DNA of 64,000 nt, from contig NZ_LBMJ01000001.1 of assembly GCF_001413925.1 (NCBI RefSeq), forward strand, positions 2,706,001 through 2,770,000. The letters run 5' to 3'. This document shows positions 1 through 64,000 of the stretch, piece by piece. The position numbers were made by a program, and so were the translations under genes. The stretch comes from Nonlabens sp. YIK11 (GTDB lineage Bacteria > Bacteroidota > Bacteroidia > Flavobacteriales > Flavobacteriaceae). The first letter of the stretch is position 1, and the number at the start of each line of letters is the position of its first letter. The notes beneath the pieces were generated by a model that did no database searches, was not told the origin of the DNA, and was given only the letters and a program-made list of their open reading frames with translations.

Positions 1-1340
1 ACGTCCTCGCTATTCTCGACACACCACTGGACGTGCTGCGCGATACTCTCATCAAGAACTTCTTTAGATTTTCGGTTTTCTTTAGTGATGCGCTTATAGG
101 CACCACGAATGTCAAATGTAAAGTCTTTGGTATTGGGGAATTCTGCCTTGACGTCTTCTGGCATCTTGTAAACGAAATTGCGTTCAATCTCTTCGTCAGA
201 AACAATGTTCTCCACATAGAAATCTGGAGATCTAAATACTTGCTGCCAGTCTACAGGCTCGTTCCAAAGTCCAAATCGAGCCACGTTGTTACCCAGATCT
301 ATGATCTGGAATTCTTCCTTATTCTTGTAGATACGTGATCCACGACCTATCATCTGGTAATATAGAGTCAACGATTTTGTCGCTCTATTCAAAATAATGG
401 ATTCCACAGATGGCTCATCAAAACCAGTGGTCAAAATACTTACCGAGGTCAAGATCGCATCTGGCTTTTTCTTGAACCACTTCAAGATTTCCTTACGTTC
501 TTCCTTGTTATTGGTATTATCCAAATGTCTAATCTCCAGACCTGCTCTTCTAAAGGTATCCTCAACTTCCATACTGGTTCTAATACCATTATTAAAGATG
601 AGCGTTTTCTTTCCCTTACTCGTTTCAAAGTAAGCCTGCAAGAGCTTGTCCTGCATGGAATGGTCTGTATAAAGCTTTTCACTGGACTTTACCGTATAAT
701 CTCCATTCATACCTATGGTGAGGCCACTCAAGCCTACATCATAGGTATGCGTTACCGCACGAGCAAGAAAACCATTGTCAACTAGGGATGTGATGCTGTC
801 ACCTACAATAAGTTCATCATAGTTATCCTTCATTGGGAGCTTGAAGTTGGAACTAAGCGGCGTCGCGGTAACACCTAGCATAAAACAGTGTTCAAAATAC
901 TTGAACAACTTACGGAAGCTATTATAGTGAGCCTCATCCACGATCACTAGGCCGATATCTTCCAGCTTAAGTTTATCGTCCTGAATACGATTGTTGAGGG
1001 TTTCCACCATCGCAACAAAACACTGATAATCCTTTTGATCATCCAGTTCCTTAACCTTGGAATTGATGATCTTGTTCTTGACCTGAAAGTTATCCAGGAC
1101 TTTAGAAGTCTGCTTACACAACTCGATACGGTGTGTTAGGATGACAACCTTTTTGTTTTTTTGTTTAAGGTAACGCCTCACGATTTCTGAAAAGACCACG
1201 GTCTTTCCACCACCGGTAGGCAATTGATATAGAAGTTTGTAATCGTCTGGTTTCTCATCGATCCTATCAAAAATCTCACCCAGATCACGCTTTTGGTAAT
1301 CGTAAAGTTTTTTGATTTTTGTATTGGATTCTTGCTGCAT
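1..1340 (-). CDS. DEAD/DEAH-box superfamily II helicase, 3' part cut off by window edge
   Basis: The frame is open from an ATG at 1340 to the window edge, about 446 codons, so the C-terminus is missing. The classic SF2 motifs are all visible: Walker A PTGGGKT at residues 41-47, DEAH at 135-138, motif III GVTATP at 156-161 (TAT core), the TTGFDEP motif at 304-310 and the arginine-finger motif QMIGRGSR at 329-336. This is the COG1061-like family of ATP-dependent DNA or RNA helicases that also forms the motor of type I and III restriction enzymes; the N-terminus goes straight into the motor with no nuclease domain. The gene is divergent from the VTT protein at 1502. Which nucleic acid it acts on cannot be told. 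Because the gene has no stop inside the window, simple ORF finders show only its antisense shadows here. Confidence 0.9.
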   Translation of the reverse strand, partial: MQQESNTKIKKLYDYQKRDLGEIFDRIDEKPDDYKLLYQLPTGGGKTVVFSEIVRRYLKQKNKKVVILTHRIELCKQTSKVLDNFQVKNKIINSKVKELDDQKDYQCFVAMVETLNNRIQDDKLKLEDIGLVIVDEAHYNSFRKLFKYFEHCFMLGVTATPLSSNFKLPMKDNYDELIVGDSITSLVDNGFLARAVTHTYDVGLSGLTIGMNGDYTVKSSEKLYTDHSMQDKLLQAYFETSKGKKTLIFNNGIRTSMEVEDTFRRAGLEIRHLDNTNNKEERKEILKWFKKKPDAILTSVSILTTGFDEPSVESIILNRATKSLTLYYQMIGRGSRIYKNKEEFQIIDLGNNVARFGLWNEPVDWQQVFRSPDFYVENIVSDEEIERNFVYKMPEDVKAEFPNTKDFTFDIRGAYKRITKENRKSKEVLDESIAQHVQWCVENSED

Positions 1341-1473
1341 GGATGAAGTTATTTTTCAGTTTAGGGATTTGCAAAAATAGGGAATTTAAATCCTTTTGAA
1401 ACTACCGTAAACGTTGACTTTTTAAATATTTTATATTGATGCGAATTTAACAATGTAAAGGGCTGCTTATTCC

Positions 1474-1481
1474 TATTTTTG
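1474..1481 (+). promoter_or_regulatory. Candidate Bacteroidota -7 box (TATTTTTG)
   Basis: TATTTTTG matches the Bacteroidota -7 consensus TAnnTTTG and is followed by C, as in several other upstream regions of this window. It lies 20 bp before the ATG at 1502. I see no clear -33 TTG at the usual distance. Confidence 0.45.
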
Positions 1482-1501
1482 CAAATTCCAACGTCGATTA
1501 A

Positions 1502-2110
1502 ATGGGTTCTTCCAAAAACAAATTTCAGCCTCAACGAGCTCACCGGTATTATAAAATCACCGGGTTTTACTCCTTTGTGGTGGAAAGCATCAAAAAATCG
1601 ATGCCACCAGTACTTATAGTCGTTGGTTTGCTGGTCATCTTTCATTTTGCAGTGATGCCCATTCCAGATGCACTGGAACTTGCCGTGGCAGAACTGCCTA
1701 ATTATGGTGTCCTGGCCTTCTTCTTTCTATCTGAAACTCTATTAGGTTTAATCCCACCAGAACTTTTTATCGCATGGGCTGGCAAGACAGCAGATCCAGC
1801 GCTCAACCTGTTTTTTATCGCACTACTCTCCTATCTAGGCGGTATGTGCTCCTATTTTATAGGTAGATGGTCGCTCAAGATCCCGGCGATACATAACTAC
1901 CTGGAAATCAAAATGGCCAAACAACTTATCATGGCCAGAAAATGGGGTGGCATCTTAATCGCTGTAGGTGCGCTATTACCGCTACCTTTTTCCATAGGTA
2001 GTCTGGTAGCTGGAATGCTACGCTACCCGTTTAAATATTGGGTCGTCATTGGCTTACTCCGTTTCTTGAGGTTTGCCCTTTATGGCGCGGCGATCTTCTC
2101 AGTAGTTTAA
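1502..2110 (+). CDS. VTT-domain (DedA/SNARE-associated-like) membrane protein
   Basis: This 202-residue protein has a basic N-terminal 30 residues followed by about five hydrophobic segments (roughly residues 36-56, 70-90, 105-122, 150-172 and 180-202). The re-entrant glycine-rich section around residues 88-120 and the LLPLPFSIGSLVAGMLR stretch resemble the VTT/SNARE-associated Golgi fold of DedA and YqaA-type proteins. DedA-family members act in the inner membrane, some as polyprenyl-phosphate or phospholipid flippases; the substrate of this one is not deducible. It is monocistronic, divergent from the helicase and convergent with the OmpA lipoprotein. A more internal start cannot be excluded because the first 30 residues are polar. 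Confidence 0.75.
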   Translation: MGSSKNKFQPQRAHRYYKITGFYSFVVESIKKSMPPVLIVVGLLVIFHFAVMPIPDALELAVAELPNYGVLAFFFLSETLLGLIPPELFIAWAGKTADPALNLFFIALLSYLGGMCSYFIGRWSLKIPAIHNYLEIKMAKQLIMARKWGGILIAVGALLPLPFSIGSLVAGMLRYPFKYWVVIGLLRFLRFALYGAAIFSVV

Positions 2111-2210
2111 CGAGTTTCTCTCTTTTGGTAAAGTATAAAACGCTTTGTCACCTAAGGTTTTGAGCTACATCTATCGACTTTAGATATTCTAGATGATGGT
2201 GTAGTTATCA

Positions 2211-2224
2211 CTTTCGCGAAAGCG
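2211..2224. repeat. Palindromic repeat copy 1 (intergenic)
   Basis: CTTTCGCGAAAGCG followed by AACT. One of eleven copies of the GCTTTCGCGAAAGC element; here the first G of the core is A. It lies between two convergent genes. Confidence 0.85.
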
Positions 2225-2267
2225 AACTCTCATTACACCTTATTTCATTTTCTTGAAGTGATTGCAT

Positions 2268-2297
2268 AAAAAAAGCCTCCTAAACTAGGAGGCTTTT
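2268..2297 (-). terminator. Rho-independent terminator of the OmpA lipoprotein gene
   Basis: A 12-bp perfect inverted repeat (AAAAGCCTCCTA / TAGGAGGCTTTT) with a 3-nt loop starts 21 bp after the stop codon of the gene at 2318. Read on the minus strand it ends in a run of seven U, so it serves the minus-strand gene; the plus-strand side has four T and may also stop the VTT gene. Confidence 0.9.
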
Positions 2298-2317
2298 GAA
2301 GTGAAGGGTTCACTTGA

Positions 2318-3190
2318 TTATTTACCAGCTTTGGCATTCTCTTTTGCCTGCTCCATTCCTTTCTCTACCATATCAAAGAATTGATCTAGTTTAGGAAGTA
2401 CTATGATTCTGGTACGTCTGTTCTTTGCACGACCTGCGGCAGTACTATTGTCTGCAACAGGAACGTAGTAACTTCTACCAGCAGCAGTCATACGCTCTGG
2501 AGCCACGTCAAACTCGTTTTGTAAGATTCTGGTAACTGATGCTGCACGAGCGGCACTCAATGCCCAGTTGTCTTCAAACTTAGCAGTGCTGATGGATTGG
2601 TCGTCAGTATGACCTTCAATCATGATCTCGATCTCTGGCTTGTCGTTTACTACTTTAGCTACTTTTCCAAGTACATTTTTAGCAGCGCTGTTCACATTTG
2701 CACTACCACTAGCAAACAATAGCTTGTCGCTGATGGAAACATATACCACACCTTTCTCTACATTGACACTGATGTCCTCGTCATTAAGATTACCCAACGA
2801 GCTTTTCAGACTAGTTACTAGAGCTAAGGTTACACTGTCTTTTCTAGTAATAGCATCGTTAAGAGTACGTATTTGCATGTCTTTCTCACGTAGACTTTCT
2901 AAAGACTTTTCAAGGTTTTCGGCTCCTTTTTTAGAAAGCGTGGTCAAGTTACCTGTATTATCTATAAGGGATTGGTTGTTCGCACGTAGATCTGCAACTT
3001 GTGCGCGTAGTACAGAAAGTTCTGCTGCTGCAGCCTTCTCATCTGCAAGACAAGCGTTTAATTTAACGGTTGCAGAATCCAATAATTCTTGATTAAGTCT
3101 TGCTTTTGCTTCTGCTGCTTCTAAATCCTTTTTTGAGGCACATGATACTGCCATTAATGCAGTAAGTGCTACTAGGGCTATTTTTTTCAT
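2318..3190 (-). CDS. OmpA-family lipoprotein (peptidoglycan-associated)
   Basis: The 290-residue protein begins with a lipoprotein signal peptide ending in the lipobox AVSC (Cys17). Residues about 20-130 are rich in Ala, Glu, Lys and Leu and read as a coiled coil; residues about 155-275 are an OmpA C-terminal domain, with the peptidoglycan-binding signature around EGHTDD and the conserved NRRTRI motif. It would be anchored in the outer membrane by lipid and bind the peptidoglycan diaminopimelate, with the coiled coil spanning the periplasm. It stands alone with its own promoter and a strong terminator, which suits an abundant structural protein. Confidence 0.93.
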   Translation of the reverse strand: MKKIALVALTALMAVSCASKKDLEAAEAKARLNQELLDSATVKLNACLADEKAAAAELSVLRAQVADLRANNQSLIDNTGNLTTLSKKGAENLEKSLESLREKDMQIRTLNDAITRKDSVTLALVTSLKSSLGNLNDEDISVNVEKGVVYVSISDKLLFASGSANVNSAAKNVLGKVAKVVNDKPEIEIMIEGHTDDQSISTAKFEDNWALSAARAASVTRILQNEFDVAPERMTAAGRSYYVPVADNSTAAGRAKNRRTRIIVLPKLDQFFDMVEKGMEQAKENAKAGK

Positions 3191-3216
3191 GGGTATAATT
3201 GTGTTTATTTAACTTC

Positions 3217-3244
3217 CAAAAGTAAAAAGGTTGAGATATCCCAA
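3217..3244 (-). promoter_or_regulatory. Promoter of the OmpA lipoprotein gene
   Basis: On the minus strand TACTTTTG (3217-3224) fits TAnnTTTG and a TTG (3242-3244) lies 17 bp upstream, matching the flavobacterial TTG-N17-23-TAnnTTTG pattern. The start codon is 27 bp downstream of the -7 box. Confidence 0.7.
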
Positions 3245-3279
3245 CGAACTGTTAACATAGAATTATAAGAAAGAATCAC

Positions 3280-4278
3280 TTACAAAAACTGTCTTTTGCC
3301 TTTCAGGTAATAACTTAATACAATGCTAGTTACACCTTTATTTTTAATTCCCAACATTCCTGAGGTTTTCAATAGCTTACGTTTCCTTAAAAAGGAAGGC
3401 AGCAACCTGTAAAAACTGATGTGTGCTTTTAAAACTGCATAGCTATGTTTTACTTTAAATTCCAGCAAAAACTTCACCGCTGCAACGCCGTCAAGTATCA
3501 TTCTTGCCAGAATAATAAGCCAGAAGAGAGAGCGCCCGTCATTTTTTACGATGGTAAGCAGGCTGTTTCTAAAATTCAGGTATGTTTTTCTTGGGTTGAG
3601 ACTGTTTAGGGTTCCACCACCTAAATGAAATACTTTAGCATCTGGAAATACCTTAACGGTGTAGTCCAGTCTTCTTAATCTCCAGCATAGATCTACTTCT
3701 TCTTGATGCGCAAAATATTGCTCGTCAAAACCTCCAGCTTCCACGAAGGCTTTTTTACGTACAAATAAAGCGGCACCGCTAGCCCAATCGATCTCGATTT
3801 CGCTATCATATTGTCCGTGATTCATTTCTAAATAGTCAAATACCCGACCACGACAGTATGGATATCCCAATTGATCCAGAAAACCACCACTGGCACCAGC
3901 GTACTCAAAGCGATCTTGGTTCTTATAATCCAACAGCGCTGGCTGAGCAGCTCCAAGACTGGCATCATTTTCAAATTCCTTCAAGATGGGTTGACACCAT
4001 TCGTCAGTCACAGCAACGTCACTATTTAAAAGACAAAGAACATCGGCATCTAATTGGGGTATGACTTGATTGTAACCACCAGCATAGCCCAAGTTTTCAT
4101 CATTTACGATCACCTTAATATCTGGATAGTACTCGTGTAACCAGTGGACACTATCATCTGTCGAGGCGTTATCTGCAATAATAATTTGATGATTGGAAGA
4201 GTATTCTACCACTGTTGGTAAGAATTCTTTCAACAATGCTGATCCATTCCAGTTAAGTATGACGATGGCTAGTTTCAT
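3280..4278 (-). CDS. Family 2 glycosyltransferase
   Basis: The 332-residue protein has a GT-A type GT2 domain: the N-terminal ILNWNG, an IADNASTDDS nucleotide-binding segment, the LLNSDV metal-binding region (DXD-like) and the HQEEVDLCWRLRR acceptor-side motif. C-terminal residues from about 235 hold a hydrophobic, basic segment likely to sit on the inner membrane. It probably adds a sugar to a lipid-linked glycan (rhamnosyltransferase-like members are common), but the sugar cannot be named. Its ATG overlaps the stop of the upstream HsdR-N gene (ATGA), so the two are translationally coupled. This gene lies far from the main polysaccharide locus of the window. Confidence 0.9.
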   Translation of the reverse strand: MKLAIVILNWNGSALLKEFLPTVVEYSSNHQIIIADNASTDDSVHWLHEYYPDIKVIVNDENLGYAGGYNQVIPQLDADVLCLLNSDVAVTDEWCQPILKEFENDASLGAAQPALLDYKNQDRFEYAGASGGFLDQLGYPYCRGRVFDYLEMNHGQYDSEIEIDWASGAALFVRKKAFVEAGGFDEQYFAHQEEVDLCWRLRRLDYTVKVFPDAKVFHLGGGTLNSLNPRKTYLNFRNSLLTIVKNDGRSLFWLIILARMILDGVAAVKFLLEFKVKHSYAVLKAHISFYRLLPSFLRKRKLLKTSGMLGIKNKGVTSIVLSYYLKGKRQFL

Positions 4279-4721
4279 AAACTATATTCTGGAAGATCTG
4301 GAATAAAATTATACCGCTGGTTATCATAGTCCATGGTGCAAAAGTAATGCTCCATACCATTGCTTACCATAAGGTAGGTAGACTTTACCGCTAGATTGTA
4401 TCGTGCAATTTGATCAAAAACGCTTTGATCAATGGTGATGCTAGGCGCCTTACACTCCACAATGATTTCAATGCTGGCGTCTGGCTTAAAAACAACAATG
4501 TCATATCGTTTTGAAGTACCAGCAATGATCAATTGCTTTTCTACATTGATAAGGCTGATAGGCACCTGCTTGTAGGTAATAAGCCACTGAATGATGTGCT
4601 GGCGAACCCATTCTTCAGGTTGCAGCTGGACAAACTTTTTACGGATGGGATCAAAAATGAGACGCCCTTTTTCAGTATTTTTAACCCTGAAATTTGCAGG
4701 CGGCAATCGCAGTGCCTTCAT
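4275..4721 (-). CDS. Type I restriction enzyme R-subunit N-terminal domain protein (orphan nuclease-fold)
   Basis: The 148-residue protein is a stand-alone HSDR_N domain. The PD-(D/E)XK nuclease core is visible as D74 followed by E89-C-K91 (VECKAP). No helicase motor, specificity or methylase subunit is encoded next to it, so it is not a working restriction system here. Such single-domain proteins are commonly found next to holA in Bacteroidota, which suggests a role in DNA metabolism rather than defence; that is inference from context. It is divergent from holA with 33 bp between the start codons and overlaps the GT2 gene by 4 bp. Confidence 0.85.
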   Translation of the reverse strand: MKALRLPPANFRVKNTEKGRLIFDPIRKKFVQLQPEEWVRQHIIQWLITYKQVPISLINVEKQLIIAGTSKRYDIVVFKPDASIEIIVECKAPSITIDQSVFDQIARYNLAVKSTYLMVSNGMEHYFCTMDYDNQRYNFIPDLPEYSL

Positions 4722-4754
4722 ATAACAAAACTACAAAAAGCGCCACGGCTCTAG

Positions 4755-5762
4755 ATGAGTGATCTCAATAATATTCTTACCAGCATCAAGGCAAAAAAAT
4801 ATGCACCTGTCTATTTTCTCTATGGTGACGAACCCTACTTTATTGATCAGATAAGTGACGCGATCGAAAACTCTGTCCTTGATGAATCTGAAAGAGGTTT
4901 TAATCAAATGGTCTTATATGGTAAGGATGCCAAAGTGGATGAGATCATCGAGAGCGCCAAACGTTTCCCCATGATGGCACCTTATCAAGTGATCATTGTG
5001 AAAGAAGCCCAGCATTTGAGTTCAAAGCTTACGCAGATGGAAAGCTATATGGAAAACCCATCTGCCACGACGATCTTGGTATTCAATTTTAAGTACAAGA
5101 AACCTGACGGTCGCACTAAAGTCTTTAAAAACATCAAGAAAAATGGTGTCGTATTTGAAAGCAAAACCGTCTATGACAACCAGATGCCTAACTGGATCAG
5201 TGGGCACCTCAAGGAAATGGGGTATTCCATCGAACCCAAGGCGACCCAAATGCTGGTGGAATTTATAGGCAATGATCTGAGCAGAATAAGCAATGAGTTG
5301 GAAAAACTCACTATCGTGCACGATAAAAGCCAGCCCATTACACCACAAGCTATTGAAGAAAACATAGGTTTCTCAAAAGACTTCAACAACTTTGAGTTGC
5401 GCAAGGCTTTGGGAAATCGGGATACGGTAAAGGTGCATCGCATCATCAATTATTTTTCAGAGAACCCTAAGGACAATCCGATTGTGCTCACCACTGCGCA
5501 ACTTCACAGCTTTTTTGTACAGTTGCTCAAGGTGCATGCCTTAAACGATCGGTCGCCTAAAAGTGTGGCTCGTGCAGCCGGAATCAATCCGTTTTTTGTG
5601 CAGGAACTGCTCGTGGCCGTGCGTAATTATCCCATGAAATATTGCAGTCGTGCGATCCAGATCATACGTGAAATGGACGTGAAGTCTAAAGGTGTAGGCG
5701 CCATACAAATGCCGCAAGCAGATTTACTGAAGGAAACCATGGTAAAAATCATGGCACCTTGA
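4755..5762 (+). CDS. holA: DNA polymerase III subunit delta
   Basis: The 335-residue length and order of features fit HolA: an N-terminal AAA+-like domain beginning with VYFLYGDEPYF, the FPMMAPYQVIIVKEA segment, and the C-terminal collar domain. HolA opens the beta sliding clamp as part of the clamp loader (with tau/gamma and delta prime). The start at 4755 is the first ATG after the divergent promoter region. The stop TGA overlaps the TTG start of menA (TTGA), so the genes are co-translated; the holA-menA pair is a usual flavobacterial arrangement. Confidence 0.95.
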   Translation: MSDLNNILTSIKAKKYAPVYFLYGDEPYFIDQISDAIENSVLDESERGFNQMVLYGKDAKVDEIIESAKRFPMMAPYQVIIVKEAQHLSSKLTQMESYMENPSATTILVFNFKYKKPDGRTKVFKNIKKNGVVFESKTVYDNQMPNWISGHLKEMGYSIEPKATQMLVEFIGNDLSRISNELEKLTIVHDKSQPITPQAIEENIGFSKDFNNFELRKALGNRDTVKVHRIINYFSENPKDNPIVLTTAQLHSFFVQLLKVHALNDRSPKSVARAAGINPFFVQELLVAVRNYPMKYCSRAIQIIREMDVKSKGVGAIQMPQADLLKETMVKIMAP

Positions 5763-6757
5763 AGAATAAAACCCAAGCCTGGATCAGTGCAGCCAGACCA
5801 CGTACGTTGCCTTTGAGTATTAGTGGCATTCTTGTGGGTAGTGCCTATGCTTATCTGGATATCGCTTTCGCGAAAGCGAGCTATAATGTGTTCGATGGAC
5901 CATACAATCATATACCGGTCATTTATTTCAACTGGTGGATTCCTATTCTAGCCTTATTAACAACGCTAGGTTTCCAGATTCTATCCAATTTTGCCAATGA
6001 CTATGGCGATGGAGTTAAGGGAACCGATAATGACGAGCGCATAGGTCCCATGAGAGCCATTCAAAGCGGCATCATCAAACCACCAGAAATGAAGCGTGTG
6101 ATGATCATTACTTCTGTCCTCACTTTTTTATGTGCCGTTGCCCTGATTTATGTGAGCTTGGGACTGGAGCAACTTTTGATTTCTCTTTTCTTCTTAGTTC
6201 TTGGCATCGCGGCGATATGGGCGGCTATAAAATACACCGTTGGCGATAATGCCTATGGCTATCGAGGCCTTGGCGATGTTTTTGTATTTATATTTTTTGG
6301 CCCGGTAAGCGTGATGGGTATTTACTTCTTGATTACTTCGGTTCTGGATTGGAGTTTTATCCTACCATCGTTTACAATCGGGTTATTGAGTGTTGCGGTA
6401 CTTAATCTGAACAACATGCGAGATATTGAAAGTGATAAGAAATCTGGAAAGAATACCATTCCCGTAAAGTTGGGATTGAAAAAATCAAAAAGGTTGCATT
6501 TCACTTACCTTATAATAGCTTTCGTCTCCATGATGCTGTTTCTATGGATACAGTTTATTAAATCGGGCAGTTTAGAACTATCCGTATCGTATGTGCTGTT
6601 CTTACCTATACTGGCTTTCATACCACTACTAAAACATCTGTTGACCGTTAGGAGCATAGCTTCTTCCATACTTCTGGATCCCGAATTGAAAAAAGTAGCC
6701 TTGTCTACCTTTCTTCTAGCCATTCTATCTATTGTAAGTGTTATAGTAGTTAGCTAA
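5759..6757 (+). CDS. menA: 1,4-dihydroxy-2-naphthoate polyprenyltransferase
   Basis: The 332-residue UbiA-superfamily integral membrane protein attaches the polyprenyl chain to 1,4-dihydroxy-2-naphthoate in menaquinone synthesis. The first aspartate-rich motif is NDYGDGVKGTD at residues 80-90 and the second is around NNMRDIESDKKSGK (about 218-231); eight to nine membrane segments are evident. ARPRTLPLSISGI near residue 12 is typical of MenA. It starts with TTG inside the holA stop. A copy of the palindromic repeat sits in frame and codes for AFAKA at residues 36-40, in the loop after the first membrane segment, where the chain is poorly conserved. Confidence 0.94.
   Translation: MKNKTQAWISAARPRTLPLSISGILVGSAYAYLDIAFAKASYNVFDGPYNHIPVIYFNWWIPILALLTTLGFQILSNFANDYGDGVKGTDNDERIGPMRAIQSGIIKPPEMKRVMIITSVLTFLCAVALIYVSLGLEQLLISLFFLVLGIAAIWAAIKYTVGDNAYGYRGLGDVFVFIFFGPVSVMGIYFLITSVLDWSFILPSFTIGLLSVAVLNLNNMRDIESDKKSGKNTIPVKLGLKKSKRLHFTYLIIAFVSMMLFLWIQFIKSGSLELSVSYVLFLPILAFIPLLKHLLTVRSIASSILLDPELKKVALSTFLLAILSIVSVIVVS
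5862..5879. repeat. Palindromic repeat copy 2 (inside menA)
   Basis: TCGCTTTCGCGAAAGCGA, an 18-bp perfect palindrome. In the menA frame it reads (I)AFAKA(S). Confidence 0.95.
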
Positions 6758-6810
6758 CGTATTGGAAATCAAATTTAAGTAGATTGTTAAGGCTTTTTTA
6801 TCACTGGGAA

Positions 6811-6840
6811 ACTTCAAATATTAACACTTAATATTTGAGT
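6811..6840. repeat. AT-rich hairpin/operator-like inverted repeat
   Basis: CAAATATTAA (6815-6824) and TTAATATTTG (6828-6837) are perfect inverted repeats around a 3-nt centre, and ACT/AGT extends the stem after a one-base bulge. No T-run follows on either strand, so it is not a typical terminator. It lies between menA and the small protein gene at 6923 and could be an operator for the latter or an RNA-stability hairpin for menA. Confidence 0.6.
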
Positions 6841-6922
6841 CTAGCGAGAGTTTTGACCTATATTTAATGAGCTCAAATGTTCTACTATTCTACAAAACTA
6901 CGCTTCTAAAATTCTAAAAATT

Positions 6923-7120
6923 ATGGCACGAGCGATGTTTGAATACACCCTAATCATACTCGAAAAGGTAAGTTTTGATTCCACGTTATTCTGTAAGGAA
7001 CTCCACAAGGCACTGGATCGATTGCTTCCATTCGAAATTCAAGAATTAAATATCTGGCTTAAAAAACTGTACGTGATGCAGCCAGAATTGAAGGTATGCT
7101 TGCCACCGCAAGCGACATAG
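6923..7120 (+). CDS. Small conserved flavobacterial protein of unknown function
   Basis: A 65-residue ORF. The segment MFEYTLIILEKVSFDSTLFCKEL resembles, from memory, a short protein widely seen in Flavobacteriaceae (pattern MFEYT-x-ILEKVSFD-x-x-LF-x-KEL), so it is very likely a real gene. Translation may begin at 6923 or at the second ATG (6935), which would give MFEYT as the N-terminus, the form I would expect. It has no signal peptide or membrane segment and is likely cytosolic. It stands alone between menA and the end of oxyR; no function is known to me. Confidence 0.7.
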   Translation: MARAMFEYTLIILEKVSFDSTLFCKELHKALDRLLPFEIQELNIWLKKLYVMQPELKVCLPPQAT

Positions 7121-7145
7121 CTTTCTCTTAGCTATAATTCTCAGA

Positions 7146-8084
7146 TTATCTTTTAGCTAATGGACTTATAATCTGTACGTTGCTAAAGGCGATTGCGCCC
7201 TTTACTACACCAGCAATGACGCCTTGTAGGGCCTCAATGATCTGCATTTTAAGTTCTGATTTATGATAAATCAAACTCACTTCTCTAGCAGGAGATGGTT
7301 CTTCAAAGTATCTAAGGTTTTGTTTCTTAGTGGATGAGAGATCTAAAGTATTTAAATAAGGCAGTAAAGTCATGCCTAGACCTTCATCAGATAACTTGAT
7401 CATCGTTTCAAAACTACCGCTCTCCAGCGTGAATTTATCGTCGTCATTCTTTTTGGAGCTGCGGCATAGGTTCAATACATTATCCTTAAAACAGTGACCA
7501 TCTTCTAACAGCAGCAGTTCATCAATATTGATGTCTTCTACTTTTATTTTTTTGTTCTCTTGTCCAGAATTTTTAGGATCGTAACAAACAAAAGGTTCGT
7601 AATAAAGGACACGTTCCTTGATCATTTCATTTTCCAGTGGCGTGGCGGCAATAGCTGCATCGATAGAACCTTCCAACAATCCATTGATGATATTATCAGT
7701 GGTCAATTCTTCAATGCGCAAGCGCACCTTAGGGTAGCGGTTCACAAAGTTCATCAGGAACATAGGTAATAAAGTAGGCATCACCGTTGGGATCACACCT
7801 ATTTTAAAATCTCCACCTATAAATCCTTTTTCTTGATCGACAATGTCCTGAATGCGATCGCTTTCATTGACAATGTTATGCGCTTGTTGGACAATCTTCT
7901 TACCAGTCTCGGTTAGCTCAATAGGTTTTTTAGTACGGTCAAAAATCTGTACGTCTAACTCATCTTCCAGCTTCTGGATTTGCATGCTCAAGGTAGGTTG
8001 TGTCACAAACACCTTATTGGCCGCCTTGGTGAAATTTTGGTATTGGGCTACGGCAAGGACATATTTGAGCTGTGTGATGGTCAT
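7146..8084 (-). CDS. oxyR: OxyR-type LysR transcriptional regulator of peroxide stress
   Basis: The 312-residue protein has an N-terminal winged helix (residues 1-60, with FTKAANKVFVTQPTLS as the recognition helix region) and a LysR substrate-binding domain. The redox switch is present: Cys198 and Cys207 in LLEDGHCFKDNVLNLC, matching E. coli OxyR Cys199 and Cys208. Oxidation by peroxide would form this disulfide and turn on target genes. It is transcribed away from a thiol peroxidase gene, with 155 bp between the two start codons, so that gene is an obvious target and the shared region should carry the OxyR site. Confidence 0.92.
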   Translation of the reverse strand: MTITQLKYVLAVAQYQNFTKAANKVFVTQPTLSMQIQKLEDELDVQIFDRTKKPIELTETGKKIVQQAHNIVNESDRIQDIVDQEKGFIGGDFKIGVIPTVMPTLLPMFLMNFVNRYPKVRLRIEELTTDNIINGLLEGSIDAAIAATPLENEMIKERVLYYEPFVCYDPKNSGQENKKIKVEDINIDELLLLEDGHCFKDNVLNLCRSSKKNDDDKFTLESGSFETMIKLSDEGLGMTLLPYLNTLDLSSTKKQNLRYFEEPSPAREVSLIYHKSELKMQIIEALQGVIAGVVKGAIAFSNVQIISPLAKR

Positions 8085-8239
8085 TATAGATATTTTCTAC
8101 AAAATTAAAACAATGTATTTACTTACTCTATGGCTATGTGAGTCATTTCTTATAATTCTTTCCCTTGTTATTTAACATTTTACCAACTTAAAGCGCTTCT
8201 ACCATGGGTAATTTAGTGCAAACTGAAAAACCAAACCAG

Positions 8240-8740
8240 ATGGCAACGATTACATTAAGCGGTAATGAAATACACACCGTAGGTTCACTTCCCGAAGTAG
8301 GATCACAAGCTCCAGATTTTGAATTACTAAAGGATGACCTTTCTACCACAACCCTAGCCGATTTTAAAGGCAGTCGCGTGGTGTTCAATATTTTCCCAAG
8401 TATTGACACAGACGTTTGCGCCACATCAGTGCGCAACTTTAATAAACGTGCGACAGATTTAGAAAATACAAAAGTGGTGAGTGTTTCTAGGGATACACCT
8501 TTCGCTCTCAAGAGATTTACTAAGGACGAAGACACTAACAACGTCATGAATTTGAGCGATATTAGAACAGGAGAATTTGGTGAGAGCTATGGCTTGACCA
8601 TTGTCGATGGACCTTTTGAAGGTTTCCATTCTAGAGCGGTAGTTGTGGTTGATGAAAATGGAAAAGTCATTTACAATCAACAAGTTCCAGAAATAGGTCA
8701 AGAACCTGATTACCTTGAAGCACTAAAATCCCTGCTATAA
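8240..8740 (+). CDS. tpx: Thiol peroxidase, single-cysteine form
   Basis: A 166-residue atypical peroxiredoxin of the Tpx family, reducing hydrogen peroxide and alkyl hydroperoxides. I prefer the ATG at 8240 (MATITLSG) over the upstream ATG at 8204, because it gives the usual family length and the 12 extra residues are not Tpx-like. The peroxidatic cysteine is present in SIDTDVC (Cys60). The resolving cysteine of E. coli Tpx (Cys95 in SRFCG) is replaced by threonine (Thr94 in KRFTK), and there is no other cysteine in the protein. Divergent from oxyR and followed directly by the diacylglycerol kinase gene. Confidence 0.93.
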   Translation: MATITLSGNEIHTVGSLPEVGSQAPDFELLKDDLSTTTLADFKGSRVVFNIFPSIDTDVCATSVRNFNKRATDLENTKVVSVSRDTPFALKRFTKDEDTNNVMNLSDIRTGEFGESYGLTIVDGPFEGFHSRAVVVVDENGKVIYNQQVPEIGQEPDYLEALKSLL

Positions 8741-9130
8741 TTGGGGTTTAAACAATTTATAAAAGGAAGATTAAAGGGTTGTGTCTATGCTTTTAACGGC
8801 GCCGCAACCCTTATTAAAACAGAACCTAGCATACAGGTTCAAATATTTCTGTCCATTATAGTAACCGCAATGGGCTTCTACTTCCAGATCACGACAACCC
8901 AATGGATGTTCCAGTGTTTTGCGATAGGATTAGTACTCACTGCCGAAGGTATTAACAGCGCCATCGAGGCCGTAGCAGATTTTATACATCCAGATTTTCA
9001 TGTCAAAATAGGCCATATTAAAGATATCGCCGCTGGTGCCGTGTTCTTTGCAGCAGTTATTGCTACCATCATTGGCCTCATCATCTACATTCCCTATTTT
9101 CAAGATTTGATACAACCTTTATTTGCATAA
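8741..9130 (+). CDS. dgkA: Diacylglycerol kinase family protein
   Basis: The 129-residue inner-membrane protein has three hydrophobic segments (about 34-50, 56-70 and 96-118) and the DgkA active-site signature: Glu69 in EGINSAIE and the KD pair at 94-95. It phosphorylates diacylglycerol or, in many non-enterics, undecaprenol. Translation starts with TTG immediately after the tpx stop codon, with no gap. In Flavobacteria this gene usually sits just upstream of ftsK, as here. Confidence 0.88.
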   Translation: MGFKQFIKGRLKGCVYAFNGAATLIKTEPSIQVQIFLSIIVTAMGFYFQITTTQWMFQCFAIGLVLTAEGINSAIEAVADFIHPDFHVKIGHIKDIAAGAVFFAAVIATIIGLIIYIPYFQDLIQPLFA

Positions 9131-9169
9131 ACAACTAGTTACAGCCTTAAAGAAACCATACAATATTGC

Positions 9170-9177
9170 TATTTTTG
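9170..9177 (+). promoter_or_regulatory. Candidate -7 box upstream of ftsK (TATTTTTG)
   Basis: TATTTTTGC fits TAnnTTTG and ends 16 bp before the ftsK ATG, in the 63-bp gap after dgkA. No convincing -33 TTG is seen. Confidence 0.5.
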
Positions 9178-9193
9178 CTCGTTCACTATTGAT

Positions 9194-11635
9194 ATGACCC
9201 GCAAAAAATCAACTACTAAAAAGAAAGCCACAGGCAAGACCAATTCCCTATCCATGCCATCCTTTAAACTATCTCGTTTACAGGAAGTTATTGTAGGTTT
9301 TTTTCTCATTGCTCTAGGTATCGTCTTTTTACTATCGTTCACCTCATTCCTACTTACCTGGCGCAGCGATCAAAGCATTTTGGGACGACTCACAGAACGT
9401 GAGCTGGAAGCTCAAAACTGGCTCAGCAAACTTGGTGCATGGTTGGGCAACGTTTTCGTTTATGACGGGTTCGGTATTGCGGCTTTTTCCATCGCCATTC
9501 TACTCATTATTACAGGAACTTATTTATTTGCAGCAAAGCGTGGAGCGTTTTCGCTTTCGCGAAAGCGAATTTCCCTTCTATGGGTTTGGGGTCTGCCGCT
9601 CATGCTGTGGCTGTCCGTATTTTTTGGGTTTTTCCACAAGAGCTTACCATTATTGGGCGGTATGGTGGGAATGGAACTTAACGACTTCATGCAAGATTAC
9701 ATTGGTTTGATAGGAACCATTATTGTCATGGCGTTTCTCGCACTCATTTATCTCACGTTGAGATTGGGCGTCACGCCAGAGAAAATAAGCAGCTACTTCA
9801 AACGCAAATCGGCTCAGGTTAAAGAAGGATTTGATCCATTGGATAATATTGAAGCGACTGACGAGGAAACCGATTGGAAAACCAATACCATTGAAGGCCA
9901 AACGATAGGCGATGATAATGTCGATCTCACTGACATCACAATCATTGAGGACGATGAAGAAGAAATTCCAGAACCTGTCCTAAAAACCGAACCTGTCAGT
10001 CCTATTATTACTTCTATTCCAGCCACCGGCGACGGTGATGATATAGGTATGGACATAGAGCAAACGGTCGATGAAGAGGAAGTGTTTGACAATAAGGCTT
10101 CAAAGTTGGTGCAGGATTTTGGCGAATTTGATCCAACCCTGGAATTAAGCAACTACCAGTTCCCGCCTATTGATCTTTTAAAGGATTATACTAAAGGTAA
10201 AACCATCACCATCAATGAGCAGGAACTGCAAGCGAACAAAGATCGCATCGTGGACACGCTCAAGAATTACAAAATAGGCATTGCCAAAATCACAGCTACT
10301 GTTGGACCTACGGTAACACTGTATGAAATCGTACCAGAAGCTGGTGTACGTATCTCTAAAATCAAGAATCTAGAGGACGATATCGCTTTATCACTTGCGG
10401 CACTTGGAATTAGAATCATCGCTCCCATTCCAGGTAAAGGTACTATAGGTATTGAGGTACCTAATCAAAACCCTTCTATTGTATCCATGCGATCTGTGAT
10501 TGCATCGCCTAAGTTCCAAAATGCAGAAATGGCGCTGCCTATCGCTTTTGGAAAGACCATCAGCAACGAGACCTTTGTCGTGGATCTTGCCAAAATGCCT
10601 CACCTACTCATGGCTGGTGCTACAGGTCAAGGGAAATCGGTAGGATTGAATGCGGTGCTAACCTCACTACTCTATTCAAAACATCCAGCCGAAGTCAAAT
10701 TCGTACTGGTAGATCCTAAAAAAGTAGAATTAACGCTCTTCAATAAAATCGAGCGTCATTATCTCGCAAAACTTCCAGACAGCGAGGAAGCTATCATTAC
10801 CGACAACTCCAAAGTTATCAATACACTCAATAGTCTGTGTATCGAGATGGACCAGCGGTATGACATCTTGAAAGAGGCCATGTGCCGTAACATCAAGGAG
10901 TATAATGCAAAGTTTAAGGCTAGAAAACTGAACCCAGCAAATGGTCACAAGTTCCTACCATATATAGTATTGGTCGTGGACGAGTTTGCAGACCTGATCA
11001 TGACCGCTGGTAAAGAGGTAGAAACGCCTATCGCGAGATTGGCACAACTGGCTCGAGCCATTGGGATTCATTTGATCATTGCAACCCAGCGACCATCGGT
11101 TAATGTGATTACCGGTATGATCAAGGCCAACTTCCCAGCACGTGTGTCATTTAGGGTACAACAAAAAGTCGATTCCAGGACCATTCTGGACAGTGGTGGC
11201 GCAGATCAATTGATCGGTCGTGGTGACATGTTGTACACCTCTGGAAATGAGATCATCCGTATTCAATGTGCCTTTGTGGACACGCCAGAAGTGGAGAAAA
11301 TTACAGATTTTATAGGCTCACAAAAGGCTTATCCAGACGCTCATCTCTTACCAGAATACGTAGGCGAGGAAGGTGGCACAAGTCTTGATATTAGTATAGA
11401 AGAGCGTGATGCTAAGTTCAAGGAAGCCGCCGAAATTATCGTGGTAGCACAACAAGGTAGCGCCTCATTATTGCAACGTAAGTTAAAACTGGGCTACAAT
11501 CGTGCCGGTAGAATTATTGACCAACTGGAGGCCGCTGGAATCGTAGGTGGTTTTGAAGGTAGTAAAGCCCGTCAGGTGCTTATTCCAGACTTAGCGTCGC
11601 TAGAAGTATTTTTAAATGCAGAAAAGCAGAATTAA
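9194..11635 (+). CDS. ftsK: DNA translocase FtsK
   Basis: The 813-residue protein has a basic N-terminus, four or five membrane segments in residues 30-195, an acidic linker (about 210-310), a RecA-type motor with Walker A GATGQGKSVG near 475 and Walker B VLVVDEFADL near 600, and a C-terminal winged-helix gamma domain (about 740-805; LQRKLKLGYNRAGRIIDQLE) that reads KOPS-like sites. It pumps the terminal chromosome region at the septum. A palindromic repeat copy sits in frame (SLSRKR, about residues 119-124) in the loop between two membrane segments. The stop codon is followed at once by the lolA ATG. Confidence 0.97.
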   Translation: MTRKKSTTKKKATGKTNSLSMPSFKLSRLQEVIVGFFLIALGIVFLLSFTSFLLTWRSDQSILGRLTERELEAQNWLSKLGAWLGNVFVYDGFGIAAFSIAILLIITGTYLFAAKRGAFSLSRKRISLLWVWGLPLMLWLSVFFGFFHKSLPLLGGMVGMELNDFMQDYIGLIGTIIVMAFLALIYLTLRLGVTPEKISSYFKRKSAQVKEGFDPLDNIEATDEETDWKTNTIEGQTIGDDNVDLTDITIIEDDEEEIPEPVLKTEPVSPIITSIPATGDGDDIGMDIEQTVDEEEVFDNKASKLVQDFGEFDPTLELSNYQFPPIDLLKDYTKGKTITINEQELQANKDRIVDTLKNYKIGIAKITATVGPTVTLYEIVPEAGVRISKIKNLEDDIALSLAALGIRIIAPIPGKGTIGIEVPNQNPSIVSMRSVIASPKFQNAEMALPIAFGKTISNETFVVDLAKMPHLLMAGATGQGKSVGLNAVLTSLLYSKHPAEVKFVLVDPKKVELTLFNKIERHYLAKLPDSEEAIITDNSKVINTLNSLCIEMDQRYDILKEAMCRNIKEYNAKFKARKLNPANGHKFLPYIVLVVDEFADLIMTAGKEVETPIARLAQLARAIGIHLIIATQRPSVNVITGMIKANFPARVSFRVQQKVDSRTILDSGGADQLIGRGDMLYTSGNEIIRIQCAFVDTPEVEKITDFIGSQKAYPDAHLLPEYVGEEGGTSLDISIEERDAKFKEAAEIIVVAQQGSASLLQRKLKLGYNRAGRIIDQLEAAGIVGGFEGSKARQVLIPDLASLEVFLNAEKQN
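9551..9568. repeat. Palindromic repeat copy 3 (inside ftsK)
   Basis: TCGCTTTCGCGAAAGCGA, 18-bp perfect palindrome, read as SLSRKR in the ftsK frame. Confidence 0.95.
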
Positions 11636-12286
11636 ATGAAAATGAAGAATTTATATCTATTGCTGGTGGTTTTTTTCGCTTTCGCGAAAGCGGGAACAGC
11701 ACAATCCAATCAAGCATCAAAATTGCTGGATGAAGTGGCAGCAAAATATAAGAGCTATGACAACGTCACTTTTACCTATAAGGGAAATCTGAAAAACTCT
11801 AAAGCCAACTTTGACACAGACTTACAAGGTGAGGCAAAATTGAGTGGTAATAAGTACAATGCGACCTACAACGGTACGACCTACATGTACGATGGCAGAA
11901 AATTGTACACCATCAATCGTGAGGACGAACAAGTCACCATTGCCACCCAAAACAATGACGGTAGTGAAATGATCAATCCTTCCAACATCATGACGTTTTA
12001 TCAAAAAGGTTACAACAAAGAGTTGGACATTGTACAAAACGTGAAGGGAAGAAAAATCCAATACGTGAAGCTCACACCTATCAAATCAGGATCTGATTAC
12101 AAGAACATTCTTTTAGGAATCGATGCCAATACCAAGCATATTTACAACACCATCATTACAGAGCGCAGCGGTACGGTGATCACATTCACCCTACAAACCT
12201 TTAAGACCAACGAGCCTTTAGCTAAAAACTGTTTTACCTTTGATCCCAGCCAGTACAAAAACTGGGACATTGAGGAAATGAACTAG
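11636..12286 (+). CDS. lolA: Outer-membrane lipoprotein carrier protein LolA
   Basis: The 216-residue periplasmic protein has a signal peptide (residues 1 to about 23, ending near TAQ) and a LolA/LolB fold of antiparallel strands. LolA ferries lipoproteins from the LolCDE complex to the outer membrane. A copy of the palindromic repeat codes for AFAKA at residues 15-19, which places a lysine between the hydrophobic core and the predicted cleavage site, an unusual position. It starts directly after the ftsK stop and is followed one base later by the LptF/G gene, so ftsK, lolA and the permease form an operon. Confidence 0.92.
   Translation: MKMKNLYLLLVVFFAFAKAGTAQSNQASKLLDEVAAKYKSYDNVTFTYKGNLKNSKANFDTDLQGEAKLSGNKYNATYNGTTYMYDGRKLYTINREDEQVTIATQNNDGSEMINPSNIMTFYQKGYNKELDIVQNVKGRKIQYVKLTPIKSGSDYKNILLGIDANTKHIYNTIITERSGTVITFTLQTFKTNEPLAKNCFTFDPSQYKNWDIEEMN
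11676..11692. repeat. Palindromic repeat copy 4 (inside lolA signal peptide)
   Basis: TCGCTTTCGCGAAAGCG; reads as AFAKA within the signal peptide of LolA. Confidence 0.95.
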
Positions 12287-12287
12287 C

Positions 12288-13733
12288 TTGAAAATACTGG
12301 ATCGCTACATATTGACACAATTTATAAAGACGTTCTTGAGCGTCTTTATTGTGTTAATGTTTATTTTGATCCTACAGGCCATCTGGCTATACATCAAAGA
12401 CATTGCAGGTAAGGATATTGACCTGATTACCATAGGTAAATTCATGATGTATACCATACCGGTAATCGTACCGCTGGCGTTACCACTTAGTATCCTTTTA
12501 GCATCGATCATGGTCTTTGGGAACATGGCAGAAAACTATGAGTTTGCCGCCATGAAATCCAACGGTATATCACTACAGCGCGCCATGCGCAGCTTGACGA
12601 TTGTCATCTTTTCATTAGGAATCACCAGTTTTGTTTTTGCAAACACAGTCATTCCATGGGGAAACTTAAAGCAGCGTAATTTAAGACGTAACATCGCGCA
12701 GGTCAAACCAGCAATGGCGATCAGTAAAAACGTGTTTAATCAGTTGGGTGATATCAACATCAAGGTTTCTGACAAGACTGGTGATCGTGGGCAGTACTTG
12801 GACGATGTTATTATTCATAAGAAAAGTCCTGGTAGATCTGGAAACTGGAGAGTAATAAAAAGCGAAAAGGGTGAACTTAAAAGTTCGCTTAAGTCAGATA
12901 TCATTCAGTTGGTGTTGACTAACGGGAATTATTACGAGGATCTTTTTGTGAACGATCCTAGAAAGCGAGCTTCATCACCTTTTGTAAAAAGCTATTTTGA
13001 GACCTATACTTTGAATGTCGATGTATCAGAGTTGAATGATGTGGACATGGACAAGGAAAACGTTACCGATGATTATCAAATGTTGAAGATCAACGAGCTT
13101 CAAACTCAGATTGATTCGTTTTCCTCCAGTTACAATTCCCAAAAAAACATCTACAACCAAACACAATTGCTCAAATGGTCACCCAATAAATTGACAGATC
13201 GTGTTTCTAAATACGTCGATTCCACAGTCAATGAGAAAACTTTTTTTGAGCGACTATCTTTAAACGATCAAAAGCGTGCGGTAGACGTAGCGACAAATAA
13301 GGCCACACAGCAAATCTATAGCATCACGGCTCGTAAAGAGCAGCTGCAACGAGAACAGGTACGACTCAATAAATATGAGATTGAGATCCACAAAAAATAC
13401 GTACTAGGCGTTGCTTGTATCATTCTGTTCTTTATAGGTGCGCCGTTGGGTGCGATCATTAGAAAAGGCGGTATGGGTTTACCTCTCGTAGTGGCCACCA
13501 TGTTTTTCCTTACCTACCACTTTATAGGAATCTTTGCAGAAAAATCTGCAGCTGAAGGTGCCTTTCCCGCATGGCTAGGTGCATGGATGAGTACCTTGAT
13601 TATTTTCCCCATAGGCGTATTTTTAACCTACAGAGCCACCACAGATCAAGGATTCTTTGATTTGGGCGGCAGCGTCAATTCCCTTCTCAACAGGTTCAAA
13701 AAGAAACCCAAGAGCCCTACCACAGCAGCATAA
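12288..13733 (+). CDS. LptF/LptG-family lipopolysaccharide export permease
   Basis: The 481-residue protein has the YjgP/YjgQ layout: three N-terminal membrane segments (about 12-35, 55-80, 100-120), a large periplasmic beta-jellyroll domain with a long coiled linker (140-370), and three C-terminal segments (about 375-395, 402-420, 430-452). With LptB and its partner it extracts LPS from the inner membrane and passes it to LptC/LptA. Whether it corresponds to LptF or LptG cannot be decided. It starts with TTG one base after the lolA stop. The OstA-like gene at 16873 belongs to the same export machinery. Confidence 0.9.
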   Translation: MKILDRYILTQFIKTFLSVFIVLMFILILQAIWLYIKDIAGKDIDLITIGKFMMYTIPVIVPLALPLSILLASIMVFGNMAENYEFAAMKSNGISLQRAMRSLTIVIFSLGITSFVFANTVIPWGNLKQRNLRRNIAQVKPAMAISKNVFNQLGDINIKVSDKTGDRGQYLDDVIIHKKSPGRSGNWRVIKSEKGELKSSLKSDIIQLVLTNGNYYEDLFVNDPRKRASSPFVKSYFETYTLNVDVSELNDVDMDKENVTDDYQMLKINELQTQIDSFSSSYNSQKNIYNQTQLLKWSPNKLTDRVSKYVDSTVNEKTFFERLSLNDQKRAVDVATNKATQQIYSITARKEQLQREQVRLNKYEIEIHKKYVLGVACIILFFIGAPLGAIIRKGGMGLPLVVATMFFLTYHFIGIFAEKSAAEGAFPAWLGAWMSTLIIFPIGVFLTYRATTDQGFFDLGGSVNSLLNRFKKKPKSPTTAA

Positions 13734-13738
13734 TCCCG

Positions 13739-13746
13739 TATCTTTG
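13739..13746 (+). promoter_or_regulatory. Candidate -7 box upstream of ribB (TATCTTTG)
   Basis: TATCTTTGC fits TAnnTTTG and ends 26 bp before the ribB ATG. No clear -33 element. It would let ribB be expressed apart from the ftsK operon. Confidence 0.45.
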
Positions 13747-13772
13747 CAAAGAATTGAAAGAGCAAAAGTACC

Positions 13773-14918
13773 ATGGTTACAGAACAGCAGCAGACAAAGA
13801 TTCAACTGGATCGTATAGAGGATGCTATTGAAGACATCAAGAACGGCAAAGTCATTATTGTTGTCGATGATGAGAACAGAGAGAATGAAGGTGATTTTTT
13901 AGCCAGTGCTCAATCAGTCACTCCAGAAATGATCAATTTTATGGCGACTCACGGTCGTGGATTGATCTGTTGTCCTATCACAGAAAAACGAGTCAAAGAA
14001 CTGGAGCTTCCCATGATGGTCAATAATAATTCTGACCCTATGGAAACTGCATTTACAGTTTCTGTAGATCTACGTGGTCATGGTGTCACTACTGGAATCA
14101 GTGCCAGTGACCGCGCTCTAACCATCAAGGCCATTATTGACAAGAATACCAAGTCGCACGACTTGAGCAAACCAGGCCATATTTTCCCTTTAAAAGCTAG
14201 AGATGGCGGCGTTCTAAGAAGAACTGGTCATACAGAAGCTGCGATTGATTTTGCCAGATTAGCCGGCCATGAACCTGCAGGTGTGATCGTAGAGATCATG
14301 AATGAGAACGGTACCATGGCAAGATTGCCACAATTGATGGAAGTGGCTCGCAAGCATGATCTTAAGCTGGTGAGCATTGAAGATCTCGTGGCTTACCGCA
14401 TGAAAAACGATAGCTTGATTGTAAAGAAAGAGGACTTTGAGTTGAAGACTCGGTTTGGCAACTATCGCTTGAGAGCCTATCAACAGACGACAAACGATCA
14501 GATCCATCTAGCGTTGACCTTGGGCGATTGGGATCACGACGATGTGGTGTTGACCAGAATGAACTCGACCCAAGTGAACAATGACCTCTTCTCAACTCTA
14601 ACGTCAGAGGCAGATCGTAAACTGGACGCAATGTTTGAGCGCTTGAATAAAGAAGGAAAAGGAGCGATTGTGTTCATCAATCAGCAGTTTGAACCAGAAA
14701 ACATGCTGGGCCGACTGGAAGAACTCAAAGCACTTCAGGAAAACGGTACCCATAAAGCGCCTAGACGCCACTTGGACAACAAGGATTACGGCATAGGTGC
14801 ACAGATTTTGCACGATTTGAACATCTCAAAACTCAGGTTGATGACTAATAGTGAGCAAAGCAAACGCATCGGGATCATAGGCTATGACCTTGAAATTGTA
14901 GAAACGGTAGAATATTAG
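13773..14918 (+). CDS. ribB: 3,4-dihydroxy-2-butanone-4-phosphate synthase with degenerate GTP cyclohydrolase II-like domain
   Basis: The 381-residue protein has RibBA architecture. The N-terminal half (about 10-205) carries the DHBP synthase signatures DDENRENEGD, KPGHIFPLKA and RTGHTEA, and makes the four-carbon riboflavin precursor from ribulose 5-phosphate. The C-terminal half (about 215-381) is GCHII-shaped, but the zinc-binding cysteines of active enzymes are absent: the corresponding stretch reads RMNSTQVNNDLFSTL, with no cysteine. So only the RibB activity is expected, and a separate RibA must supply the cyclohydrolase. This form is, as far as I recall, common in Flavobacteriia. Confidence 0.93.
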   Translation: MVTEQQQTKIQLDRIEDAIEDIKNGKVIIVVDDENRENEGDFLASAQSVTPEMINFMATHGRGLICCPITEKRVKELELPMMVNNNSDPMETAFTVSVDLRGHGVTTGISASDRALTIKAIIDKNTKSHDLSKPGHIFPLKARDGGVLRRTGHTEAAIDFARLAGHEPAGVIVEIMNENGTMARLPQLMEVARKHDLKLVSIEDLVAYRMKNDSLIVKKEDFELKTRFGNYRLRAYQQTTNDQIHLALTLGDWDHDDVVLTRMNSTQVNNDLFSTLTSEADRKLDAMFERLNKEGKGAIVFINQQFEPENMLGRLEELKALQENGTHKAPRRHLDNKDYGIGAQILHDLNISKLRLMTNSEQSKRIGIIGYDLEIVETVEY

Positions 14919-14970
14919 AATCAAGATTAAAATCATATCGCTTTTTGTAAACGCAGTGAACAAAAGTTTA

Positions 14971-15002
14971 TATTGAGCGTAGTCGAAATACGAAAGCGAA
15001 CT
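14971..15002. repeat. Composite intergenic repeat with a half copy of the palindrome
   Basis: TATTGAGCGTAGTCGAAATA (14971-14990) is followed directly by CGAAAGCGAACT, the right half of the extended palindromic repeat. The first part matches the unit TACTGAGCGGAGTCGAAGTA at 57540-57559. It lies between ribB and murQ. Confidence 0.65.
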
Positions 15003-15009
15003 CCATAAT

Positions 15010-15825
15010 ATGCCTATTAACAACATAACAGAACAGGATTCTAATCACGATCATCTAGAGAGGATGAGCACTCGTGAATTGTTGGAGGCGATAAATCAAG
15101 AAGACCAGCAGGTGGCCATGGCCGTCCAAAAAGTCCTGCCCGAAATAGAACGACTAGTCGATGTTATCGCTGAAAAGATGAGCAATGGCGGTCGTCTTTT
15201 TTATATAGGCGCTGGTACGAGTGGTCGTTTGGGAATTCTGGATGCCAGCGAGTGTCCGCCTACTTTTGGCGTTGCTCCCGGAAAAGTCATAGGCATCATT
15301 GCCGGCGGTGATCAAGCGATCAGAAACGCTGTAGAAAATGCCGAGGATGACACAGCACAAGCAATAAAGGATCTTGAAAACTATGATATTACGGATAAAG
15401 ATGTCGTCATAGGCATAGCAGCCAGTGGTCGTACTCCATATGTTATAGGCGGACTTCAAGCCTGCCAAAATCGTGGAATAATAACAGGAGGAATTACGTG
15501 TAATCCTGGTAGTAAGTTAGATGAGATAGCCCATCATTCTATAGTTCCCGTAGTAGGACCAGAATTTGTAACAGGCAGTAGTCGTATGAAAGCTGGAACG
15601 GCACAGAAAATGGTACTCAACATGATCAGTACAAGTGTGATGATCAAATTGGGTCACATTAAAGGAAATAAAATGATTGACATGCAATTGAGTAACGACA
15701 AACTCGTAGATAGAGGTACGCGAATGATCATGGAAGCCACGAGAATAGATTATGAACAGTCACAGGAACTTCTTAAAAAATACGGTAGCGTGCGAGCTGT
15801 TCTGGATCACATAGGATTATGCTAA
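15010..15825 (+). CDS. murQ: N-acetylmuramic acid 6-phosphate etherase
   Basis: The 271-residue SIS-domain enzyme cleaves the lactyl ether of MurNAc-6-phosphate, giving GlcNAc-6-phosphate in peptidoglycan recycling. Signature segments are FYIGAGTSGRLGILDASECPPTFG (residues about 66-89, containing the catalytic glutamate of SECPP), the GIAASGRTPYV phosphate-binding loop and SSRMKAGTAQK. The length is slightly below the usual 300 because the C-terminal helical tail is short. No MurNAc transporter is next to it. Its stop overlaps the next start (TAATG). Confidence 0.95.
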   Translation: MPINNITEQDSNHDHLERMSTRELLEAINQEDQQVAMAVQKVLPEIERLVDVIAEKMSNGGRLFYIGAGTSGRLGILDASECPPTFGVAPGKVIGIIAGGDQAIRNAVENAEDDTAQAIKDLENYDITDKDVVIGIAASGRTPYVIGGLQACQNRGIITGGITCNPGSKLDEIAHHSIVPVVGPEFVTGSSRMKAGTAQKMVLNMISTSVMIKLGHIKGNKMIDMQLSNDKLVDRGTRMIMEATRIDYEQSQELLKKYGSVRAVLDHIGLC

Positions 15826-16064
15826 TGGAAAACCAACAACCATCAACGGATCGAGAGGTTTTAAGTAAAGGTGTGAAGCGTCTCATGATGGCGATTCCGT
15901 TTTTCTTCTTGGGTCCTATCTTAATCTATATAGGCGCTGGAAGCGAGCATCCCATTATTTTCTTGATGCCTGGAATTGCTTTTGCCATTTTAGCCATTGT
16001 ATTTATGTATCAAGGGATCCAGACGATTTTGGATTCTATGTTTAAGAGCAACAAAACCCGTTAG
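15825..16064 (+). CDS. Small two-span membrane protein (DUF6095-like)
   Basis: About 79 residues with two hydrophobic segments (about 22-40 and 45-68) and basic ends; the spacing and the phrase IPFFFLGPILIYIGAG fit the DUF6095 family found beside murQ in Flavobacteriia (recognised from memory). I prefer the ATG at 15825, which overlaps the murQ stop as TAATG, over the ATG at 15819. It is coupled to murQ and to the lipoprotein gene that starts right after its stop. Function unknown. Confidence 0.75.
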   Translation: MENQQPSTDREVLSKGVKRLMMAIPFFFLGPILIYIGAGSEHPIIFLMPGIAFAILAIVFMYQGIQTILDSMFKSNKTR

Positions 16065-16865
16065 ATGAAAAAATCAATCCTTCTTTTATGGATCATTTCT
16101 TTCTTGGTAGGCTGCAAGCAAAGTGATTCTTCGTTATCTATCGAACAAATAACGCCTGATACAACCATAAAGGTTGAAGAAATTGAACCGGCCGTTGCTG
16201 ATGTTGAAATGGCGCATGAGAAAAGTGCTTTTCTGGATATGGAAGTGGTTCAGTTTGATTTAGATCTGAGTTTTGGCGGCCAGTCAAGACTCAACGGTAC
16301 TGTTTCTTTGTCCACAGATTCGAAGTACATTAGAATTGACAAGACCGATGGAACTTCACTAATTTATGACGGTGATAAGGTCTGGATGAGTCCGCAGGAT
16401 GCTGACGATAGCGGAGCGCGATTTGACATTTTTACTTGGAGTTACTTCTTCTCCTTACCATACAAACTTACTGATGATGGCACCATCATCAACGTTTTAC
16501 CAAATACCGAAGATTACAAAGTAATCCAACTCACTTTTGAGCAAGGAACAGGTGATGCACCAGATGATTGGTACGAGATTTATGTGGATAAAGAAACGAA
16601 TCGAATAGACCATGCGGGTTACATTGTCACCTATGGAGGCACACCAGCAGATAAGGCAGCGCAAAATGCTCATGCGATCGCATATGGAGAATATAAAGAA
16701 GTGAAAGACATTCCCATCGCCACGTCTTGGAAATTTTATAACTACTCAAATAAAGTAGATCGATCTAATATCATAGGTGAAGCGACCATAACCAATATCC
16801 AATTTAAGGGATTGAACGAAGTCGCATTCTCAACACCTGAAAATGCTAAAGAGATTAAATTGTAA
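16065..16865 (+). CDS. Predicted outer-membrane or periplasmic lipoprotein, possibly DUF6503-like
   Basis: The 266-residue protein has a lipoprotein signal ending in LVGC (Cys17). The rest is rich in beta strands (about 65-260), with the sequence of strands and the central YDGDKVWMSP resembling LolA/LolB-like single-barrel folds and the Bacteroidota DUF6503 group; this assignment is from general appearance. It follows the small membrane protein with no gap and precedes the OstA-like gene by 7 bp, so it belongs to an envelope operon. Confidence 0.7.
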   Translation: MKKSILLLWIISFLVGCKQSDSSLSIEQITPDTTIKVEEIEPAVADVEMAHEKSAFLDMEVVQFDLDLSFGGQSRLNGTVSLSTDSKYIRIDKTDGTSLIYDGDKVWMSPQDADDSGARFDIFTWSYFFSLPYKLTDDGTIINVLPNTEDYKVIQLTFEQGTGDAPDDWYEIYVDKETNRIDHAGYIVTYGGTPADKAAQNAHAIAYGEYKEVKDIPIATSWKFYNYSNKVDRSNIIGEATITNIQFKGLNEVAFSTPENAKEIKL

Positions 16866-16872
16866 GCTTGTG

Positions 16873-18573
16873 ATGGACCAGATAAAATTCGTTTTAGCGT
16901 TTGCTTTGAGCTTAGGGTTCTTTCTAACAGCCATAGCTCAAGAGCAACCCGTGGATTCACTCATACGTGTGGAGTCGCCATTTGAAAGCATTAATGAAAA
17001 TGAATTCCCTGGCGCCATTCTTTATTTACGTAACTCCGGCAAACAGGTTTATGTGCAGCATCGCGGTATTGAAATGTATTGCGACAAAGCTGTTTTTTAT
17101 AAAGAAAGTAACTTCATTAAAGCCATAGGAAACGTGCGCATGAATCAAGGTGATACCATCACTATGAACTCCAAGTACGCAGAATACAATGGTGGGAATC
17201 AGCTGGCTTTTGCTAGTGGTAACGTCAATATGCGCAGTCCAGAATCAACCCTACAAACAGACACTTTGTGGTTCAATAGAGCGAGGCAGCAAGCCTATTA
17301 CCGTAGCGGTGGCACGGTTAGAGACACCTCAAGCACTTTGAAAAGCAGGGTTGGCACCTACTTCATGAAGGATAAGAAATATCAGTTTCTAGACAAGGTA
17401 GTGGTCACCAATCCAGAATATGTGATCAATTCCAACCACTTGAACTTTTATTCAGATTCTGGTCATGCTTATATGTATGGTCCATCGACCATCACAGGAA
17501 AAACGAGCAAGGTGTATTGTGAACGAGGCTTTTACGATACTCGAGCAGATGAAGGTTATTTTGTCAAGAACTCCAGCATTGATTACAACGATCGCAATGT
17601 GAGAGGTGATAGCCTATATTTTAATCGCGGTCGGGATTTCGCCAGTGGCGTCAACAATATCAAGATCACAGACACCATCAACAATTCTGTCATTAAAGGT
17701 GACTATGCCGAAGTTTTTAGAGCCAAGGATTCGGTCTTTATCACCAAGAGAGCTGTGGCAATATCCGTTCAGGAACAAGACAGTGTGTACATACACGCAG
17801 ACACCTTAATGGTGACCGGCAAACCAGAAAATAGGCTGGTGAGAGGTTTCTATGATGCCAGGATCTTCAAAAAAGATCTAAGCGGTAAATCAGATAGTAT
17901 CGTCTCACGTCAAACTACTGGTTTGACAAAGATGATAGGCAGTCCCATATTATGGAATGGCGTGAGCCAAATGACAGGCGATAGCATTTTTATCCAAAGC
18001 AACGTTCAAACTGAAAAACTGGATTCCCTTAGAGTATTCTACAACGCCTTTATTGTGAACAAGGATACGACGGGTGGTTTCAACCAAATAAAAGGAAAAG
18101 AACTCACGGGATTCTTCAAGGATAATGAATTGAGCGTGGTCAACATTGACAAGAATGTGGAACATCTCGTCTATTTACGTAATGAAGCGCAGGAATTGAT
18201 AGGAATTGACAAAAGAACCAGTGGCCGCGTTGTGCTGGAATTTGAAGATGGTGAACTCGTTCTGGACACCTATTACAACGAGGCTAAGGGTACCACCTTT
18301 CCGCCAGATGAATTGCCAGTGAATGCGAGAACACTAAGAGGATTAAACTGGCGAGGAGACGAACAAATACTGTCTTATAATGACCTTTTCAAGGGCAAAC
18401 CTATTCCTAAACAAATCAAGATTCAGGGGTTGCCGTTGCCGGTGAGAGAGGACGATTTCTTTAGCAAAGAAGATTTGGAAAACCTCAATGAAAACAGTGA
18501 GCTCAAAAAAGAGGATCTGGAAAACAGGAAGGAAGATCAGATAGAAAATATTGAAGGTACAGGAGATAATTGA
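16873..18573 (+). CDS. OstA/LptA-like LPS transport protein
   Basis: About 566 residues with a signal peptide (ending AIAQ). The body is a long series of OstA/LptA beta-strand repeats: segments such as AEYNGGNQLAFASGNVNM and LYFNRGRDFASGVNNI repeat the 'structure - sugar coat - name the layer' pattern of LptA and the LptD N-domain. The C-terminus (from about 540) is acidic and charged. It probably forms part of the periplasmic bridge that carries LPS. I prefer the ATG at 16873 to the one at 16843, because it starts a clean signal peptide and clears the preceding gene. It overlaps the aminotransferase start (TTGA). Confidence 0.85.
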   Translation: MDQIKFVLAFALSLGFFLTAIAQEQPVDSLIRVESPFESINENEFPGAILYLRNSGKQVYVQHRGIEMYCDKAVFYKESNFIKAIGNVRMNQGDTITMNSKYAEYNGGNQLAFASGNVNMRSPESTLQTDTLWFNRARQQAYYRSGGTVRDTSSTLKSRVGTYFMKDKKYQFLDKVVVTNPEYVINSNHLNFYSDSGHAYMYGPSTITGKTSKVYCERGFYDTRADEGYFVKNSSIDYNDRNVRGDSLYFNRGRDFASGVNNIKITDTINNSVIKGDYAEVFRAKDSVFITKRAVAISVQEQDSVYIHADTLMVTGKPENRLVRGFYDARIFKKDLSGKSDSIVSRQTTGLTKMIGSPILWNGVSQMTGDSIFIQSNVQTEKLDSLRVFYNAFIVNKDTTGGFNQIKGKELTGFFKDNELSVVNIDKNVEHLVYLRNEAQELIGIDKRTSGRVVLEFEDGELVLDTYYNEAKGTTFPPDELPVNARTLRGLNWRGDEQILSYNDLFKGKPIPKQIKIQGLPLPVREDDFFSKEDLENLNENSELKKEDLENRKEDQIENIEGTGDN

Positions 18574-19754
18574 AAGAGGACTTTTTTAAATATCAAGCGC
18601 CCACGACTCCATTTGCGCCAGGTCTAGAAATAGAACGCGCTTCTGGAAACTACATCATCGATACGCACGGTAACAAGTATCTGGATATGGTGGCAGGTGT
18701 CAGTGCTTTGCCATTGGGACATTGCCATCCTGAAGTGGTAAATGCCATTAAAGATCAAGTGGATCGGTATATGCACGTGATGGTCTATGGTGAGTATGCC
18801 CAGCAACCTGCTGTGGATTTGTGCAAATTGCTAGCCAGCACGATGCCAGCGCCCTTAGACATGACCTATCTGGTCAATAGTGGTACAGAAGCCATTGAAG
18901 CCTCCATCAAGCTCGCCAAAACCGTTACCCAACGTTCTGAAATTATCGCCATGAAGAATTGTTATCATGGGAACACGCTAGGTTCACTTAGTCTGATGGA
19001 TTATGAGGAGCGCAAGGCACCTTTCAGACCGCTGTTGCCAGATATAAAGCATATTCAATTCAATTGCCTGCCAGACTTAAAAAGGATTACCAATAAAACA
19101 GCAGCCGTGGTGATGGAAACCATCCAAGGCGGTGCGGGTTTTATCATGCCAGACAAACGCTGGTTCCAGGCGTTGCGGGAAACTTGTACCAAAATGGGAG
19201 CCTTATTGATTCTGGACGAGATTCAGCCAGGTGTTGGTCGTACCGGCACCATGTGGCATTTTGAGCAGCACGACATTGTTCCCGACGTTATAGTAAGTGG
19301 TAAAGGCCTTGCAGGTGGTCTTCCCATTGGTTCGCTTACGGCAAGTTCAGAACACTTGAATCACTTCAAAACATCACCCATGTTGGGGCACATCACCACC
19401 TTTGGAGGTAATCCTGTGATTGCTTCGGCGGCTCTTGCAACCCTGCAGGTGATATTGCGAGAAGGTTATATGGAACGTGTGAAGATGATGGAATTACGCT
19501 TTCGCGAAAGCTTACTATCCAAACATATCGTGCAAGTAAGAGGCACCGGTTTGATGCTAGCTGCCATATTGCCTGATGCGACACATACGGCTGCCATTGT
19601 TGATCGTTGTAGGGAAAAAGGTGTGATTTTCTTTTTGCTGCTTTTTGAAAAGCGAGCCATACGCATCACGCCGCCCTATACCGTGACTATGGATGAAATT
19701 GATCACGCCTGTAACATTTTGAAGCAAACAATTGCCGAATTTTACGGCTCATAA
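18570..19754 (+). CDS. Class III pyridoxal-phosphate aminotransferase
   Basis: The 394-residue protein is a class III (ornithine/acetylornithine-type) transaminase. Visible features are the PLP phosphate-binding SGTEA near 105-109, LDEIQPGVGRTG with the ring-nitrogen aspartate (about 217-228), and the Schiff-base lysine near residue 245 in VSGKGLAGGLPIG. The substrate cannot be read from sequence. Translation starts with TTG in the stop of the OstA-like gene. A palindromic repeat copy is in frame as RFRES near residue 310, in a surface helix between conserved blocks. Confidence 0.92.
   Translation: MKEDFFKYQAPTTPFAPGLEIERASGNYIIDTHGNKYLDMVAGVSALPLGHCHPEVVNAIKDQVDRYMHVMVYGEYAQQPAVDLCKLLASTMPAPLDMTYLVNSGTEAIEASIKLAKTVTQRSEIIAMKNCYHGNTLGSLSLMDYEERKAPFRPLLPDIKHIQFNCLPDLKRITNKTAAVVMETIQGGAGFIMPDKRWFQALRETCTKMGALLILDEIQPGVGRTGTMWHFEQHDIVPDVIVSGKGLAGGLPIGSLTASSEHLNHFKTSPMLGHITTFGGNPVIASAALATLQVILREGYMERVKMMELRFRESLLSKHIVQVRGTGLMLAAILPDATHTAAIVDRCREKGVIFFLLLFEKRAIRITPPYTVTMDEIDHACNILKQTIAEFYGS
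19498..19511. repeat. Palindromic repeat copy 5 (inside aminotransferase)
   Basis: GCTTTCGCGAAAGC; read in a third frame as RFRES. Confidence 0.93.
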
Positions 19755-19865
19755 ATAGCTGTTTTGCGCTGTTTATAAGATGTTGACAAGAGATTTGGCG
19801 GGAACTGCGAGACTTTGGCAAATCTTTTGAACTTAGTAAGAAGCGGATCATTAAAAATTCGACCT

Positions 19866-21254
19866 ATGGAATTCAACTTAAATAATGATGATGATTTGAG
19901 CATTGAAAAGTTTGAATTGATGCTTAAAACCAACGAGGTAGGTTTCTTTGATAGCGATGAATTTGAAGAAATTATTGAGCATTATCTGGAAAACGGAAAG
20001 ATGGCTCTGGCTCGCAAAGCGATCCATCTTGCGATGAATCAACACCCATCATCAGTCAACTTAAAGCTGTTTCATGCAGAGATGTTGATTTTTGATGACA
20101 AATTTGAACTGGCTCACGAACTACTGGACGAGCTACATGAATTGCAACCGCACAATTCTGAAATATTCATTCAAAAGGCTAATATATTTTCCAAAACAGA
20201 GCAGCATGAGAAGGCAATCAACCTACTTAATGATGCATTGCAGTTAACGGATGATAAGGCAGACGTCTACAACCTTATAGGTATGGAATTTCTTTTTATA
20301 GAGGACTATTCCAGTGCCAAGTTGAACTTCATGCAGTGTCTAGAGCTGGACGAAACAGACTATTCTGCGCTTTATAACATTATCTATTGTTTTGATTTTC
20401 TACAGGAAAATCAGCAAGCCATAGACTTCTTAAATATGTTCCTGAATAAGAATCCATATTGTGAGGTCGCCTGGCATCAAGTAGGCAAGCAGTATTTTGA
20501 TTTGAAGATGTATGAGAAGTCACTAGCCGCTTTTGAATTTGCGATCATTTCAGACGATCACTTTGTAGGTGCCTATCTTGAAAAAGGTAAGGTGTTGGAA
20601 AAGCTGGGTCGCTACAATGAGGCGATAGAGAATTATCAAATCACATTAGAGCTGGATGATCCTACATCCTTTGCTTATTTACGTTTAGGAAAATGCTTCA
20701 ACAAATTAGGGAATAGCGAACTGGCTATTAAATACTTCAAAAAGACCATTAATGAAGATCCGTTATTGGATAAAGGCTGGATTTCTATTGTGGACTACTA
20801 TTCAAAGCAGTTGAATTACCCTAAAGCATTAAGTTATATAGAAAAGGCGATTGAAGTCGATGGAGAAAATGCGTTATATTGGACAAGATATGCACATTTG
20901 AATAAACGCCTTAACTTCTTTGAAGAGGCAGAATATGGTTATCGCAAAGCCATTGAATTAGGTAATTACGAGCAAGAAACCTGGTTGTCTAGAGCGGATA
21001 TTCTGTTAGCCCTAGGTGAAACTGAAGCTGTCGTTTCTAACTTGAACCACGGTCTTGAATTTTACCCACAACAGGTAGAAATGGAATATCGCATTGCTGG
21101 TGCTTACTATAAATTGAATCAAAAAGTCAAAGCGAGATTTCATCTACAAAATGCGTTAAAAACAGATCCAGAATACATCATCATTCTAGAAGAACTTTTT
21201 CCTGAATTGATGAAGGAAAAAGAAGTTAAGGATCTCATAGCGCAATACTCTTAA
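19866..21254 (+). CDS. Tetratricopeptide repeat protein
   Basis: About 462 residues built almost wholly of TPR helices, roughly ten repeats from residue 30 on, each with the small-residue pattern of TPR (for example AYLEKGKVLEKLGRYNEAIENYQ). I prefer the ATG at 19866 (MEFNLNNDDD) over the TTG at 19815, because the acidic start fits the flavobacterial homologues I recall. No signal peptide, so a cytosolic scaffold. Its stop overlaps the start of the CpsB-type gene (TAATG), which ties it to polysaccharide control or simply to an operon. Confidence 0.88.
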   Translation: MEFNLNNDDDLSIEKFELMLKTNEVGFFDSDEFEEIIEHYLENGKMALARKAIHLAMNQHPSSVNLKLFHAEMLIFDDKFELAHELLDELHELQPHNSEIFIQKANIFSKTEQHEKAINLLNDALQLTDDKADVYNLIGMEFLFIEDYSSAKLNFMQCLELDETDYSALYNIIYCFDFLQENQQAIDFLNMFLNKNPYCEVAWHQVGKQYFDLKMYEKSLAAFEFAIISDDHFVGAYLEKGKVLEKLGRYNEAIENYQITLELDDPTSFAYLRLGKCFNKLGNSELAIKYFKKTINEDPLLDKGWISIVDYYSKQLNYPKALSYIEKAIEVDGENALYWTRYAHLNKRLNFFEEAEYGYRKAIELGNYEQETWLSRADILLALGETEAVVSNLNHGLEFYPQQVEMEYRIAGAYYKLNQKVKARFHLQNALKTDPEYIIILEELFPELMKEKEVKDLIAQYS

Positions 21255-21988
21255 TGTTCTTTTTCACCAAGAAAGTTTTTCTGGCAGATGCGATCGATGG
21301 CCTCATCGATATGCACAATCATGTATTGCCCAATATTGATGATGGTTCGGATAGCTTGGAGACAACCTCGAGCATGATCAAATTGTATCGTGAATTAGGC
21401 TTCTCTGGAGTTTACACGACACCTCATACCATGGAGGATTACTATGGTAATGATGCAGAAAAAATCAAAAGCAGCTTTACTGAAACCAAAGCAGGCTTAT
21501 TAAAAGACGATGCGGATTTTCTTTTGGGAACTGCGTCAGAATATATGATGGACGGTGGTTTTGAGGACATTCTTAAAACTAGGAATTTCTTGACCCTACC
21601 AGGAAATCATCTGTTGTTTGAATTTAGCTATTTTCAGAAGCCCTTCAACTCTGAAGAGCTGATTTTTGAAATGAGTAATCTGGATTTGAAACCCATTCTA
21701 GCACATCCAGAACGATACAGGTATTTAAGCATTCAACAGATGCTGGATTTTGCAAATAGAGGCTGCAGATTGCAGCTCAATATATTAAGCCTATCGGGAC
21801 ACTATGGATCTGACGCTAAGAAAAAAGCATTAGAACTTTTAAAGGGCAATCACTATTCTTTCTTAGCGACAGACGCTCATAAACAGGAACACCTGAGCAA
21901 AATAAAAGAGATTCAAATAGACAAAAAATTGATGCCTTCACTGCAGATCCTCATTAAAACACAAATGAGTACATTTGAGAATAAATAG
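21254..21988 (+). CDS. CpsB/CapC-type PHP-family tyrosine-protein phosphatase
   Basis: The 244-residue PHP protein has the metal-binding HNH motif in DMHNHVLPNIDDGS, TTPHTMEDYYG, and LAHPERY near the middle, and a C-terminal TDAHK. These are the marks of CpsB/YwqE phosphatases, which need manganese and dephosphorylate the tyrosine cluster of Wzc-type kinases that regulate chain length. The Wzc-type kinase is the next gene, on the opposite strand, and the two converge with a 20-bp gap: the enzyme and its probable substrate are neighbours but not co-transcribed. Confidence 0.92.
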   Translation: MFFFTKKVFLADAIDGLIDMHNHVLPNIDDGSDSLETTSSMIKLYRELGFSGVYTTPHTMEDYYGNDAEKIKSSFTETKAGLLKDDADFLLGTASEYMMDGGFEDILKTRNFLTLPGNHLLFEFSYFQKPFNSEELIFEMSNLDLKPILAHPERYRYLSIQQMLDFANRGCRLQLNILSLSGHYGSDAKKKALELLKGNHYSFLATDAHKQEHLSKIKEIQIDKKLMPSLQILIKTQMSTFENK

Positions 21989-22008
21989 TCTCTGAAAATT
22001 CAGATCAA

Positions 22009-24387
22009 TTACTTTTTAAGCTTTACTGCTTTGAGTAATCGTGTCCATGCGCTATCCGCGTCAACTCCATAAGAGTAAGCGTATTTGTTCCCATAGCCGA
22101 AGTTGGCTATTTTGACGTTATTCAATACCATGGCAACATTCTTAAGTTTTTCACTTTCGATAGTATCGCTCACAAAGTCTAACAAAGGCTTTTCGGTATA
22201 ATTAGCTCGAGTGACATAAACAGTAACATCCGCTTTATCGCTGATCAATAAGGTATCCGTAACCAGCATGGACGGAGCACTATCGATAATCACTACGTCA
22301 TAATTCTCTTTTCCATAGTCCAAAAGTTCATCGACACGTGAACTTAACCATAGCTCTGCTGGATTGGGAGGAATGGCTCCAGATAGCATTATTTTCAAGT
22401 TGGAATTAGCATCACTTTCATGAACCAGTTCTTCGGGCTGATATTCTGGATATACCAAAAATTCGGTCACACCTTTTAAATTTTTGCTGCCTTTTACCAA
22501 ATATCTATGCAACTGCGGATTTCTAATATCGCCTCCAACAAGCAACACATTTTTACCAGAGTTGGCCATAGTCATGGCCAGATTGAAAGAGACAAATGTT
22601 TTTCCTTCTCCCTTTACAGAGGAAGTTACAATGATAACGGGTGTTTTGACTGTATTAGACAGTGCAGAAAGTTTATACTGGAGATTCGTTCGCAAAATCC
22701 TAAACGATTCGGCTAATATGGACCTGTCGTTCTTGGTAATCACATCAGATTCATCTGAGGCCAATTTAGGCACTTCGCCTAGGAAAGAGGTGTTGGATAG
22801 ACGTCTCGTAACATCCTTTCTATTTTCAATTTTATTATAAATCAATCCTTTTAAATAGATGAAAGCAAATGGTATAAGTAGACCAACAATAAGAGCTCCC
22901 AAAAGCACAATTTTAGGTTTAGGAGAGATAGGTTGATCAGAAATCCAGGCACTATCAACCACTTTTGCCTTGGGTGCAGTAACGGCTAGGCTTATAGCGG
23001 TTTCTTCCTTTTTTTGAAAAAGATACAAATAGATAGCCTCAACGATGGTTTGGTCTCGTTCTATATCTCTTGCTGTTCTTTCGGTTGCTGGAATTTCTCC
23101 CAATCGGCCTTCAATTCTATTATTCTGAGATGAAATACTACCTAATCGAACTTCTAAGGACTGAATGTAAGAATTTAAAGATGCATTTATGGAGGATCTT
23201 AATTTAGACAGTTGATCCTGTAATTCTTGTACAATAGGATTGAGCTGAGTGGCCGTTTCTAAGCGTTGATTGTAAGTAAGTAAAAGCTGATTATACTCAT
23301 TAATAATTTCATTAACCGAATTACTTCCTAAGGTTAAATTAGCAGGAATATATTCAGTATCATTCAAGCTTGCCATATAAGCGCGCAAATCTCTGGCGAT
23401 TCTTAATTGCGTTTGAGCCTCAATTTGCAAGGAGGTATATTCTGCGCTGGATTGCAGGTTCAAACCAGCTTCGGCTGCAATGTCGGATAGGTTATTTTCT
23501 CTCTTAAAATTCTCTTTTTTGATCTCTACAGAATCTAAAGACAATTCTATAGTAGCCAAACGATCTTCAATAAATTCCACCGTGTTTTTAGCTACAATGT
23601 TTTTATCCTCGGTCGCATCTTTATTATATTCAGTAATCAATTGATTCAAAATTGCAGCGGCTTTAGAAGGTACAGGATCGGATATCGACAGATCGATCAC
23701 ACTACCTCTCTTTACAGATTGAGTCACAGAAACTTTACCAGCATAGCTAACGACGACCTTTTCAAAATCAGCTAACCGCACAAGAAAAACGTTGTCGCTG
23801 TCGCTGCCATCAATAGGACTATTGATAGAGCTTATTTGAACTTCGGTATTCTCCCCAATTTTTACATAGGAACCAAAATTGGCAATATTGGGTTCTTGAC
23901 CCTCGTTTAACCAATATTCAAAAGTTAGCTCAGAAACCGGCTTCACATAAAACTGTAAATTTCTTCCTGTATTGGCGGTATCCAATACTTTAGAAACTAT
24001 AAAAGGAGCTGATTGAAATAGCTCGGAAGTTTTAATATTACCTTCTCTAAAATACCGCACATCTAAGTGAAGTTCTTCTACCACTCTGGACATGAGTCTT
24101 CTTGAGGTCAAAATTTCAATCTCGTTCTCTACACTATTGAAATTATTACCGAGCATTCCGAGATCCCCTAAAGCAGCTAACTCCGAAACTCCTCCAGCCT
24201 GAGTGTCTTTGATAAGTATAGAGGCTTCTGCTTGATATATTTTAGTCGAATATCTTAAATAGAAAATGGCTATCGTAATAAACAAAACCGAAGAAATCAC
24301 GAACCAAAACCATTTATTTAAGTAGGGTTGTATTTGCTGAGCTAGGGATTCTTCGGAAGCCACATTTATAGAACCTTGTTCTTGCAT
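22009..24387 (-). CDS. Wzc-type polysaccharide co-polymerase and tyrosine autokinase
   Basis: The 792-residue protein has an N-terminal Wzz domain with a first membrane segment (about 32-52), a periplasmic coiled-coil region (about 260-440), a second membrane segment (about 500-520) and a cytosolic BY-kinase domain with Walker A SSVKGEGKT near 590 and Walker A' VLLVGGDIRNP near 615. The tyrosines near the C-terminus (KYAYSYG) are likely autophosphorylation sites. It controls chain length and export together with the Wza-type lipoprotein upstream (stop and start overlap as TAATG). CpsB at 21254 should dephosphorylate it. Confidence 0.95.
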   Translation of the reverse strand: MQEQGSINVASEESLAQQIQPYLNKWFWFVISSVLFITIAIFYLRYSTKIYQAEASILIKDTQAGGVSELAALGDLGMLGNNFNSVENEIEILTSRRLMSRVVEELHLDVRYFREGNIKTSELFQSAPFIVSKVLDTANTGRNLQFYVKPVSELTFEYWLNEGQEPNIANFGSYVKIGENTEVQISSINSPIDGSDSDNVFLVRLADFEKVVVSYAGKVSVTQSVKRGSVIDLSISDPVPSKAAAILNQLITEYNKDATEDKNIVAKNTVEFIEDRLATIELSLDSVEIKKENFKRENNLSDIAAEAGLNLQSSAEYTSLQIEAQTQLRIARDLRAYMASLNDTEYIPANLTLGSNSVNEIINEYNQLLLTYNQRLETATQLNPIVQELQDQLSKLRSSINASLNSYIQSLEVRLGSISSQNNRIEGRLGEIPATERTARDIERDQTIVEAIYLYLFQKKEETAISLAVTAPKAKVVDSAWISDQPISPKPKIVLLGALIVGLLIPFAFIYLKGLIYNKIENRKDVTRRLSNTSFLGEVPKLASDESDVITKNDRSILAESFRILRTNLQYKLSALSNTVKTPVIIVTSSVKGEGKTFVSFNLAMTMANSGKNVLLVGGDIRNPQLHRYLVKGSKNLKGVTEFLVYPEYQPEELVHESDANSNLKIMLSGAIPPNPAELWLSSRVDELLDYGKENYDVVIIDSAPSMLVTDTLLISDKADVTVYVTRANYTEKPLLDFVSDTIESEKLKNVAMVLNNVKIANFGYGNKYAYSYGVDADSAWTRLLKAVKLKK

Positions 24388-25160
24388 TATCGAGCGATTA
24401 ATATGATTACTGATAGTATAAGTGATGCAATAGATACATACAAGGGGTTATTTCGATTAAAGGAAGAACCGCTGACTTGCGCGTTGTTAGGCCCTACGTA
24501 CAAGACATCATTTTGTTGTAGATAGTACAAATCGCTATCCAAAACATTCGTCTTGGTTAAATCAATAATATAACTTTCCTGGACACCATTATTATCTCTA
24601 AGCAACTGAATATCCGTCCGCTTACCATACAAAGTCAAGTCCCCAGCTAAGCCAAGAGCTTGAGGTAGAGTCACTCTTTCATCGGGTATAGAATAAGTGC
24701 CGGGTCGGGATACTTCGCCCAATACAGTGATTTTAAAATTTGTCAATCGGACGGTTACTAAAACATCCTTTGCAAACTTCTTATATTCTTCCGTGAGCAT
24801 TTTTTCTAACTCAAATCTTGTCATTCCAGCTACTTTGATCTGTCCTAATTCAGGCAAATCAATAGTGCCCTTATTGTCAACCAAATAATTCAACAACTGC
24901 GGTTGACCATTGAGCTGCCTAAACTCTCCATCATTAACACTCGGAACCAATCGATTGTATCTGGAAACAGTTGTCATATCCGCACTACTTACAATAATAG
25001 ATAGCTGGTCGTTATTCTTAATAATAGAAGTATATGTTGGAGGTGTAAAAATCTCCTTGGAGCTTATATCTTGGAAATAAAGAATATCCTTTTTGGAAGA
25101 ACAGCCGGTTAGTATCAGCAAAAAAGCAGAACTTATAAGTAAAAAAGATTTGCGTAACAT
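24387..25160 (-). CDS. Wza-type polysaccharide export lipoprotein
   Basis: The 257-residue protein has a lipoprotein signal with Cys20 (LILTGC), a Poly_export domain (about 45-140) and a SLBB domain (about 145-225), followed by a C-terminal hydrophobic segment (about 238-256) that ends in a single arginine. This is the short, Bacteroidota-type Wza with a membrane-anchored tail rather than the helical barrel of E. coli Wza. It would form the outer-membrane or periplasmic part of the export channel with the Wzc-type kinase encoded next. Confidence 0.92.
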   Translation of the reverse strand: MLRKSFLLISSAFLLILTGCSSKKDILYFQDISSKEIFTPPTYTSIIKNNDQLSIIVSSADMTTVSRYNRLVPSVNDGEFRQLNGQPQLLNYLVDNKGTIDLPELGQIKVAGMTRFELEKMLTEEYKKFAKDVLVTVRLTNFKITVLGEVSRPGTYSIPDERVTLPQALGLAGDLTLYGKRTDIQLLRDNNGVQESYIIDLTKTNVLDSDLYYLQQNDVLYVGPNNAQVSGSSFNRNNPLYVSIASLILSVIILIAR

Positions 25161-25177
25161 GTGTTAAATTTGGGGTG

Positions 25178-25185
25178 CAAAGGTA
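25178..25185 (-). promoter_or_regulatory. Candidate -7 box of the wza-wzc pair (TACCTTTG)
   Basis: On the minus strand TACCTTTGC fits TAnnTTTG and ends 17 bp before the start codon at 25160. It lies just after the stop of the upstream dehydratase gene. No good -33 match. Confidence 0.5.
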
Positions 25186-25190
25186 ATAAA

Positions 25191-27146
25191 TCAATCTTCT
25201 GAATTGGTTCGTATATCCAGAAACTCATAAACGCTATTTTCACTCTTAAATTCGGGTACCAAAACTTTTAGTTTACTAATCATAAAGATATCATTGGACT
25301 GTTCTGCAGCAGCAGCGATTTCAATGATAAGATTCATGACGTGCTCTAAAGATTGGGCATGGTCTATAGCTCTTAAGATCTTGGAGTGATGTGTGGGAAG
25401 CGTAGTGGCCTCGTTACTTAAAAGTTCCTCGTACAACTTCTCACCAGGTCGTAAACCAATCACTGAAATTTTGATATCTCTATCAGGTTCTAAACCAGAA
25501 AGTTTAATCATTTTCCTCGCCAGATCCATGATTCTTACGGGTTTCCCCATATCAAAGACAAAAACCTCGCCACCTTGTCCCATGGTTCCAGCCTGAAGAA
25601 CCAATTGACAAGCTTCTGGAATGGTCATAAAATATCTAATGATATTCTCATGAGTGACAGTAACGGGACCACCATTTTTGATTTGTTCCTTAAAATAAGG
25701 AATGACAGAGCCATTGGATCCAAGAACATTACCAAATCTGGTAGTGATGAACTTGGTGTCTCCTTCGCTTTCGTTCATCAACGATTGAACATAAATTTCA
25801 GCCGCCCTTTTGCTCGCTCCCATAACATTAGTAGGGTTCACAGCCTTGTCCGTACTTACCATAACAAATCGATCTACACGGTATTCAGCAGATAAATCAG
25901 CAAGATTTACCGTTCCTAAGATGTTGACTTGTACCGCCTCGGTTGGATTTCTCTCAATAAGTGGCACATGTTTATAGGCAGCGGCGTGAAACACAACTGC
26001 AATTGATTCACTCTTAAAAACTTCCTCAATTCTGGACTTTTTCCGAACATCCGCCAGAATAAATTCATAGGAAACCTCCGGATGATCTTTGCGTAACTCT
26101 AACTCTAAATTGTGTAATGGTGATTCCGCCTGATCTAACACCAATACTTTTTTAGGTTGATAATGACTGACCTGACGTACAATTTCACTACCTATTGATC
26201 CTGCACCACCGGTGATAAGAATGGTTTTATTATTGATGTAGTGATGAATCTGTGAATCATCTAAATTGATGGGATGGCGCTCTAATAGGTCCTCAATTTG
26301 AACTTCTTTAATATTCCCATTGACATCAGATTCATTTTCCCATTTGGTGATGGAAGGAGCATGATAGATTCTCAAGTTCTGTTCGAGAGCAAGGTCTACG
26401 AGTCTATTTTTTTCAGAGACGTTCATTTGGTCTCCTACCATAACCAACCCATTGATCTTATAAGGCGCAATGGTTTCAAAAAAGTGCTCGTCGTATTTAA
26501 AAATAGGAGCGCCTTGAATTTTGATTTTTTGATATCTTTTTTTAAAACTCACAAAACCACCGAGAACAAAATTTTGACGGTCAGATATCGATAGGGCTTC
26601 CCCAACCGCAATGGCATCATCATTGACACCTAAAATAAGCACGCGATGTTTTTTTCGCCCCATATTAGTCATATAGGAATATAAAGACTTTACCAATATG
26701 CGTAACATAAGCATACAAGCAAAGGTGATCACTGCATTGATAATCAAAAATGGGATCAAGAATATTTTAGATCCAGAAAACAAATAGTAACCGTAACTTA
26801 TGGCTGCCAGCGAGAAAGCACTGAAACCGCAAGAGAAAGCTATCTTAAAAATATCTACAAAAGTGCTATGACGTATAAGACCCGCATAGGTGCTAAATAG
26901 AAAAAAGGAAGAAAAATAAATCAGGGAAATAAATACGCACTCTTCCCATAGATTAAGCACATTGTAAAAGGACACATTTAGATTGGACGCAATGAAAAAC
27001 GTCATGAAAAATGAAAAAACAACGGTAGCTAAATCGATGATGAGCACCAGCCATCTTGGCAAATAATTTAGGTTGCGTATACGCACCCTATTATCCTCAT
27101 TCCAGAGAATTTGTCTAGCACGTATTTTAAAATACCTCCACTTCAC
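25191..27146 (-). CDS. PglF/CapD/FlaA1-type UDP-sugar 4,6-dehydratase, membrane-bound
   Basis: A long-form SDR with four N-terminal membrane segments (about 25-150), a CoA-binding-like Rossmann region (about 160-280) and a catalytic NAD domain with TGGAGSIGSE and TDKAVNPTNVMGASK, where M replaces the usual tyrosine of YxxxK as in PglF and WbpM. It should turn UDP-GlcNAc into the 4-keto-6-deoxy intermediate for bacillosamine- or QuiNAc4N-type sugars; the aminotransferase and acyltransferase that would follow are at 30953 and 35675. A GTG at 27206 would lengthen the frame but lies inside a terminator hairpin, so I place the start at the GTG at 27146 (651 residues); the exact start is uncertain. 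Confidence 0.88.
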   Translation of the reverse strand: MKWRYFKIRARQILWNEDNRVRIRNLNYLPRWLVLIIDLATVVFSFFMTFFIASNLNVSFYNVLNLWEECVFISLIYFSSFFLFSTYAGLIRHSTFVDIFKIAFSCGFSAFSLAAISYGYYLFSGSKIFLIPFLIINAVITFACMLMLRILVKSLYSYMTNMGRKKHRVLILGVNDDAIAVGEALSISDRQNFVLGGFVSFKKRYQKIKIQGAPIFKYDEHFFETIAPYKINGLVMVGDQMNVSEKNRLVDLALEQNLRIYHAPSITKWENESDVNGNIKEVQIEDLLERHPINLDDSQIHHYINNKTILITGGAGSIGSEIVRQVSHYQPKKVLVLDQAESPLHNLELELRKDHPEVSYEFILADVRKKSRIEEVFKSESIAVVFHAAAYKHVPLIERNPTEAVQVNILGTVNLADLSAEYRVDRFVMVSTDKAVNPTNVMGASKRAAEIYVQSLMNESEGDTKFITTRFGNVLGSNGSVIPYFKEQIKNGGPVTVTHENIIRYFMTIPEACQLVLQAGTMGQGGEVFVFDMGKPVRIMDLARKMIKLSGLEPDRDIKISVIGLRPGEKLYEELLSNEATTLPTHHSKILRAIDHAQSLEHVMNLIIEIAAAAEQSNDIFMISKLKVLVPEFKSENSVYEFLDIRTNSED

Positions 27147-27181
27147 GGCTGTCGCTTTTTGGCAATCTAATGCAAGATAAC

Positions 27182-27208
27182 AAAAAAGGTGGCGCACTGG
27201 CACCACCT
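27182..27208 (-). terminator. Rho-independent terminator after the small sorting-signal protein gene
   Basis: On the minus strand a 9-bp stem (AGGTGGTGC / GCGCCACCT, one G-U pair) with a 4-nt loop CAGT is followed by six U. It starts 23 bp past the stop codon at 27232 and separates the T9SS gene pair from the polysaccharide genes. Confidence 0.88.
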
Positions 27209-27231
27209 ATTATAAATCCTAAGTTTAAAGC

Positions 27232-27414
27232 TTAATCTTCTCGTTGAGCCACCTTAAAGCCAATGACCAATGCAACTGCTGCCGCGATGGCAATTCCAGG
27301 AATTGGCGCCATGACTACATCGTCAACATCTTCCTCAAATGCTGGTGGTTGCGCGTACAAACTTCCAGCAAAAAGCATCGCTGTAATTAAAAGTAAAGTT
27401 TTTAAATTTTTCAT
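27232..27414 (-). CDS. Small secreted membrane peptide, PID-CTERM-like sorting signal
   Basis: The 60-residue protein has a signal peptide (residues 1-22, cleaved after YAQ), an acidic middle (EEDVDDVV), then PIPGIAIAAAVALVIGF and a short basic tail KVAQRED. The order Pro-Ile-x-Gly, hydrophobic span, basic end resembles the PID-CTERM/PEP-CTERM sorting signals that exosortases of the XrtF type act on in Flavobacteria; that identification is by pattern only, and no exosortase is in this window. It lies 7 bp after the T9SS gene on the same strand and ends at a strong terminator, so the two are probably co-transcribed. Confidence 0.65.
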   Translation of the reverse strand: MKNLKTLLLITAMLFAGSLYAQPPAFEEDVDDVVMAPIPGIAIAAAVALVIGFKVAQRED

Positions 27415-27421
27415 ACTAAAA

Positions 27422-30400
27422 TTAGTTAAGTATTAATTTTATAGAGGTTTGGAGATCATTCTGATACACATTTACCAAATATAAACCATTTGCTAAATTA
27501 TCCAATCCGTTTATTGTCTCGATCGTTCCACTTATTGTCTTCTCAACCGTGAGCACTTGTTGACCTAAAGTATTGAAGATTTTAAAAGTCACTGGCTTCC
27601 CTGCCACTAGGTTGGAGATGGAAATGGCATCATCACTAGAAGGATTAGGGAACAAGGAGATCGCTTTCGCGAAAGCAAAATTATCATCCATCCCTAATGT
27701 AGATTTACGGAATACTATTTGAAAGCGATCACCAGCGGTGGAGCTACTGTTTGAAAGATCAATGCTTTTGCTAATCACAACAGGATTGCCAGGAGTGACT
27801 AAATCATAAGTATCAGAAAGGCTATCATAGAAATAAGTGGTTAGACCTTCAAATTCGGGACTCTGGACCGTAAAGAAATAGGTGCCAGAGGTGCCTACAA
27901 AAACACTCAAATTGAAGCGGTCACCATCTTGAGGCATCGCAGCCCTATTGACCGCGTAATATGCACCGTTCTTTTCCCAAGCAAGACTATGCGATAACCC
28001 AAAGAACTTTTGAGTATCCTGTGGATCAAAATCCGTACGGAATTCTTCGTCAAAGCGCGCGATGGCTATGTCATTGGCTTTACCAGACGCGATTTGCTCT
28101 TGAGTAGATAGATTTATGGTCAACGCATTGCTTATGTCCACATTCTTTGTCGCCACATCAGAACCTGCCGTTTTATAGCTTTCCTGAAATTGTAGGGAGC
28201 CATTGCCGGTAGCATCAGACTGGACAAAGAAGGATTGTCCCGGTAGCGCATTTTTGGAAATGTCAGACCCCATAGGTGTTGTTGGCGTCGCAAATTCGTA
28301 CAACACATAATTGTTGGTGGTAGAATCCCATTGATAGTATTCTGTAGCAACAACATTCGTCGCATTCTGCAAAAGCTGCTCCACATCTACCTTGGATTGG
28401 TAGGGGTTACCTATGAGAGAATAAAGGTTGGGACCAGCAAGTGCTATAGGAGTCGCTGGATAGGCGCCCGTAACTAATGTTCCTGTAGCTCTTAGAGTAG
28501 TAGCGGTAGCTGCTGACGTATTGGAAGTAAGATCTGTGGTACGGTCACCTCTAATAAACAAACGGTAGGCATCACCTGCTTCAGGAGAAATAGAAGTCAA
28601 ATCATCACCATTAGCGGTACTTAGAGGAATCCATGCGCTTACTGGATCGGTATAGCCATTGTCGTAACGAAATAGTGACGGGTTGTTAGTAGCAGATGGG
28701 TCATAACCATGCGCCACGTCTCCACCTGTGATCTGTACCCCAAAACCAGCGGCATTGGAACCGCCTTCTTGCCAGTTGGCAGTGATGGAACCATCAAAGT
28801 TGACAGGCGCTGATACAAACCTAAAGGCACGACCCGTGGTGGCTGGAAAGAATTGTTCTACGGTGACGTTTCCGGAAATAGAACCGCTAACCACCTCATT
28901 AATAACCGCCGCCTTGCCTTCAAAACTTTTTAAAGTTAAAAGGTCATTGGTGGCTAATTCACCATTAGTTAGCGATAATATTCCTTCAAGATTGGTGATA
29001 TTATTGAAAGCTACTCCACCAGAATTATTAATTATCAAATCCTCTATAATTAGCGTACCCGTTCCAAAAGTGGATTGTGGCAGAGTTCCCGCAAAGTTCA
29101 GGGTTCCATCTTGGCCGTCAAGGGTTCCGTTGACAAAAAGGTTTCTTGAGGAAGTAATAGAATTTGCGCCTACAGTGAATGTGATGTTCTCATCAACAGT
29201 CAACGATCTAAATTCAAGATCTCCAGTCAAAGCGACATTATCCCTTACTCTTATTTCATCGTTAATGGTAGACAAGCCTTCTGGCGCGGCTGGACTCCAA
29301 CTACCAGCAGCATAAACATAGTCAGGCTCACCACGTTTTGGACTCATGTCGTTGACATTAGCTGTTATTATATCCCACTCACTAGCCGTCCAGGTGGTTT
29401 TGGGCGTTACATTCAAATCATTACGTACTGCTCTCGAATCTTCATATTCCCACGGCTCTCCTGTACCATCTGTTCCAATAGCACCGTAGATGTCAAATAG
29501 AGTTCCAGATCCCGCCGATCCTGAGAATAACGCATAAGTATCATCTCCATTTCCAGAAACACCAGTACTAATGGCATCTGGCGAAAAACCATAAGCAGAC
29601 TCATAGTTGGTTCCGCTACCAGCAATTACCAAATACTCGCCTGCGCCCAAAACGCCAATTAGTTGCTCATCAACAGAGGTAGTATTTGCATTTGCAAAAC
29701 GAGCTAAATAAACTGGAGTTATATCAAAATCTATAGGTTGTGATCCATTGTTATAAATTTCTACGAATCTGGCATTTGCGTTATCAAAAGGGTCAGCAAC
29801 TTCAGTAATAATCAATGAGGGTGCAGGCAGTGGGTCACGTACTTGATAACTCAAAGCCGCGCTACTAGTCACAGCTGGTGTAGAATTTAAATCTGTAGCT
29901 GTGATTTGATAATAGATATTACTTCCATCGGCTTGTGCGGGAATAATCGCCATATAAGTACTACTACTATTTGTCATAGTAATGGATTGATCGTAGCTTC
30001 CATCAAAAGATCCATCATTAGCTGCAACATCATAATCTAATACTACTGATTGTAGCCCGTCCTCATCAGTTATAACAGCAGATATTGAAACTTCATCTGA
30101 AGATGATACAGCACTATCAGGATTTTGACTGATGTTTGAAATGGATGGTGAATCATTTACCGCTGTATTTTGACTAGTTACCAAAATATCATCTATCGCA
30201 ATATCCTCGTCTCCTGAGTCGAGTTTAAATGTAAGAATCAGCTCCAAGGTTGACCCATTTCCAGATATGGCCTTAGAAAATTCTGAAAATACATCAGTGA
30301 CTTCGATTCCTTCACCGATACCATCAAAATCTTCATCGAGTCTTGGTAATTGATTAGTTCCTGACGTCTCTGCTTCAATCCAAATCAAACTTTGAATGGC

Positions 30401-30814
30401 GCCTCCGTCAATTCTATAATCAACATGAAAAAAATCTGCACCGTCCCAATCTTGATTAACACCATCATCATCCTCTGCAATCTTGATTGTAAAGTTCAAA
30501 TTATCCAATCCACTAATATTGATATTGGGAATGGTCACGGTCTGTGTACTACTTGGAATTGGGGTAACTCCAACACCATCGATATCTTGAGCTGCAAAAT
30601 AAAAACCGGATACATTAGAGAAATCAGCACCAATATCCGACCCATCGGTTCTTCTGAAATAATCGGTAGTCTCACCAGCAATATCGTCTAGACTCAATGA
30701 GTAACCTGAATTATTACTATCAAAGTCTAATTGGTAAACCGTGTTTTGAGCCATCAAAGATCCTGTTGTAAAAAACAGAATAATTAGATGAGAGTAAAGT
30801 AGTTTTTGTTTCAT
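27422..30814 (-). CDS. Large T9SS-secreted surface protein with lamin-tail domain
   Basis: The 1130-residue protein has a signal peptide (residues 1-22), a jellyroll-like region (about 25-215), a Fn3/Ig-like stretch (about 220-330), a lamin-tail (LTD) domain beginning LIITEVADPFDNANARFVEI (about 335-470), strand-rich repeats (500-900) and a C-terminal type A sorting domain (about 1055-1130; FPNPSSDD, NTLGQQV, NGLYLVNVY). It is exported by the type IX system and attached to or released from the surface. A palindromic repeat codes for AFAKA just before the sorting domain. A strong AGGAAGG sits 5 bp before the ATG, rare in this phylum. Confidence 0.92.
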   Translation of the reverse strand: MKQKLLYSHLIILFFTTGSLMAQNTVYQLDFDSNNSGYSLSLDDIAGETTDYFRRTDGSDIGADFSNVSGFYFAAQDIDGVGVTPIPSSTQTVTIPNINISGLDNLNFTIKIAEDDDGVNQDWDGADFFHVDYRIDGGAIQSLIWIEAETSGTNQLPRLDEDFDGIGEGIEVTDVFSEFSKAISGNGSTLELILTFKLDSGDEDIAIDDILVTSQNTAVNDSPSISNISQNPDSAVSSSDEVSISAVITDEDGLQSVVLDYDVAANDGSFDGSYDQSITMTNSSSTYMAIIPAQADGSNIYYQITATDLNSTPAVTSSAALSYQVRDPLPAPSLIITEVADPFDNANARFVEIYNNGSQPIDFDITPVYLARFANANTTSVDEQLIGVLGAGEYLVIAGSGTNYESAYGFSPDAISTGVSGNGDDTYALFSGSAGSGTLFDIYGAIGTDGTGEPWEYEDSRAVRNDLNVTPKTTWTASEWDIITANVNDMSPKRGEPDYVYAAGSWSPAAPEGLSTINDEIRVRDNVALTGDLEFRSLTVDENITFTVGANSITSSRNLFVNGTLDGQDGTLNFAGTLPQSTFGTGTLIIEDLIINNSGGVAFNNITNLEGILSLTNGELATNDLLTLKSFEGKAAVINEVVSGSISGNVTVEQFFPATTGRAFRFVSAPVNFDGSITANWQEGGSNAAGFGVQITGGDVAHGYDPSATNNPSLFRYDNGYTDPVSAWIPLSTANGDDLTSISPEAGDAYRLFIRGDRTTDLTSNTSAATATTLRATGTLVTGAYPATPIALAGPNLYSLIGNPYQSKVDVEQLLQNATNVVATEYYQWDSTTNNYVLYEFATPTTPMGSDISKNALPGQSFFVQSDATGNGSLQFQESYKTAGSDVATKNVDISNALTINLSTQEQIASGKANDIAIARFDEEFRTDFDPQDTQKFFGLSHSLAWEKNGAYYAVNRAAMPQDGDRFNLSVFVGTSGTYFFTVQSPEFEGLTTYFYDSLSDTYDLVTPGNPVVISKSIDLSNSSSTAGDRFQIVFRKSTLGMDDNFAFAKAISLFPNPSSDDAISISNLVAGKPVTFKIFNTLGQQVLTVEKTISGTIETINGLDNLANGLYLVNVYQNDLQTSIKLILN
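27661..27676. repeat. Palindromic repeat copy 6 (inside the T9SS gene)
   Basis: TCGCTTTCGCGAAAGC; on the coding strand it reads AFAKA in the linker directly before the C-terminal sorting domain. Confidence 0.93.
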
Positions 30815-30952
30815 AACCTTCCTTTTTGATTTTTAATTATGCACTAAAATTAGAAGAAGAATCTGAAACTGAAATGAACTGAATATTAACTCTAGGTTAA
30901 TAGCGTTGAAATTAAGTTAAAGTCGACAAAGTGAAGCTTAAATTATTGAGCT

Positions 30953-32095
30953 TTAATTAAAAACACCTCTAATAACACTTGCGATGCGCGCTCTATCGTT
31001 GTTTGACAAATTGGAACCTGATGGTAAGCACAATCCTTTTTCAAAAAGCTCCTCGCATACTTTGCCTCCATAATATGGGTACTTGGAATAAAGAGGTTGC
31101 AGGTGCATAGGTTTCCATAATGGGCGTGATTCTATGTTTTCGGCTTCTAGTGCCAGTCGTAAATCCTCTCTGGTAATACCACCTGTGACAGCTGGATCAA
31201 CTAAAATCGCGCTAAGCCAATGGTTGGAATAATAATCAGCAGATTTTTCAACGAGAACTTCTACTCCATCGATAGCTGCAAACAATTCTTGATAAAATTG
31301 ATTCATAGCACGGCGCAGATGGACATGCTTATCTAGGACTTGCATCTGGCCACGACCTATACCGGCGCTAATATTACTCATACGGTAATTGTAACCTACC
31401 TCACTATGCTGGTAGTGTGGCGCTTGATCGCGCGCCTGTGTAGCTAGATGTACGGTTTTTGCCTTGTCCTCTTCACTGTGGCACACCATGGCACCGCCAC
31501 CGCTCGTTGTGATGATCTTGTTACCGTTAAAGCTCAGTATTCCAAAATCCCCAAACGTACCGCATTTACGGCCTTTATAGCTACTTCCCAGAGCCTCTGC
31601 ACTATCCTCGATGACTTTTATGGAGTTCGCTTTCGCGAAAGCGTGAATCTCATCCACCTTATAGGGCATACCATACAAGTGTACCGCGATAATGGCTTTG
31701 GGCTTTTTCCCCTTGGCGATGCGATCCTCAACGGCCTTTTCCAATGCCAGCGGACACATATTCCAGGTATCGCGCTCGCTATCCACTAGCACCGGTGTCG
31801 CGCCCAGATATAATATGGGGTTAGAACTGCCGCAAAAGGTAAAACTCTGGCAAATGACCTCATCACCAGCCGTAACTCCAGCCTGAATAAGCGCCAGATG
31901 GATCGCAGCAGTTCCAGAGCTAAGTGCGGCAACGTGGACGTTCTCGCCTTGATAACTTTCAAGATCCTTTTCAAACCCATTGACGTTGGGACCCAATGGA
32001 GCGACCCAGTTGGTATCAAAGGCCTCAGTCACAAAATCTCTCTCGGTGCCGCCCATGTGTGGTGAGGACAGCCATATTTTATCTTGCATGGTCAA
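30953..32095 (-). CDS. DegT/DnrJ-family UDP-4-keto-sugar aminotransferase (PglE-like)
   Basis: The 380-residue enzyme is a sugar aminotransferase: SSGTAAIHLA near 59-68 binds PLP phosphate, EDSAEALG (163-170) holds the ring aspartate, and Lys193 in FNGNKIITTSGGG is the Schiff base. The closest group in appearance is PglE-type enzymes, which aminate UDP-4-keto-6-deoxy-GlcNAc. It is the last gene of the acyl-sugar cluster and follows the PglC-type transferase by 22 bp. The palindromic repeat codes for AFAKA at 152-156. Confidence 0.9.
   Translation of the reverse strand: MTMQDKIWLSSPHMGGTERDFVTEAFDTNWVAPLGPNVNGFEKDLESYQGENVHVAALSSGTAAIHLALIQAGVTAGDEVICQSFTFCGSSNPILYLGATPVLVDSERDTWNMCPLALEKAVEDRIAKGKKPKAIIAVHLYGMPYKVDEIHAFAKANSIKVIEDSAEALGSSYKGRKCGTFGDFGILSFNGNKIITTSGGGAMVCHSEEDKAKTVHLATQARDQAPHYQHSEVGYNYRMSNISAGIGRGQMQVLDKHVHLRRAMNQFYQELFAAIDGVEVLVEKSADYYSNHWLSAILVDPAVTGGITREDLRLALEAENIESRPLWKPMHLQPLYSKYPYYGGKVCEELFEKGLCLPSGSNLSNNDRARIASVIRGVFN
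31628..31643. repeat. Palindromic repeat copy 7 (inside aminotransferase)
   Basis: CGCTTTCGCGAAAGCG; reads AFAKA on the coding strand, in the helix before VIEDSAEALG. Confidence 0.95.
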
Positions 32096-32107
32096 CTATT
32101 TAAAGGT

Positions 32108-32115
32108 CAAAGATA
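32108..32115 (-). promoter_or_regulatory. Candidate internal -7 box (TATCTTTG)
   Basis: TATCTTTG on the minus strand, 12 bp before the aminotransferase start, overlapping the 22-bp gap and the end of the previous gene. It could give that gene extra transcription; no -33 element is clear. Confidence 0.35.
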
Positions 32116-32117
32116 AG

Positions 32118-32654
32118 TTACTTGAATAGCGAAATAATCGTGAGCCCAATTATTTTGACGTCGTAGGTGAAGCTGCGATTTTCCAAATATTCTAGATTAA
32201 GCCTTACCTTGTCTGGAAAGATGACGGTATCGTTATATGCTTTAGGATCTTCTTGCTTTTTCAAAAGATCTTCCTCATTTCTATATTTTATGGCGGCCAG
32301 GCTGGTAAGTCCCGGTTTGAGGGCCAGCACTCGCCTATCGCTTCCTTTAAGTTGGTCGTAGTAACCAGGAACATCGGGTCGTGGGCCTACAAAGGTCATA
32401 TCACCTGTTAGTATATTGAATAGTTGTGGGAGCTCATCCAGTTTGGTCTTACGCAAGAATTTCCCGAATTGCGTTACCTGACCATTCTTCATGGTACGGA
32501 ATTTATAGATGGTAAAGGGTATACCGTGCTGGCCTATGCGGGTTTGGGTAAAAAGTTTAAGCCTTTTACCCATTATTAATTTGCAAAATAAAATGGGAAA
32601 TAACAGAAAAGTGATTAGTAAAAGAGATAGCACAAAATCAAAGATAGATTTCAT
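32118..32654 (-). CDS. Small phosphoglycosyl transferase (PglC/WcaJ-C type)
   Basis: About 178 residues: an N-terminal re-entrant membrane helix (about 5-26), IYKFRTM, the catalytic Asp-Glu pair in LDELPQLFN, VGPRPDVPGY and KPGLTSLAA. Monotopic enzymes of this family move a phospho-sugar from a UDP-sugar to undecaprenyl phosphate and start glycan assembly. The ATG at 32654 starts at the re-entrant helix; the upstream ATG at 32696 would overlap the KAS III gene and add a polar leader. It is one of two such enzymes in the locus (the other at 36325). Confidence 0.9.
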   Translation of the reverse strand: MKSIFDFVLSLLLITFLLFPILFCKLIMGKRLKLFTQTRIGQHGIPFTIYKFRTMKNGQVTQFGKFLRKTKLDELPQLFNILTGDMTFVGPRPDVPGYYDQLKGSDRRVLALKPGLTSLAAIKYRNEEDLLKKQEDPKAYNDTVIFPDKVRLNLEYLENRSFTYDVKIIGLTIISLFK

Positions 32655-32665
32655 ACACGAGTAAC

Positions 32666-33682
32666 TTACATTAATTCGATAGTGACTGCTCCCCAAGAGT
32701 AACCTACTCCAAATCCTGCGAGCAGAACTTTATCTCCTGCTGAAAAATCACCTTCTTCGTGTAACTCTTTGAGCGCGATCTGTATGGTGGAGGAAACAGT
32801 ATTGCCACAGAAATCCATTTTAATAGGAAAACGGTCTTGACTTACTTTTATCTTTTTTCTTAAATGATTGAGCATGTATGCATTTGCTTGATGAAAAACA
32901 AAATAAGTAATGTCTCCCAAATCAAAATTGTTTTTGCTCACATTATTGATTACTAATTCAGGAATATTTTGTGAAGTAAAGTTGAAAATGGCAGGACCAT
33001 TCATAAATAAGTCCGCATCAGAGGTAGTGTTTCCATAATCATCCTGTACTTCTGTACCAGATGCATCTGGTTGTCTCATAGCTCCTGCTTTGACAATAAG
33101 GTTTTCTGCTCCAGTTCCATCTGTTCCTAGATTGAACTCACCTATTTTTGCTGAAAGACCTACCGCTTCATCAGAAATCAAAACTGCGCTAGCGGCATCT
33201 CCAAAAATAGTACGATTTCCTTTATCTGAAGAATTTAGAAACTTACTATAAGTCTCACCACAAACTAATAACACATTCTTTGCGATACCTCCAGCAATAA
33301 GTCCTTTTGCAAGACTTAGGCCGTAGATAAAACCAGAACAGCCCAAGTTAAAGTCTAAAGCACCGCAGGTTTTTCTCAGTCCAAGTTTCTCCTGCATGAT
33401 ACAGGCACTGGTAGGTAAAAAGTAATCAGGACTTTGAGTACAAAACAATAAAAAGTCAATTGATTTTGGATCGATCTGATTTTTCTCAAAAAGAATAGCA
33501 GCCGCTTTGATTCCCATATCCATAGAAGTCTCATCATGAGCGGCAATATGTCTTTTATGTATTCCTATTTTCTTTGCGATTTTCTCTACAGACCATTCTG
33601 GAAATTCCGCAGCGAGATTTTCGTTGGAAAGAACTTTTTCTGGAAGGTAATAGTCGATATGGTTGATATAAGATTGTATCAT
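32666..33682 (-). CDS. 3-oxoacyl-ACP synthase III-like protein (KAS III, first copy)
   Basis: The 338-residue thiolase-fold enzyme has the full KAS III triad: Cys115 in NLGCSGF, His264 in FHQAN and Asn294 in CGNTVSS. KAS III enzymes condense an acyl-CoA or acyl-ACP with malonyl-ACP. A second, diverged copy, an SDR and an ACP lie beside it, so it is almost certainly not the housekeeping FabH but part of a dedicated acyl pathway. It overlaps the SDR gene by 4 bp and precedes the PglC-type gene by 11 bp. Confidence 0.92.
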   Translation of the reverse strand: MIQSYINHIDYYLPEKVLSNENLAAEFPEWSVEKIAKKIGIHKRHIAAHDETSMDMGIKAAAILFEKNQIDPKSIDFLLFCTQSPDYFLPTSACIMQEKLGLRKTCGALDFNLGCSGFIYGLSLAKGLIAGGIAKNVLLVCGETYSKFLNSSDKGNRTIFGDAASAVLISDEAVGLSAKIGEFNLGTDGTGAENLIVKAGAMRQPDASGTEVQDDYGNTTSDADLFMNGPAIFNFTSQNIPELVINNVSKNNFDLGDITYFVFHQANAYMLNHLRKKIKVSQDRFPIKMDFCGNTVSSTIQIALKELHEEGDFSAGDKVLLAGFGVGYSWGAVTIELM

Positions 33683-34428
33683 TTTAAAGTGAGTCCTCCA
33701 TCTAATTTTAAATCAGTTCCAGTCATCCATTTTGAAGCTTTAGATAATAAAAATATTACAGAAAACGCAACATCTTCAGGCTTACCATAATCTCCTAAAG
33801 GATAATTTTTCTTATCCAATTCTATATCTTCTTTACTGCTATCAATAGATGAAATCAATTCAGTTTCTATCATAGCAGGCATGATAGTATTTACTCTTAT
33901 ACCTTTAGAAGCCAATTCGAGGGCCATAGTTTTTGCGATTCCACACAAAGCACTTTTACTGGCAGAATAGGCACTGTTACCTATATAAGTAACGACTGGT
34001 CCTGAAATAGAGGAAAGAAATACGATTGATGATTCTTTATTGATTTTCTTTTTCTTTAATAGGTGCTTAGTAAGCATAACTGGGGCAACTAAATTCGTAT
34101 CTAAAATATGTCGGAAAGATTCTTCTTTAAGAAAACTAAAAAGTTGTGATTTTACGATTCCAGCAGAATGTACGAGGCCGTCGATTTCTATTGAGGAATT
34201 ACAGAACTCTAAAACAAGCTTGTCATCATTTAGATCTAAAGAATGGTAGCTATGGCCATCACCTACTAGTAAAGATAGTGTCTGTTTAAGTCTCTCGATA
34301 TTTCTACCTAGAATTAAAACTTTCGCCCCAAAATTTGAGCAAGCAATAGCAATCTCCCTACCTATGCCACTACTAGCTCCTGTTACTAGAATAGTCTTAT
34401 TCTCAAGGGAAAAAATGGTATTATCCAT
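33679..34428 (-). CDS. Short-chain dehydrogenase/reductase, FabG-like ketoreductase
   Basis: The 249-residue classical SDR has TGASSGIG at 16-23, Ser139/140, Tyr154 and Lys158 (YSASK), and a C-terminus ending in GTDLKLDGG like FabG. It would reduce 3-oxoacyl-ACP to 3-hydroxyacyl-ACP. Its overlaps with both KAS III genes (8 bp upstream, 4 bp downstream) mark tight co-expression. No dehydratase or enoyl reductase lies nearby, so hydroxyl groups made here would be kept. Confidence 0.9.
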   Translation of the reverse strand: MDNTIFSLENKTILVTGASSGIGREIAIACSNFGAKVLILGRNIERLKQTLSLLVGDGHSYHSLDLNDDKLVLEFCNSSIEIDGLVHSAGIVKSQLFSFLKEESFRHILDTNLVAPVMLTKHLLKKKKINKESSIVFLSSISGPVVTYIGNSAYSASKSALCGIAKTMALELASKGIRVNTIMPAMIETELISSIDSSKEDIELDKKNYPLGDYGKPEDVAFSVIFLLSKASKWMTGTDLKLDGGLTLK

Positions 34429-35434
34429 TGTAAGTGCTGTTATTTAGAACACAGTTGGCATCTAATTCCAAAATTGCACTTGCCCAAGACAACCCAACTC
34501 CAAAACCAGACATAAACAATTTGGTTTTTTTTGAAATATTCTCTAATTGACTCGTGATAGTTAAAGGTATAGTAGCACATGACGTGTTTGCATAATCGAA
34601 CAATGAATAAGGAACCTGTTCTACTTCAGCCTTTAACTTTTTTCTGATTTTTTCATTCATAAACTTATTTGCTTGATGAAAAATAAAATAATCAAAATCA
34701 GAGGTTTCCACTGACTGCTCTTCCATAAACTGTTTTATTGCTTTAGGAACCTTTGTTATTCCAAAGGAAAAAACATCCATCCCATTAAGGTATAGAGTTT
34801 TTTGAAAACCATCACTCAATTGTTTAAATCCGCCATATTCTACTTTAATAGCTTCACAACCAGAACCGTCACTATTAAGATCAAAAATTATATCACTAGA
34901 ATTAGACTTACCTAATAGAGTGGCGCTACCCGCGTCTCCAAATAAAGGATAAGTACTAGAGTCTGTAGGGTCACACAATTTTGAAATGGTGTCTCCTACT
35001 AATAAAAGTGCATTAGCATTTTTGTTAATTGAACTAGCTAGTAATGAAGAAATAATAGAGAGCCCGTATACATATCCGGAACACCCCATGTTTACATCAA
35101 ATGCAGCTACAGTAGTTTTTAACCCCAACCTATTTTGTAGAATTGTTGCACTGGCAGGCAAAATATAATCAGGAGTCTGAGAAACAAATACAAGAAAATC
35201 TATATTGTCAAGGTCACTATTATTTTCTTCTAATAGTTTCTTAGCAGCATCATAACACAAGTCTGCTGCAGTCTCATTAACAGCAATGTGTCGATACCTA
35301 ATTCCTGTACTTTCCAGAACTTTCTCTCCTTGCTTTTCTATTATATATTTATCATTAAGGTTATCCATTCTTTTTGATGGAGTAGAGGTGTATATTGCCT
35401 TAATTGATATATTAGAAATGCGAGAAGAAGCCAT
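34421..35434 (-). CDS. 3-oxoacyl-ACP synthase III-like protein (KAS III, second copy)
   Basis: The 337-residue enzyme keeps the triad Cys118 (NMGCSGY), His253 (FHQAN) and Asn283 (YANTSCA), but is clearly different in sequence from the first copy: the two share only the family motifs and fold. Two KAS III enzymes with different acyl preferences could carry out two successive elongations. The gene is AT-rich compared with the housekeeping region. It is followed by the SDR gene with an 8-bp overlap and preceded by the ACP gene by 6 bp. Confidence 0.92.
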   Translation of the reverse strand: MASSRISNISIKAIYTSTPSKRMDNLNDKYIIEKQGEKVLESTGIRYRHIAVNETAADLCYDAAKKLLEENNSDLDNIDFLVFVSQTPDYILPASATILQNRLGLKTTVAAFDVNMGCSGYVYGLSIISSLLASSINKNANALLLVGDTISKLCDPTDSSTYPLFGDAGSATLLGKSNSSDIIFDLNSDGSGCEAIKVEYGGFKQLSDGFQKTLYLNGMDVFSFGITKVPKAIKQFMEEQSVETSDFDYFIFHQANKFMNEKIRKKLKAEVEQVPYSLFDYANTSCATIPLTITSQLENISKKTKLFMSGFGVGLSWASAILELDANCVLNNSTYNG

Positions 35435-35440
35435 ATTGCT

Positions 35441-35659
35441 TTATGCGTTGACAATTTTAAAGAGATCTTCAATGGTATCTGCTTTTTTTATATCGTCTCC
35501 ATTAATTGTAGTTCCATATTCTTCATCCATCATCGCAATAATTGATAGTGCGATCATTGAGTCCCATTCATCTAAATCTTTAAATTGAGTATCATTTTGA
35601 AACTCACTTCTATCAGTTTCATCAAACTGCTCAGCAAAATTATTTATAAAATCTTCCAT
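35441..35659 (-). CDS. Acyl carrier protein, pathway-dedicated
   Basis: A 72-residue, strongly acidic ACP with the phosphopantetheine attachment serine at Ser34 in DEWDSMIAL (the family's DSL is DSM here). Helices fit the four-helix ACP fold. It differs from the housekeeping AcpP pattern (ADSLDTVELVMA), so it is a specialised carrier for the chain built by the adjoining KAS III and SDR enzymes. Confidence 0.9.
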   Translation of the reverse strand: MEDFINNFAEQFDETDRSEFQNDTQFKDLDEWDSMIALSIIAMMDEEYGTTINGDDIKKADTIEDLFKIVNA

Positions 35660-35674
35660 TATTTATATATTTAT

Positions 35675-36319
35675 TCAAAGGTCGAGTCTTTTGGCAGGAA
35701 TACCAAAGTATTTTCTATGGTTCTTAATACTTTTAGTAAGCAACGTATTTGCCAGTATAGAATTGTGGTTACCTATGGATTTTCCCTGAACAATACTAGA
35801 ACCCATTGAAAAGGTATTGTAGTCACCTAAAGTTACATCTCCAGAAATCTGGGTTCTAGGCATGAAGCAATTGTAATCTCCTATAATTGTATCATGACCT
35901 ACTGCGCACATGGAGTTGAAAAAATTAAAATTTCCTAACTTAATGTGACAGGATAATAAGGTACCAGTCGCAATGGTGTTTCCTATCCCTATTACTGTCC
36001 CGTATTCTAGTTGAGCATTGGGATGAATTAGATTAGGATATTTAAAGTTTCGCTTTCGCGAAAACGAATCAAAAATAGCACTAACGATCTCACGATTTGC
36101 CATTCCAAAAGTTATAGAGGTTCCGTCTGGTAATTTATCAATTAAATCCGAAACCTTACCGATACAATTCACCCCATTGATGACTTCATATTCCTCCACA
36201 AATGCATCATCATAAAAACCAATAACTTCGTACGTAGCATTTTTGTTATTAATAGCGTCAATGAGTGTCCATAACTCTTTACCTAAACCTCCTGATCCTA
36301 CTATTGCTATTTTTTCCAT
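35675..36319 (-). CDS. PglD/NeuD-type sugar N-acyltransferase
   Basis: The 214-residue protein has the two-part PglD/NeuD layout: an N-terminal Rossmann-like UDP-sugar-binding part (IVGSGGLGKE) and a C-terminal left-handed beta-helix of hexapeptide repeats, with the catalytic histidine in CAVGHDTIIGDY. Family members acetylate the 4-amino group of UDP-amino sugars with acetyl-CoA. Lying next to an ACP and two KAS III genes, this one may use acyl-ACP instead. A palindrome copy with one mismatch codes for SFSRKR between the two domains. Confidence 0.9.
   Translation of the reverse strand: MEKIAIVGSGGLGKELWTLIDAINNKNATYEVIGFYDDAFVEEYEVINGVNCIGKVSDLIDKLPDGTSITFGMANREIVSAIFDSFSRKRNFKYPNLIHPNAQLEYGTVIGIGNTIATGTLLSCHIKLGNFNFFNSMCAVGHDTIIGDYNCFMPRTQISGDVTLGDYNTFSMGSSIVQGKSIGNHNSILANTLLTKSIKNHRKYFGIPAKRLDL
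36051..36066. repeat. Palindromic repeat copy 8 (one mismatch)
   Basis: CGCTTTCGCGAAAACG; a single change from the perfect palindrome. Reads SFSRKR in the acyltransferase. Confidence 0.85.
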
Positions 36320-36324
36320 AACTA

Positions 36325-36930
36325 CTATTTACTGCCTTTAAATGCAGACATGGTTGCATTTGCATCTGCGTTGATATCATCAGATTTAAACACCTTTTTG
36401 AAGGTAAGCAGGACGATTTTAAAGTCTAGTAGAAATGACTGATTCTCTACGTACCAAGCATCGTACTCAAATTTTTGCTCCCATGAAATGGCATTTCTAC
36501 CATTGACCTGTGCCCAACCCGTAATACCTGGTTTTACTTGATGACGCATTGCCTGACGTTCATTGTAAAGTTCCAGATAGGCAGGTAATAAGGGTCGTGG
36601 TCCCACAAAACTTAAATCTCCTTTCAACACATTAAATATTTGGGGCAGCTCGTCCATCGATGTGGCTCTCACAAACTTTCCTACAGGCGTGAGTCGCTGA
36701 TCATCAGGCAACAGGTTACCGTTAGCGTCTTTCTTGTCGGTCATGGTTTTGAACTTAATCACCTTAAACAGCTTACCATTTTTTCCCGGGCGTACCTGTG
36801 TAAAGAATAGAGAACCTCTATTATTGATGGCTAATAACAATCCAAAGATCAACAATACTGGACTTGCGGCAATTACGGCCATTAAGGCTGATATAAAATC
36901 TAAGGATGGTTTGATGATGGTTTTATACAT
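36325..36930 (-). CDS. Phosphoglycosyl transferase (PglC-type), second in locus
   Basis: The 201-residue monotopic enzyme has an N-terminal re-entrant helix (about 10-32), VIKFKTM, the catalytic DE of MDELPQIFN, VGPRPLLPAY and the PGITGWAQVNGRN signature. It likely loads the first sugar phosphate of the repeat unit on undecaprenyl phosphate. Its neighbour WbuB is, in known L-FucNAc loci, the enzyme that adds FucNAc to this first sugar. It differs from the PglC-type protein at 32118, which lacks the GWAQVNGRN form. Confidence 0.92.
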   Translation of the reverse strand: MYKTIIKPSLDFISALMAVIAASPVLLIFGLLLAINNRGSLFFTQVRPGKNGKLFKVIKFKTMTDKKDANGNLLPDDQRLTPVGKFVRATSMDELPQIFNVLKGDLSFVGPRPLLPAYLELYNERQAMRHQVKPGITGWAQVNGRNAISWEQKFEYDAWYVENQSFLLDFKIVLLTFKKVFKSDDINADANATMSAFKGSK

Positions 36931-36935
36931 TGATT

Positions 36936-38138
36936 CTAGGAAAATTGTTGTTCGATGATCAAAGCCGACTTATCCGCAGTGTATTCTTTCACTAAAAGAT
37001 CAATCGTACTCTCAGACATCTTTTGGTAGATTTCTTCTGAAGAGATGATAGATCGTATGGCTTCTTCGAAAGCTTCTGTATCTCCCGCGAGAACAGATCT
37101 ACCACAATTATATTGTTCAATTATGCTCCCAATATCCGTGTTAGGATCTGTTGCAGCAACTGTAGGAAAACCCATTTCAAGATAAGATAGTAATCTTGAT
37201 GGGAAATTTGGAATCCGAAAATTTTTATCAAGAAAAATCAATCCTATATCGCAACTTTGTAATAAGGTATCGTAATCACGTTTTGGCAAGTAATTTAATA
37301 GTAATGCATTCATTGGTTTTCTTTTATCAAACCAAGATTTCAATTTGTAATATTCCGAGCCATTACCTACAATCAAATAAAACGTATTTTCTACATTTAC
37401 TTGTTCCAAAACGTCAATCAAAAAATCAATCCCTTGAGGTATACCAAGGTTACCGCCATATACCAAAATTCTATCGTTGAGTGGCAAGCCGTACTTTTTT
37501 CTAATTCTATTTTTTTGGTCGTAATCAAGCTCATTGAATACAGGTTCAATTGAGTTGGGATTTACATGAACATCTGATGGATCGAGATAAGTATTGTTAT
37601 TTAAAAGAAATTCAACATTTGCTGGGGACATACACCCTATTTTATCAGATATTAAATAAAGCTGCTTTTCAATATTCATAAAGTATCTATGCAAAAAACC
37701 ATTCTCATTCATCATTTTCATATCAATGGCATTTTGAGGGAAGATGTCCTTTAATAACAAATACGTTTTACAACGCATCTTGTTTTTCAGCCAAACGACT
37801 ACTGAGTAAAGTGTGATTGGTGGTGTAGAATAGAGAATCAGATCAAAATGTTCGGTTGGAATGTATCTTTTAATCGCACGCTTAAATTGTGTAGCAATCG
37901 TCAACATTCCCAATCCTTTTTCTATAAAACCAGTCTTTTGAATATTTAGAGTTTTAACATGAATACATCTAAATGAATCAAAAACGGTTATACCTCCAGG
38001 ATCAGTATCTCGTCGCTCCACAGGTGTGATCGCTGTAACTTGATGGCCATTTCTAATAAGCGCGCGTAAAAGGTCGGTATAGATCCCACGATCATCAATC
38101 GACTTAACTTTTACTAAAGAAAGAAATAGGATTCTCAA
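36936..38138 (-). CDS. WbuB-like glycosyltransferase (probable L-FucNAc transferase)
   Basis: The 400-residue GT4-type enzyme has a GT-B fold. The N-domain shows YTDLLRALIRNGHQVTAITP, and the C-domain has YGGNLGIPQGIDFLIDVL and the E-x7-E-like region FPSRLLSYLEMGFPTVA. It matches the WbuB group, which in E. coli O26-like loci follows fnlABC and transfers L-FucNAc. That fits its place directly after the FnlC gene. The gene is 5 bp from the PglC-type gene. Confidence 0.88.
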   Translation of the reverse strand: MRILFLSLVKVKSIDDRGIYTDLLRALIRNGHQVTAITPVERRDTDPGGITVFDSFRCIHVKTLNIQKTGFIEKGLGMLTIATQFKRAIKRYIPTEHFDLILYSTPPITLYSVVVWLKNKMRCKTYLLLKDIFPQNAIDMKMMNENGFLHRYFMNIEKQLYLISDKIGCMSPANVEFLLNNNTYLDPSDVHVNPNSIEPVFNELDYDQKNRIRKKYGLPLNDRILVYGGNLGIPQGIDFLIDVLEQVNVENTFYLIVGNGSEYYKLKSWFDKRKPMNALLLNYLPKRDYDTLLQSCDIGLIFLDKNFRIPNFPSRLLSYLEMGFPTVAATDPNTDIGSIIEQYNCGRSVLAGDTEAFEEAIRSIISSEEIYQKMSESTIDLLVKEYTADKSALIIEQQFS

Positions 38139-38145
38139 ATCTCTT

Positions 38146-39285
38146 CTAATTGTATTTTTTCCAAACCACCTTATTCACATAATCCGTATAACTAAGGATG
38201 ATTCTTACGATTTTTTCACTCACATTAGGCATGCTGTAATCAATAACCTGACGCATACTTCGCACTTCATCGGTTTGTTGCAATTGCACATGTTCTAGAG
38301 CCTGTAAGATACGTTCCTTATCAAGACCTACCATCATGACGCTCGCCTCTTCCATTGCTTCCGGTCTTTCGTGAGCTTCTCGTATATTGAGTGCCTTAAA
38401 ATTTAGAATACTGGACTCTTCAGAAATTGTACCGCTATCAGATAATACAACAAAGGCATTTTGTTGCAAACTATTATAATCGTTGAACCCCAAAGGCTTC
38501 AAAAACTGTATGTTTTGATGTAATTTTAACTCACTAGAGTTGATCTTATTTCTGGTTCTAGGATGGGTTGAAAATATGATTGGATAATCATAATTATCTG
38601 CTATATGATTTAGGGTTTCAAATAAATTATTAAAGTTTCTATCATTACTAATGTTTTCTTCACGATGCGCAGATACCACAAAATACTTACCCTTTTCTAA
38701 GCCTTGATTTTCTAGAACTTTACTCTTTCTTATCTCTGCCATATAATGGTTCAACACCTCAAACATGGGCGATCCAGTTTTAATGATGCGGTCTGCAGGC
38801 AAGCCTTCACGCAAGAGGTATTCCCTTGCGATATCAGAATATGTTAGATTAACGTCAGAAGTGTGATCAACGATCTTTCGATTCGTTTCTTCTGGAACAC
38901 GCTGATCGAAGCAGCGGTTGCCTGCTTCCATATGGAAAATTGGAATTTTTCGCTTTTTAGCTGGTATGGCACACAAACAACTGTTAGTATCTCCCAGCAC
39001 TAAAAACGCCTCTGGCTGCAATTTTTCCAAGAGCACATCTATTTTAATCATGATATTCCCTACCGTTTCTGCCGCATTTTTTCCTGCCGCCTCTAGAAAA
39101 TGATCTGGTTTCCTTAACCCCAAATCATCAAAGAATATCTGGTTGAGTTCATAATCATAATTCTGTCCTGTATGAATCAAAATATGCTCAATGGCTGGAG
39201 ATTTATCCAATGCATCAAGAACTCTTGAAAGTCTTATGATTTCAGGTCGTGTTCCAACAACCGTAGCTACCTTTAATCTTTTCAT
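38146..39285 (-). CDS. fnlC: UDP-N-acetylglucosamine 2-epimerase family, FnlC-type
   Basis: The 379-residue non-hydrolysing 2-epimerase has GTRPEIIRLSRV, HTGQNYD, GDTNSCL and the SDSGTISEE motif. In the FnlABC (WbjBCD, CapEFG) pathway this third enzyme epimerises C2 to give UDP-L-FucNAc. The match to FnlC rather than WecB rests on its place beside fnlB and fnlA. Confidence 0.92.
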   Translation of the reverse strand: MKRLKVATVVGTRPEIIRLSRVLDALDKSPAIEHILIHTGQNYDYELNQIFFDDLGLRKPDHFLEAAGKNAAETVGNIMIKIDVLLEKLQPEAFLVLGDTNSCLCAIPAKKRKIPIFHMEAGNRCFDQRVPEETNRKIVDHTSDVNLTYSDIAREYLLREGLPADRIIKTGSPMFEVLNHYMAEIRKSKVLENQGLEKGKYFVVSAHREENISNDRNFNNLFETLNHIADNYDYPIIFSTHPRTRNKINSSELKLHQNIQFLKPLGFNDYNSLQQNAFVVLSDSGTISEESSILNFKALNIREAHERPEAMEEASVMMVGLDKERILQALEHVQLQQTDEVRSMRQVIDYSMPNVSEKIVRIILSYTDYVNKVVWKKYN

Positions 39286-39288
39286 TTT

Positions 39289-40410
39289 TTAAACCGTTAC
39301 AAAGTACGTGTCTGGATCCTGCGGATTATAAAATTCGTTGATCCAAAACATTGTATATAATTCTTCTTCTCCTACGTTTTTGATATTGTGGGTATACCAG
39401 ATGGGCATATCCACGTAGGATGGGTTTTGTCCATCCAATTTAAAGCTTAATACCTCATCGCTATCCACCCTTCTTAATTCAATCAGTGCCTTTCCTTTTA
39501 TAACAGAGAATCGTTCAATTTTACGAGTATGAAAATGATTGCCTCTAGTTACACCCGGAACGGTCGTGGAAAAAGAAACTTGACCATGCTGTTCCAGCCT
39601 TATAATCTCCACAAAAGTACCACGTTCATCACTGTGTTGTACGTAACGAACCGGGAAATGATCCTTATGATTGATGTAGCTTCTAAAGGTATTGAACATA
39701 TTGCGTTGAAAATCAGAATCTAGCGATGGCATGATTCCACTTGACGTGTAGTTCTGTTGAAATCTATGAAACAGTTCCAAGATTTCAGTCACCTTGTAAG
39801 TACCGTCTTCAGGAATCTCAACGGTCACCTGTCTAGGAGCTTTAATATGAATAGCCTCCAACATTTTCAAAACTAAATTCTGGACATAGATTAAAGGAAC
39901 CTCGTTATCTACCTTAATCTCTGGATAACCACCGTTGTTTAACAAATGGCAAAATGTCGCGACAAATGAATTGTAAAAGGGCTTGCCAAATGGCCCATAG
40001 ACATTAGGAATGATAAATCCGGTAAATGATGCTCCAGATCCTGCGGCCCATTGATGCAATAATTCTCTTGCTATTTTCTTTGAATCGCCATATTTATTGT
40101 CACTGCTCTCTTGTAGTGATGACGAAAAAATTATGTGGGGCTTTACCTTTGATCGCTCCAGCGATTCCACGAGTTTTTTTGAAAGCGTGATGTTAGTTTC
40201 ATATATAATTTGTGGATCATCATGGCGGTTGATGGCCGCAAGGTGATAGATAATATCACAACTAGCCACAAACTCATCCAACAATCCGTCTTGATCAAAA
40301 AACGACCTTTCAAATGGAATGATCTCATATTTTTCAGGTTCCAGCCTTAGGTTATTGCTCAAATGGGTACCTAAAAAACCTGTTTGACCTGTAATTCCAA
40401 TCTTCATCAT
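39289..40410 (-). CDS. fnlB: FnlB/CapF-type bifunctional reductase-epimerase
   Basis: The 373-residue protein has an N-terminal SDR (ITGQTGFLGTHL; lacking some of the classical catalytic residues) and a C-terminal cupin (RGNHFHTRKIERFSVIKGKA), the CapF arrangement. It epimerises C3 and reduces C4 to give UDP-6-deoxy-L-talose-NAc in UDP-L-FucNAc synthesis. It lies between fnlC and a small cupin gene. Confidence 0.93.
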   Translation of the reverse strand: MMKIGITGQTGFLGTHLSNNLRLEPEKYEIIPFERSFFDQDGLLDEFVASCDIIYHLAAINRHDDPQIIYETNITLSKKLVESLERSKVKPHIIFSSSLQESSDNKYGDSKKIARELLHQWAAGSGASFTGFIIPNVYGPFGKPFYNSFVATFCHLLNNGGYPEIKVDNEVPLIYVQNLVLKMLEAIHIKAPRQVTVEIPEDGTYKVTEILELFHRFQQNYTSSGIMPSLDSDFQRNMFNTFRSYINHKDHFPVRYVQHSDERGTFVEIIRLEQHGQVSFSTTVPGVTRGNHFHTRKIERFSVIKGKALIELRRVDSDEVLSFKLDGQNPSYVDMPIWYTHNIKNVGEEELYTMFWINEFYNPQDPDTYFVTV

Positions 40411-40425
40411 AAATATATTCGGATT

Positions 40426-40842
40426 TTAAAATAGATTAAAATGTCCAAGGTCAAACCTATATTCATCTTCAATCTCTCCCATTTTATAGTCTGCAAAAAT
40501 AAGTAGTTTATTTTCAAGGGTATTAGCCTTAATGCAACTCACATATCCTGCGGGAATCCACAACGTTTGTGAAATGTCACCTGTCAATACAAATGAGGAA
40601 TGATAGTCCATCTTTACATCGAATGAATCCAGATGTACAAGGTCCACCTTAAAGCTACCTTGAATGGCAGTAAACCAGCGCTGCTCGATACGATGTCCTT
40701 GCCAGCCTCTTCTCAGGTCTGTATTTTCATTATGAACGCAATACATACGTTTGACAGCAGTTAAATCCAGATCATTGTTGAAAGTGATTGAACCACGATG
40801 ATCTCTAGCGATTCCTCCATTGATTAACCGTGGTTTTATCAT
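40426..40842 (-). CDS. Small cupin protein (WxcM/FdtA-like), within fnl operon
   Basis: A 138-residue single-domain cupin. The core HRIEQRWFTAIQGSFKVDLV and LWIPAGYVSCI look like sugar 3,4-ketoisomerase or RmlC-type cupins (WxcM, FdtA). Small cupins of this sort sit between fnlA and fnlB in other Bacteroidota O-antigen loci as far as I recall; the exact reaction is not established. It may help a 4-keto sugar intermediate isomerise. Confidence 0.75.
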   Translation of the reverse strand: MIKPRLINGGIARDHRGSITFNNDLDLTAVKRMYCVHNENTDLRRGWQGHRIEQRWFTAIQGSFKVDLVHLDSFDVKMDYHSSFVLTGDISQTLWIPAGYVSCIKANTLENKLLIFADYKMGEIEDEYRFDLGHFNLF

Positions 40843-40846
40843 AAGG

Positions 40847-41866
40847 CTAGTTACGCTTTCGCGAAAGCGAACTTTTGATAAGTGGCAATGCTCCTATCAA
40901 CTTCTTCATACCCTCCACATCAAGTTGCTCTGTGTTATGCGAGTGATAGTCATCTATTGAAGCAATATCTTCCTTTCCTTCAGAGAAATATTGGGAATAG
41001 TTCAGATCGCGATTATCTGCCGGAATTCGGTAGAAATCGCCCATATCTTCCGCCTTGAGCATTTCTTCTCGTGTACATAGAGTTTCGTACAGTTTCTCGC
41101 CATGGCGAGTTCCTATAATCTTTACTTTATTGTCTGCCTCAAATAACTCTTTCATGGCTTGCACTAGATCTGCAATAGTTCCTGCGGGTGCCTTGTTTAC
41201 AAAAAGATCTCCAGAATTACCGTTCTCAAAGGCAAACAACACCAATTCTACAGCATCATCCAATGACATTAAAAAACGAGTCATGTTGGGATCTGTCACG
41301 GTAATTTCTTGATCATTGAGGATTTGGTCCATAAAAAGCGGTATAACAGAACCTCGACTTGCCATGACGTTTCCATACCGGGTAAGACATACAGTGGTAT
41401 CTGACAAATTACGTGAGGCAGCTACGGCAACCTTTTCCATCAACGCCTTAGATATTCCCATTGCATTGATGGGATAGGCAGCTTTGTCAGTGCTTAGACA
41501 TATTACCTTTTTAACCGCACAAGCTGCCGCGGCATCTATGACATTTTGGGTACCCAGGACGTTAGTTCTCGTAGCTTCCATAGGGAAAAACTCACATGAG
41601 GGAACCTGCTTAAGCGCGGCAGCATGGAAAACATAATCGACACCACGCATGGCTTTGAGTATACTGCTATAATCTCGAACGTCGCCTATGTAGAACTTGA
41701 GCTTGGGGTGGTTATAGGACTTGCGCATATCGTGCTGCTTCTTCTCATCTCTGGAGAATATCCTAATTTCTTTGAAATGATCGGTATTGAGGAAGCGGTT
41801 GAGCACTGCATTCCCAAATGAGCCCGTGCCACCAGTTATAAGCAAGGTTTGATTATTTATCTTCAT
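40847..41866 (-). CDS. fnlA: UDP-GlcNAc 4,6-dehydratase/5-epimerase, FnlA/CapE type
   Basis: The 339-residue soluble SDR has the Rossmann motif TGGTGSFG and the SDR catalytic region TDKAAYPINAMGISK, with methionine in place of tyrosine as in FnlA/CapE/WbjB. It inverts C5 while dehydrating UDP-GlcNAc, the first step to UDP-L-FucNAc. The last codons are made by a palindrome copy (SLSRKRN then stop), so the C-terminal tail is repeat-derived and not conserved. Confidence 0.92.
   Translation of the reverse strand: MKINNQTLLITGGTGSFGNAVLNRFLNTDHFKEIRIFSRDEKKQHDMRKSYNHPKLKFYIGDVRDYSSILKAMRGVDYVFHAAALKQVPSCEFFPMEATRTNVLGTQNVIDAAAACAVKKVICLSTDKAAYPINAMGISKALMEKVAVAASRNLSDTTVCLTRYGNVMASRGSVIPLFMDQILNDQEITVTDPNMTRFLMSLDDAVELVLFAFENGNSGDLFVNKAPAGTIADLVQAMKELFEADNKVKIIGTRHGEKLYETLCTREEMLKAEDMGDFYRIPADNRDLNYSQYFSEGKEDIASIDDYHSHNTEQLDVEGMKKLIGALPLIKSSLSRKRN
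40854..40869. repeat. Palindromic repeat copy 9 (end of fnlA)
   Basis: CGCTTTCGCGAAAGCG followed by AACT; codes for the C-terminal SLSRKR of fnlA just before its stop. Confidence 0.95.
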
Positions 41867-41872
41867 TTTTAT

Positions 41873-42892
41873 TTATTGTAGTAATTTGATAAGGTCTTCA
41901 ATATTGTTGTGCAACATCTGTTTTGAGGAGGGAAGGCTATTGGTAGAAAGACTGTTTAATATTTCAAAAAGAGATTCTGGACTTTTGGGATCAAAAGTAG
42001 CTGATGGCCTACATACCTCATATAGATATGGGAGATCTGCTCCTATAATATCGCACCCGTTTTCCAATGCTTCAATTATCGTTAATCCAAGGCTCTCAGA
42101 AAGGGAAGGATATAGACAATACTTCGATTTTTGAAATAGGTTAGCTATTATATCTCTCGTTGGTTCAATATGGTTAATGACTGGATATCCTTTCAATTGT
42201 AGTTGTTTGATCTTTTGTTGTAGATGAATAAAGCTTGAATCAATAGTCAGGTGCAATTCTCCCTTTTGAAATTTGTCATAAAATAAGCAAAAACCTTGTA
42301 GCAATACTTCATGATTCTTGTGATCTGCTCCGCTACTTACATATACAAAATGACATGGATCTCGTGATACAACGCAATCGTTGGTAAGTGGAGGATAAAA
42401 CGGATGAATCAGGACATGGTCAGGGTTAACATTTTTAAAAGATTTTTCAAGTAAGTTCGCCATACTCTTAGTCTGTACTATCCAGTAGTCCGTATTTTTA
42501 GCAATCAGGGCTAATATCTTCGACTTTAGGTAAAAAGCAATCTTGTCTTTACAACTAATATTTTCGGAGAACGATTGATCTAAAAACAACCTTTGATGTA
42601 AGTATGTATATGTTGTAGCCTCCATTTTTTTTATGGGCGGTAGATTTCCGAAACACAGTATTTTTGAGAATTGTTGATTATTCTCTTTGTAAAACTTATG
42701 CCTTGTGAACAGGCTAGGTTTGATAAATTCAATATTTATGTTTTCATTTGAAAAACCATTAAATGACTCAATGGTACGATGATCCAAAAGTAGATAAGCA
42801 CCCACTTTGTTGTCAATAAGTTTCAAAATCAGATAATCAAGCAAAATTTTGCCACCTCCATTATTTATATATACTGCATCCAATAAGATCAT
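41873..42892 (-). CDS. Glycosyltransferase, GT4/GT-B type
   Basis: The 339-residue protein looks like a GT4 enzyme: HPFYPP, FVYVSSGADHKNHEVLLQGF and SLSESLGLTIIEALENGCDIIGADLPY, which carries the conserved E-x7-E motif. The N-terminal half is weakly conserved. It adds one residue of the repeat unit; donor and linkage unknown. Base composition is markedly AT-rich, like its neighbours to 50 kb. Confidence 0.85.
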   Translation of the reverse strand: MILLDAVYINNGGGKILLDYLILKLIDNKVGAYLLLDHRTIESFNGFSNENINIEFIKPSLFTRHKFYKENNQQFSKILCFGNLPPIKKMEATTYTYLHQRLFLDQSFSENISCKDKIAFYLKSKILALIAKNTDYWIVQTKSMANLLEKSFKNVNPDHVLIHPFYPPLTNDCVVSRDPCHFVYVSSGADHKNHEVLLQGFCLFYDKFQKGELHLTIDSSFIHLQQKIKQLQLKGYPVINHIEPTRDIIANLFQKSKYCLYPSLSESLGLTIIEALENGCDIIGADLPYLYEVCRPSATFDPKSPESLFEILNSLSTNSLPSSKQMLHNNIEDLIKLLQ

Positions 42893-42972
42893 ATACTATT
42901 TGATTTATGATTACTATCAATAACTATCAAATGTTCAAAACACTTTTGCACGAAAAAGATGGAGTTGACCTC

Positions 42973-44073
42973 TTAAATAGACAACGCTTTCATCAATAGA
43001 TCAAGCTGAATTTTAGGTTCATATTTACCTTGTAATGAAGATCTGCAATTGAGTCTTATTTGTTCTCTATCTGTTTTGCAAACCAACCACTCCTTCATAA
43101 CTCTAGCAAGATCTTTGGCGTCATTTTCAATAAAAAAATCTCCATTAACTTTAGGTTTGATGATTTCAAATTCAGGCATCTGACTTGGAAAGTTATTGTG
43201 AGTTATAATTGGTGTACCATACGCGAGACTATGCATAGCCGTTAACCCTACGTTGCCAGGAGACACGCATATTTCGCTGTTGTATAATACTGTTGCTATC
43301 TCTTTCTCTTCATAGGATTTACCATAAAACCATACATTATCAGACAAACCAAGAGATTCCGTTAGTTTTCTAATCTGACCTAAATGTTCCCCTTCACCTA
43401 CAATTACAAGATTGACAGTAAAGCCTTGGCAATGTAGTTTATGAATCGCTTGAAGCAGAATATCTAGTCTTTTACGTTTTTGAATACGGCCAATAAAAGA
43501 AATGGTAGGTGCTGTATTACAAAATTTATTGTCAAAAATAGCAGTGTTTATTAATGCGCTATATATTTTACTTTGACTGTCAAAGTCTAGAGAATTGTAA
43601 ATCACTTTCAGTTTATCAGGTTTAAAACCTTCATTAATCATCAAGTCTTCGGCATAATGGCCGTAAAGTAAAATTTTGTCGGCTAATCGGAAAAAGGTTT
43701 TTTTTATTAAACGTTTTGCTAGAGACTCATTACCATACCACCCATGTGTCCAGAGGTGGGTTTTAATACCTCTAACTCTATTGCGTATCAATAAAATCCA
43801 ATTTGAAAGGCAGAAATATTCACCTGTGATGACAAAATCAGAATAGGGTCTAGGCGATAAATGAATTACACCATTTTGCCAATAAACTGGTTTAATAATA
43901 TTCGACCTATTAAAAAAGCCTTTAAAATTGCTAAGGCATTTAGCATCAAAGGTATTAATATCACTATCGGGTTCTACAAAAAACAAATCACATGAAATTT
44001 TATCATTGATCAATCTAAAAATAGGCTCCCTATAATGAGATGCATAATTAAAAATGAAACACACTTTTTTCAT
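42973..44073 (-). CDS. Glycosyltransferase, GT4/GT-B type
   Basis: The 366-residue enzyme shows NYASHYREPIF at the N-terminus and, in the C-domain, ISFIGRIQKRKRLDILLQAI and CVSPGNVGLTAMHSLAYGTPIITHN. The central section recalls capsular fucosyl- or mannosyltransferases of family 4, but the donor is unknown. Its start overlaps the stop of wzy by one base (TAATG-like). Confidence 0.87.
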   Translation of the reverse strand: MKKVCFIFNYASHYREPIFRLINDKISCDLFFVEPDSDINTFDAKCLSNFKGFFNRSNIIKPVYWQNGVIHLSPRPYSDFVITGEYFCLSNWILLIRNRVRGIKTHLWTHGWYGNESLAKRLIKKTFFRLADKILLYGHYAEDLMINEGFKPDKLKVIYNSLDFDSQSKIYSALINTAIFDNKFCNTAPTISFIGRIQKRKRLDILLQAIHKLHCQGFTVNLVIVGEGEHLGQIRKLTESLGLSDNVWFYGKSYEEKEIATVLYNSEICVSPGNVGLTAMHSLAYGTPIITHNNFPSQMPEFEIIKPKVNGDFFIENDAKDLARVMKEWLVCKTDREQIRLNCRSSLQGKYEPKIQLDLLMKALSI

Positions 44074-45380
44074 TACTTGATGATTAAAATTTTAAAGCGT
44101 CCCAATAGATAAAAAATAATTTTAGAAAAAACCATGTAAGTGATTAGAATAAATGTGGCAGTCAAAATAGATCGGGTTGCAAAAAACAACCAACCCATTA
44201 AAAAGCCACTAAAAATATAATTCTGAAAGCTAGTATGATGATTCAAAAGAATCCAATCTTCTAACTTAAATAAAAAAACTCCTAAAATTAGAAGAGCCAG
44301 TAAAGCGAATTCAAACCCAAAATCCATATAAAGTTCCCCAGCAAAACTTGATGCAGATGAATATCCTTCACTAACATTGAAATACTTATTAACCAACCAA
44401 TTATCCAGCATAACAGGTTTATCTGGCCACAAGGAACGCGGAATCCAAAACACAAAAATAAATCCAATAGACTTACCATAAGTTACCTCGTTTTTACTCA
44501 AATAATCTGTAATCATTGCTGTATTTCTAATCAATCCTTCATCTGATCCTTTGGAAGCAATGAAATCCATTATTTCTTCTGCACTTGTTTCGGAACTTGA
44601 TGTTGTTGATGTTAATTTCAGTCCACTAGCACGGCTGGATTTAATTGCTGTGGTGAGTGTTATGATTACCAATGCACCAAAAATTATCTTAAAGCTATTT
44701 TTAAAATTGAGGTAATATAAGTCTTTAAAAAAAAATATAAACACGATAAAAAGCAGGAAAAACCTTGTGCCTGTACCTAAAAATGTAATAATTATAGGCA
44801 ATATGAATAACAGAGTTTTTAGCTTATTTCCTTTAAAATATTCAAGGAATAAACCTATGCTGAGGAAGGCAATCACGTACAAAATTCCTGAGAAAGCAAA
44901 TGGAAAGGCTGAGGCTCGTCCTGCGGTAAAACCATAAATGGTATTTTCTATATTGATTGCAAAAAAAAATATTTCATATATTAATAGAAGAGAGATAAGC
45001 ACCCTTCTCTTATTAATAATCAATTGTGGTTTATCCGACACATTTTGCTTATAGAATTTACTTATTTTTTTTGTGCACTTATAACCTAACATTACCGCTC
45101 CAGCCCCTAAGAGTAGAATCCCGTAACCAGTATGAACATCATCTCGACCCCATGAAAGGACAAGTAAATCATAGTTACTTATTGCTTCTGTGGGTATCAT
45201 GTAAAGGAAAGAGAAGAGGAAAATTGTGAATAAGTTAGTTTTTCTAGTTTGATACACCTCGATCAGTATGATCATTAATATTGTCCAAAAACTAACGACT
45301 CCAATGTACCTGACATCAGTTACCATGAGCCATGTAAACAGACTAATCAAATACAATATCAGCTGTAAAAAAGTTTGCAT
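44073..45380 (-). CDS. wzy: O-antigen/polysaccharide polymerase Wzy
   Basis: About 435 residues, almost all hydrophobic, with about 11 to 12 membrane segments and one large periplasmic loop (about residues 225-320, containing the GLKLTSTTSSSETS stretch). Wzy proteins are recognised by topology and context, not by motifs, and this is the only such candidate in a locus with a Wzx flippase. I prefer the ATG at 45380 over the TTG at 45401, which would overlap the upstream gene by 20 bp. Confidence 0.85.
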   Translation of the reverse strand: MQTFLQLILYLISLFTWLMVTDVRYIGVVSFWTILMIILIEVYQTRKTNLFTIFLFSFLYMIPTEAISNYDLLVLSWGRDDVHTGYGILLLGAGAVMLGYKCTKKISKFYKQNVSDKPQLIINKRRVLISLLLIYEIFFFAINIENTIYGFTAGRASAFPFAFSGILYVIAFLSIGLFLEYFKGNKLKTLLFILPIIITFLGTGTRFFLLFIVFIFFFKDLYYLNFKNSFKIIFGALVIITLTTAIKSSRASGLKLTSTTSSSETSAEEIMDFIASKGSDEGLIRNTAMITDYLSKNEVTYGKSIGFIFVFWIPRSLWPDKPVMLDNWLVNKYFNVSEGYSSASSFAGELYMDFGFEFALLALLILGVFLFKLEDWILLNHHTSFQNYIFSGFLMGWLFFATRSILTATFILITYMVFSKIIFYLLGRFKILIIK

Positions 45381-45381
45381 T

Positions 45382-46542
45382 CTATGCTTTATAAAGATCA
45401 ATATACATTTGCGATACCTTATCCCAGCTAAACTCCTCAGCTAATTTTTGAGCACGTAAGCCTATCAACTTGAGCTTATCTTTGGAATCAATTATCAATT
45501 TCAACTGTTTATTAAGAGATTGTGGATTCTCTAAATCTACAAGAAAACCGTTATAACCATCTGTTATAAAAGGTGCTATTCCACAATCTCGCGAACATAA
45601 TACTGGAACACGTGAGGCCATTGCCTCTAAATAGGCAATTCCAAACGTTTCTGGAGAACTAGGCATCAAAAATGCATCATAATCTTTAAGTAGGATCGGA
45701 AGTTTTTCATTTTCTATCCTGCCTTTATAGAAAACTTTGGAGTTCATTTCTAAATCCTCAATAGTTGATCGTATTGAGCTTTCCATAGGCCCAGTTCCAT
45801 AAATATCAAATATAAAGACACCCTCGAAATTTGCCAATTCTTTAATTACCATATCGACATTTTTAGAAGGCAAAAGTCGAGCAACGACTAAAAACTTTAA
45901 CACATCGCAATCTGATTCATCTTTACTTTCGTAATTAAAAAAAAGAGGAGAAATAGCGTGAGGAATTACATGAACTGTTTGCTCACAAATCTGACTGAAT
46001 TTAGTTTTATCGTTCGTATTAAAAACTACTAATCCTTCCGAATTATTAATTTGGCTTATGGTTTTCTCTGAAAGAAATTCACCGCCGCGCTTAGTCACCA
46101 AATATGGAATATCATGATTTTTTTTAACATATGATGCAACGGCTAAATCTCCCTCTAAATTTTGAGCGTGTAATTTTGTTGTTTTGGTTGCCTTTAAAAT
46201 TGTTGAGAGGCGTCTACCTTTAATCCACAGGGAAAATCGACACATTAATATGTTAAGCCATTTAACTTTCGGAAAGATCAATAATGAAAATGCATAAATA
46301 TTATGACCATCATTAACAAAAGGAAATTGCCTCTCTAAATACCTATAGTCACGCCATCTTTTTTTTAATAAATTTAAAGGAAATGGAATCATAGGTATCA
46401 AAAAGAGATAGTTGAAAGAAATTTCATCATTTCTTCTCATAACATTTTTCTCAATTTTGTAAAAGATATCATTCTCATGCAAGTTTTTATCAATTAATGG
46501 CAGTCGCAAAAAACTTGTTATCACAAGAATCGATTGTTTCAT
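45382..46542 (-). CDS. Glycosyltransferase, GT4/GT-B type
   Basis: The 386-residue protein has LRLPLIDKN at the N-terminus, FLVVARLLPSKNVDMVI and SSPETFGIAYLEAMASRVPVL in the C-domain, with the E-x7-E type motif. It ends one base before the wzy start. A decayed copy of its N-terminal coding region lies immediately upstream at 46638-47022, showing a duplication or recombination event at this spot. Donor unknown. Confidence 0.9.
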   Translation of the reverse strand: MKQSILVITSFLRLPLIDKNLHENDIFYKIEKNVMRRNDEISFNYLFLIPMIPFPLNLLKKRWRDYRYLERQFPFVNDGHNIYAFSLLIFPKVKWLNILMCRFSLWIKGRRLSTILKATKTTKLHAQNLEGDLAVASYVKKNHDIPYLVTKRGGEFLSEKTISQINNSEGLVVFNTNDKTKFSQICEQTVHVIPHAISPLFFNYESKDESDCDVLKFLVVARLLPSKNVDMVIKELANFEGVFIFDIYGTGPMESSIRSTIEDLEMNSKVFYKGRIENEKLPILLKDYDAFLMPSSPETFGIAYLEAMASRVPVLCSRDCGIAPFITDGYNGFLVDLENPQSLNKQLKLIIDSKDKLKLIGLRAQKLAEEFSWDKVSQMYIDLYKA

Positions 46543-46637
46543 AATCCTTAGTTTACAATTTATTTATTTGAGCTTGAATATTATTAGAAAGAGAGCAGTA
46601 TTTTTCCAAAGGTATTACATTAATTCGTCGCAACTAG

Positions 46638-47022
46638 TTATTTTCTAAAGGCTATTAATTTTGAATAAAAATTTAATTTATCCGTACTCACTATCTGTTT
46701 GAAATACCTATTGAATTCTGCGGGTGTTATTATATATTCAACCAAATCGTGATTAAAATTTTATCAGGAAAATGAGGTTGAATTTTCTTATCAAAAACGA
46801 GAGTTGGGTTGATGATTCTAACATTAACCTTACAATGCTTTCTAAAAAAAAAAGTAGAAGAGGAATCTTAGGAAGGACAAATAAGTACTCAAAACTTATA
46901 TTAGGATCGCGTTTGGTTAATTCATCTTCTATTTTGAACAAAATATCATTTTCAAACTCATTTTTATCGATAATAGGAAGACGAAGTATACTGGTTATAA
47001 TAAGTATTTTCTTTTCATTCAT
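46638..47022 (-). pseudogene. Decayed glycosyltransferase copy, paralogous to the gene at 45382
   Basis: An ATG at 47022 opens 89 codons whose first 52 residues parallel the intact neighbour: IITSILRLPIIDKN against VITSFLRLPLIDKN, then ENDILFKIE against ENDIFYKIE, and FEYLFVLPKIP against FNYLFLIPMIP. After the IP the frame is damaged: a run of ten A at about 46843-46852 is a likely slip site, a second frame then reads coding-like residues (NPTLVFDKKIQPHFPDKI), and a third frame from 46760 to a stop at 46638 reads YIITPAEFNRYFKQI. So at least two frameshifts or a deletion have broken it. It fills most of the 655-bp gap between wzx and the intact gene. Confidence 0.75.
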
Positions 47023-47197
47023 GGAATTCTACTAATAAGATCTTTAGTAACAAATATAGCAGGTGAACCAGTTTAATTTATTTATTAAAATGGTTAGCCT
47101 TAGATAAGATTAAGTCTATAAAATTAGAAACAGGACTATCATTTTTGATTATGACCTAAAACGATTTTTTTTAATTATTCTCAAATAAAAGTCCCTT

Positions 47198-48484
47198 TTA
47201 GGATCGTAAAAATTGTTTAAAGTTAAGTTTAAAATAAGCGTTGAAGTATTCCCTAAAAGTCAGACTTATTATTTTATTGGTAAGAAGATAATATCCAGGA
47301 ACAAATAAAACTATAGAACTTAATGATACCATGATAGCGACCATTTGAACGTTGAATAATGATCCGAAAATGATAAATATTGGAGTAACTATAAGTACAG
47401 CTAAATTCCAGCGTAATTCAATATCGGTACGACCAGAAGCAATTACTAGATTGCCTATGTTACTTCCTATCGTTCTCATGATCATATTAATCGACAAGAT
47501 TTGCACAATAATCACAATATTGGTTAGATCAGGACCATACAATATGTACACTATTGGATAAGCGAATAGGATAATGCAAACATACATAGGTATTATTAGG
47601 GAAGCCAGCATGTTAGTCATTTTAAGATAATACTGTTTTAACTTTTGCGCATCGGCATTGAATTTTGATAAGGTAGGAGCACCGACCATATTTAAAATTG
47701 GACTAATAAATGAAACTGGTCTTTTTACTAATTCACGAGCTAAGCTATAGCCTCCTAAAACATCAGCAGAAAAGAATTTACCGATAATAAGAATATCAAT
47801 GTCTCTATTAAAATAGTTGACAAATTGGGAACCTACTTGATACAATCCAATTCGCACAAACGGCATGACCTCTAAATACTTGAAATGAAAGGTTAATCCA
47901 TACTTTTTGATTCCAATTACAAATAACGCAATATTTGTTACTAAGAATTGGCCAATGAGCGAATAGACCAAAGCATATACACCATACCCATTTATAGCGA
48001 GGTAAATGGCAATAGCAAGGGAAATAAGAGCACCTACGACATCAATGACACTTATGCTTTTAAAGTTCAAATTTTTCCTCTCCTGAATATTAAACAACTT
48101 ACCAATTCCAGATATGATTAAATTGACCCCTATAAGTGGGATCAACGTATTTAAAATTGGTAATTCATAAAATATTGATATAAGAGGAGTTATAAGCCAA
48201 AGAAAAACGAATATGACTACTCCTACAAACATGTTAAACCAATAAAGACTAGAGTATACCTTTTTTGAGATTTTAGTTACATGTAAAATGGCAACGGTCA
48301 AACCAAAATCATTGAAGAGATTCATAAACCCCATCACAAAAGTGACTAAAGCCATCAATCCAAAGTCCTCTGTATCTAAATACCTAGTTAAAATTGATAT
48401 TTTTAAAATAGCGCAAAGTGCCAATATTGCTGTACTGATAGTTGTCCATTTTGCACCAGAAATAACTTTAGTTCGCAAAGTCAT
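47198..48484 (-). CDS. wzx: Oligosaccharide flippase Wzx
   Basis: The 428-residue protein has about 12 membrane segments and the Polysacc_synt/MATE-like form of Wzx, with the N-terminal LRTKVISGAKWT common in this family (MOP superfamily). It would flip the undecaprenyl-linked repeat unit across the inner membrane for Wzy to join. Overlaps the GT56-type gene by 4 bp. Confidence 0.92.
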   Translation of the reverse strand: MTLRTKVISGAKWTTISTAILALCAILKISILTRYLDTEDFGLMALVTFVMGFMNLFNDFGLTVAILHVTKISKKVYSSLYWFNMFVGVVIFVFLWLITPLISIFYELPILNTLIPLIGVNLIISGIGKLFNIQERKNLNFKSISVIDVVGALISLAIAIYLAINGYGVYALVYSLIGQFLVTNIALFVIGIKKYGLTFHFKYLEVMPFVRIGLYQVGSQFVNYFNRDIDILIIGKFFSADVLGGYSLARELVKRPVSFISPILNMVGAPTLSKFNADAQKLKQYYLKMTNMLASLIIPMYVCIILFAYPIVYILYGPDLTNIVIIVQILSINMIMRTIGSNIGNLVIASGRTDIELRWNLAVLIVTPIFIIFGSLFNVQMVAIMVSLSSIVLFVPGYYLLTNKIISLTFREYFNAYFKLNFKQFLRS

Positions 48485-49533
48485 CTAAGCAATTCTTTCA
48501 ATAATTCTCTTACCCTATCATGCTGTCGTTTCTTACCAAAAACAGATTGACATAAATTTGAATTATGTATTTGATCCTCATGATCTAAACTTTTCAAGTT
48601 CAACTGATCCATATCTTCAATCACAAAACCATTTTCTAATAGATATTTAAACACGGTTGATTCTGACCTCAAAACTATTTTCGAACCACTGTAGAGTGCC
48701 TGAATAATATTTCCCAATGCCTGTTGTCTTTTGTGATTCATAATGACTACACTGCAACTAGCAAGTAGATCTTGATATTCATTGAAAGGCAGAAAATCCA
48801 TTAATGGATATGCAATGTCACCCAGTTTGTTTTCAGCATAGGATTGTACTGCGAGTGCATAGTCCATATCTCCGTAATTAAGCGGTATGATAACTTGTCT
48901 ATTGCTTAGATCCATGGCCGCTAGAAAGTCAATGATCTCCATGTGATTATTTGTGTAAGAAGCTGAATTACCTAACAAAATGTTTACCCCATGGGTAAAG
49001 CTAGGTGGTCTGTCTAGCGTAGGGTTGACATAATTTAGATGAAAACTATTTACAGTTAAATCGTAGTATGATAACAACAAACTACTATCACCCGGCATGA
49101 TTGGTACGATCTTATCAAATGATTGTATTGCTTTTAAAGTTTCTTTTCCATAAAGAAACTTATCTATCACAAATGGTAATTCAGTTTTAACTGTGACATT
49201 GAAACCCTCGGAAATACTACGTTTCCAAGCTAAGTTACGTCGCAATTTGATCGCGTTGTTTGTTAGAAATTCATTATAAAACTTACCAAGATTAAAAGCG
49301 TCTCCACCCCAAAAAAACCAAATTAAAGGTTTTTCAAAGTGATGACCTAAGATTTTTTTAATGCTAATAGCACTCAAATAATGAATAAAAATAAAATCTA
49401 CTGAAATGTCCTTAGGATTCCAATCGCGAGAAGTTGTAAATAGATTCTCGCAAATATCAATTTCGAATGTAGTTTTGCACATTCCAATGAACTTAGGATC
49501 ATCTATTACGTGCAATAATTTGAATCTTTTCAT
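48481..49533 (-). CDS. GT56 (WecF/RffT-type) 4-amino-sugar glycosyltransferase
   Basis: The 350-residue protein has the GT56 hallmarks: FFWGGDAFN, LLGNSASYTNNHMEII, the PLNYGD phrase and MNHKRQQALGNI. WecF of the enterobacterial common antigen pathway adds TDP-Fuc4NAc to a lipid-linked acceptor. Lying directly after the formyltransferase that would make dTDP-Qui4NFo, it is the natural candidate to transfer that sugar; that is inference. Its start overlaps the formyltransferase stop (TAATG). Confidence 0.85.
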   Translation of the reverse strand: MKRFKLLHVIDDPKFIGMCKTTFEIDICENLFTTSRDWNPKDISVDFIFIHYLSAISIKKILGHHFEKPLIWFFWGGDAFNLGKFYNEFLTNNAIKLRRNLAWKRSISEGFNVTVKTELPFVIDKFLYGKETLKAIQSFDKIVPIMPGDSSLLLSYYDLTVNSFHLNYVNPTLDRPPSFTHGVNILLGNSASYTNNHMEIIDFLAAMDLSNRQVIIPLNYGDMDYALAVQSYAENKLGDIAYPLMDFLPFNEYQDLLASCSVVIMNHKRQQALGNIIQALYSGSKIVLRSESTVFKYLLENGFVIEDMDQLNLKSLDHEDQIHNSNLCQSVFGKKRQHDRVRELLKELLR

Positions 49534-50297
49534 TATCTCCGATCCTGTACTGTCTCACGTTTAAGTGAAATACTTAAATAGATTTTTTCACCAGATACTG
49601 GATCCAAGAAATAGGCATTTGAATAACTTCCATGACTCAGAGCCCTTAAGCGATCGATAGCCTCGCCGAAAGTAACTTTAGCTTCTAAATCAATTTTTAA
49701 TAAATTATTAAAATCCTTTTTGAGGTAAAGCCTACCCTCATTCTCAGGAGATATGGTTGAATAACTGCCGTCTATAATTGCAGAGAAATTATTTTTGAAT
49801 AAATCCATTTCAGCTTCAACAATTCGATCATATAGAGATAACGATGTATCATCAGCTCGCTTCTCTACCAGTTTTCTCGCTATTATTCCTCCATGGTCAA
49901 TCTTATCATCGATTTCATGAATTGTTGCCCCTACTTCGGTATCGTTTATAATGGCAAATACTTGTGGATACCAACCTCTGTTGATAGGGTTATAACCGGG
50001 ATGAATATTTATACATCGGATTCCCTTTACCAATTCAGGTGGAAACAATTGTTTGCAATGAACGGAGATGACTAAGTCATAAGTTTGTAATATCTTTTGA
50101 ACATCTCTGCTATGTCGTAAATCATATATAAATATGTCAACACCTAAAAAATCAGTAAATTCGGATTTCGAAGAAAATGGACTTGTCCCAAAATGGACTT
50201 GTAATTCACTATTGCCATCATGATCCTGAATAAAGTGTAAAATGTTTCTGCAGATATTCTTGTTGTCTGAAATAAACAAAACGTTTTTCCTTTGCAT
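49533..50297 (-). CDS. dTDP-4-amino-4,6-dideoxyglucose formyltransferase (VioF-like)
   Basis: About 254 residues. The formyltransferase core shows NIHPGYNP with Asn97 and His99 and Asp134 in KIDHGG, the catalytic triad of N10-formyl-tetrahydrofolate-dependent sugar N-formyltransferases. It would formylate the 4-amino group made by the transaminase upstream (50343). The ATG at 50297 (MQRKNVLFISDN) is preferred to a TTG at 50339. Confidence 0.88.
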   Translation of the reverse strand: MQRKNVLFISDNKNICRNILHFIQDHDGNSELQVHFGTSPFSSKSEFTDFLGVDIFIYDLRHSRDVQKILQTYDLVISVHCKQLFPPELVKGIRCINIHPGYNPINRGWYPQVFAIINDTEVGATIHEIDDKIDHGGIIARKLVEKRADDTSLSLYDRIVEAEMDLFKNNFSAIIDGSYSTISPENEGRLYLKKDFNNLLKIDLEAKVTFGEAIDRLRALSHGSYSNAYFLDPVSGEKIYLSISLKRETVQDRR

Positions 50298-50342
50298 GAG
50301 ATGTTCTTTATAAAATTGTAACCAATAATTCCATGACAATAC

Positions 50343-51425
50343 CTAATTGTTTAATTCTCTCAAAATCAATCTAGTTATCATATCAATTTCAACAAACGAC
50401 AGATCATAGTATAACGGTAAACATAATACCCTTTTAGAAATATCGTCTGAAATCTCGAGATGCTTACTCTCTACGTATGATAAAGCTGTTGAGAGACTGG
50501 GATAAAAATAACGTCTTGGAAATATTTCGTGCTTGGTAAGACTTTTAAAGATTTTCATGCACATCTCTTCGCTCTCCAGAACGATTGGATAATATGCATA
50601 GTTGAAGCCTGACTGCTTTGAAATTTTAGGAAAATGAATACGGCTATTTATCAATTTCTTTGAATAATATTCGCTTTGGGTCTTCCTGTTTTCCAGGATA
50701 GAATCAATCCACTTTATATTTACCAATCCCATGGCCGCATGAAACTCTGAGTTTTTACCGTTAATTCCCAATCCCACAAAGCTTTCTGGCCCATTGTGCC
50801 CAAAATTTCTCATGTAGGAAAGTTTTTTCAAAAGTTCAGGATCGGTTGTAAATACCGCACCGCCTTCAATCGTATGGAACAACTTCGTAGCATGAAAACT
50901 TGTCGTGCTTATGTCGCCGTATTCAAATACAGACTTCCCATTGTACGTAGTTCCAAAACAATGCGCGGCATCATATATAACTTTCAGATTATATTTTTTG
51001 GCTATAGCATCAATCTTCTCAATTTCGCAAGGATTGCCATAGACATGAGTAGCAAGAATGGCTGTTGTCTTATCGGTAATACACTTTTCTATTTCGACAG
51101 GGTTTATGTTTAGGGAGTTGGGATCTATGTCCGCAAAGATTGGTGTGCAATTCTCCCAAACTATTGAGGAGGTTGTAGCGACATAAGAAAAGGGTGTTGT
51201 AATAATCTCACCATCGAGGTCTAAAGCCTTTATGGCAAGCTGCAACGCTATCGTTCCGTTTGTCACATAGAGCATATGTTTCAGTCCTAAAAAATCTTTC
51301 AATTTTAATTCAAGTTCATTTACTAATGGACCGTTATTAGTTAACCATTCTCTTTTCCAAATTCCATCAAGGTAAGCCTCAAAGTCACTTTTTTCTGGCA
51401 TGAATGGTTTTGTTACAGGAATCAT
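50343..51425 (-). CDS. DegT-family dTDP-4-keto-6-deoxyglucose transaminase (VioA-like)
   Basis: The 360-residue PLP enzyme shows NGTIALQLA near 56-64, YDAAHCFG near 151-158 and the Schiff-base lysine Lys181 in FHATKLFHTIEGG, the 'HATK' form typical of VioA/FdtB-like enzymes rather than PglE. Its place between rfbA and the formyltransferase argues that it aminates the RmlB product to dTDP-Qui4N. Confidence 0.9.
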   Translation of the reverse strand: MIPVTKPFMPEKSDFEAYLDGIWKREWLTNNGPLVNELELKLKDFLGLKHMLYVTNGTIALQLAIKALDLDGEIITTPFSYVATTSSIVWENCTPIFADIDPNSLNINPVEIEKCITDKTTAILATHVYGNPCEIEKIDAIAKKYNLKVIYDAAHCFGTTYNGKSVFEYGDISTTSFHATKLFHTIEGGAVFTTDPELLKKLSYMRNFGHNGPESFVGLGINGKNSEFHAAMGLVNIKWIDSILENRKTQSEYYSKKLINSRIHFPKISKQSGFNYAYYPIVLESEEMCMKIFKSLTKHEIFPRRYFYPSLSTALSYVESKHLEISDDISKRVLCLPLYYDLSFVEIDMITRLILRELNN

Positions 51426-51457
51426 ATCGCTCTTTTTAAAATATTATTCAAATTGGG

Positions 51458-52336
51458 TTATGGATGAAGTGTGAGCATTTGTCTTACATAATTGTAATAA
51501 TCACCTTTGGTATCTTTAATGTGAGTAAATAAATCGGACTTATTGAGCCATCCCAGTGTAAGTGCAATTTCTTCAAGGCAAGCAATCTTTAGGCCGGTTC
51601 TTTTTTCAACAGCCTTTACAAATTCTGTAGCCTCAGCCAGTGCCTCATGAGTTCCCGTGTCCAACCATGCAAAACCTCTACTCAATATCTCAAGTTTTAA
51701 AGATTCTTGATCCAGATAAACTTGATTAACGCTAGTAATTTCTAGCTCACCACGGTCAGACGGTTTGACCTTCTTAGCTATTTCAACGACAGAGTTGGGG
51801 TAAAAATAGAGACCTACCACCGCAAAGTTTGATTTGGGTTTTGAAGGTTTTTCCTCTAAGCTAATTACATTATTGTTTTTATCAAACTCTGCAACCCCAT
51901 ATCGTTCTGGGTCATGAACATAATTTCCAAAAATTACAGCTTTATTCTTTTCTCTTACGGTCTCCACTGCAGAGAATAATAGCTTCTGTAGCCCTGCTCC
52001 ATAAAAAATATTATCGCCTAATATTAGACATACATCCTGATCTCCAATAAACTCTTCTCCCAAAATGAAGGCTTGCGCCAAGCCATCTGGACTAGGTTGC
52101 TCTTTAAAAGAAAGCTTTAGTCCTAACTTAGACCCATTGCCTAACAACCGCTGAAAATTAGGTAAATCGTGCGGCGTAGAAATTATAAGGATCTCTTTTA
52201 TTCCTGCCAGCATTAAGACTGACAAGGGATAATAAATCATAGGTTTATCATAAATAGGCAACAGTTGTTTGCTAACTGCGATAGTCAAAGGGTGAAGTCT
52301 TGTACCAGACCCGCCTGCCAAAATAATTCCTTTCAT
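51458..52336 (-). CDS. rfbA: Glucose-1-phosphate thymidylyltransferase
   Basis: The 292-residue enzyme has the nucleotidyltransferase loop [11 protein letters not shown] and the length and motifs of RmlA ([17 protein letters not shown]). It makes dTDP-glucose, shared by dTDP-deoxysugars. Its start overlaps the rfbC stop (TAATG). Confidence 0.96.
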
Positions 52337-52896
52337 TATGCTTGTTTTATTCTATTATCTATTGCTTTAAAGCTAGGTAAAATTAAATCCTTACTAGATA
52401 GGGTTCTAGAATTAACAGGGACGACCCATTCAATGTCTAAATCAGGATCATCATACCTCACACCAAATTCAGATTCCTTGTTATAATAATTATCGCATTT
52501 GTAGAAAAAAGTTGCTCTTTTACTTAAGACAGCAAACCCATGTAAAAGTCCTCTAGGAATGTATAATTGATGTCTCGTGACACTGTCTAACTTATATGTA
52601 AGATGATTTCCATAGGACGCTGAATTTTTACGAATATCTACCACGACGTCAAGCACGCTTCCTTCTAATACACCTACTAATTTTGCCTGAGCATGTTCTC
52701 CAAATTGTGCATGTAGACCGCGAATGACTCCATAAGAAGATTGCGACATATTGTCTTGAACAAATGAAGTATCTACACCAGTAAGTGCTGTAAATTTCTG
52801 TTGATTGAAGCTTTCCATAAAAAAACCACGCTCATCTTTTATGATGTTTGGCTCAATAATATAGCAACCCTCAATCTCAGTTTCTTTTAGATTCAT
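52336..52896 (-). CDS. rfbC: dTDP-4-dehydrorhamnose 3,5-epimerase
   Basis: The 186-residue cupin shows the RmlC features: ERGFFMESF, the QDNMSQS segment, GLHAQ (the family's RGLH), [13 protein letters not shown] with the catalytic histidine. It is typical in length. No RmlD gene is in the window, so either it lies elsewhere, or the epimerase serves another sugar. An adjacent palindrome copy lies between rfbC and rfbB. Confidence 0.94.
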
Positions 52897-52924
52897 CTCT
52901 TGAAAATCAGATAAGAAGATTATC

Positions 52925-52940
52925 CGCTTTCGCGAAAGCG
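52925..52940. repeat. Palindromic repeat copy 10 (intergenic, rfbB-rfbC)
   Basis: CGCTTTCGCGAAAGCG followed by AACT, in the 50-bp gap between rfbB and rfbC. It can form a hairpin in the operon transcript. Confidence 0.95.
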
Positions 52941-52946
52941 AACTTC

Positions 52947-53993
52947 TTATTCATATTGTTTTTTATAATAATCCTGATAAGCTCCACTAGTCACTTGCTC
53001 CAACCATTCATCGTTATTAAGATACCAGTCTATGGTTTTTTCCAATCCTTGTTCAAAAGTCACGGTCGGCTTCCAACCTAATTCTTGATTAATCTTACTT
53101 GCATCTATAGCATATCTTAAATCATGACCTGGACGATCAGTCACGTAGGTGATCAATTTTTCAGAAGTACCAGCATCTCTTCCTAGTTTTTCATCCATCA
53201 TCTTACAGAGTAATTTAACCAGATCTATATTCTTCCACTCATTAAAACCGCCTATATTGTACGTTGCCGCATTCTCTGCTTTGTGAAACGCGAGATCAAT
53301 AGCTATGGCATGATCTATCACATACAACCAATCACGTGTATAATTCCCATCGCCATAAACTGGTAAAGGCTTATTATGAATAATGTTATTGATAAATAAA
53401 GGGATTAACTTTTCTGGAAAGTGATGGGGCCCATAATTGTTTGAACAATTAGAAATAACATAAGGTAATCCATAAGTCTCTCCATAGGCACGAACAAAGT
53501 GATCAGAACTTGCTTTTGAGGCGGAATAGGGTGAATTGGGATCATAAGAGGTAGTTTCCTTGAACAATCCCGTTTCTCCTAACGTTCCATACACTTCATC
53601 AGTACTTACATGGTAAAAACGCTTGTTGGTAAAATCTGCTTTCCACAATTCCTTAAAAGAATTGAGCAAATTAACCGTTCCTATCACATTTGTCATCACA
53701 AAGCTGACTGGATCTGTAATGGATCGATCTACATGAGATTCAGCCGCTAAATGCACTACTCCATCAAAATGATGTTCTTTGAAAAGCTGATTGACAAAGG
53801 TAGAATCCGTAATATCCCCCTTGACAAAAGTATAATTGGCTGCATCCTCAATATCGGTAAGGTTATTGAGGTTTCCTGCATATGTAAGTGCATCTAGATT
53901 CACAATAGTGGTTTCTGGATATTGGGTAACAAACCGCCTTACCACATGAGAACCAATAAATCCAGCACCACCAGTAATTAAGATTTTTTTCAT
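52947..53993 (-). CDS. rfbB: dTDP-glucose 4,6-dehydratase
   Basis: The 348-residue extended SDR has TGGAGFIGSHV, the STDEVYG motif, the YxxxK pair in YSASKASSDH and the NNYGPHHFPEKLIP signature of RmlB. It forms the 4-keto-6-deoxy sugar used by both RmlC and the VioA-type transaminase. Two bases separate it from the upstream dehydrogenase. Confidence 0.96.
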   Translation of the reverse strand: MKKILITGGAGFIGSHVVRRFVTQYPETTIVNLDALTYAGNLNNLTDIEDAANYTFVKGDITDSTFVNQLFKEHHFDGVVHLAAESHVDRSITDPVSFVMTNVIGTVNLLNSFKELWKADFTNKRFYHVSTDEVYGTLGETGLFKETTSYDPNSPYSASKASSDHFVRAYGETYGLPYVISNCSNNYGPHHFPEKLIPLFINNIIHNKPLPVYGDGNYTRDWLYVIDHAIAIDLAFHKAENAATYNIGGFNEWKNIDLVKLLCKMMDEKLGRDAGTSEKLITYVTDRPGHDLRYAIDASKINQELGWKPTVTFEQGLEKTIDWYLNNDEWLEQVTSGAYQDYYKKQYE

Positions 53994-53994
53994 A

Positions 53995-55272
53995 TTATAA
54001 TTTCTTATCGGCTCGATCCCCCAAAACTCCTTTCACATCATAAATTACGGCAGTTTCCTTGCAATAATTTTTTAGGTTCAAAGTCATAAATTCTTTATGT
54101 GAGACTGCCAATACAATGGCATCATATGTTTGAGATCCCAGCTTCTTAATGTTCCGCTCTCCATATTCCTGCTCGACCTCATCAGGGTTAGCTAAAGGGT
54201 CAAAAATCGTCACATCAATACCGAATTCTTTGAGGTTAGAAATGACATCAATCACCTTTGTATTCCTAACATCCGGGCAGTCCTCTTTGAAGGTAATACC
54301 CAATACTAAGGCCTTAGACCCCTTGACCGCTATGTTTTTAGAAAGCATCAACTTGACAACCTCACTTGCCACATAACCTCCCATACTGTCGTTCATGCGC
54401 CTGCCGGCCAAGATAATTTCTGGATGGTATCCAACTTCTTGAGCTTTTTGTGCTAAATAATACGGGTCTACACCTATACAGTGCCCACCTACCAATCCAG
54501 GTTTAAAAGGAAGAAAATTCCATTTAGTCCCGGCAGCTTCCAAAACATCATGTGTATTGATGTCAAGTTTATTGAAGATCTTAGCCAGCTCATTGACAAA
54601 AGCGATGTTGATATCACGCTGTGAATTTTCGATCACCTTGGCTGCTTCGGCTACTTTGATCGTAGGAGCTAGGTGTGTTCCTGCAGTAATGACTTCTTTA
54701 TATAAAGCGTCTACTTTAATCCCTATTTCAGGTGTAGAACCTGAAGTGACCTTTAAAATTTTATCTACAGTATGTTCCTTGTCACCCGGATTGATGCGCT
54801 CTGGTGAGTACCCCACAAAGAAATCTTTATTGAAGGTCAAACCACTTACTCGCTCCAAAACTGGGACACACTCTTCCTCTGTAACTCCAGGATAAACCGT
54901 AGATTCATAAACAACGATATCTCCCTTTTTCAGTACAGACCCAACGCTTTCACTGGATTTGTATAAAGGTGTAAGCATGGGTCTGTTGTTTTTATCTACT
55001 GGAGTGGGAACGGTGACCACATAATAGTTGCATTCTGAAATTTGTTCTAGGTCTGCCGTACAAAACAACCCATTATGATCATCATTAGAAGTCTTCAACG
55101 CTTTTTGCAGGATGTCATCTTCCACTTCCAGAGTACTGTCATGGCCTGAGTTTAATTCAGCGACTCGAGCTTTGTTGATATCAAAACCTACTACTGGAAA
55201 TTTAGTGGCAAATAAACGAGCTAGAGGTAATCCAACGTAGCCCAATCCTATTATGGCGATTTTTCTTTGCAT
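53995..55272 (-). CDS. UDP-GlcNAc-type nucleotide sugar dehydrogenase (TviB/WbpA-like)
   Basis: The 425-residue enzyme has [39 protein letters not shown] and the catalytic cysteine in [11 protein letters not shown]. The last pattern marks the WbpA/TviB group, which oxidises UDP-GlcNAc (or UDP-GalNAc) to the uronic acid. Paired with the C4-epimerase upstream (55311) as tviB/tviC are in Vi-antigen loci, it points to a UDP-GalNAcA-type sugar. Confidence 0.92.
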
Positions 55273-55289
55273 TTATTATATTGTTAGTC

Positions 55290-55305
55290 CGCTTTCGCGG
55301 AAGCG
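55290..55305. repeat. Palindromic repeat copy 11 (one mismatch, intergenic)
   Basis: CGCTTTCGCGGAAGCG; one change from the perfect palindrome. It lies in the 38-bp gap between the two genes. Confidence 0.85.
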
Positions 55306-55310
55306 TAATT

Positions 55311-56273
55311 TTAAAGATTATTCCAATACCATTTTACAGCCTCATCGATTCCGTGCTGTATAGTAAATTGTGGATCGTAACCTAAAATGGTTCGGGCTTT
55401 TTCAATGGATGCAAGGGAATGTGGGATGTCACCAGCTCTGTTGGGCCCGTATGTAGTGGTGACCTTTGCGATTTCTGGATCAAATTTTGACAAGCTGTCT
55501 CGTAATAAATCCACCAATAAATTAAGGTCAGTACGATCTCCATAGGCTACATTAAAAACTGTATTGACAGCATTAGGATGTGTGGAGAGCATCGCCTTCT
55601 CGTTCGCCTGAATCACGTTATCGATATAGGTAAAGTCTCGCGAATAAGTACCATCGCCATTGATATTAGGCGATTGCTTGTTCATTAGATTCTTGGTAAA
55701 CAAAGGGATAACGGCAGCATAGGCTCCATTAGGGTCTTGCTTGCGACCGAATACATTAAAGTATCGTAGACCTACCGTATTTAAGCCATAGGTTTTATAA
55801 AAAACATCGGCATACAATTCATTCACATATTTGGTGATCGCGTAAGGAGATAAAGGCTTTCCTATGACGTCCTCAACCTTAGGTAATGCAGCAGAATCTC
55901 CATAAGTAGAGCTACTTGCAGCATAGACCATTTTCTTAACTCCGGCATCCTTGCAAGCAACCAACATATTCAGGAAACCACCAACATTTACCTCATTTGA
56001 GGTGATCGGATCCTTAATGGATCTCGGAACACTTCCTAACGCGGCTTGATGCAACACATAATCGCAACCTTTCACTGCTTGCTTACAGGTATTCAAATCT
56101 CTAATATCTCCCTCTATAAAAGAGAAACCATCCATTTTTTGTAAAGGCCCAATATTGTGAAAATGCCCAGTCGCAAAATTATCCAGACCAACGACCTCAT
56201 CGCCTTTTTCTAAAAAGTACTCGGCAAGATTGCTACCTATAAATCCAGCGACGCCTGTTATTAATATTTTCAA
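55311..56273 (-). CDS. UDP-sugar C4-epimerase (TviC/WbpP-like)
   Basis: The 320-residue SDR has TGVAGFIGSNL, SSSTYGDS, YAITKYVNE with the YxxxK pair, and RYFNVFGRKQDPNGAYAAVIP. That last phrase marks the WbpP/TviC group of UDP-GlcNAc/GlcNAcA 4-epimerases. It has its own promoter upstream and heads the sub-operon that leads through rfbB to the glycosyltransferases. Confidence 0.92.
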   Translation of the reverse strand: MKILITGVAGFIGSNLAEYFLEKGDEVVGLDNFATGHFHNIGPLQKMDGFSFIEGDIRDLNTCKQAVKGCDYVLHQAALGSVPRSIKDPITSNEVNVGGFLNMLVACKDAGVKKMVYAASSSTYGDSAALPKVEDVIGKPLSPYAITKYVNELYADVFYKTYGLNTVGLRYFNVFGRKQDPNGAYAAVIPLFTKNLMNKQSPNINGDGTYSRDFTYIDNVIQANEKAMLSTHPNAVNTVFNVAYGDRTDLNLLVDLLRDSLSKFDPEIAKVTTTYGPNRAGDIPHSLASIEKARTILGYDPQFTIQHGIDEAVKWYWNNL

Positions 56274-56306
56274 TGTAAGCTTTTTGAAATTTCACAAACC
56301 AAGCGG

Positions 56307-56335
56307 CAAAGGTATGAATATTCTGAAGTTCCAAA
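56307..56335 (-). promoter_or_regulatory. Promoter of the main polysaccharide sub-operon
   Basis: On the minus strand TACCTTTGC (-7 box at 56307-56314) is preceded after 17 bp by TTTG (56332-56335). Both elements match Bacteroidota consensus. It lies in the 128-bp gap upstream of the TviC-like gene and could drive the genes down to 41 kb or further. Confidence 0.65.
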
Positions 56336-56401
56336 AGATTAATGTTCTAAAGAGGCTTCAAGAACGTAATCGGATAAGTTTAAAACAATAGATAAGTTAC
56401 T

Positions 56402-57481
56402 TCATTTTTTATACCACTCATACATCCTTTTGACGCCGTTCTCTAGATTTACGTTGTACGTCCAACCCAAGTCTTTAAGTTTAGATACATCAGTCAATTT
56501 CTTTAAAGTGCCGTCAGGCTTGTCTCCTCTGAAAAAGAACTCACCTTGAAAACCCACCTGCTTCTTAATAAGAAGCGCCAAATCTTTTATGCTTATGTCT
56601 TGACCAGTACCTATGTTCAAATGGGTGTTCCGCACATCTACATTTTCTTCTGCCAAATTTTTGAAATCCACCTTTTCCATCACAAACACACAAGCATCAG
56701 CCATATCCTGGCTCCATAAAAATTCTCTCATGGGCGCACCTGTACCCCAGATCTCTACTTGAACTCCATGGTCGGACAGCAACACCCCATATTTATGCAG
56801 CATCTTGAGTTGATCTTCTTGAGGGGATTGACCAGTCACACCTTCTATAGGCAGTCGATCCAAATCTCGCTGGATAGTCTTCCAATCTCCTTGTTCAAGC
56901 GCCTTACCTAAATGAATCTTTCTCAATAAGGCAGGCAGCACATGGGATTTCTCTAAATCAAAATTATCATTAGGGCCATATAGATTAGTAGGCATCACCG
57001 AGATAAAATTAGTGCCGTACTGTAGGTTATAACTCTCACACATTTTAATACCAGCAATTTTAGCAATGGCATAAGGCTCATTGGTGTACTCCAGCGGTCC
57101 AGTCAATAGATATTCTTCCTTCATGGGCTGCAGACACTCTTTGGGATAGATACAGGTGCTTCCCAAAAACAATAGCTTCTTAACACCATGCACGTAACTT
57201 TGATGAATAACGTTGTTCTGTATCATCAAATTATCGTGAATAAAGTCGGCACGATAGGTATTGTTAGCCACAATTCCGCCGACTTTGGCAGCAGCCAGAA
57301 AAACATATTCGGGCTGTTGTTGCTCAAAAAAAGCGGCAACCGCTGTAGATTCTCTCAAATCCAATTCTGCAGAAGTTCTCGTGATCAAGTTGGAGAAACC
57401 AAGTTTTTCTAAATGATTCATAATCGCACTTCCAACCAAGCCACGATGACCAGCAACATAAATTTTTGAATCTTTTTTCAT
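56402..57481 (-). CDS. fcl: GDP-L-fucose synthase
   Basis: The 359-residue SDR has AGHRGLVGSAI, the GSTCIYPK motif, and the YAIAKIAGIK (YxxxK) region. It turns GDP-4-keto-6-deoxymannose into GDP-L-fucose. At about 40 residues over the enterobacterial length it carries an insertion around residues 200-235, typical of Bacteroidota members. It follows gmd; the 85-bp gap between them holds a composite repeat. Confidence 0.95.
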   Translation of the reverse strand: MKKDSKIYVAGHRGLVGSAIMNHLEKLGFSNLITRTSAELDLRESTAVAAFFEQQQPEYVFLAAAKVGGIVANNTYRADFIHDNLMIQNNVIHQSYVHGVKKLLFLGSTCIYPKECLQPMKEEYLLTGPLEYTNEPYAIAKIAGIKMCESYNLQYGTNFISVMPTNLYGPNDNFDLEKSHVLPALLRKIHLGKALEQGDWKTIQRDLDRLPIEGVTGQSPQEDQLKMLHKYGVLLSDHGVQVEIWGTGAPMREFLWSQDMADACVFVMEKVDFKNLAEENVDVRNTHLNIGTGQDISIKDLALLIKKQVGFQGEFFFRGDKPDGTLKKLTDVSKLKDLGWTYNVNLENGVKRMYEWYKK

Positions 57482-57502
57482 GTTTCAACTTTTGAAGGCA
57501 TT

Positions 57503-57566
57503 CCGCTTTCCTGTCTGCCGACAGGCAGGCGCGACGTCGTACTGAGCGGAGTCGAAGTATAGCGAA
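57503..57566. repeat. Composite intergenic repeat between gmd and fcl
   Basis: Three parts in a row: CCGCTTTC (57503-57510, left half of the palindromic element), an inverted-repeat segment CCTGTCTGCCGACAGGCAGG (57510-57529), then the unit TACTGAGCGGAGTCGAAGTA (57540-57559), and AGCGAATT (57561-57568), the right half. The unit matches 14971-14990. It reads like the palindromic element with other repeats nested in its centre. Confidence 0.6.
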
Positions 57567-58679
57567 TTACTCAAAATAGTTCAACGTGTCATATCCATTA
57601 TCCTTGAGGAATTGATCCTTTTGCATTAGTTTCAAATCACCTTTCATCATGTCCTTAACCAATTCAGGCAATTGATACTCGCATTCCCAGCCTAATTTTT
57701 CTTTGGCTTTAGTTGCATCTCCTATCAATAACTCCACTTCTGTAGGCCTGAAGTATTTTGGATCTACCGACAGAATCTCATGACCTTTCTCTAGCTGATA
57801 ATCAGGATTTGAACATGATAAGATATAGGCCTTTTCATCAACGCCAGTACCCTTAAACTCCAACTCCATTCCTACTTCCTTAAATGCCATACGTATAAAA
57901 TCCCGAACTGTTGTAGTAGTTCCAGTAGCGATCACCCAATCTTCTGGCTCATCGGCTTGCAAAATCATCCACATCATGCGTACATAATCCTTAGCATGTC
58001 CCCAATCGCGTTGGGCGTCCAGGTTACCTATGTAGAATTTATCTTGAAGACCCAAAGCAATTCGGGCGGCGGCACGGGTAATCTTGCGGGTCACAAAGGT
58101 CTCACCTCGTATAGGCGACTCGTGGTTAAACAGAATACCATTGCAGGCATAAATGCCATAGGCTTCTCTATAATTGACCGTAATCCAATAGGCATACATT
58201 TTGGCGACCGCATAAGGTGATCTAGGATAAAAAGGTGTGGTTTCAGATTGAGGTACTTCTTGGACCTTCCCATATAGCTCTGAAGTGGAGGCTTGATAAA
58301 TCCTAGTTTTCTTTTCCAATCCCAGCAACCTTACGGCCTCCAGGATTCGTAAGGTCCCTAGCCCATCAGCATTACCGGTATATTCCGGCATTTCAAAAGA
58401 GACCTGGACATGACTCATGGCTGCTAGATTATAGATCTCGTCTGGCATGATACTTTGAATCAATCGGGTCAGATTGGTACTGTCAGTCATATCCCCATAA
58501 TGGAGTATAAAGCGCTGGTGCTCTACATGAGGATCTTCGTATAAATGATCAATTCGATCGGTATTCAATAAAGAGGATCTCCTTTTTAACCCATGAACGG
58601 TATATCCTTTTTTAAGCAAAAACTCACTCAAATAGGCTCCATCTTGGCCTGTGACTCCTGTAATTAAAGCTACTTTCAT
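57567..58679 (-). CDS. gmd: GDP-mannose 4,6-dehydratase
   Basis: The 370-residue enzyme has [15 protein letters not shown], the STSELYGKV motif, [10 protein letters not shown] and the downstream [15 protein letters not shown] region unique to Gmd. It makes GDP-4-keto-6-deoxymannose for Fcl. GDP-mannose-forming genes (manB, manC) are not in the window. Confidence 0.97.
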
Positions 58680-58763
58680 AATTTAAATTAATCTTCGAAT
58701 CCAGCTAATCCACTTTTGGAATTTAGTCAGCGATGCTATTGTGTTGTTTGATTTGATTTCTCG

Positions 58764-58783
58764 CTTGCCTCTCGACAGACAAG
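58764..58783. repeat. Imperfect inverted repeat between ugd and gmd
   Basis: CTTGCCT and AGACAAG form a 7-bp stem with one G-U pair around CTCGAC. It looks related to the CCTGTCTGCC segment at 57510. Nothing else is seen in the 111-bp gap. Confidence 0.4.
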
Positions 58784-58790
58784 AAAACGA

Positions 58791-60185
58791 TCACCCTTTA
58801 CCTATGGCAAAACTTTTAAATCCAATGTCCTCCAGAGCTGGCATATCCAGAATAGCTCTCCCATCAAATATAAATGCGGGTTTGAGCATTTGGTCAAATA
58901 CATGCTGCCAATCAATCTCCTTAAATTCATCCCATTCGGTCATGACTGCCACGGCATGTGCATCATCAAACAATTGATCATAGTTGTTAGCCACGGTAAC
59001 TAAGTTTCTGTTTTCAGATTCATTTCTTGTATTTAGGTAATCGAGATCTGCATAGATCTGTTCTGCGGTTACTTTAGGATCATAAACGACCAGTTCTGCC
59101 ATCTCACTCAAAAGATAATCGGCTACGTATATGGCAGCTGACTCCCGAGTGTCGTTAGTGTCCTTTTTAAAAGCCCAACCTAAAAGCACAATCTTCTTAC
59201 CATTGACGGTGTTATATAAAGTGCTGATGATCTTTTGGGCAAAGCGTCGTTTTTGATAGTCATTCATTTTAATGACCTGATGCCAATAGTCAGCTACTTC
59301 TTGCAAGCCATAAGTTTGACATAAATAAACCAGATTCAAAATATCCTTTTGAAAACAGGAGCCTCCAAAGCCTACACTTGACTTTAGAAACTTAGGACCT
59401 ATTCTAGAATCTTGCCCTATGGCACGTGCGACTTCATCCACATCAGCTTCCGTAGCCTCACATAGAGCGCTCAGACTATTGATACTTGATACGCGTTGCG
59501 CCAGAAAAGCGTTTGCGGTAAGTTTAGAAAGCTCTGAGGACCATACATTAGTCAATAGGATACGCTCGCTTGGAATCCAATTATTATATACATCGTGCAA
59601 GGCTTGCATAGCAACCTCACCTTCCTCAGTTCGCTCACCACCTATTAAAACTCTATCAGGCTGCAATAGATCTTGTACGGCGGTACCTTCTGCAAGAAAT
59701 TCTGGGTTGGATAAGACTTGAAAGTTTACTCCATTTCCAGTACTGGAAAGGATAGATTTTAGAGCCTCTGCCGTTCGAACAGGTAATGTGGATTTTTCCA
59801 CTATAATCTTGTCCGTCTTGGCTACGGCTGCTATCTGTCTAGCGCAAAGCTCGATATATTTTAAGTCAGCCGCCATTCCTTTCCCTATACCATAGGTCTT
59901 AGTGGGCGTGTTAACCGAAATAAAAATCATATCGGCATCTAAAATCGCTTGATCAACATCAGTGCTGAAAAATAGATTGCGACCTCTAGCTTGGGCAACG
60001 ATCGCTGAGAGTCCGGGCTCATAAATAGGTAACTTGTCTAAATCGGTCTCATTCCACGCTGCAATACGCTGCTTGTTTAAATCAACGACGTTGACTTTAA
60101 TATCTGGACATTTTGCTGCGATAACCGACATGGTAGGTCCTCCTACGTAGCCAGCTCCAATGCAGCAGATGTTTTTAATTTTCAT
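58791..60185 (-). CDS. ugd: UDP-glucose 6-dehydrogenase, long (animal-like) form
   Basis: The 464-residue protein resembles the UGDH group shared by animals and Bacteroidota: [33 protein letters not shown], and the catalytic cysteine in [18 protein letters not shown]. It oxidises UDP-glucose to UDP-glucuronate. It is the first gene of the minus-strand polysaccharide run. Confidence 0.93.
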
Positions 60186-60267
60186 ACTAAATTTAAATAT
60201 TTAAAATCATCAATAAAAACCAACTTTATGATGTTCCATTAGATGACACTGTATAGATTTAAAAGTT

Positions 60268-60275
60268 CAAAATTA
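60268..60275 (-). promoter_or_regulatory. Candidate -7 box upstream of ugd (TAATTTTG)
   Basis: On the minus strand TAATTTTG fits TAnnTTTG, 82 bp before the ugd ATG. The 497-bp gap 60186-60682 otherwise shows no ORF or repeat; it separates divergent genes and should hold both promoters. Confidence 0.4.
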
Positions 60276-60647
60276 AGGCATTATCGACATATATTATGGA
60301 TGATACGTTTTTAAGCTTGATCTACATCATCTGAACGCTATCCAAATATGAAGTTGCTATTACAGTGTTGCCATTTAAAACTTGTTTTAAAATCGTGAAC
60401 GCTAATAAGGAACGGTAACTAAAACCAACCGTAACAATTTTATTCCAAAGGTTTTAAAGTTTGTTTAAAACACAAATCTTTAAGTACTCCTTATTTCTTC
60501 GATAAGAATATCTCTAAAAAGCTGTTTAACAATTTGGATTTCAATAAAATTTGAGCGTTTAAATCGGAAATTGACAAACCAGAAGACAAATAATAGTTAA
60601 ATACTTCTTTTAGCATCATTTTAGCTTCCTATTTATTTTAACAATTA

Positions 60648-60655
60648 TATATTTG
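60648..60655 (+). promoter_or_regulatory. Candidate -7 box upstream of the OmpA porin gene (TATATTTG)
   Basis: TATATTTGC fits TAnnTTTG and ends 27 bp before the ATG at 60683. The -33 region is AT-rich without a clear TTG. Confidence 0.55.
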
Positions 60656-60682
60656 CTTCCTGAAAGCAAAAAAAAACTTACA

Positions 60683-61972
60683 ATGAAGAAATTATTATTT
60701 TCAGTATTATTATTGAGTGGAGCAGCCGTTATGGCTCAAGACACTATGATGGACGATGATCGCACTGCAGATCGTGAAGTGATACCTTATAATCAATGGT
60801 CGATTGACTTTGGCGTAGGAGTTCATAAACCAGTACGTCCGTTTGCAGGAGGTTACTTTACCAACACTCCTACTTTTGGCCAAGCTGATCTGGGCGTACG
60901 TTACATGATCAACGATAAATTTGGTTTCAGCCTTGAAGGTGGCTATGGTCGTATAGAAGGTGATGACGAAAGTAGGCCTTTTGAAACACAGGTTTATAGA
61001 GTTTCTCTAGAAGGTGTGGTGAATGCTGGAAATTTTCTAGGCTTTAAAGAATGGACAAATAGATTTGGCTTATTAGCTCATGGAGGTATGGGTGTTACTG
61101 GTTTAAAATATCAAGAGCCGTTGGATATTGAAGATATGGATCAAATGTTGAATTTTACCGTAGGAATTACTCCTCAGCTGCGTTTGTCTGATAGAATTGC
61201 TCTTTTTGGTGATCTTTCGATTTTTGGCCATGTGAGACAAGACAGAACATTTGATGGAACACAACCACAAGTTCTTAAAGGATTTGACGGATTCTTGGTA
61301 AACGCCTCAGTAGGGGCTTCTTTTTACCTAGGTGGTAACGAAGTGCATGCAGACTGGTACGATAACAGTGTAGACTCAAGATTAGACGACCTAGAAGGTA
61401 GAGTGGCTATTCTTGAAACGAACAATGCTGACGATGATCAAGATGGTGTGCCAAATTATTTAGACCGTGATAACACTACTGAAAGTGGTGTACGTGTAGA
61501 TACCAAAGGTCGTGCTCTAGATCTTAATAAGAATGGTATTCCAGATGATATGGAATCTGCTCTTGATGCAAGATATGCAATGAAAGGTGCTACGAATGGT
61601 GCTGATGGTAACGCTGACGGAATGATTGAGAAATTGATCAACGATGGTTACGTAAACGTATACTTTGAGTTCAACAGCACTAAGCCAACTCAATATTCTT
61701 TATCTTCTATCAACTTCCTGGCAACTTATATGAAGGATAACCCAGGTGCTTCTGCAACTTTGACAGGTTATGCTGACGAACTAGGATCTGATGAATACAA
61801 TCAAGACTTATCTGAGCGTAGAGCGAAGATGGTAAATGATATCTTAGTAGCAACTGGAGTTGATGCGGGTAGATTATCCTACGAAGGTAACGGTGAAGAT
61901 GCTTCTGTTGAGAAGTCTAGTTCTCCTGCAAGACAATTAGTAAGAAGAGTAAAGTTCCAAGTGAACAACTAA
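60683..61972 (+). CDS. OmpA-family outer-membrane porin with calcium-binding linker
   Basis: About 429 residues. A signal peptide (to VMAQ, about residue 19) precedes an eight-strand-type beta-barrel (about 30-225), a thrombospondin type 3-like linker (DDDQDGVPNYLDRD, DLNKNGIPDD; about 245-285) that binds calcium, and an OmpA domain (about 310-429). The ATG at 60683 begins the signal peptide; a TTG at 60653 would add ten polar residues. It has its own promoter and terminator and is probably one of the most abundant envelope proteins. Confidence 0.93.
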   Translation: MKKLLFSVLLLSGAAVMAQDTMMDDDRTADREVIPYNQWSIDFGVGVHKPVRPFAGGYFTNTPTFGQADLGVRYMINDKFGFSLEGGYGRIEGDDESRPFETQVYRVSLEGVVNAGNFLGFKEWTNRFGLLAHGGMGVTGLKYQEPLDIEDMDQMLNFTVGITPQLRLSDRIALFGDLSIFGHVRQDRTFDGTQPQVLKGFDGFLVNASVGASFYLGGNEVHADWYDNSVDSRLDDLEGRVAILETNNADDDQDGVPNYLDRDNTTESGVRVDTKGRALDLNKNGIPDDMESALDARYAMKGATNGADGNADGMIEKLINDGYVNVYFEFNSTKPTQYSLSSINFLATYMKDNPGASATLTGYADELGSDEYNQDLSERRAKMVNDILVATGVDAGRLSYEGNGEDASVEKSSSPARQLVRRVKFQVNN

Positions 61973-61991
61973 TTCTAATTTAGTTATATAT

Positions 61992-62021
61992 AAAAAGGGC
62001 TACCGATTGGTAGCCCTTTTT
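61992..62021 (+). terminator. Rho-independent terminator of the OmpA porin gene
   Basis: A 13-bp perfect stem (AAAAAGGGCTACC / GGTAGCCCTTTTT) with a 4-nt loop GATT, ending in T-run, 20 bp after the stop codon. Symmetric enough to work in both directions. Confidence 0.93.
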
Positions 62022-62231
62022 TATGTTTTAAATGTAATGGAATCAACAGCCTCATCAGAATAAACGCCTCATCACGATTCAACTTTCTGGATTTATCTTG
62101 ATCTCAATTCCCGCATTTAAAGCTTCATAAACCAGCGTTCTTTTGAAGTCATAGATCACTTCAAATCAAACACAAAAGTGATTCGCATGAATTGCAGGTA
62201 TCTGTAAATACTAATATTTGGTATTAAAATA

Positions 62232-62352
62232 TTAGGAGGATACTTAGGAGATACTAGGGAGATACTTAGGGGATAGTGTATGAGGAGTGTATGGGTGACT
62301 CGACTATTACTCGACTGCTATTCGACTGTTATTCGACTAATACTCGACTAAA
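62232..62352. repeat. Eleven-unit, 11-bp tandem array
   Basis: Eleven units of 10 to 12 bp in unbroken phase. The left half has TTAGGAGATAC-type units (62232-62276), then two transition units (62277-62297), then five clean units of the form ACTCGACTNNT (62298-62352). The period is not a multiple of three and equals about one DNA helical turn. It lies in the 719-bp gene-poor stretch between the OmpA porin and the DUF885 gene. The remainder of that stretch has a possible small ORF at 62490 and no other gene that I can support. Confidence 0.85.
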
Positions 62353-62489
62353 GAGTATGGATCAAGTATATAAAAGTAATAGAACAGGTATGGAAACGTA
62401 CCTATTTGTTTGTTGAGAGATGGACAGCTATAGCTTTATAGATTCTGCTCTTTTAAGTTTTATCGATTGCTTAATCCCAACTCGTAAAA

Positions 62490-62633
62490 GTGAATGCAGA
62501 GTCGATAGTTATCTCTCCTAAATTACAGCCAAGAATTGATAAAATACAGCTAGAGCCAATTCAGGTAAAGGCATGGATCAGAATACCTAAAAAGCGACGA
62601 CTTAAAGGTAATCATGACTTAAACGGGAACTAA
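62490..62633 (+). CDS. Possible small ORF or gene remnant, very uncertain
   Basis: A frame open from 62475 to a TAA at 62631-62633 has a GTG at 62490 and would give about 47 residues, basic at the end (WIRIPKKRRLKGNHD). A short terminator-like hairpin follows it 19 bp downstream on the same strand, which hints at a real transcript. No RBS, no promoter box and no known family; it may be a relic or chance. Confidence 0.25.
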   Translation: MNAESIVISPKLQPRIDKIQLEPIQVKAWIRIPKKRRLKGNHDLNGN

Positions 62634-62651
62634 GCTTCCTTTACCTGAAAC

Positions 62652-62671
62652 AATCCTAGGAAGGATTTTTT
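62652..62671 (+). terminator. Short terminator-like hairpin
   Basis: AATCCT and AGGATT form a 6-bp stem around AGGA, followed by TTTTA on the plus strand. It lies between the possible small ORF and the end of the DUF885 gene (minus strand). Confidence 0.45.
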
Positions 62672-62691
62672 ATCAAGGTGTTTAAATAGGA

Positions 62692-64000
62692 TTATTTAGT
62701 CCTCTCAATATATTCATCAACCAATTCCTCTAATATATTTAACGGCAAGGAGCCATTAGTGAGTACCACATCGTGGAAATCTTTAATATCAAAATCTTCA
62801 CCTAGTGCATTTTGAGCTTTGGCTCGCAACTGCAGGATCTTGTTCATTCCTACTTTGTAAGCAGTTGCTTGAGATGGCATCACGATATGGCGCTCTACCA
62901 TTTTAATGGCATCACTTTCGGCATTAGGTGTATTTGCCATATAATATTCAATACCTTCTTCTCTACTCCACTTTTTGGAATGAATACCGGTATCCACCAC
63001 AAGGCGGCAGGCACGCCATAATTCCATAGCGAGTCTTCCAAAATCACTGTATGGGTCTTTGTAAAAGCCTATTTCTTTCGGGATCAGCTCTGAGTAAAGT
63101 CCCCAACCTTCTACATAGGCCGTGTAAAAGGAATGCTTTCTAAATTCAGGAATACTGTCCAGTTCTTGTGCGATGGCAATTTGCATATGGTGTCCAGGAA
63201 TACCTTCATGATAAGCTAATGCATCCATCTGATAGGTAGGCATAGCTTTCATATCATATAAATTAGCATAGTAAGTTCCAGGCCTACTGCCGTCAGTAGC
63301 AGGTTGCTGATAAAATGCTTTGCCAGCGCTAGACTCACGAAAAGGTTCCACAGCCTTTACGATGATGTCAGCTTCAGGAAGCGTGTGGAATAATTCTGGA
63401 AGTTTTGCCTTCATGGCATTAATCTTAGCGGTAGCCTCACCCAAGTACCTTTTCTTGCCGGCATCAGTATCCGAATAATAGAATTGGTCATCATCACGCA
63501 TGAATTTGAAGAAATCTTGAAGGGTTCCTTCAAATTTGACTTGTTTCATGATCTCACGCATCTCATTGTGAATGCGCTCTACTTCTTTGAGACCCAATTC
63601 ATGGATCTCGTCAGCCGTCATATTTGTGGTGGTGGTTCTATCTAAAGCGTGTTGATAAAACTCTGCTCCTTTAGGAAATTTCCAAGCTCCATCTTCTCCA
63701 GTGGCTCGCTGCTGTTGATCTGTAAGAAACGTGATCAAGTTTTCGTAAGCCGGCATCACGTGCTGCAGCAAGGCCTCATCTGCCATAGTTTTTAATTCCT
63801 CTTTTCGTTTAGTGTCTAGATCAAGCTTGTCTATTTTATCTTCAAAGTCTGCTGCAAGCGTACTCTTATCGCCAAAATCGCTAAACGGTGCACCAGTGAT
63901 CACATTACGGGAATCCTTAAGTACTTTTTCAAATACAAATCGAGGTAACAGGATGCCGTTTGTTTCTCTTAACGACAGGTTGTTGGTCAACTCCTCAAAC
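62692..64000 (-). CDS. DUF885-family zinc hydrolase, 5' part cut off by window edge
   Basis: At least 435 residues of the C-terminal part; the frame stays open to the window edge, and family members are usually near 600, so the N-terminus (with a probable lipoprotein signal) is missing. The metal-binding motif HEGIPGHH and the following YVEGWGLYSE (with the third-ligand glutamate) mark this gluzincin-like family of secreted peptidase-like proteins. A TTG at 63990 is not the true start. Substrate unknown. Confidence 0.9.
   Translation of the reverse strand, partial: FEELTNNLSLRETNGILLPRFVFEKVLKDSRNVITGAPFSDFGDKSTLAADFEDKIDKLDLDTKRKEELKTMADEALLQHVMPAYENLITFLTDQQQRATGEDGAWKFPKGAEFYQHALDRTTTTNMTADEIHELGLKEVERIHNEMREIMKQVKFEGTLQDFFKFMRDDDQFYYSDTDAGKKRYLGEATAKINAMKAKLPELFHTLPEADIIVKAVEPFRESSAGKAFYQQPATDGSRPGTYYANLYDMKAMPTYQMDALAYHEGIPGHHMQIAIAQELDSIPEFRKHSFYTAYVEGWGLYSELIPKEIGFYKDPYSDFGRLAMELWRACRLVVDTGIHSKKWSREEGIEYYMANTPNAESDAIKMVERHIVMPSQATAYKVGMNKILQLRAKAQNALGEDFDIKDFHDVVLTNGSLPLNILEELVDEYIERTK

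Follow-up and report, generated by a model that had tools for sequence, protein, structure and literature searches.

A candidate type II pathway for a 3,5-dihydroxyhexanoyl amino sugar in Nonlabens sp. YIK11, and a composition rule for PglD-type acyl loci

Nonlabens sp. YIK11 carries a gene module that is probably the part of a surface-polysaccharide pathway which makes 3,5-dihydroxyhexanoyl-UDP-Qui2NAc4N. In the predicted route, one KAS III enzyme (KAS1) would prime the acyl chain, a second (KAS2) would extend it once, and a PglD-type enzyme would transfer it from ACP. Amino-sugar N-acyl groups shape serotype; the available text of PMC6519341 describes the LPS of Flavobacterium psychrophilum strains which differ in R-group genes as antigenically non-identical. 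The pathway idea itself has already been published (PMC6519341). New here is a proposed rule, drawn from many clusters, for which KAS starts the chain and which lengthens it; if this primer/extender rule is true, knowing the genes of a locus would be enough to predict its acyl group.

The module (the YIK11 locus) lies in a 64,000-nt stretch (NZ_LBMJ01000001.1, positions 2,706,001-2,770,000), referred to as the window. Its genes are as follows.

25191..27206, minus strand: PglF-type UDP-GlcNAc 4,6-dehydratase, membrane form (Polysacc_synt_2, 397.7 bits); the GTG start is probably too long
30953..32095, minus strand: PglE-type aminotransferase, predicted for the 4-amino group of UDP-Qui2NAc4N (Pfam DegT_DnrJ_EryC1, 307 bits)
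32118..32696, minus strand: second, divergent monotopic phosphoglycosyl transferase (Pfam Bac_transf, 157.9 bits)
32666..33682, minus strand: KAS1, KAS III, proposed primer (Pfam ACP_syn_III and ACP_syn_III_C)
33679..34428, minus strand: KR, FabG-like SDR (Pfam adh_short_C2, about 166 bits (165.5))
34421..35434, minus strand: KAS2, KAS III, proposed extender (Pfam ACP_syn_III and ACP_syn_III_C)
35441..35659, minus strand: dedicated ACP, 72 aa, Ser34 in an EWDS motif (PP-binding, 27.2 bits, cut-off 20.8)
35675..36319, minus strand: PglD/NeuD-type hexapeptide N-acyltransferase (PglD_N, PF17836, 35.5 bits, cut-off 23.4; Hexapep, PF00132)
36325..36930, minus strand: PglC-type phosphoglycosyl transferase, proposed first membrane step (PDB PglC 8g1n, 247 bits, residues 1-200/201)
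36936..38138, minus strand: WbuB/WfpA-like glycosyltransferase, likely an L-FucNAc transferase (WcaI family, 89 bits, below cut-off)
38146..41866, minus strand: fnlC, fnlB, a 138-aa gene and fnlA (UDP-L-FucNAc synthesis)

ORF coordinates and Pfam matches confirm the seven minus-strand genes which a preliminary description had placed at 30953-36319, and the Polysacc_synt_2 match does the same for its PglF-type dehydratase at 25191. The PglC-type enzyme was misplaced within that interval: the real PglC is at 36325-36930, just outside, and the 32118 gene is a more distant relative, with 71-76 bits to PglC/WbaP structures in the PDB (best chain 75.6, PglC 71-74). Of the overlaps described between genes, two are real: KAS1 and KR share 4 nt, KR and KAS2 8 nt. 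A third, between the 32118 gene and KAS1, is probably artificial and due to a TTG start; the ATG at 32654, likely the true start, abolishes it.

The sugar genes have close relatives at other loci. The PglF-type protein is 46-50% identical to PglF of L010, L023 and L205, and a DegT protein 62-71% identical to the PglE-type enzyme adjoins the module in L010, L042, L044, L078, L089, L192, L200 and L205. The top solved structures for the latter enzyme, 1o61 and 4ztc, were both deposited as aminotransferases and are presumably C. jejuni PglE; its match to LegC (TIGR04181, 368 bits) is below the cut-off of 420. L205 and L206 have a counterpart of the 32118 gene, 50-52% identical, between PglD and DegT. 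In L023 and L189, the matched gene next upstream of PglC is a counterpart, 50-51% identical, of the WbuB/WfpA-like protein, whose likely donor, by analogy with PMC6519341, is L-FucNAc. Among the fnl genes, the wecB-type epimerase match (258.6 bits) is above its cut-off of 210; the WbcJ (256 bits) and FnlA (547 bits) matches are both below curated cut-offs. The gene order PglC-PglD-ACP-KAS2-KR-KAS1-aminotransferase-PglF also occurs in L010 and L070; in YIK11 it also includes the extra phosphoglycosyl transferase (PGT) and one gene for a T9SS cargo protein. The cargo gene has no evident tie to sugar synthesis.

Catalytic residues are present throughout. Both KAS III enzymes have the intact Cys-His-Asn triads that had been described (C115/H264/N294 in KAS1, C118/H253/N283 in KAS2). 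Counting the YIK11 protein itself each time, the ACP Ser34 is kept in 101/101 module ACPs and Trp32 in 93/101; the KR residues N112, S140, Y154 and K158 are each kept in 102-106 of 106 module KRs; and the PglD-type His142, whose catalytic position we take from PglD, is kept in 97/106. In line with the preliminary description, the proteins scanned between 22009 and 60185, a subset of the ORFs there, included neither a fatty-acid dehydratase nor an enoyl reductase. The top Pfam family of the SDR is titled 'Enoyl-(Acyl carrier protein) reductase'; the title is no evidence for such activity.

Reactions, substrates and the roles of the two KAS enzymes are predicted from these genes. PglF and the PglE-type aminotransferase would produce UDP-Qui2NAc4N. 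KAS1 would prime by condensing acetyl-CoA with malonyl on the dedicated ACP, and KR would reduce the product to 3-hydroxybutyryl-ACP. KAS2 would then carry out a single extension of 3-hydroxybutyryl-ACP with malonyl-ACP, after which KR would act again to give 3,5-dihydroxyhexanoyl-ACP. The PglD-type enzyme would move the ACP-borne chain to the 4-amino group of UDP-Qui2NAc4N, and the PglC-type enzyme at 36325-36930 would place the sugar phosphate on a lipid carrier, where L-FucNAc would be added to it. Genes outside the locus would provide malonyl loading and phosphopantetheine; the genome has one FabD-type and one PPTase match. Two condensations and two ketoreductions leading to a 3,5-dihydroxyhexanoyl chain, as first suggested for this DNA, fit both the genes found and the published reading of the wfp genes (PMC6519341). 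The suggestion is probably right, yet it is not new as an idea, because Cisar et al. 2019 (PMC6519341) had already proposed the same route for wfp.

The assignment of KAS roles comes from a comparison of 87 loci, duplicates removed, in which PglD, ACP and KAS occur together; the YIK11 locus is not one of them. A locus was counted as a PglD locus if a PglD HMM match had both an ACP and a KAS within 7 kb on the same strand; the discovery loci themselves served as the training set for the HMMs. Discovery loci (L008-L162 minus L090-L095) included 42 PglD loci, or 41 after removal of L066, a duplicate of L017. For the held-out set, the outcome was predicted in writing before the loci were fetched; 49 of the 74 loci fetched were PglD-type, and removal of L163, L181 and L184 as duplicates of discovery loci left 46. 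One set of 80 sampled loci is the best 80 of at least 544. Because the sampled loci were all collected with KAS2-type queries, loci with KAS1 alone are under-represented. One KAS1-query search found 4/397 genomes at E <= 1e-85, including that of YIK11; these loci were not counted.

The rule concerns Lys36, a lysine at the position of FabH Arg36. Loci which lack an AMP ligase have exactly one Lys36 KAS in 61/65 cases, with a total of one to four KAS; loci with an AMP ligase have none in 21/22. This fits 82/87 loci overall, 39/41 in discovery and 43/46 held out (30/32 ligase-free, 13/14 with ligase). Where there is one KAS and no ligase, it has Lys36 in 21/23 loci. Across 560 columns and 25 residue groups, Lys36 ranks first when both sets are combined, with 82 against 75 for the next column. 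Within the held-out loci taken by themselves, an aromatic residue at position 206 (44/46) beats Lys36 (43/46). The loci are related to one another and do not count as independent: grouping by kinship gives 42 clusters at 70% KAS identity (Fisher p 2e-6) and only 15 at 60% identity, one of which is a mixed cluster of 47 loci (p 0.007). The exception L192 has an FkbH domain (287 bits, cut-off 147); FkbH is a type of ACP loader. The other exceptions, L035, L067, L222 and L189, are accounted for in part only. A rule for all ACP/KAS operons was dropped, as it fails in the related GNAT family: GNAT-type loci have a KAS with a basic residue at position 36 in 34/84 cases (38/88 after locus additions and duplicate removal).

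We read the Lys36 KAS as the primer and any other KAS as extenders; this rule is our own addition to the published pathway. The YIK11 locus fits it, with Lys in KAS1, Ser in KAS2 and no AMP ligase among the scanned proteins. Read onto YIK11, the rule would make KAS1 the primer and KAS2 responsible for one extension, giving a C6 product.

KAS1 and KAS2 fall into separate clades of the KAS III tree, K1 (support 0.999) and K2 (support 0.918); five further KAS III enzymes encoded in the genome lie outside both clades. KAS1 and KAS2 score below the cut-off of the NCBIfam fabH model TIGR00747. At the positions of FabH Trp32, Arg36 and Arg151, the alignment gives Lys/Lys/Lys in KAS1 and Lys/Ser/Ser in KAS2; the middle residue is Lys38 in KAS1 and Ser42 in KAS2. 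The available text of PMC9040583 lists Arg36 among the key CoA-binding residues of FabH and as a likely ACP-binding residue too; Lys36 thus need not signal CoA. Two other candidate marks were dropped: loss of Trp32 as an extender mark, since both clades have other residues there, and position 151, which is basic in 25/25 K1 and also Lys/Arg in 47/53 K2 enzymes of PglD loci.

It is unlikely that the roles are swapped, with KAS2 as primer and KAS1 as extender of the same product. The basic residue at 151 in most K2 enzymes fits such a swap, and a K2-type enzyme is the only KAS in 9/42 discovery loci, so some can act alone. However, the five lone ligase-free K2 enzymes of discovery (L083, L138, L146, L148, L149) all have Lys36 and lie within one subclade of 8 (support 0.983), whereas in YIK11 KAS2 positions 36 and 151 are each occupied by Ser. 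K1-type enzymes are also found alone, in L159 and L161; for this reason a scheme with KAS2 always as primer and KAS1 always as extender was dropped.

The donor of the acyl group has a comparably improbable alternative to ACP, in which the PglD-type enzyme takes a CoA thioester derived from the ACP product, like CoA-dependent sugar N-acyltransferases. The enzyme has the PglD_N domain, hexapeptide repeats and catalytic His142 of the PglD/NeuD/VioB group, but at 129.1 bits it is below the cut-off of TIGR03570 (160.8) and is a divergent relative. Its top solved relatives are VioB (7txp, 59 bits), followed by pilin-glycosylation, perosamine and bacillosamine N-acetyltransferases; these are acetyl-CoA enzymes. 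PglD directly adjoins ACP in only 17/87 loci, which also suits a CoA donor; it lies within 7 kb of ACP in every locus, but by definition of the set. Against the alternative, no ACP-to-CoA transferase or thioesterase was found among the module genes scanned. LpxA and LpxD are hexapeptide-repeat acyltransferases which use acyl-ACP, with longer chains and another sugar; their matches to the PglD-type enzyme are weak (about 25-32 bits) and do not settle the donor. An AlphaFold2 model of the PglD-type enzyme has a mean pLDDT of 75, with poor last residues.

Slightly less probable still is a single condensation, with a 3-hydroxybutanoyl group as product and the second KAS idle or serving another pathway. 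A single KAS is found in 37/87 loci, and the available text of PMC3210612 reports 3-hydroxybutanoyl amino sugars in several marine glycans. However, both triads are intact in YIK11, two KAS are present in 47/87 loci, and F. psychrophilum, with two KAS, produces a C6 group. It is very improbable that the KAS pair serves a product other than a glycan and lies in a sugar locus by chance: the T9SS cargo gene, the related GNAT-type operons without PglD and the 4/87 loci with no PGT, DegT or PglF in view would allow it, but 47/87 loci have at least two of these three, and KAS1, KR and KAS2 are joined by overlaps.

Beyond YIK11, we suggest, with a little more doubt than confidence, that a minimal, programmable type II polyketide line is common to bacterial surface-glycan loci, and that the N-acyl group can be predicted from its list of parts. 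A single priming device (a Lys36 KAS III, an AMP ligase or, in one locus, an FkbH loader) would start the chain, and each further KAS would act on acyl-ACP as an extender and add two carbons. Hydroxyls would come from one KR, and a Rieske oxygenase, present in 24/87 loci, may add another. If this is true, genome sequences could reveal how long and how hydroxylated the chains of many uncharacterised antigens are. KAS III enzymes devoted to the extension of acyl-ACP would be unusual.

KAS1 and KAS2 share the family and the Cys-His-Asn triad of FabH; both have lost Trp32, and Arg36 is replaced by Lys in the proposed primer only. The sugar route and first membrane step resemble those of Campylobacter PglF/PglE/PglD/PglC, which make UDP-diNAc-bacillosamine. 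Campylobacter PglD adds acetyl, according to the available text of PMC6519341; in contrast, the acyl group from the dedicated ACP line of YIK11 should be longer.

The closest known system is that of F. psychrophilum, whose O-antigen carries 3,5-dihydroxyhexanoyl-Qui2NAc4N (PMC6519341), as the preliminary description had noted. Cisar et al. 2019 (PMC6519341) describe wfpC and wfpE as ketoacyl-ACP synthases, wfpD as an ACP, wfpF as a reductase and wfpG as a PglD-type acyltransferase predicted to take its group from ACP; the published prediction is a type II fatty-acid-like synthesis of the 3,5-dihydroxyhexanoyl group. The wfp genes with pglE/pglF share with YIK11 the ACP, two KAS, one KR, PglD-type enzyme, PglC, PglE and PglF, as well as the fnl genes and a WbuB-like transferase. 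A KAS III named for F. psychrophilum (P0307), which we infer to be WfpC, belongs to the KAS1 clade, shares 47% identity with KAS1 and 35% with KAS2, and has Lys36. The C6 group of F. psychrophilum is also made by V. cholerae O3. The YIK11 order is PglC-PglD-ACP-KAS2-KR-KAS1, whereas the wfp letters suggest PglC-KAS-ACP-KAS-KR-PglD, as in L205/L206. Unlike wfp, YIK11 also has genes for other sugars (dTDP-Qui4N formyltransferase, TviB/TviC-like and GDP-fucose-type genes). The YIK11 locus is probably a further member of the wfp-type pathway, with another gene order and other sugars.

The window locus is a Wzx/Wzy-type surface polysaccharide locus, since it carries a Wzy polymerase, glycosyltransferases, a Wzx-type flippase and other nucleotide-sugar genes farther upstream; the polymer is an O-antigen or a capsule. 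The seven genes named in the preliminary description (ACP, two KAS III, ketoreductase (KR), PglD-type acyltransferase, a phosphoglycosyl transferase and PglE-type aminotransferase) are all present in the window as described, with intact catalytic residues. The fnlABC and WbuB genes it listed were likewise placed in the locus, as fnlA, fnlB, fnlC and a WbuB-like transferase gene. Transcription runs through fnlA, a 138-aa gene, fnlB, fnlC and the WbuB-like and PglC-type transferase genes to the PglD-type acyltransferase, ACP, KAS2, KR and KAS1; these are followed by a second divergent phosphoglycosyl transferase (PGT), the PglE-type aminotransferase, a T9SS cargo gene, a 60-aa gene, PglF, an export-protein gene and a Wzc-like gene.

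Features of the window locus
27232-30814: T9SS cargo gene and 60-aa gene, between the aminotransferase and PglF, splitting the sugar operon
32118-32696: second divergent PGT, between KAS1 and the aminotransferase
32666-33682, minus strand: KAS1, proposed primer
33679-34428, minus strand: KR
34421-35434, minus strand: KAS2, proposed extender
35441-35659, minus strand: ACP
35675-36319, minus strand: PglD-type acyltransferase
36325-36930: PglC-type transferase
49533-53993: putative formyl-sugar gene group (dTDP-4-amino-4,6-dideoxyglucose formyltransferase, DegT aminotransferase, rmlA, rmlC, rmlB)

The T9SS cargo protein has 1130 aa and a T9SS type A sorting domain; the 60-aa protein has a signal-peptide-like start. 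A homologue of the second PGT (50-52% identical) sits between PglD and DegT in surveyed loci L205 and L206, and two PGT matches occur in 8/87 PglD-type loci. The formyltransferase scores 283 bits against a cut-off of 238, and its gene group points to a repeat unit that includes a formylated 4-amino sugar.

Judged by its parts, the window locus is a putative wfp-type pathway, named after the Flavobacterium psychrophilum genes. The PglD-type enzyme has the family domains and the His, with a score under the curated NeuD/PglD cut-off. The nearly complete genome (3.26 Mb, 2 contigs) contains one FabD-type match and one PPTase match able to serve the ACP. Among the closest proteins that carry a name, several belong to Nonlabens. 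The module looks accessory because, when KAS2 was searched in 59 genomes (that of the window, 22 congeners and 36 others), only 3 matched at E <= 1e-60: the genome of the window, its congener G010, and G039.

Related loci were collected by searches starting from KAS2; KAS1-only loci are therefore under-sampled. A species-genome collection was scanned with an alignment of KAS2 relatives, and of 544 confirmed places the top 80 were kept: 31 PglD-type, 32 GNAT-type and 17 other. From the class to which the window belongs, taken to be Bacteroidia, 396 genomes were sampled; 68 matched at E <= 1e-80, the window's own counted (67/395 for good-quality genomes). The 67 other matching genomes gave one locus each: 10 PglD-type, 52 GNAT-type and 5 other. 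Profile models built from the first loci mapped ACP, KAS, KR, PglD, PGT, DegT and PglF, as well as GNAT, AMP ligase and Rieske oxygenase; PglD-type loci have a PglD match within 7 kb of ACP and KAS on the same strand. The discovery set comprised 42 PglD-type loci, L008 included. Six of these are in records not named Bacteroidota: Photobacterium (L070, L085), Massilia (L086) and MAGs labelled Treponema (L053), Methylotenera (L057) and Tissierellia (L087). A held-out set of 74 new loci, drawn from searches covering one genus and two families, was fetched after the prediction was written; 49 were PglD-type, and 46 remained once 3 discovery duplicates were dropped.

KAS1 and KAS2 are KAS III enzymes, yet not ordinary FabH. 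In a tree of 248 KAS III, KAS1 falls in clade K1 (84 members, support 0.999) and KAS2 in clade K2 (159 members, support 0.918); both clades exclude the genome's remaining five KAS III. Position 151, which we take to be a CoA contact in FabH (Arg151), does not separate K1 from K2. At position 32, both window enzymes have Lys, and Trp does not figure among the most frequent residues in K1 or K2. Trp32, Arg36, Phe212 and Asn246 are described as key in FabH CoA binding, while ACP binding is described as likely to involve Arg36 and Arg248 (PMC9040583, its FabH numbering); Arg36 may serve ACP binding as well as CoA binding. Within PglD loci, position 36 is Lys in 25/25 K1 enzymes, the window's counted. 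Among the 53 K2 enzymes it is Ser, Thr or Ala in 32 and Lys in 8; these eight form one clade (support 0.983) and stand alone or with other K2. The window residues are Lys38 in KAS1 and Ser42 in KAS2.

PglD-type loci mostly follow a simple composition rule: exactly one KAS has Lys36 when an AMP ligase is absent, and none when it is present. In the discovery set, a Lys/Arg-36 KAS was found in 32/34 loci without ligase and was absent from 8/8 with one. A scan of 560 columns by 25 residue groups ranked Lys at position 36 best (40/42; next column 39). Held-out loci gave 30/32 without ligase and 13/14 with ligase; in this set alone, an aromatic residue at position 206 scored 44 versus 43 for position 36. 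Combined without duplicates, the rule fits 82/87 loci, and position 36 again ranked first (82; next column 75). All 61 fitting loci without ligase have exactly one Lys36 KAS among a total of one to four. The rule is weakened by kinship among the loci, by the KAS2-based sampling, by the possible ACP-binding role of Arg36 and by its failure in GNAT-type operons. Collapse at 70% KAS identity left 42 clusters, with a Fisher p of 2e-6; collapse at 60% left only 15, one of them mixed and comprising 47 loci (p 0.007). No earlier account of the rule was found in titles and abstract openings of open-licence literature.

The exceptions are varied. L222 (6.3-kb contig) and L035 (6.4-kb contig) may be truncated. 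In L067 a ligase is present on the opposite strand; L189 is a composite locus (three KAS, two ACPs) with both ligase and Lys36 KAS. L192 has one KAS without Lys36 and no ligase, but it encodes a protein with an FkbH domain (287 bits, cut-off 147). Since such proteins charge ACPs with glyceryl-type groups, L192 appears to show a third mode of priming, possibly with a glyceryl starter. The FkbH-domain gene (L192:7402-9374) adjoins a gene with a below-cut-off methylmalonyl-CoA epimerase match.

The rule fails in GNAT-type operons, where 34/84 have a basic-36 KAS. This second, commoner operon type lacks PglD and is ordered KAS1-ACP-KAS2-KR-GT2-GNAT (L013, L016, L028, L096-L137 and others); a short form, ACP-KAS2-GNAT, lacks KR and KAS1. 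The window ACP has the motif EWDS; Trp two residues ahead of the carrier Ser is found in 93/101 module ACPs, the window's counted. By simple motif count, Trp occurs in 64/100 PglD-locus ACPs versus 5/92 GNAT-locus ACPs, most of which lack the whole searched motif. A Rieske oxygenase gene is present in 24/87 PglD-type loci (L023, L189, L012 and others); in L023 and L189 it accompanies fnlABC and a WbuB-like gene. The oxygenase could possibly add a hydroxyl to the acyl group.

The preliminary description proposed that the ACP, KAS pair and KR build a dihydroxyhexanoyl chain for the acyltransferase. This idea is sound and already published as a prediction, since Cisar, Bush and Wiens (2019) read the F. 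psychrophilum wfp genes likewise: two ketoacyl-ACP synthases (wfpC, wfpE), an ACP (wfpD), a reductase (wfpF), a PglC (wfpB) and a PglD-type acyltransferase (wfpG) predicted to accept the group from the ACP (PMC6519341). Titles and abstract openings of open-licence literature yielded no biochemical test of this pathway. P0307, a KAS III bearing the name F. psychrophilum, groups in clade K1, is 47% identical to KAS1 and 35% to KAS2, and shares Lys36 with KAS1; we infer that it is WfpC. The order PglC-KAS-ACP-KAS-KR-PglD in L205 and L206 is that suggested by the wfp letters; of their two KAS, the first has Lys at position 36 and the other has Thr. The F. psychrophilum acyl group is (3S,5S)-3,5-dihydroxyhexanoyl, and Vibrio cholerae O3 carries 3,5-dihydroxyhexanoyl on the same sugar (PMC3210612). 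No AMP ligase was found among the scanned window proteins. One primer, one extender and one KR would yield a C6 chain hydroxylated at positions 3 and 5; this predicted group is the one found in F. psychrophilum.
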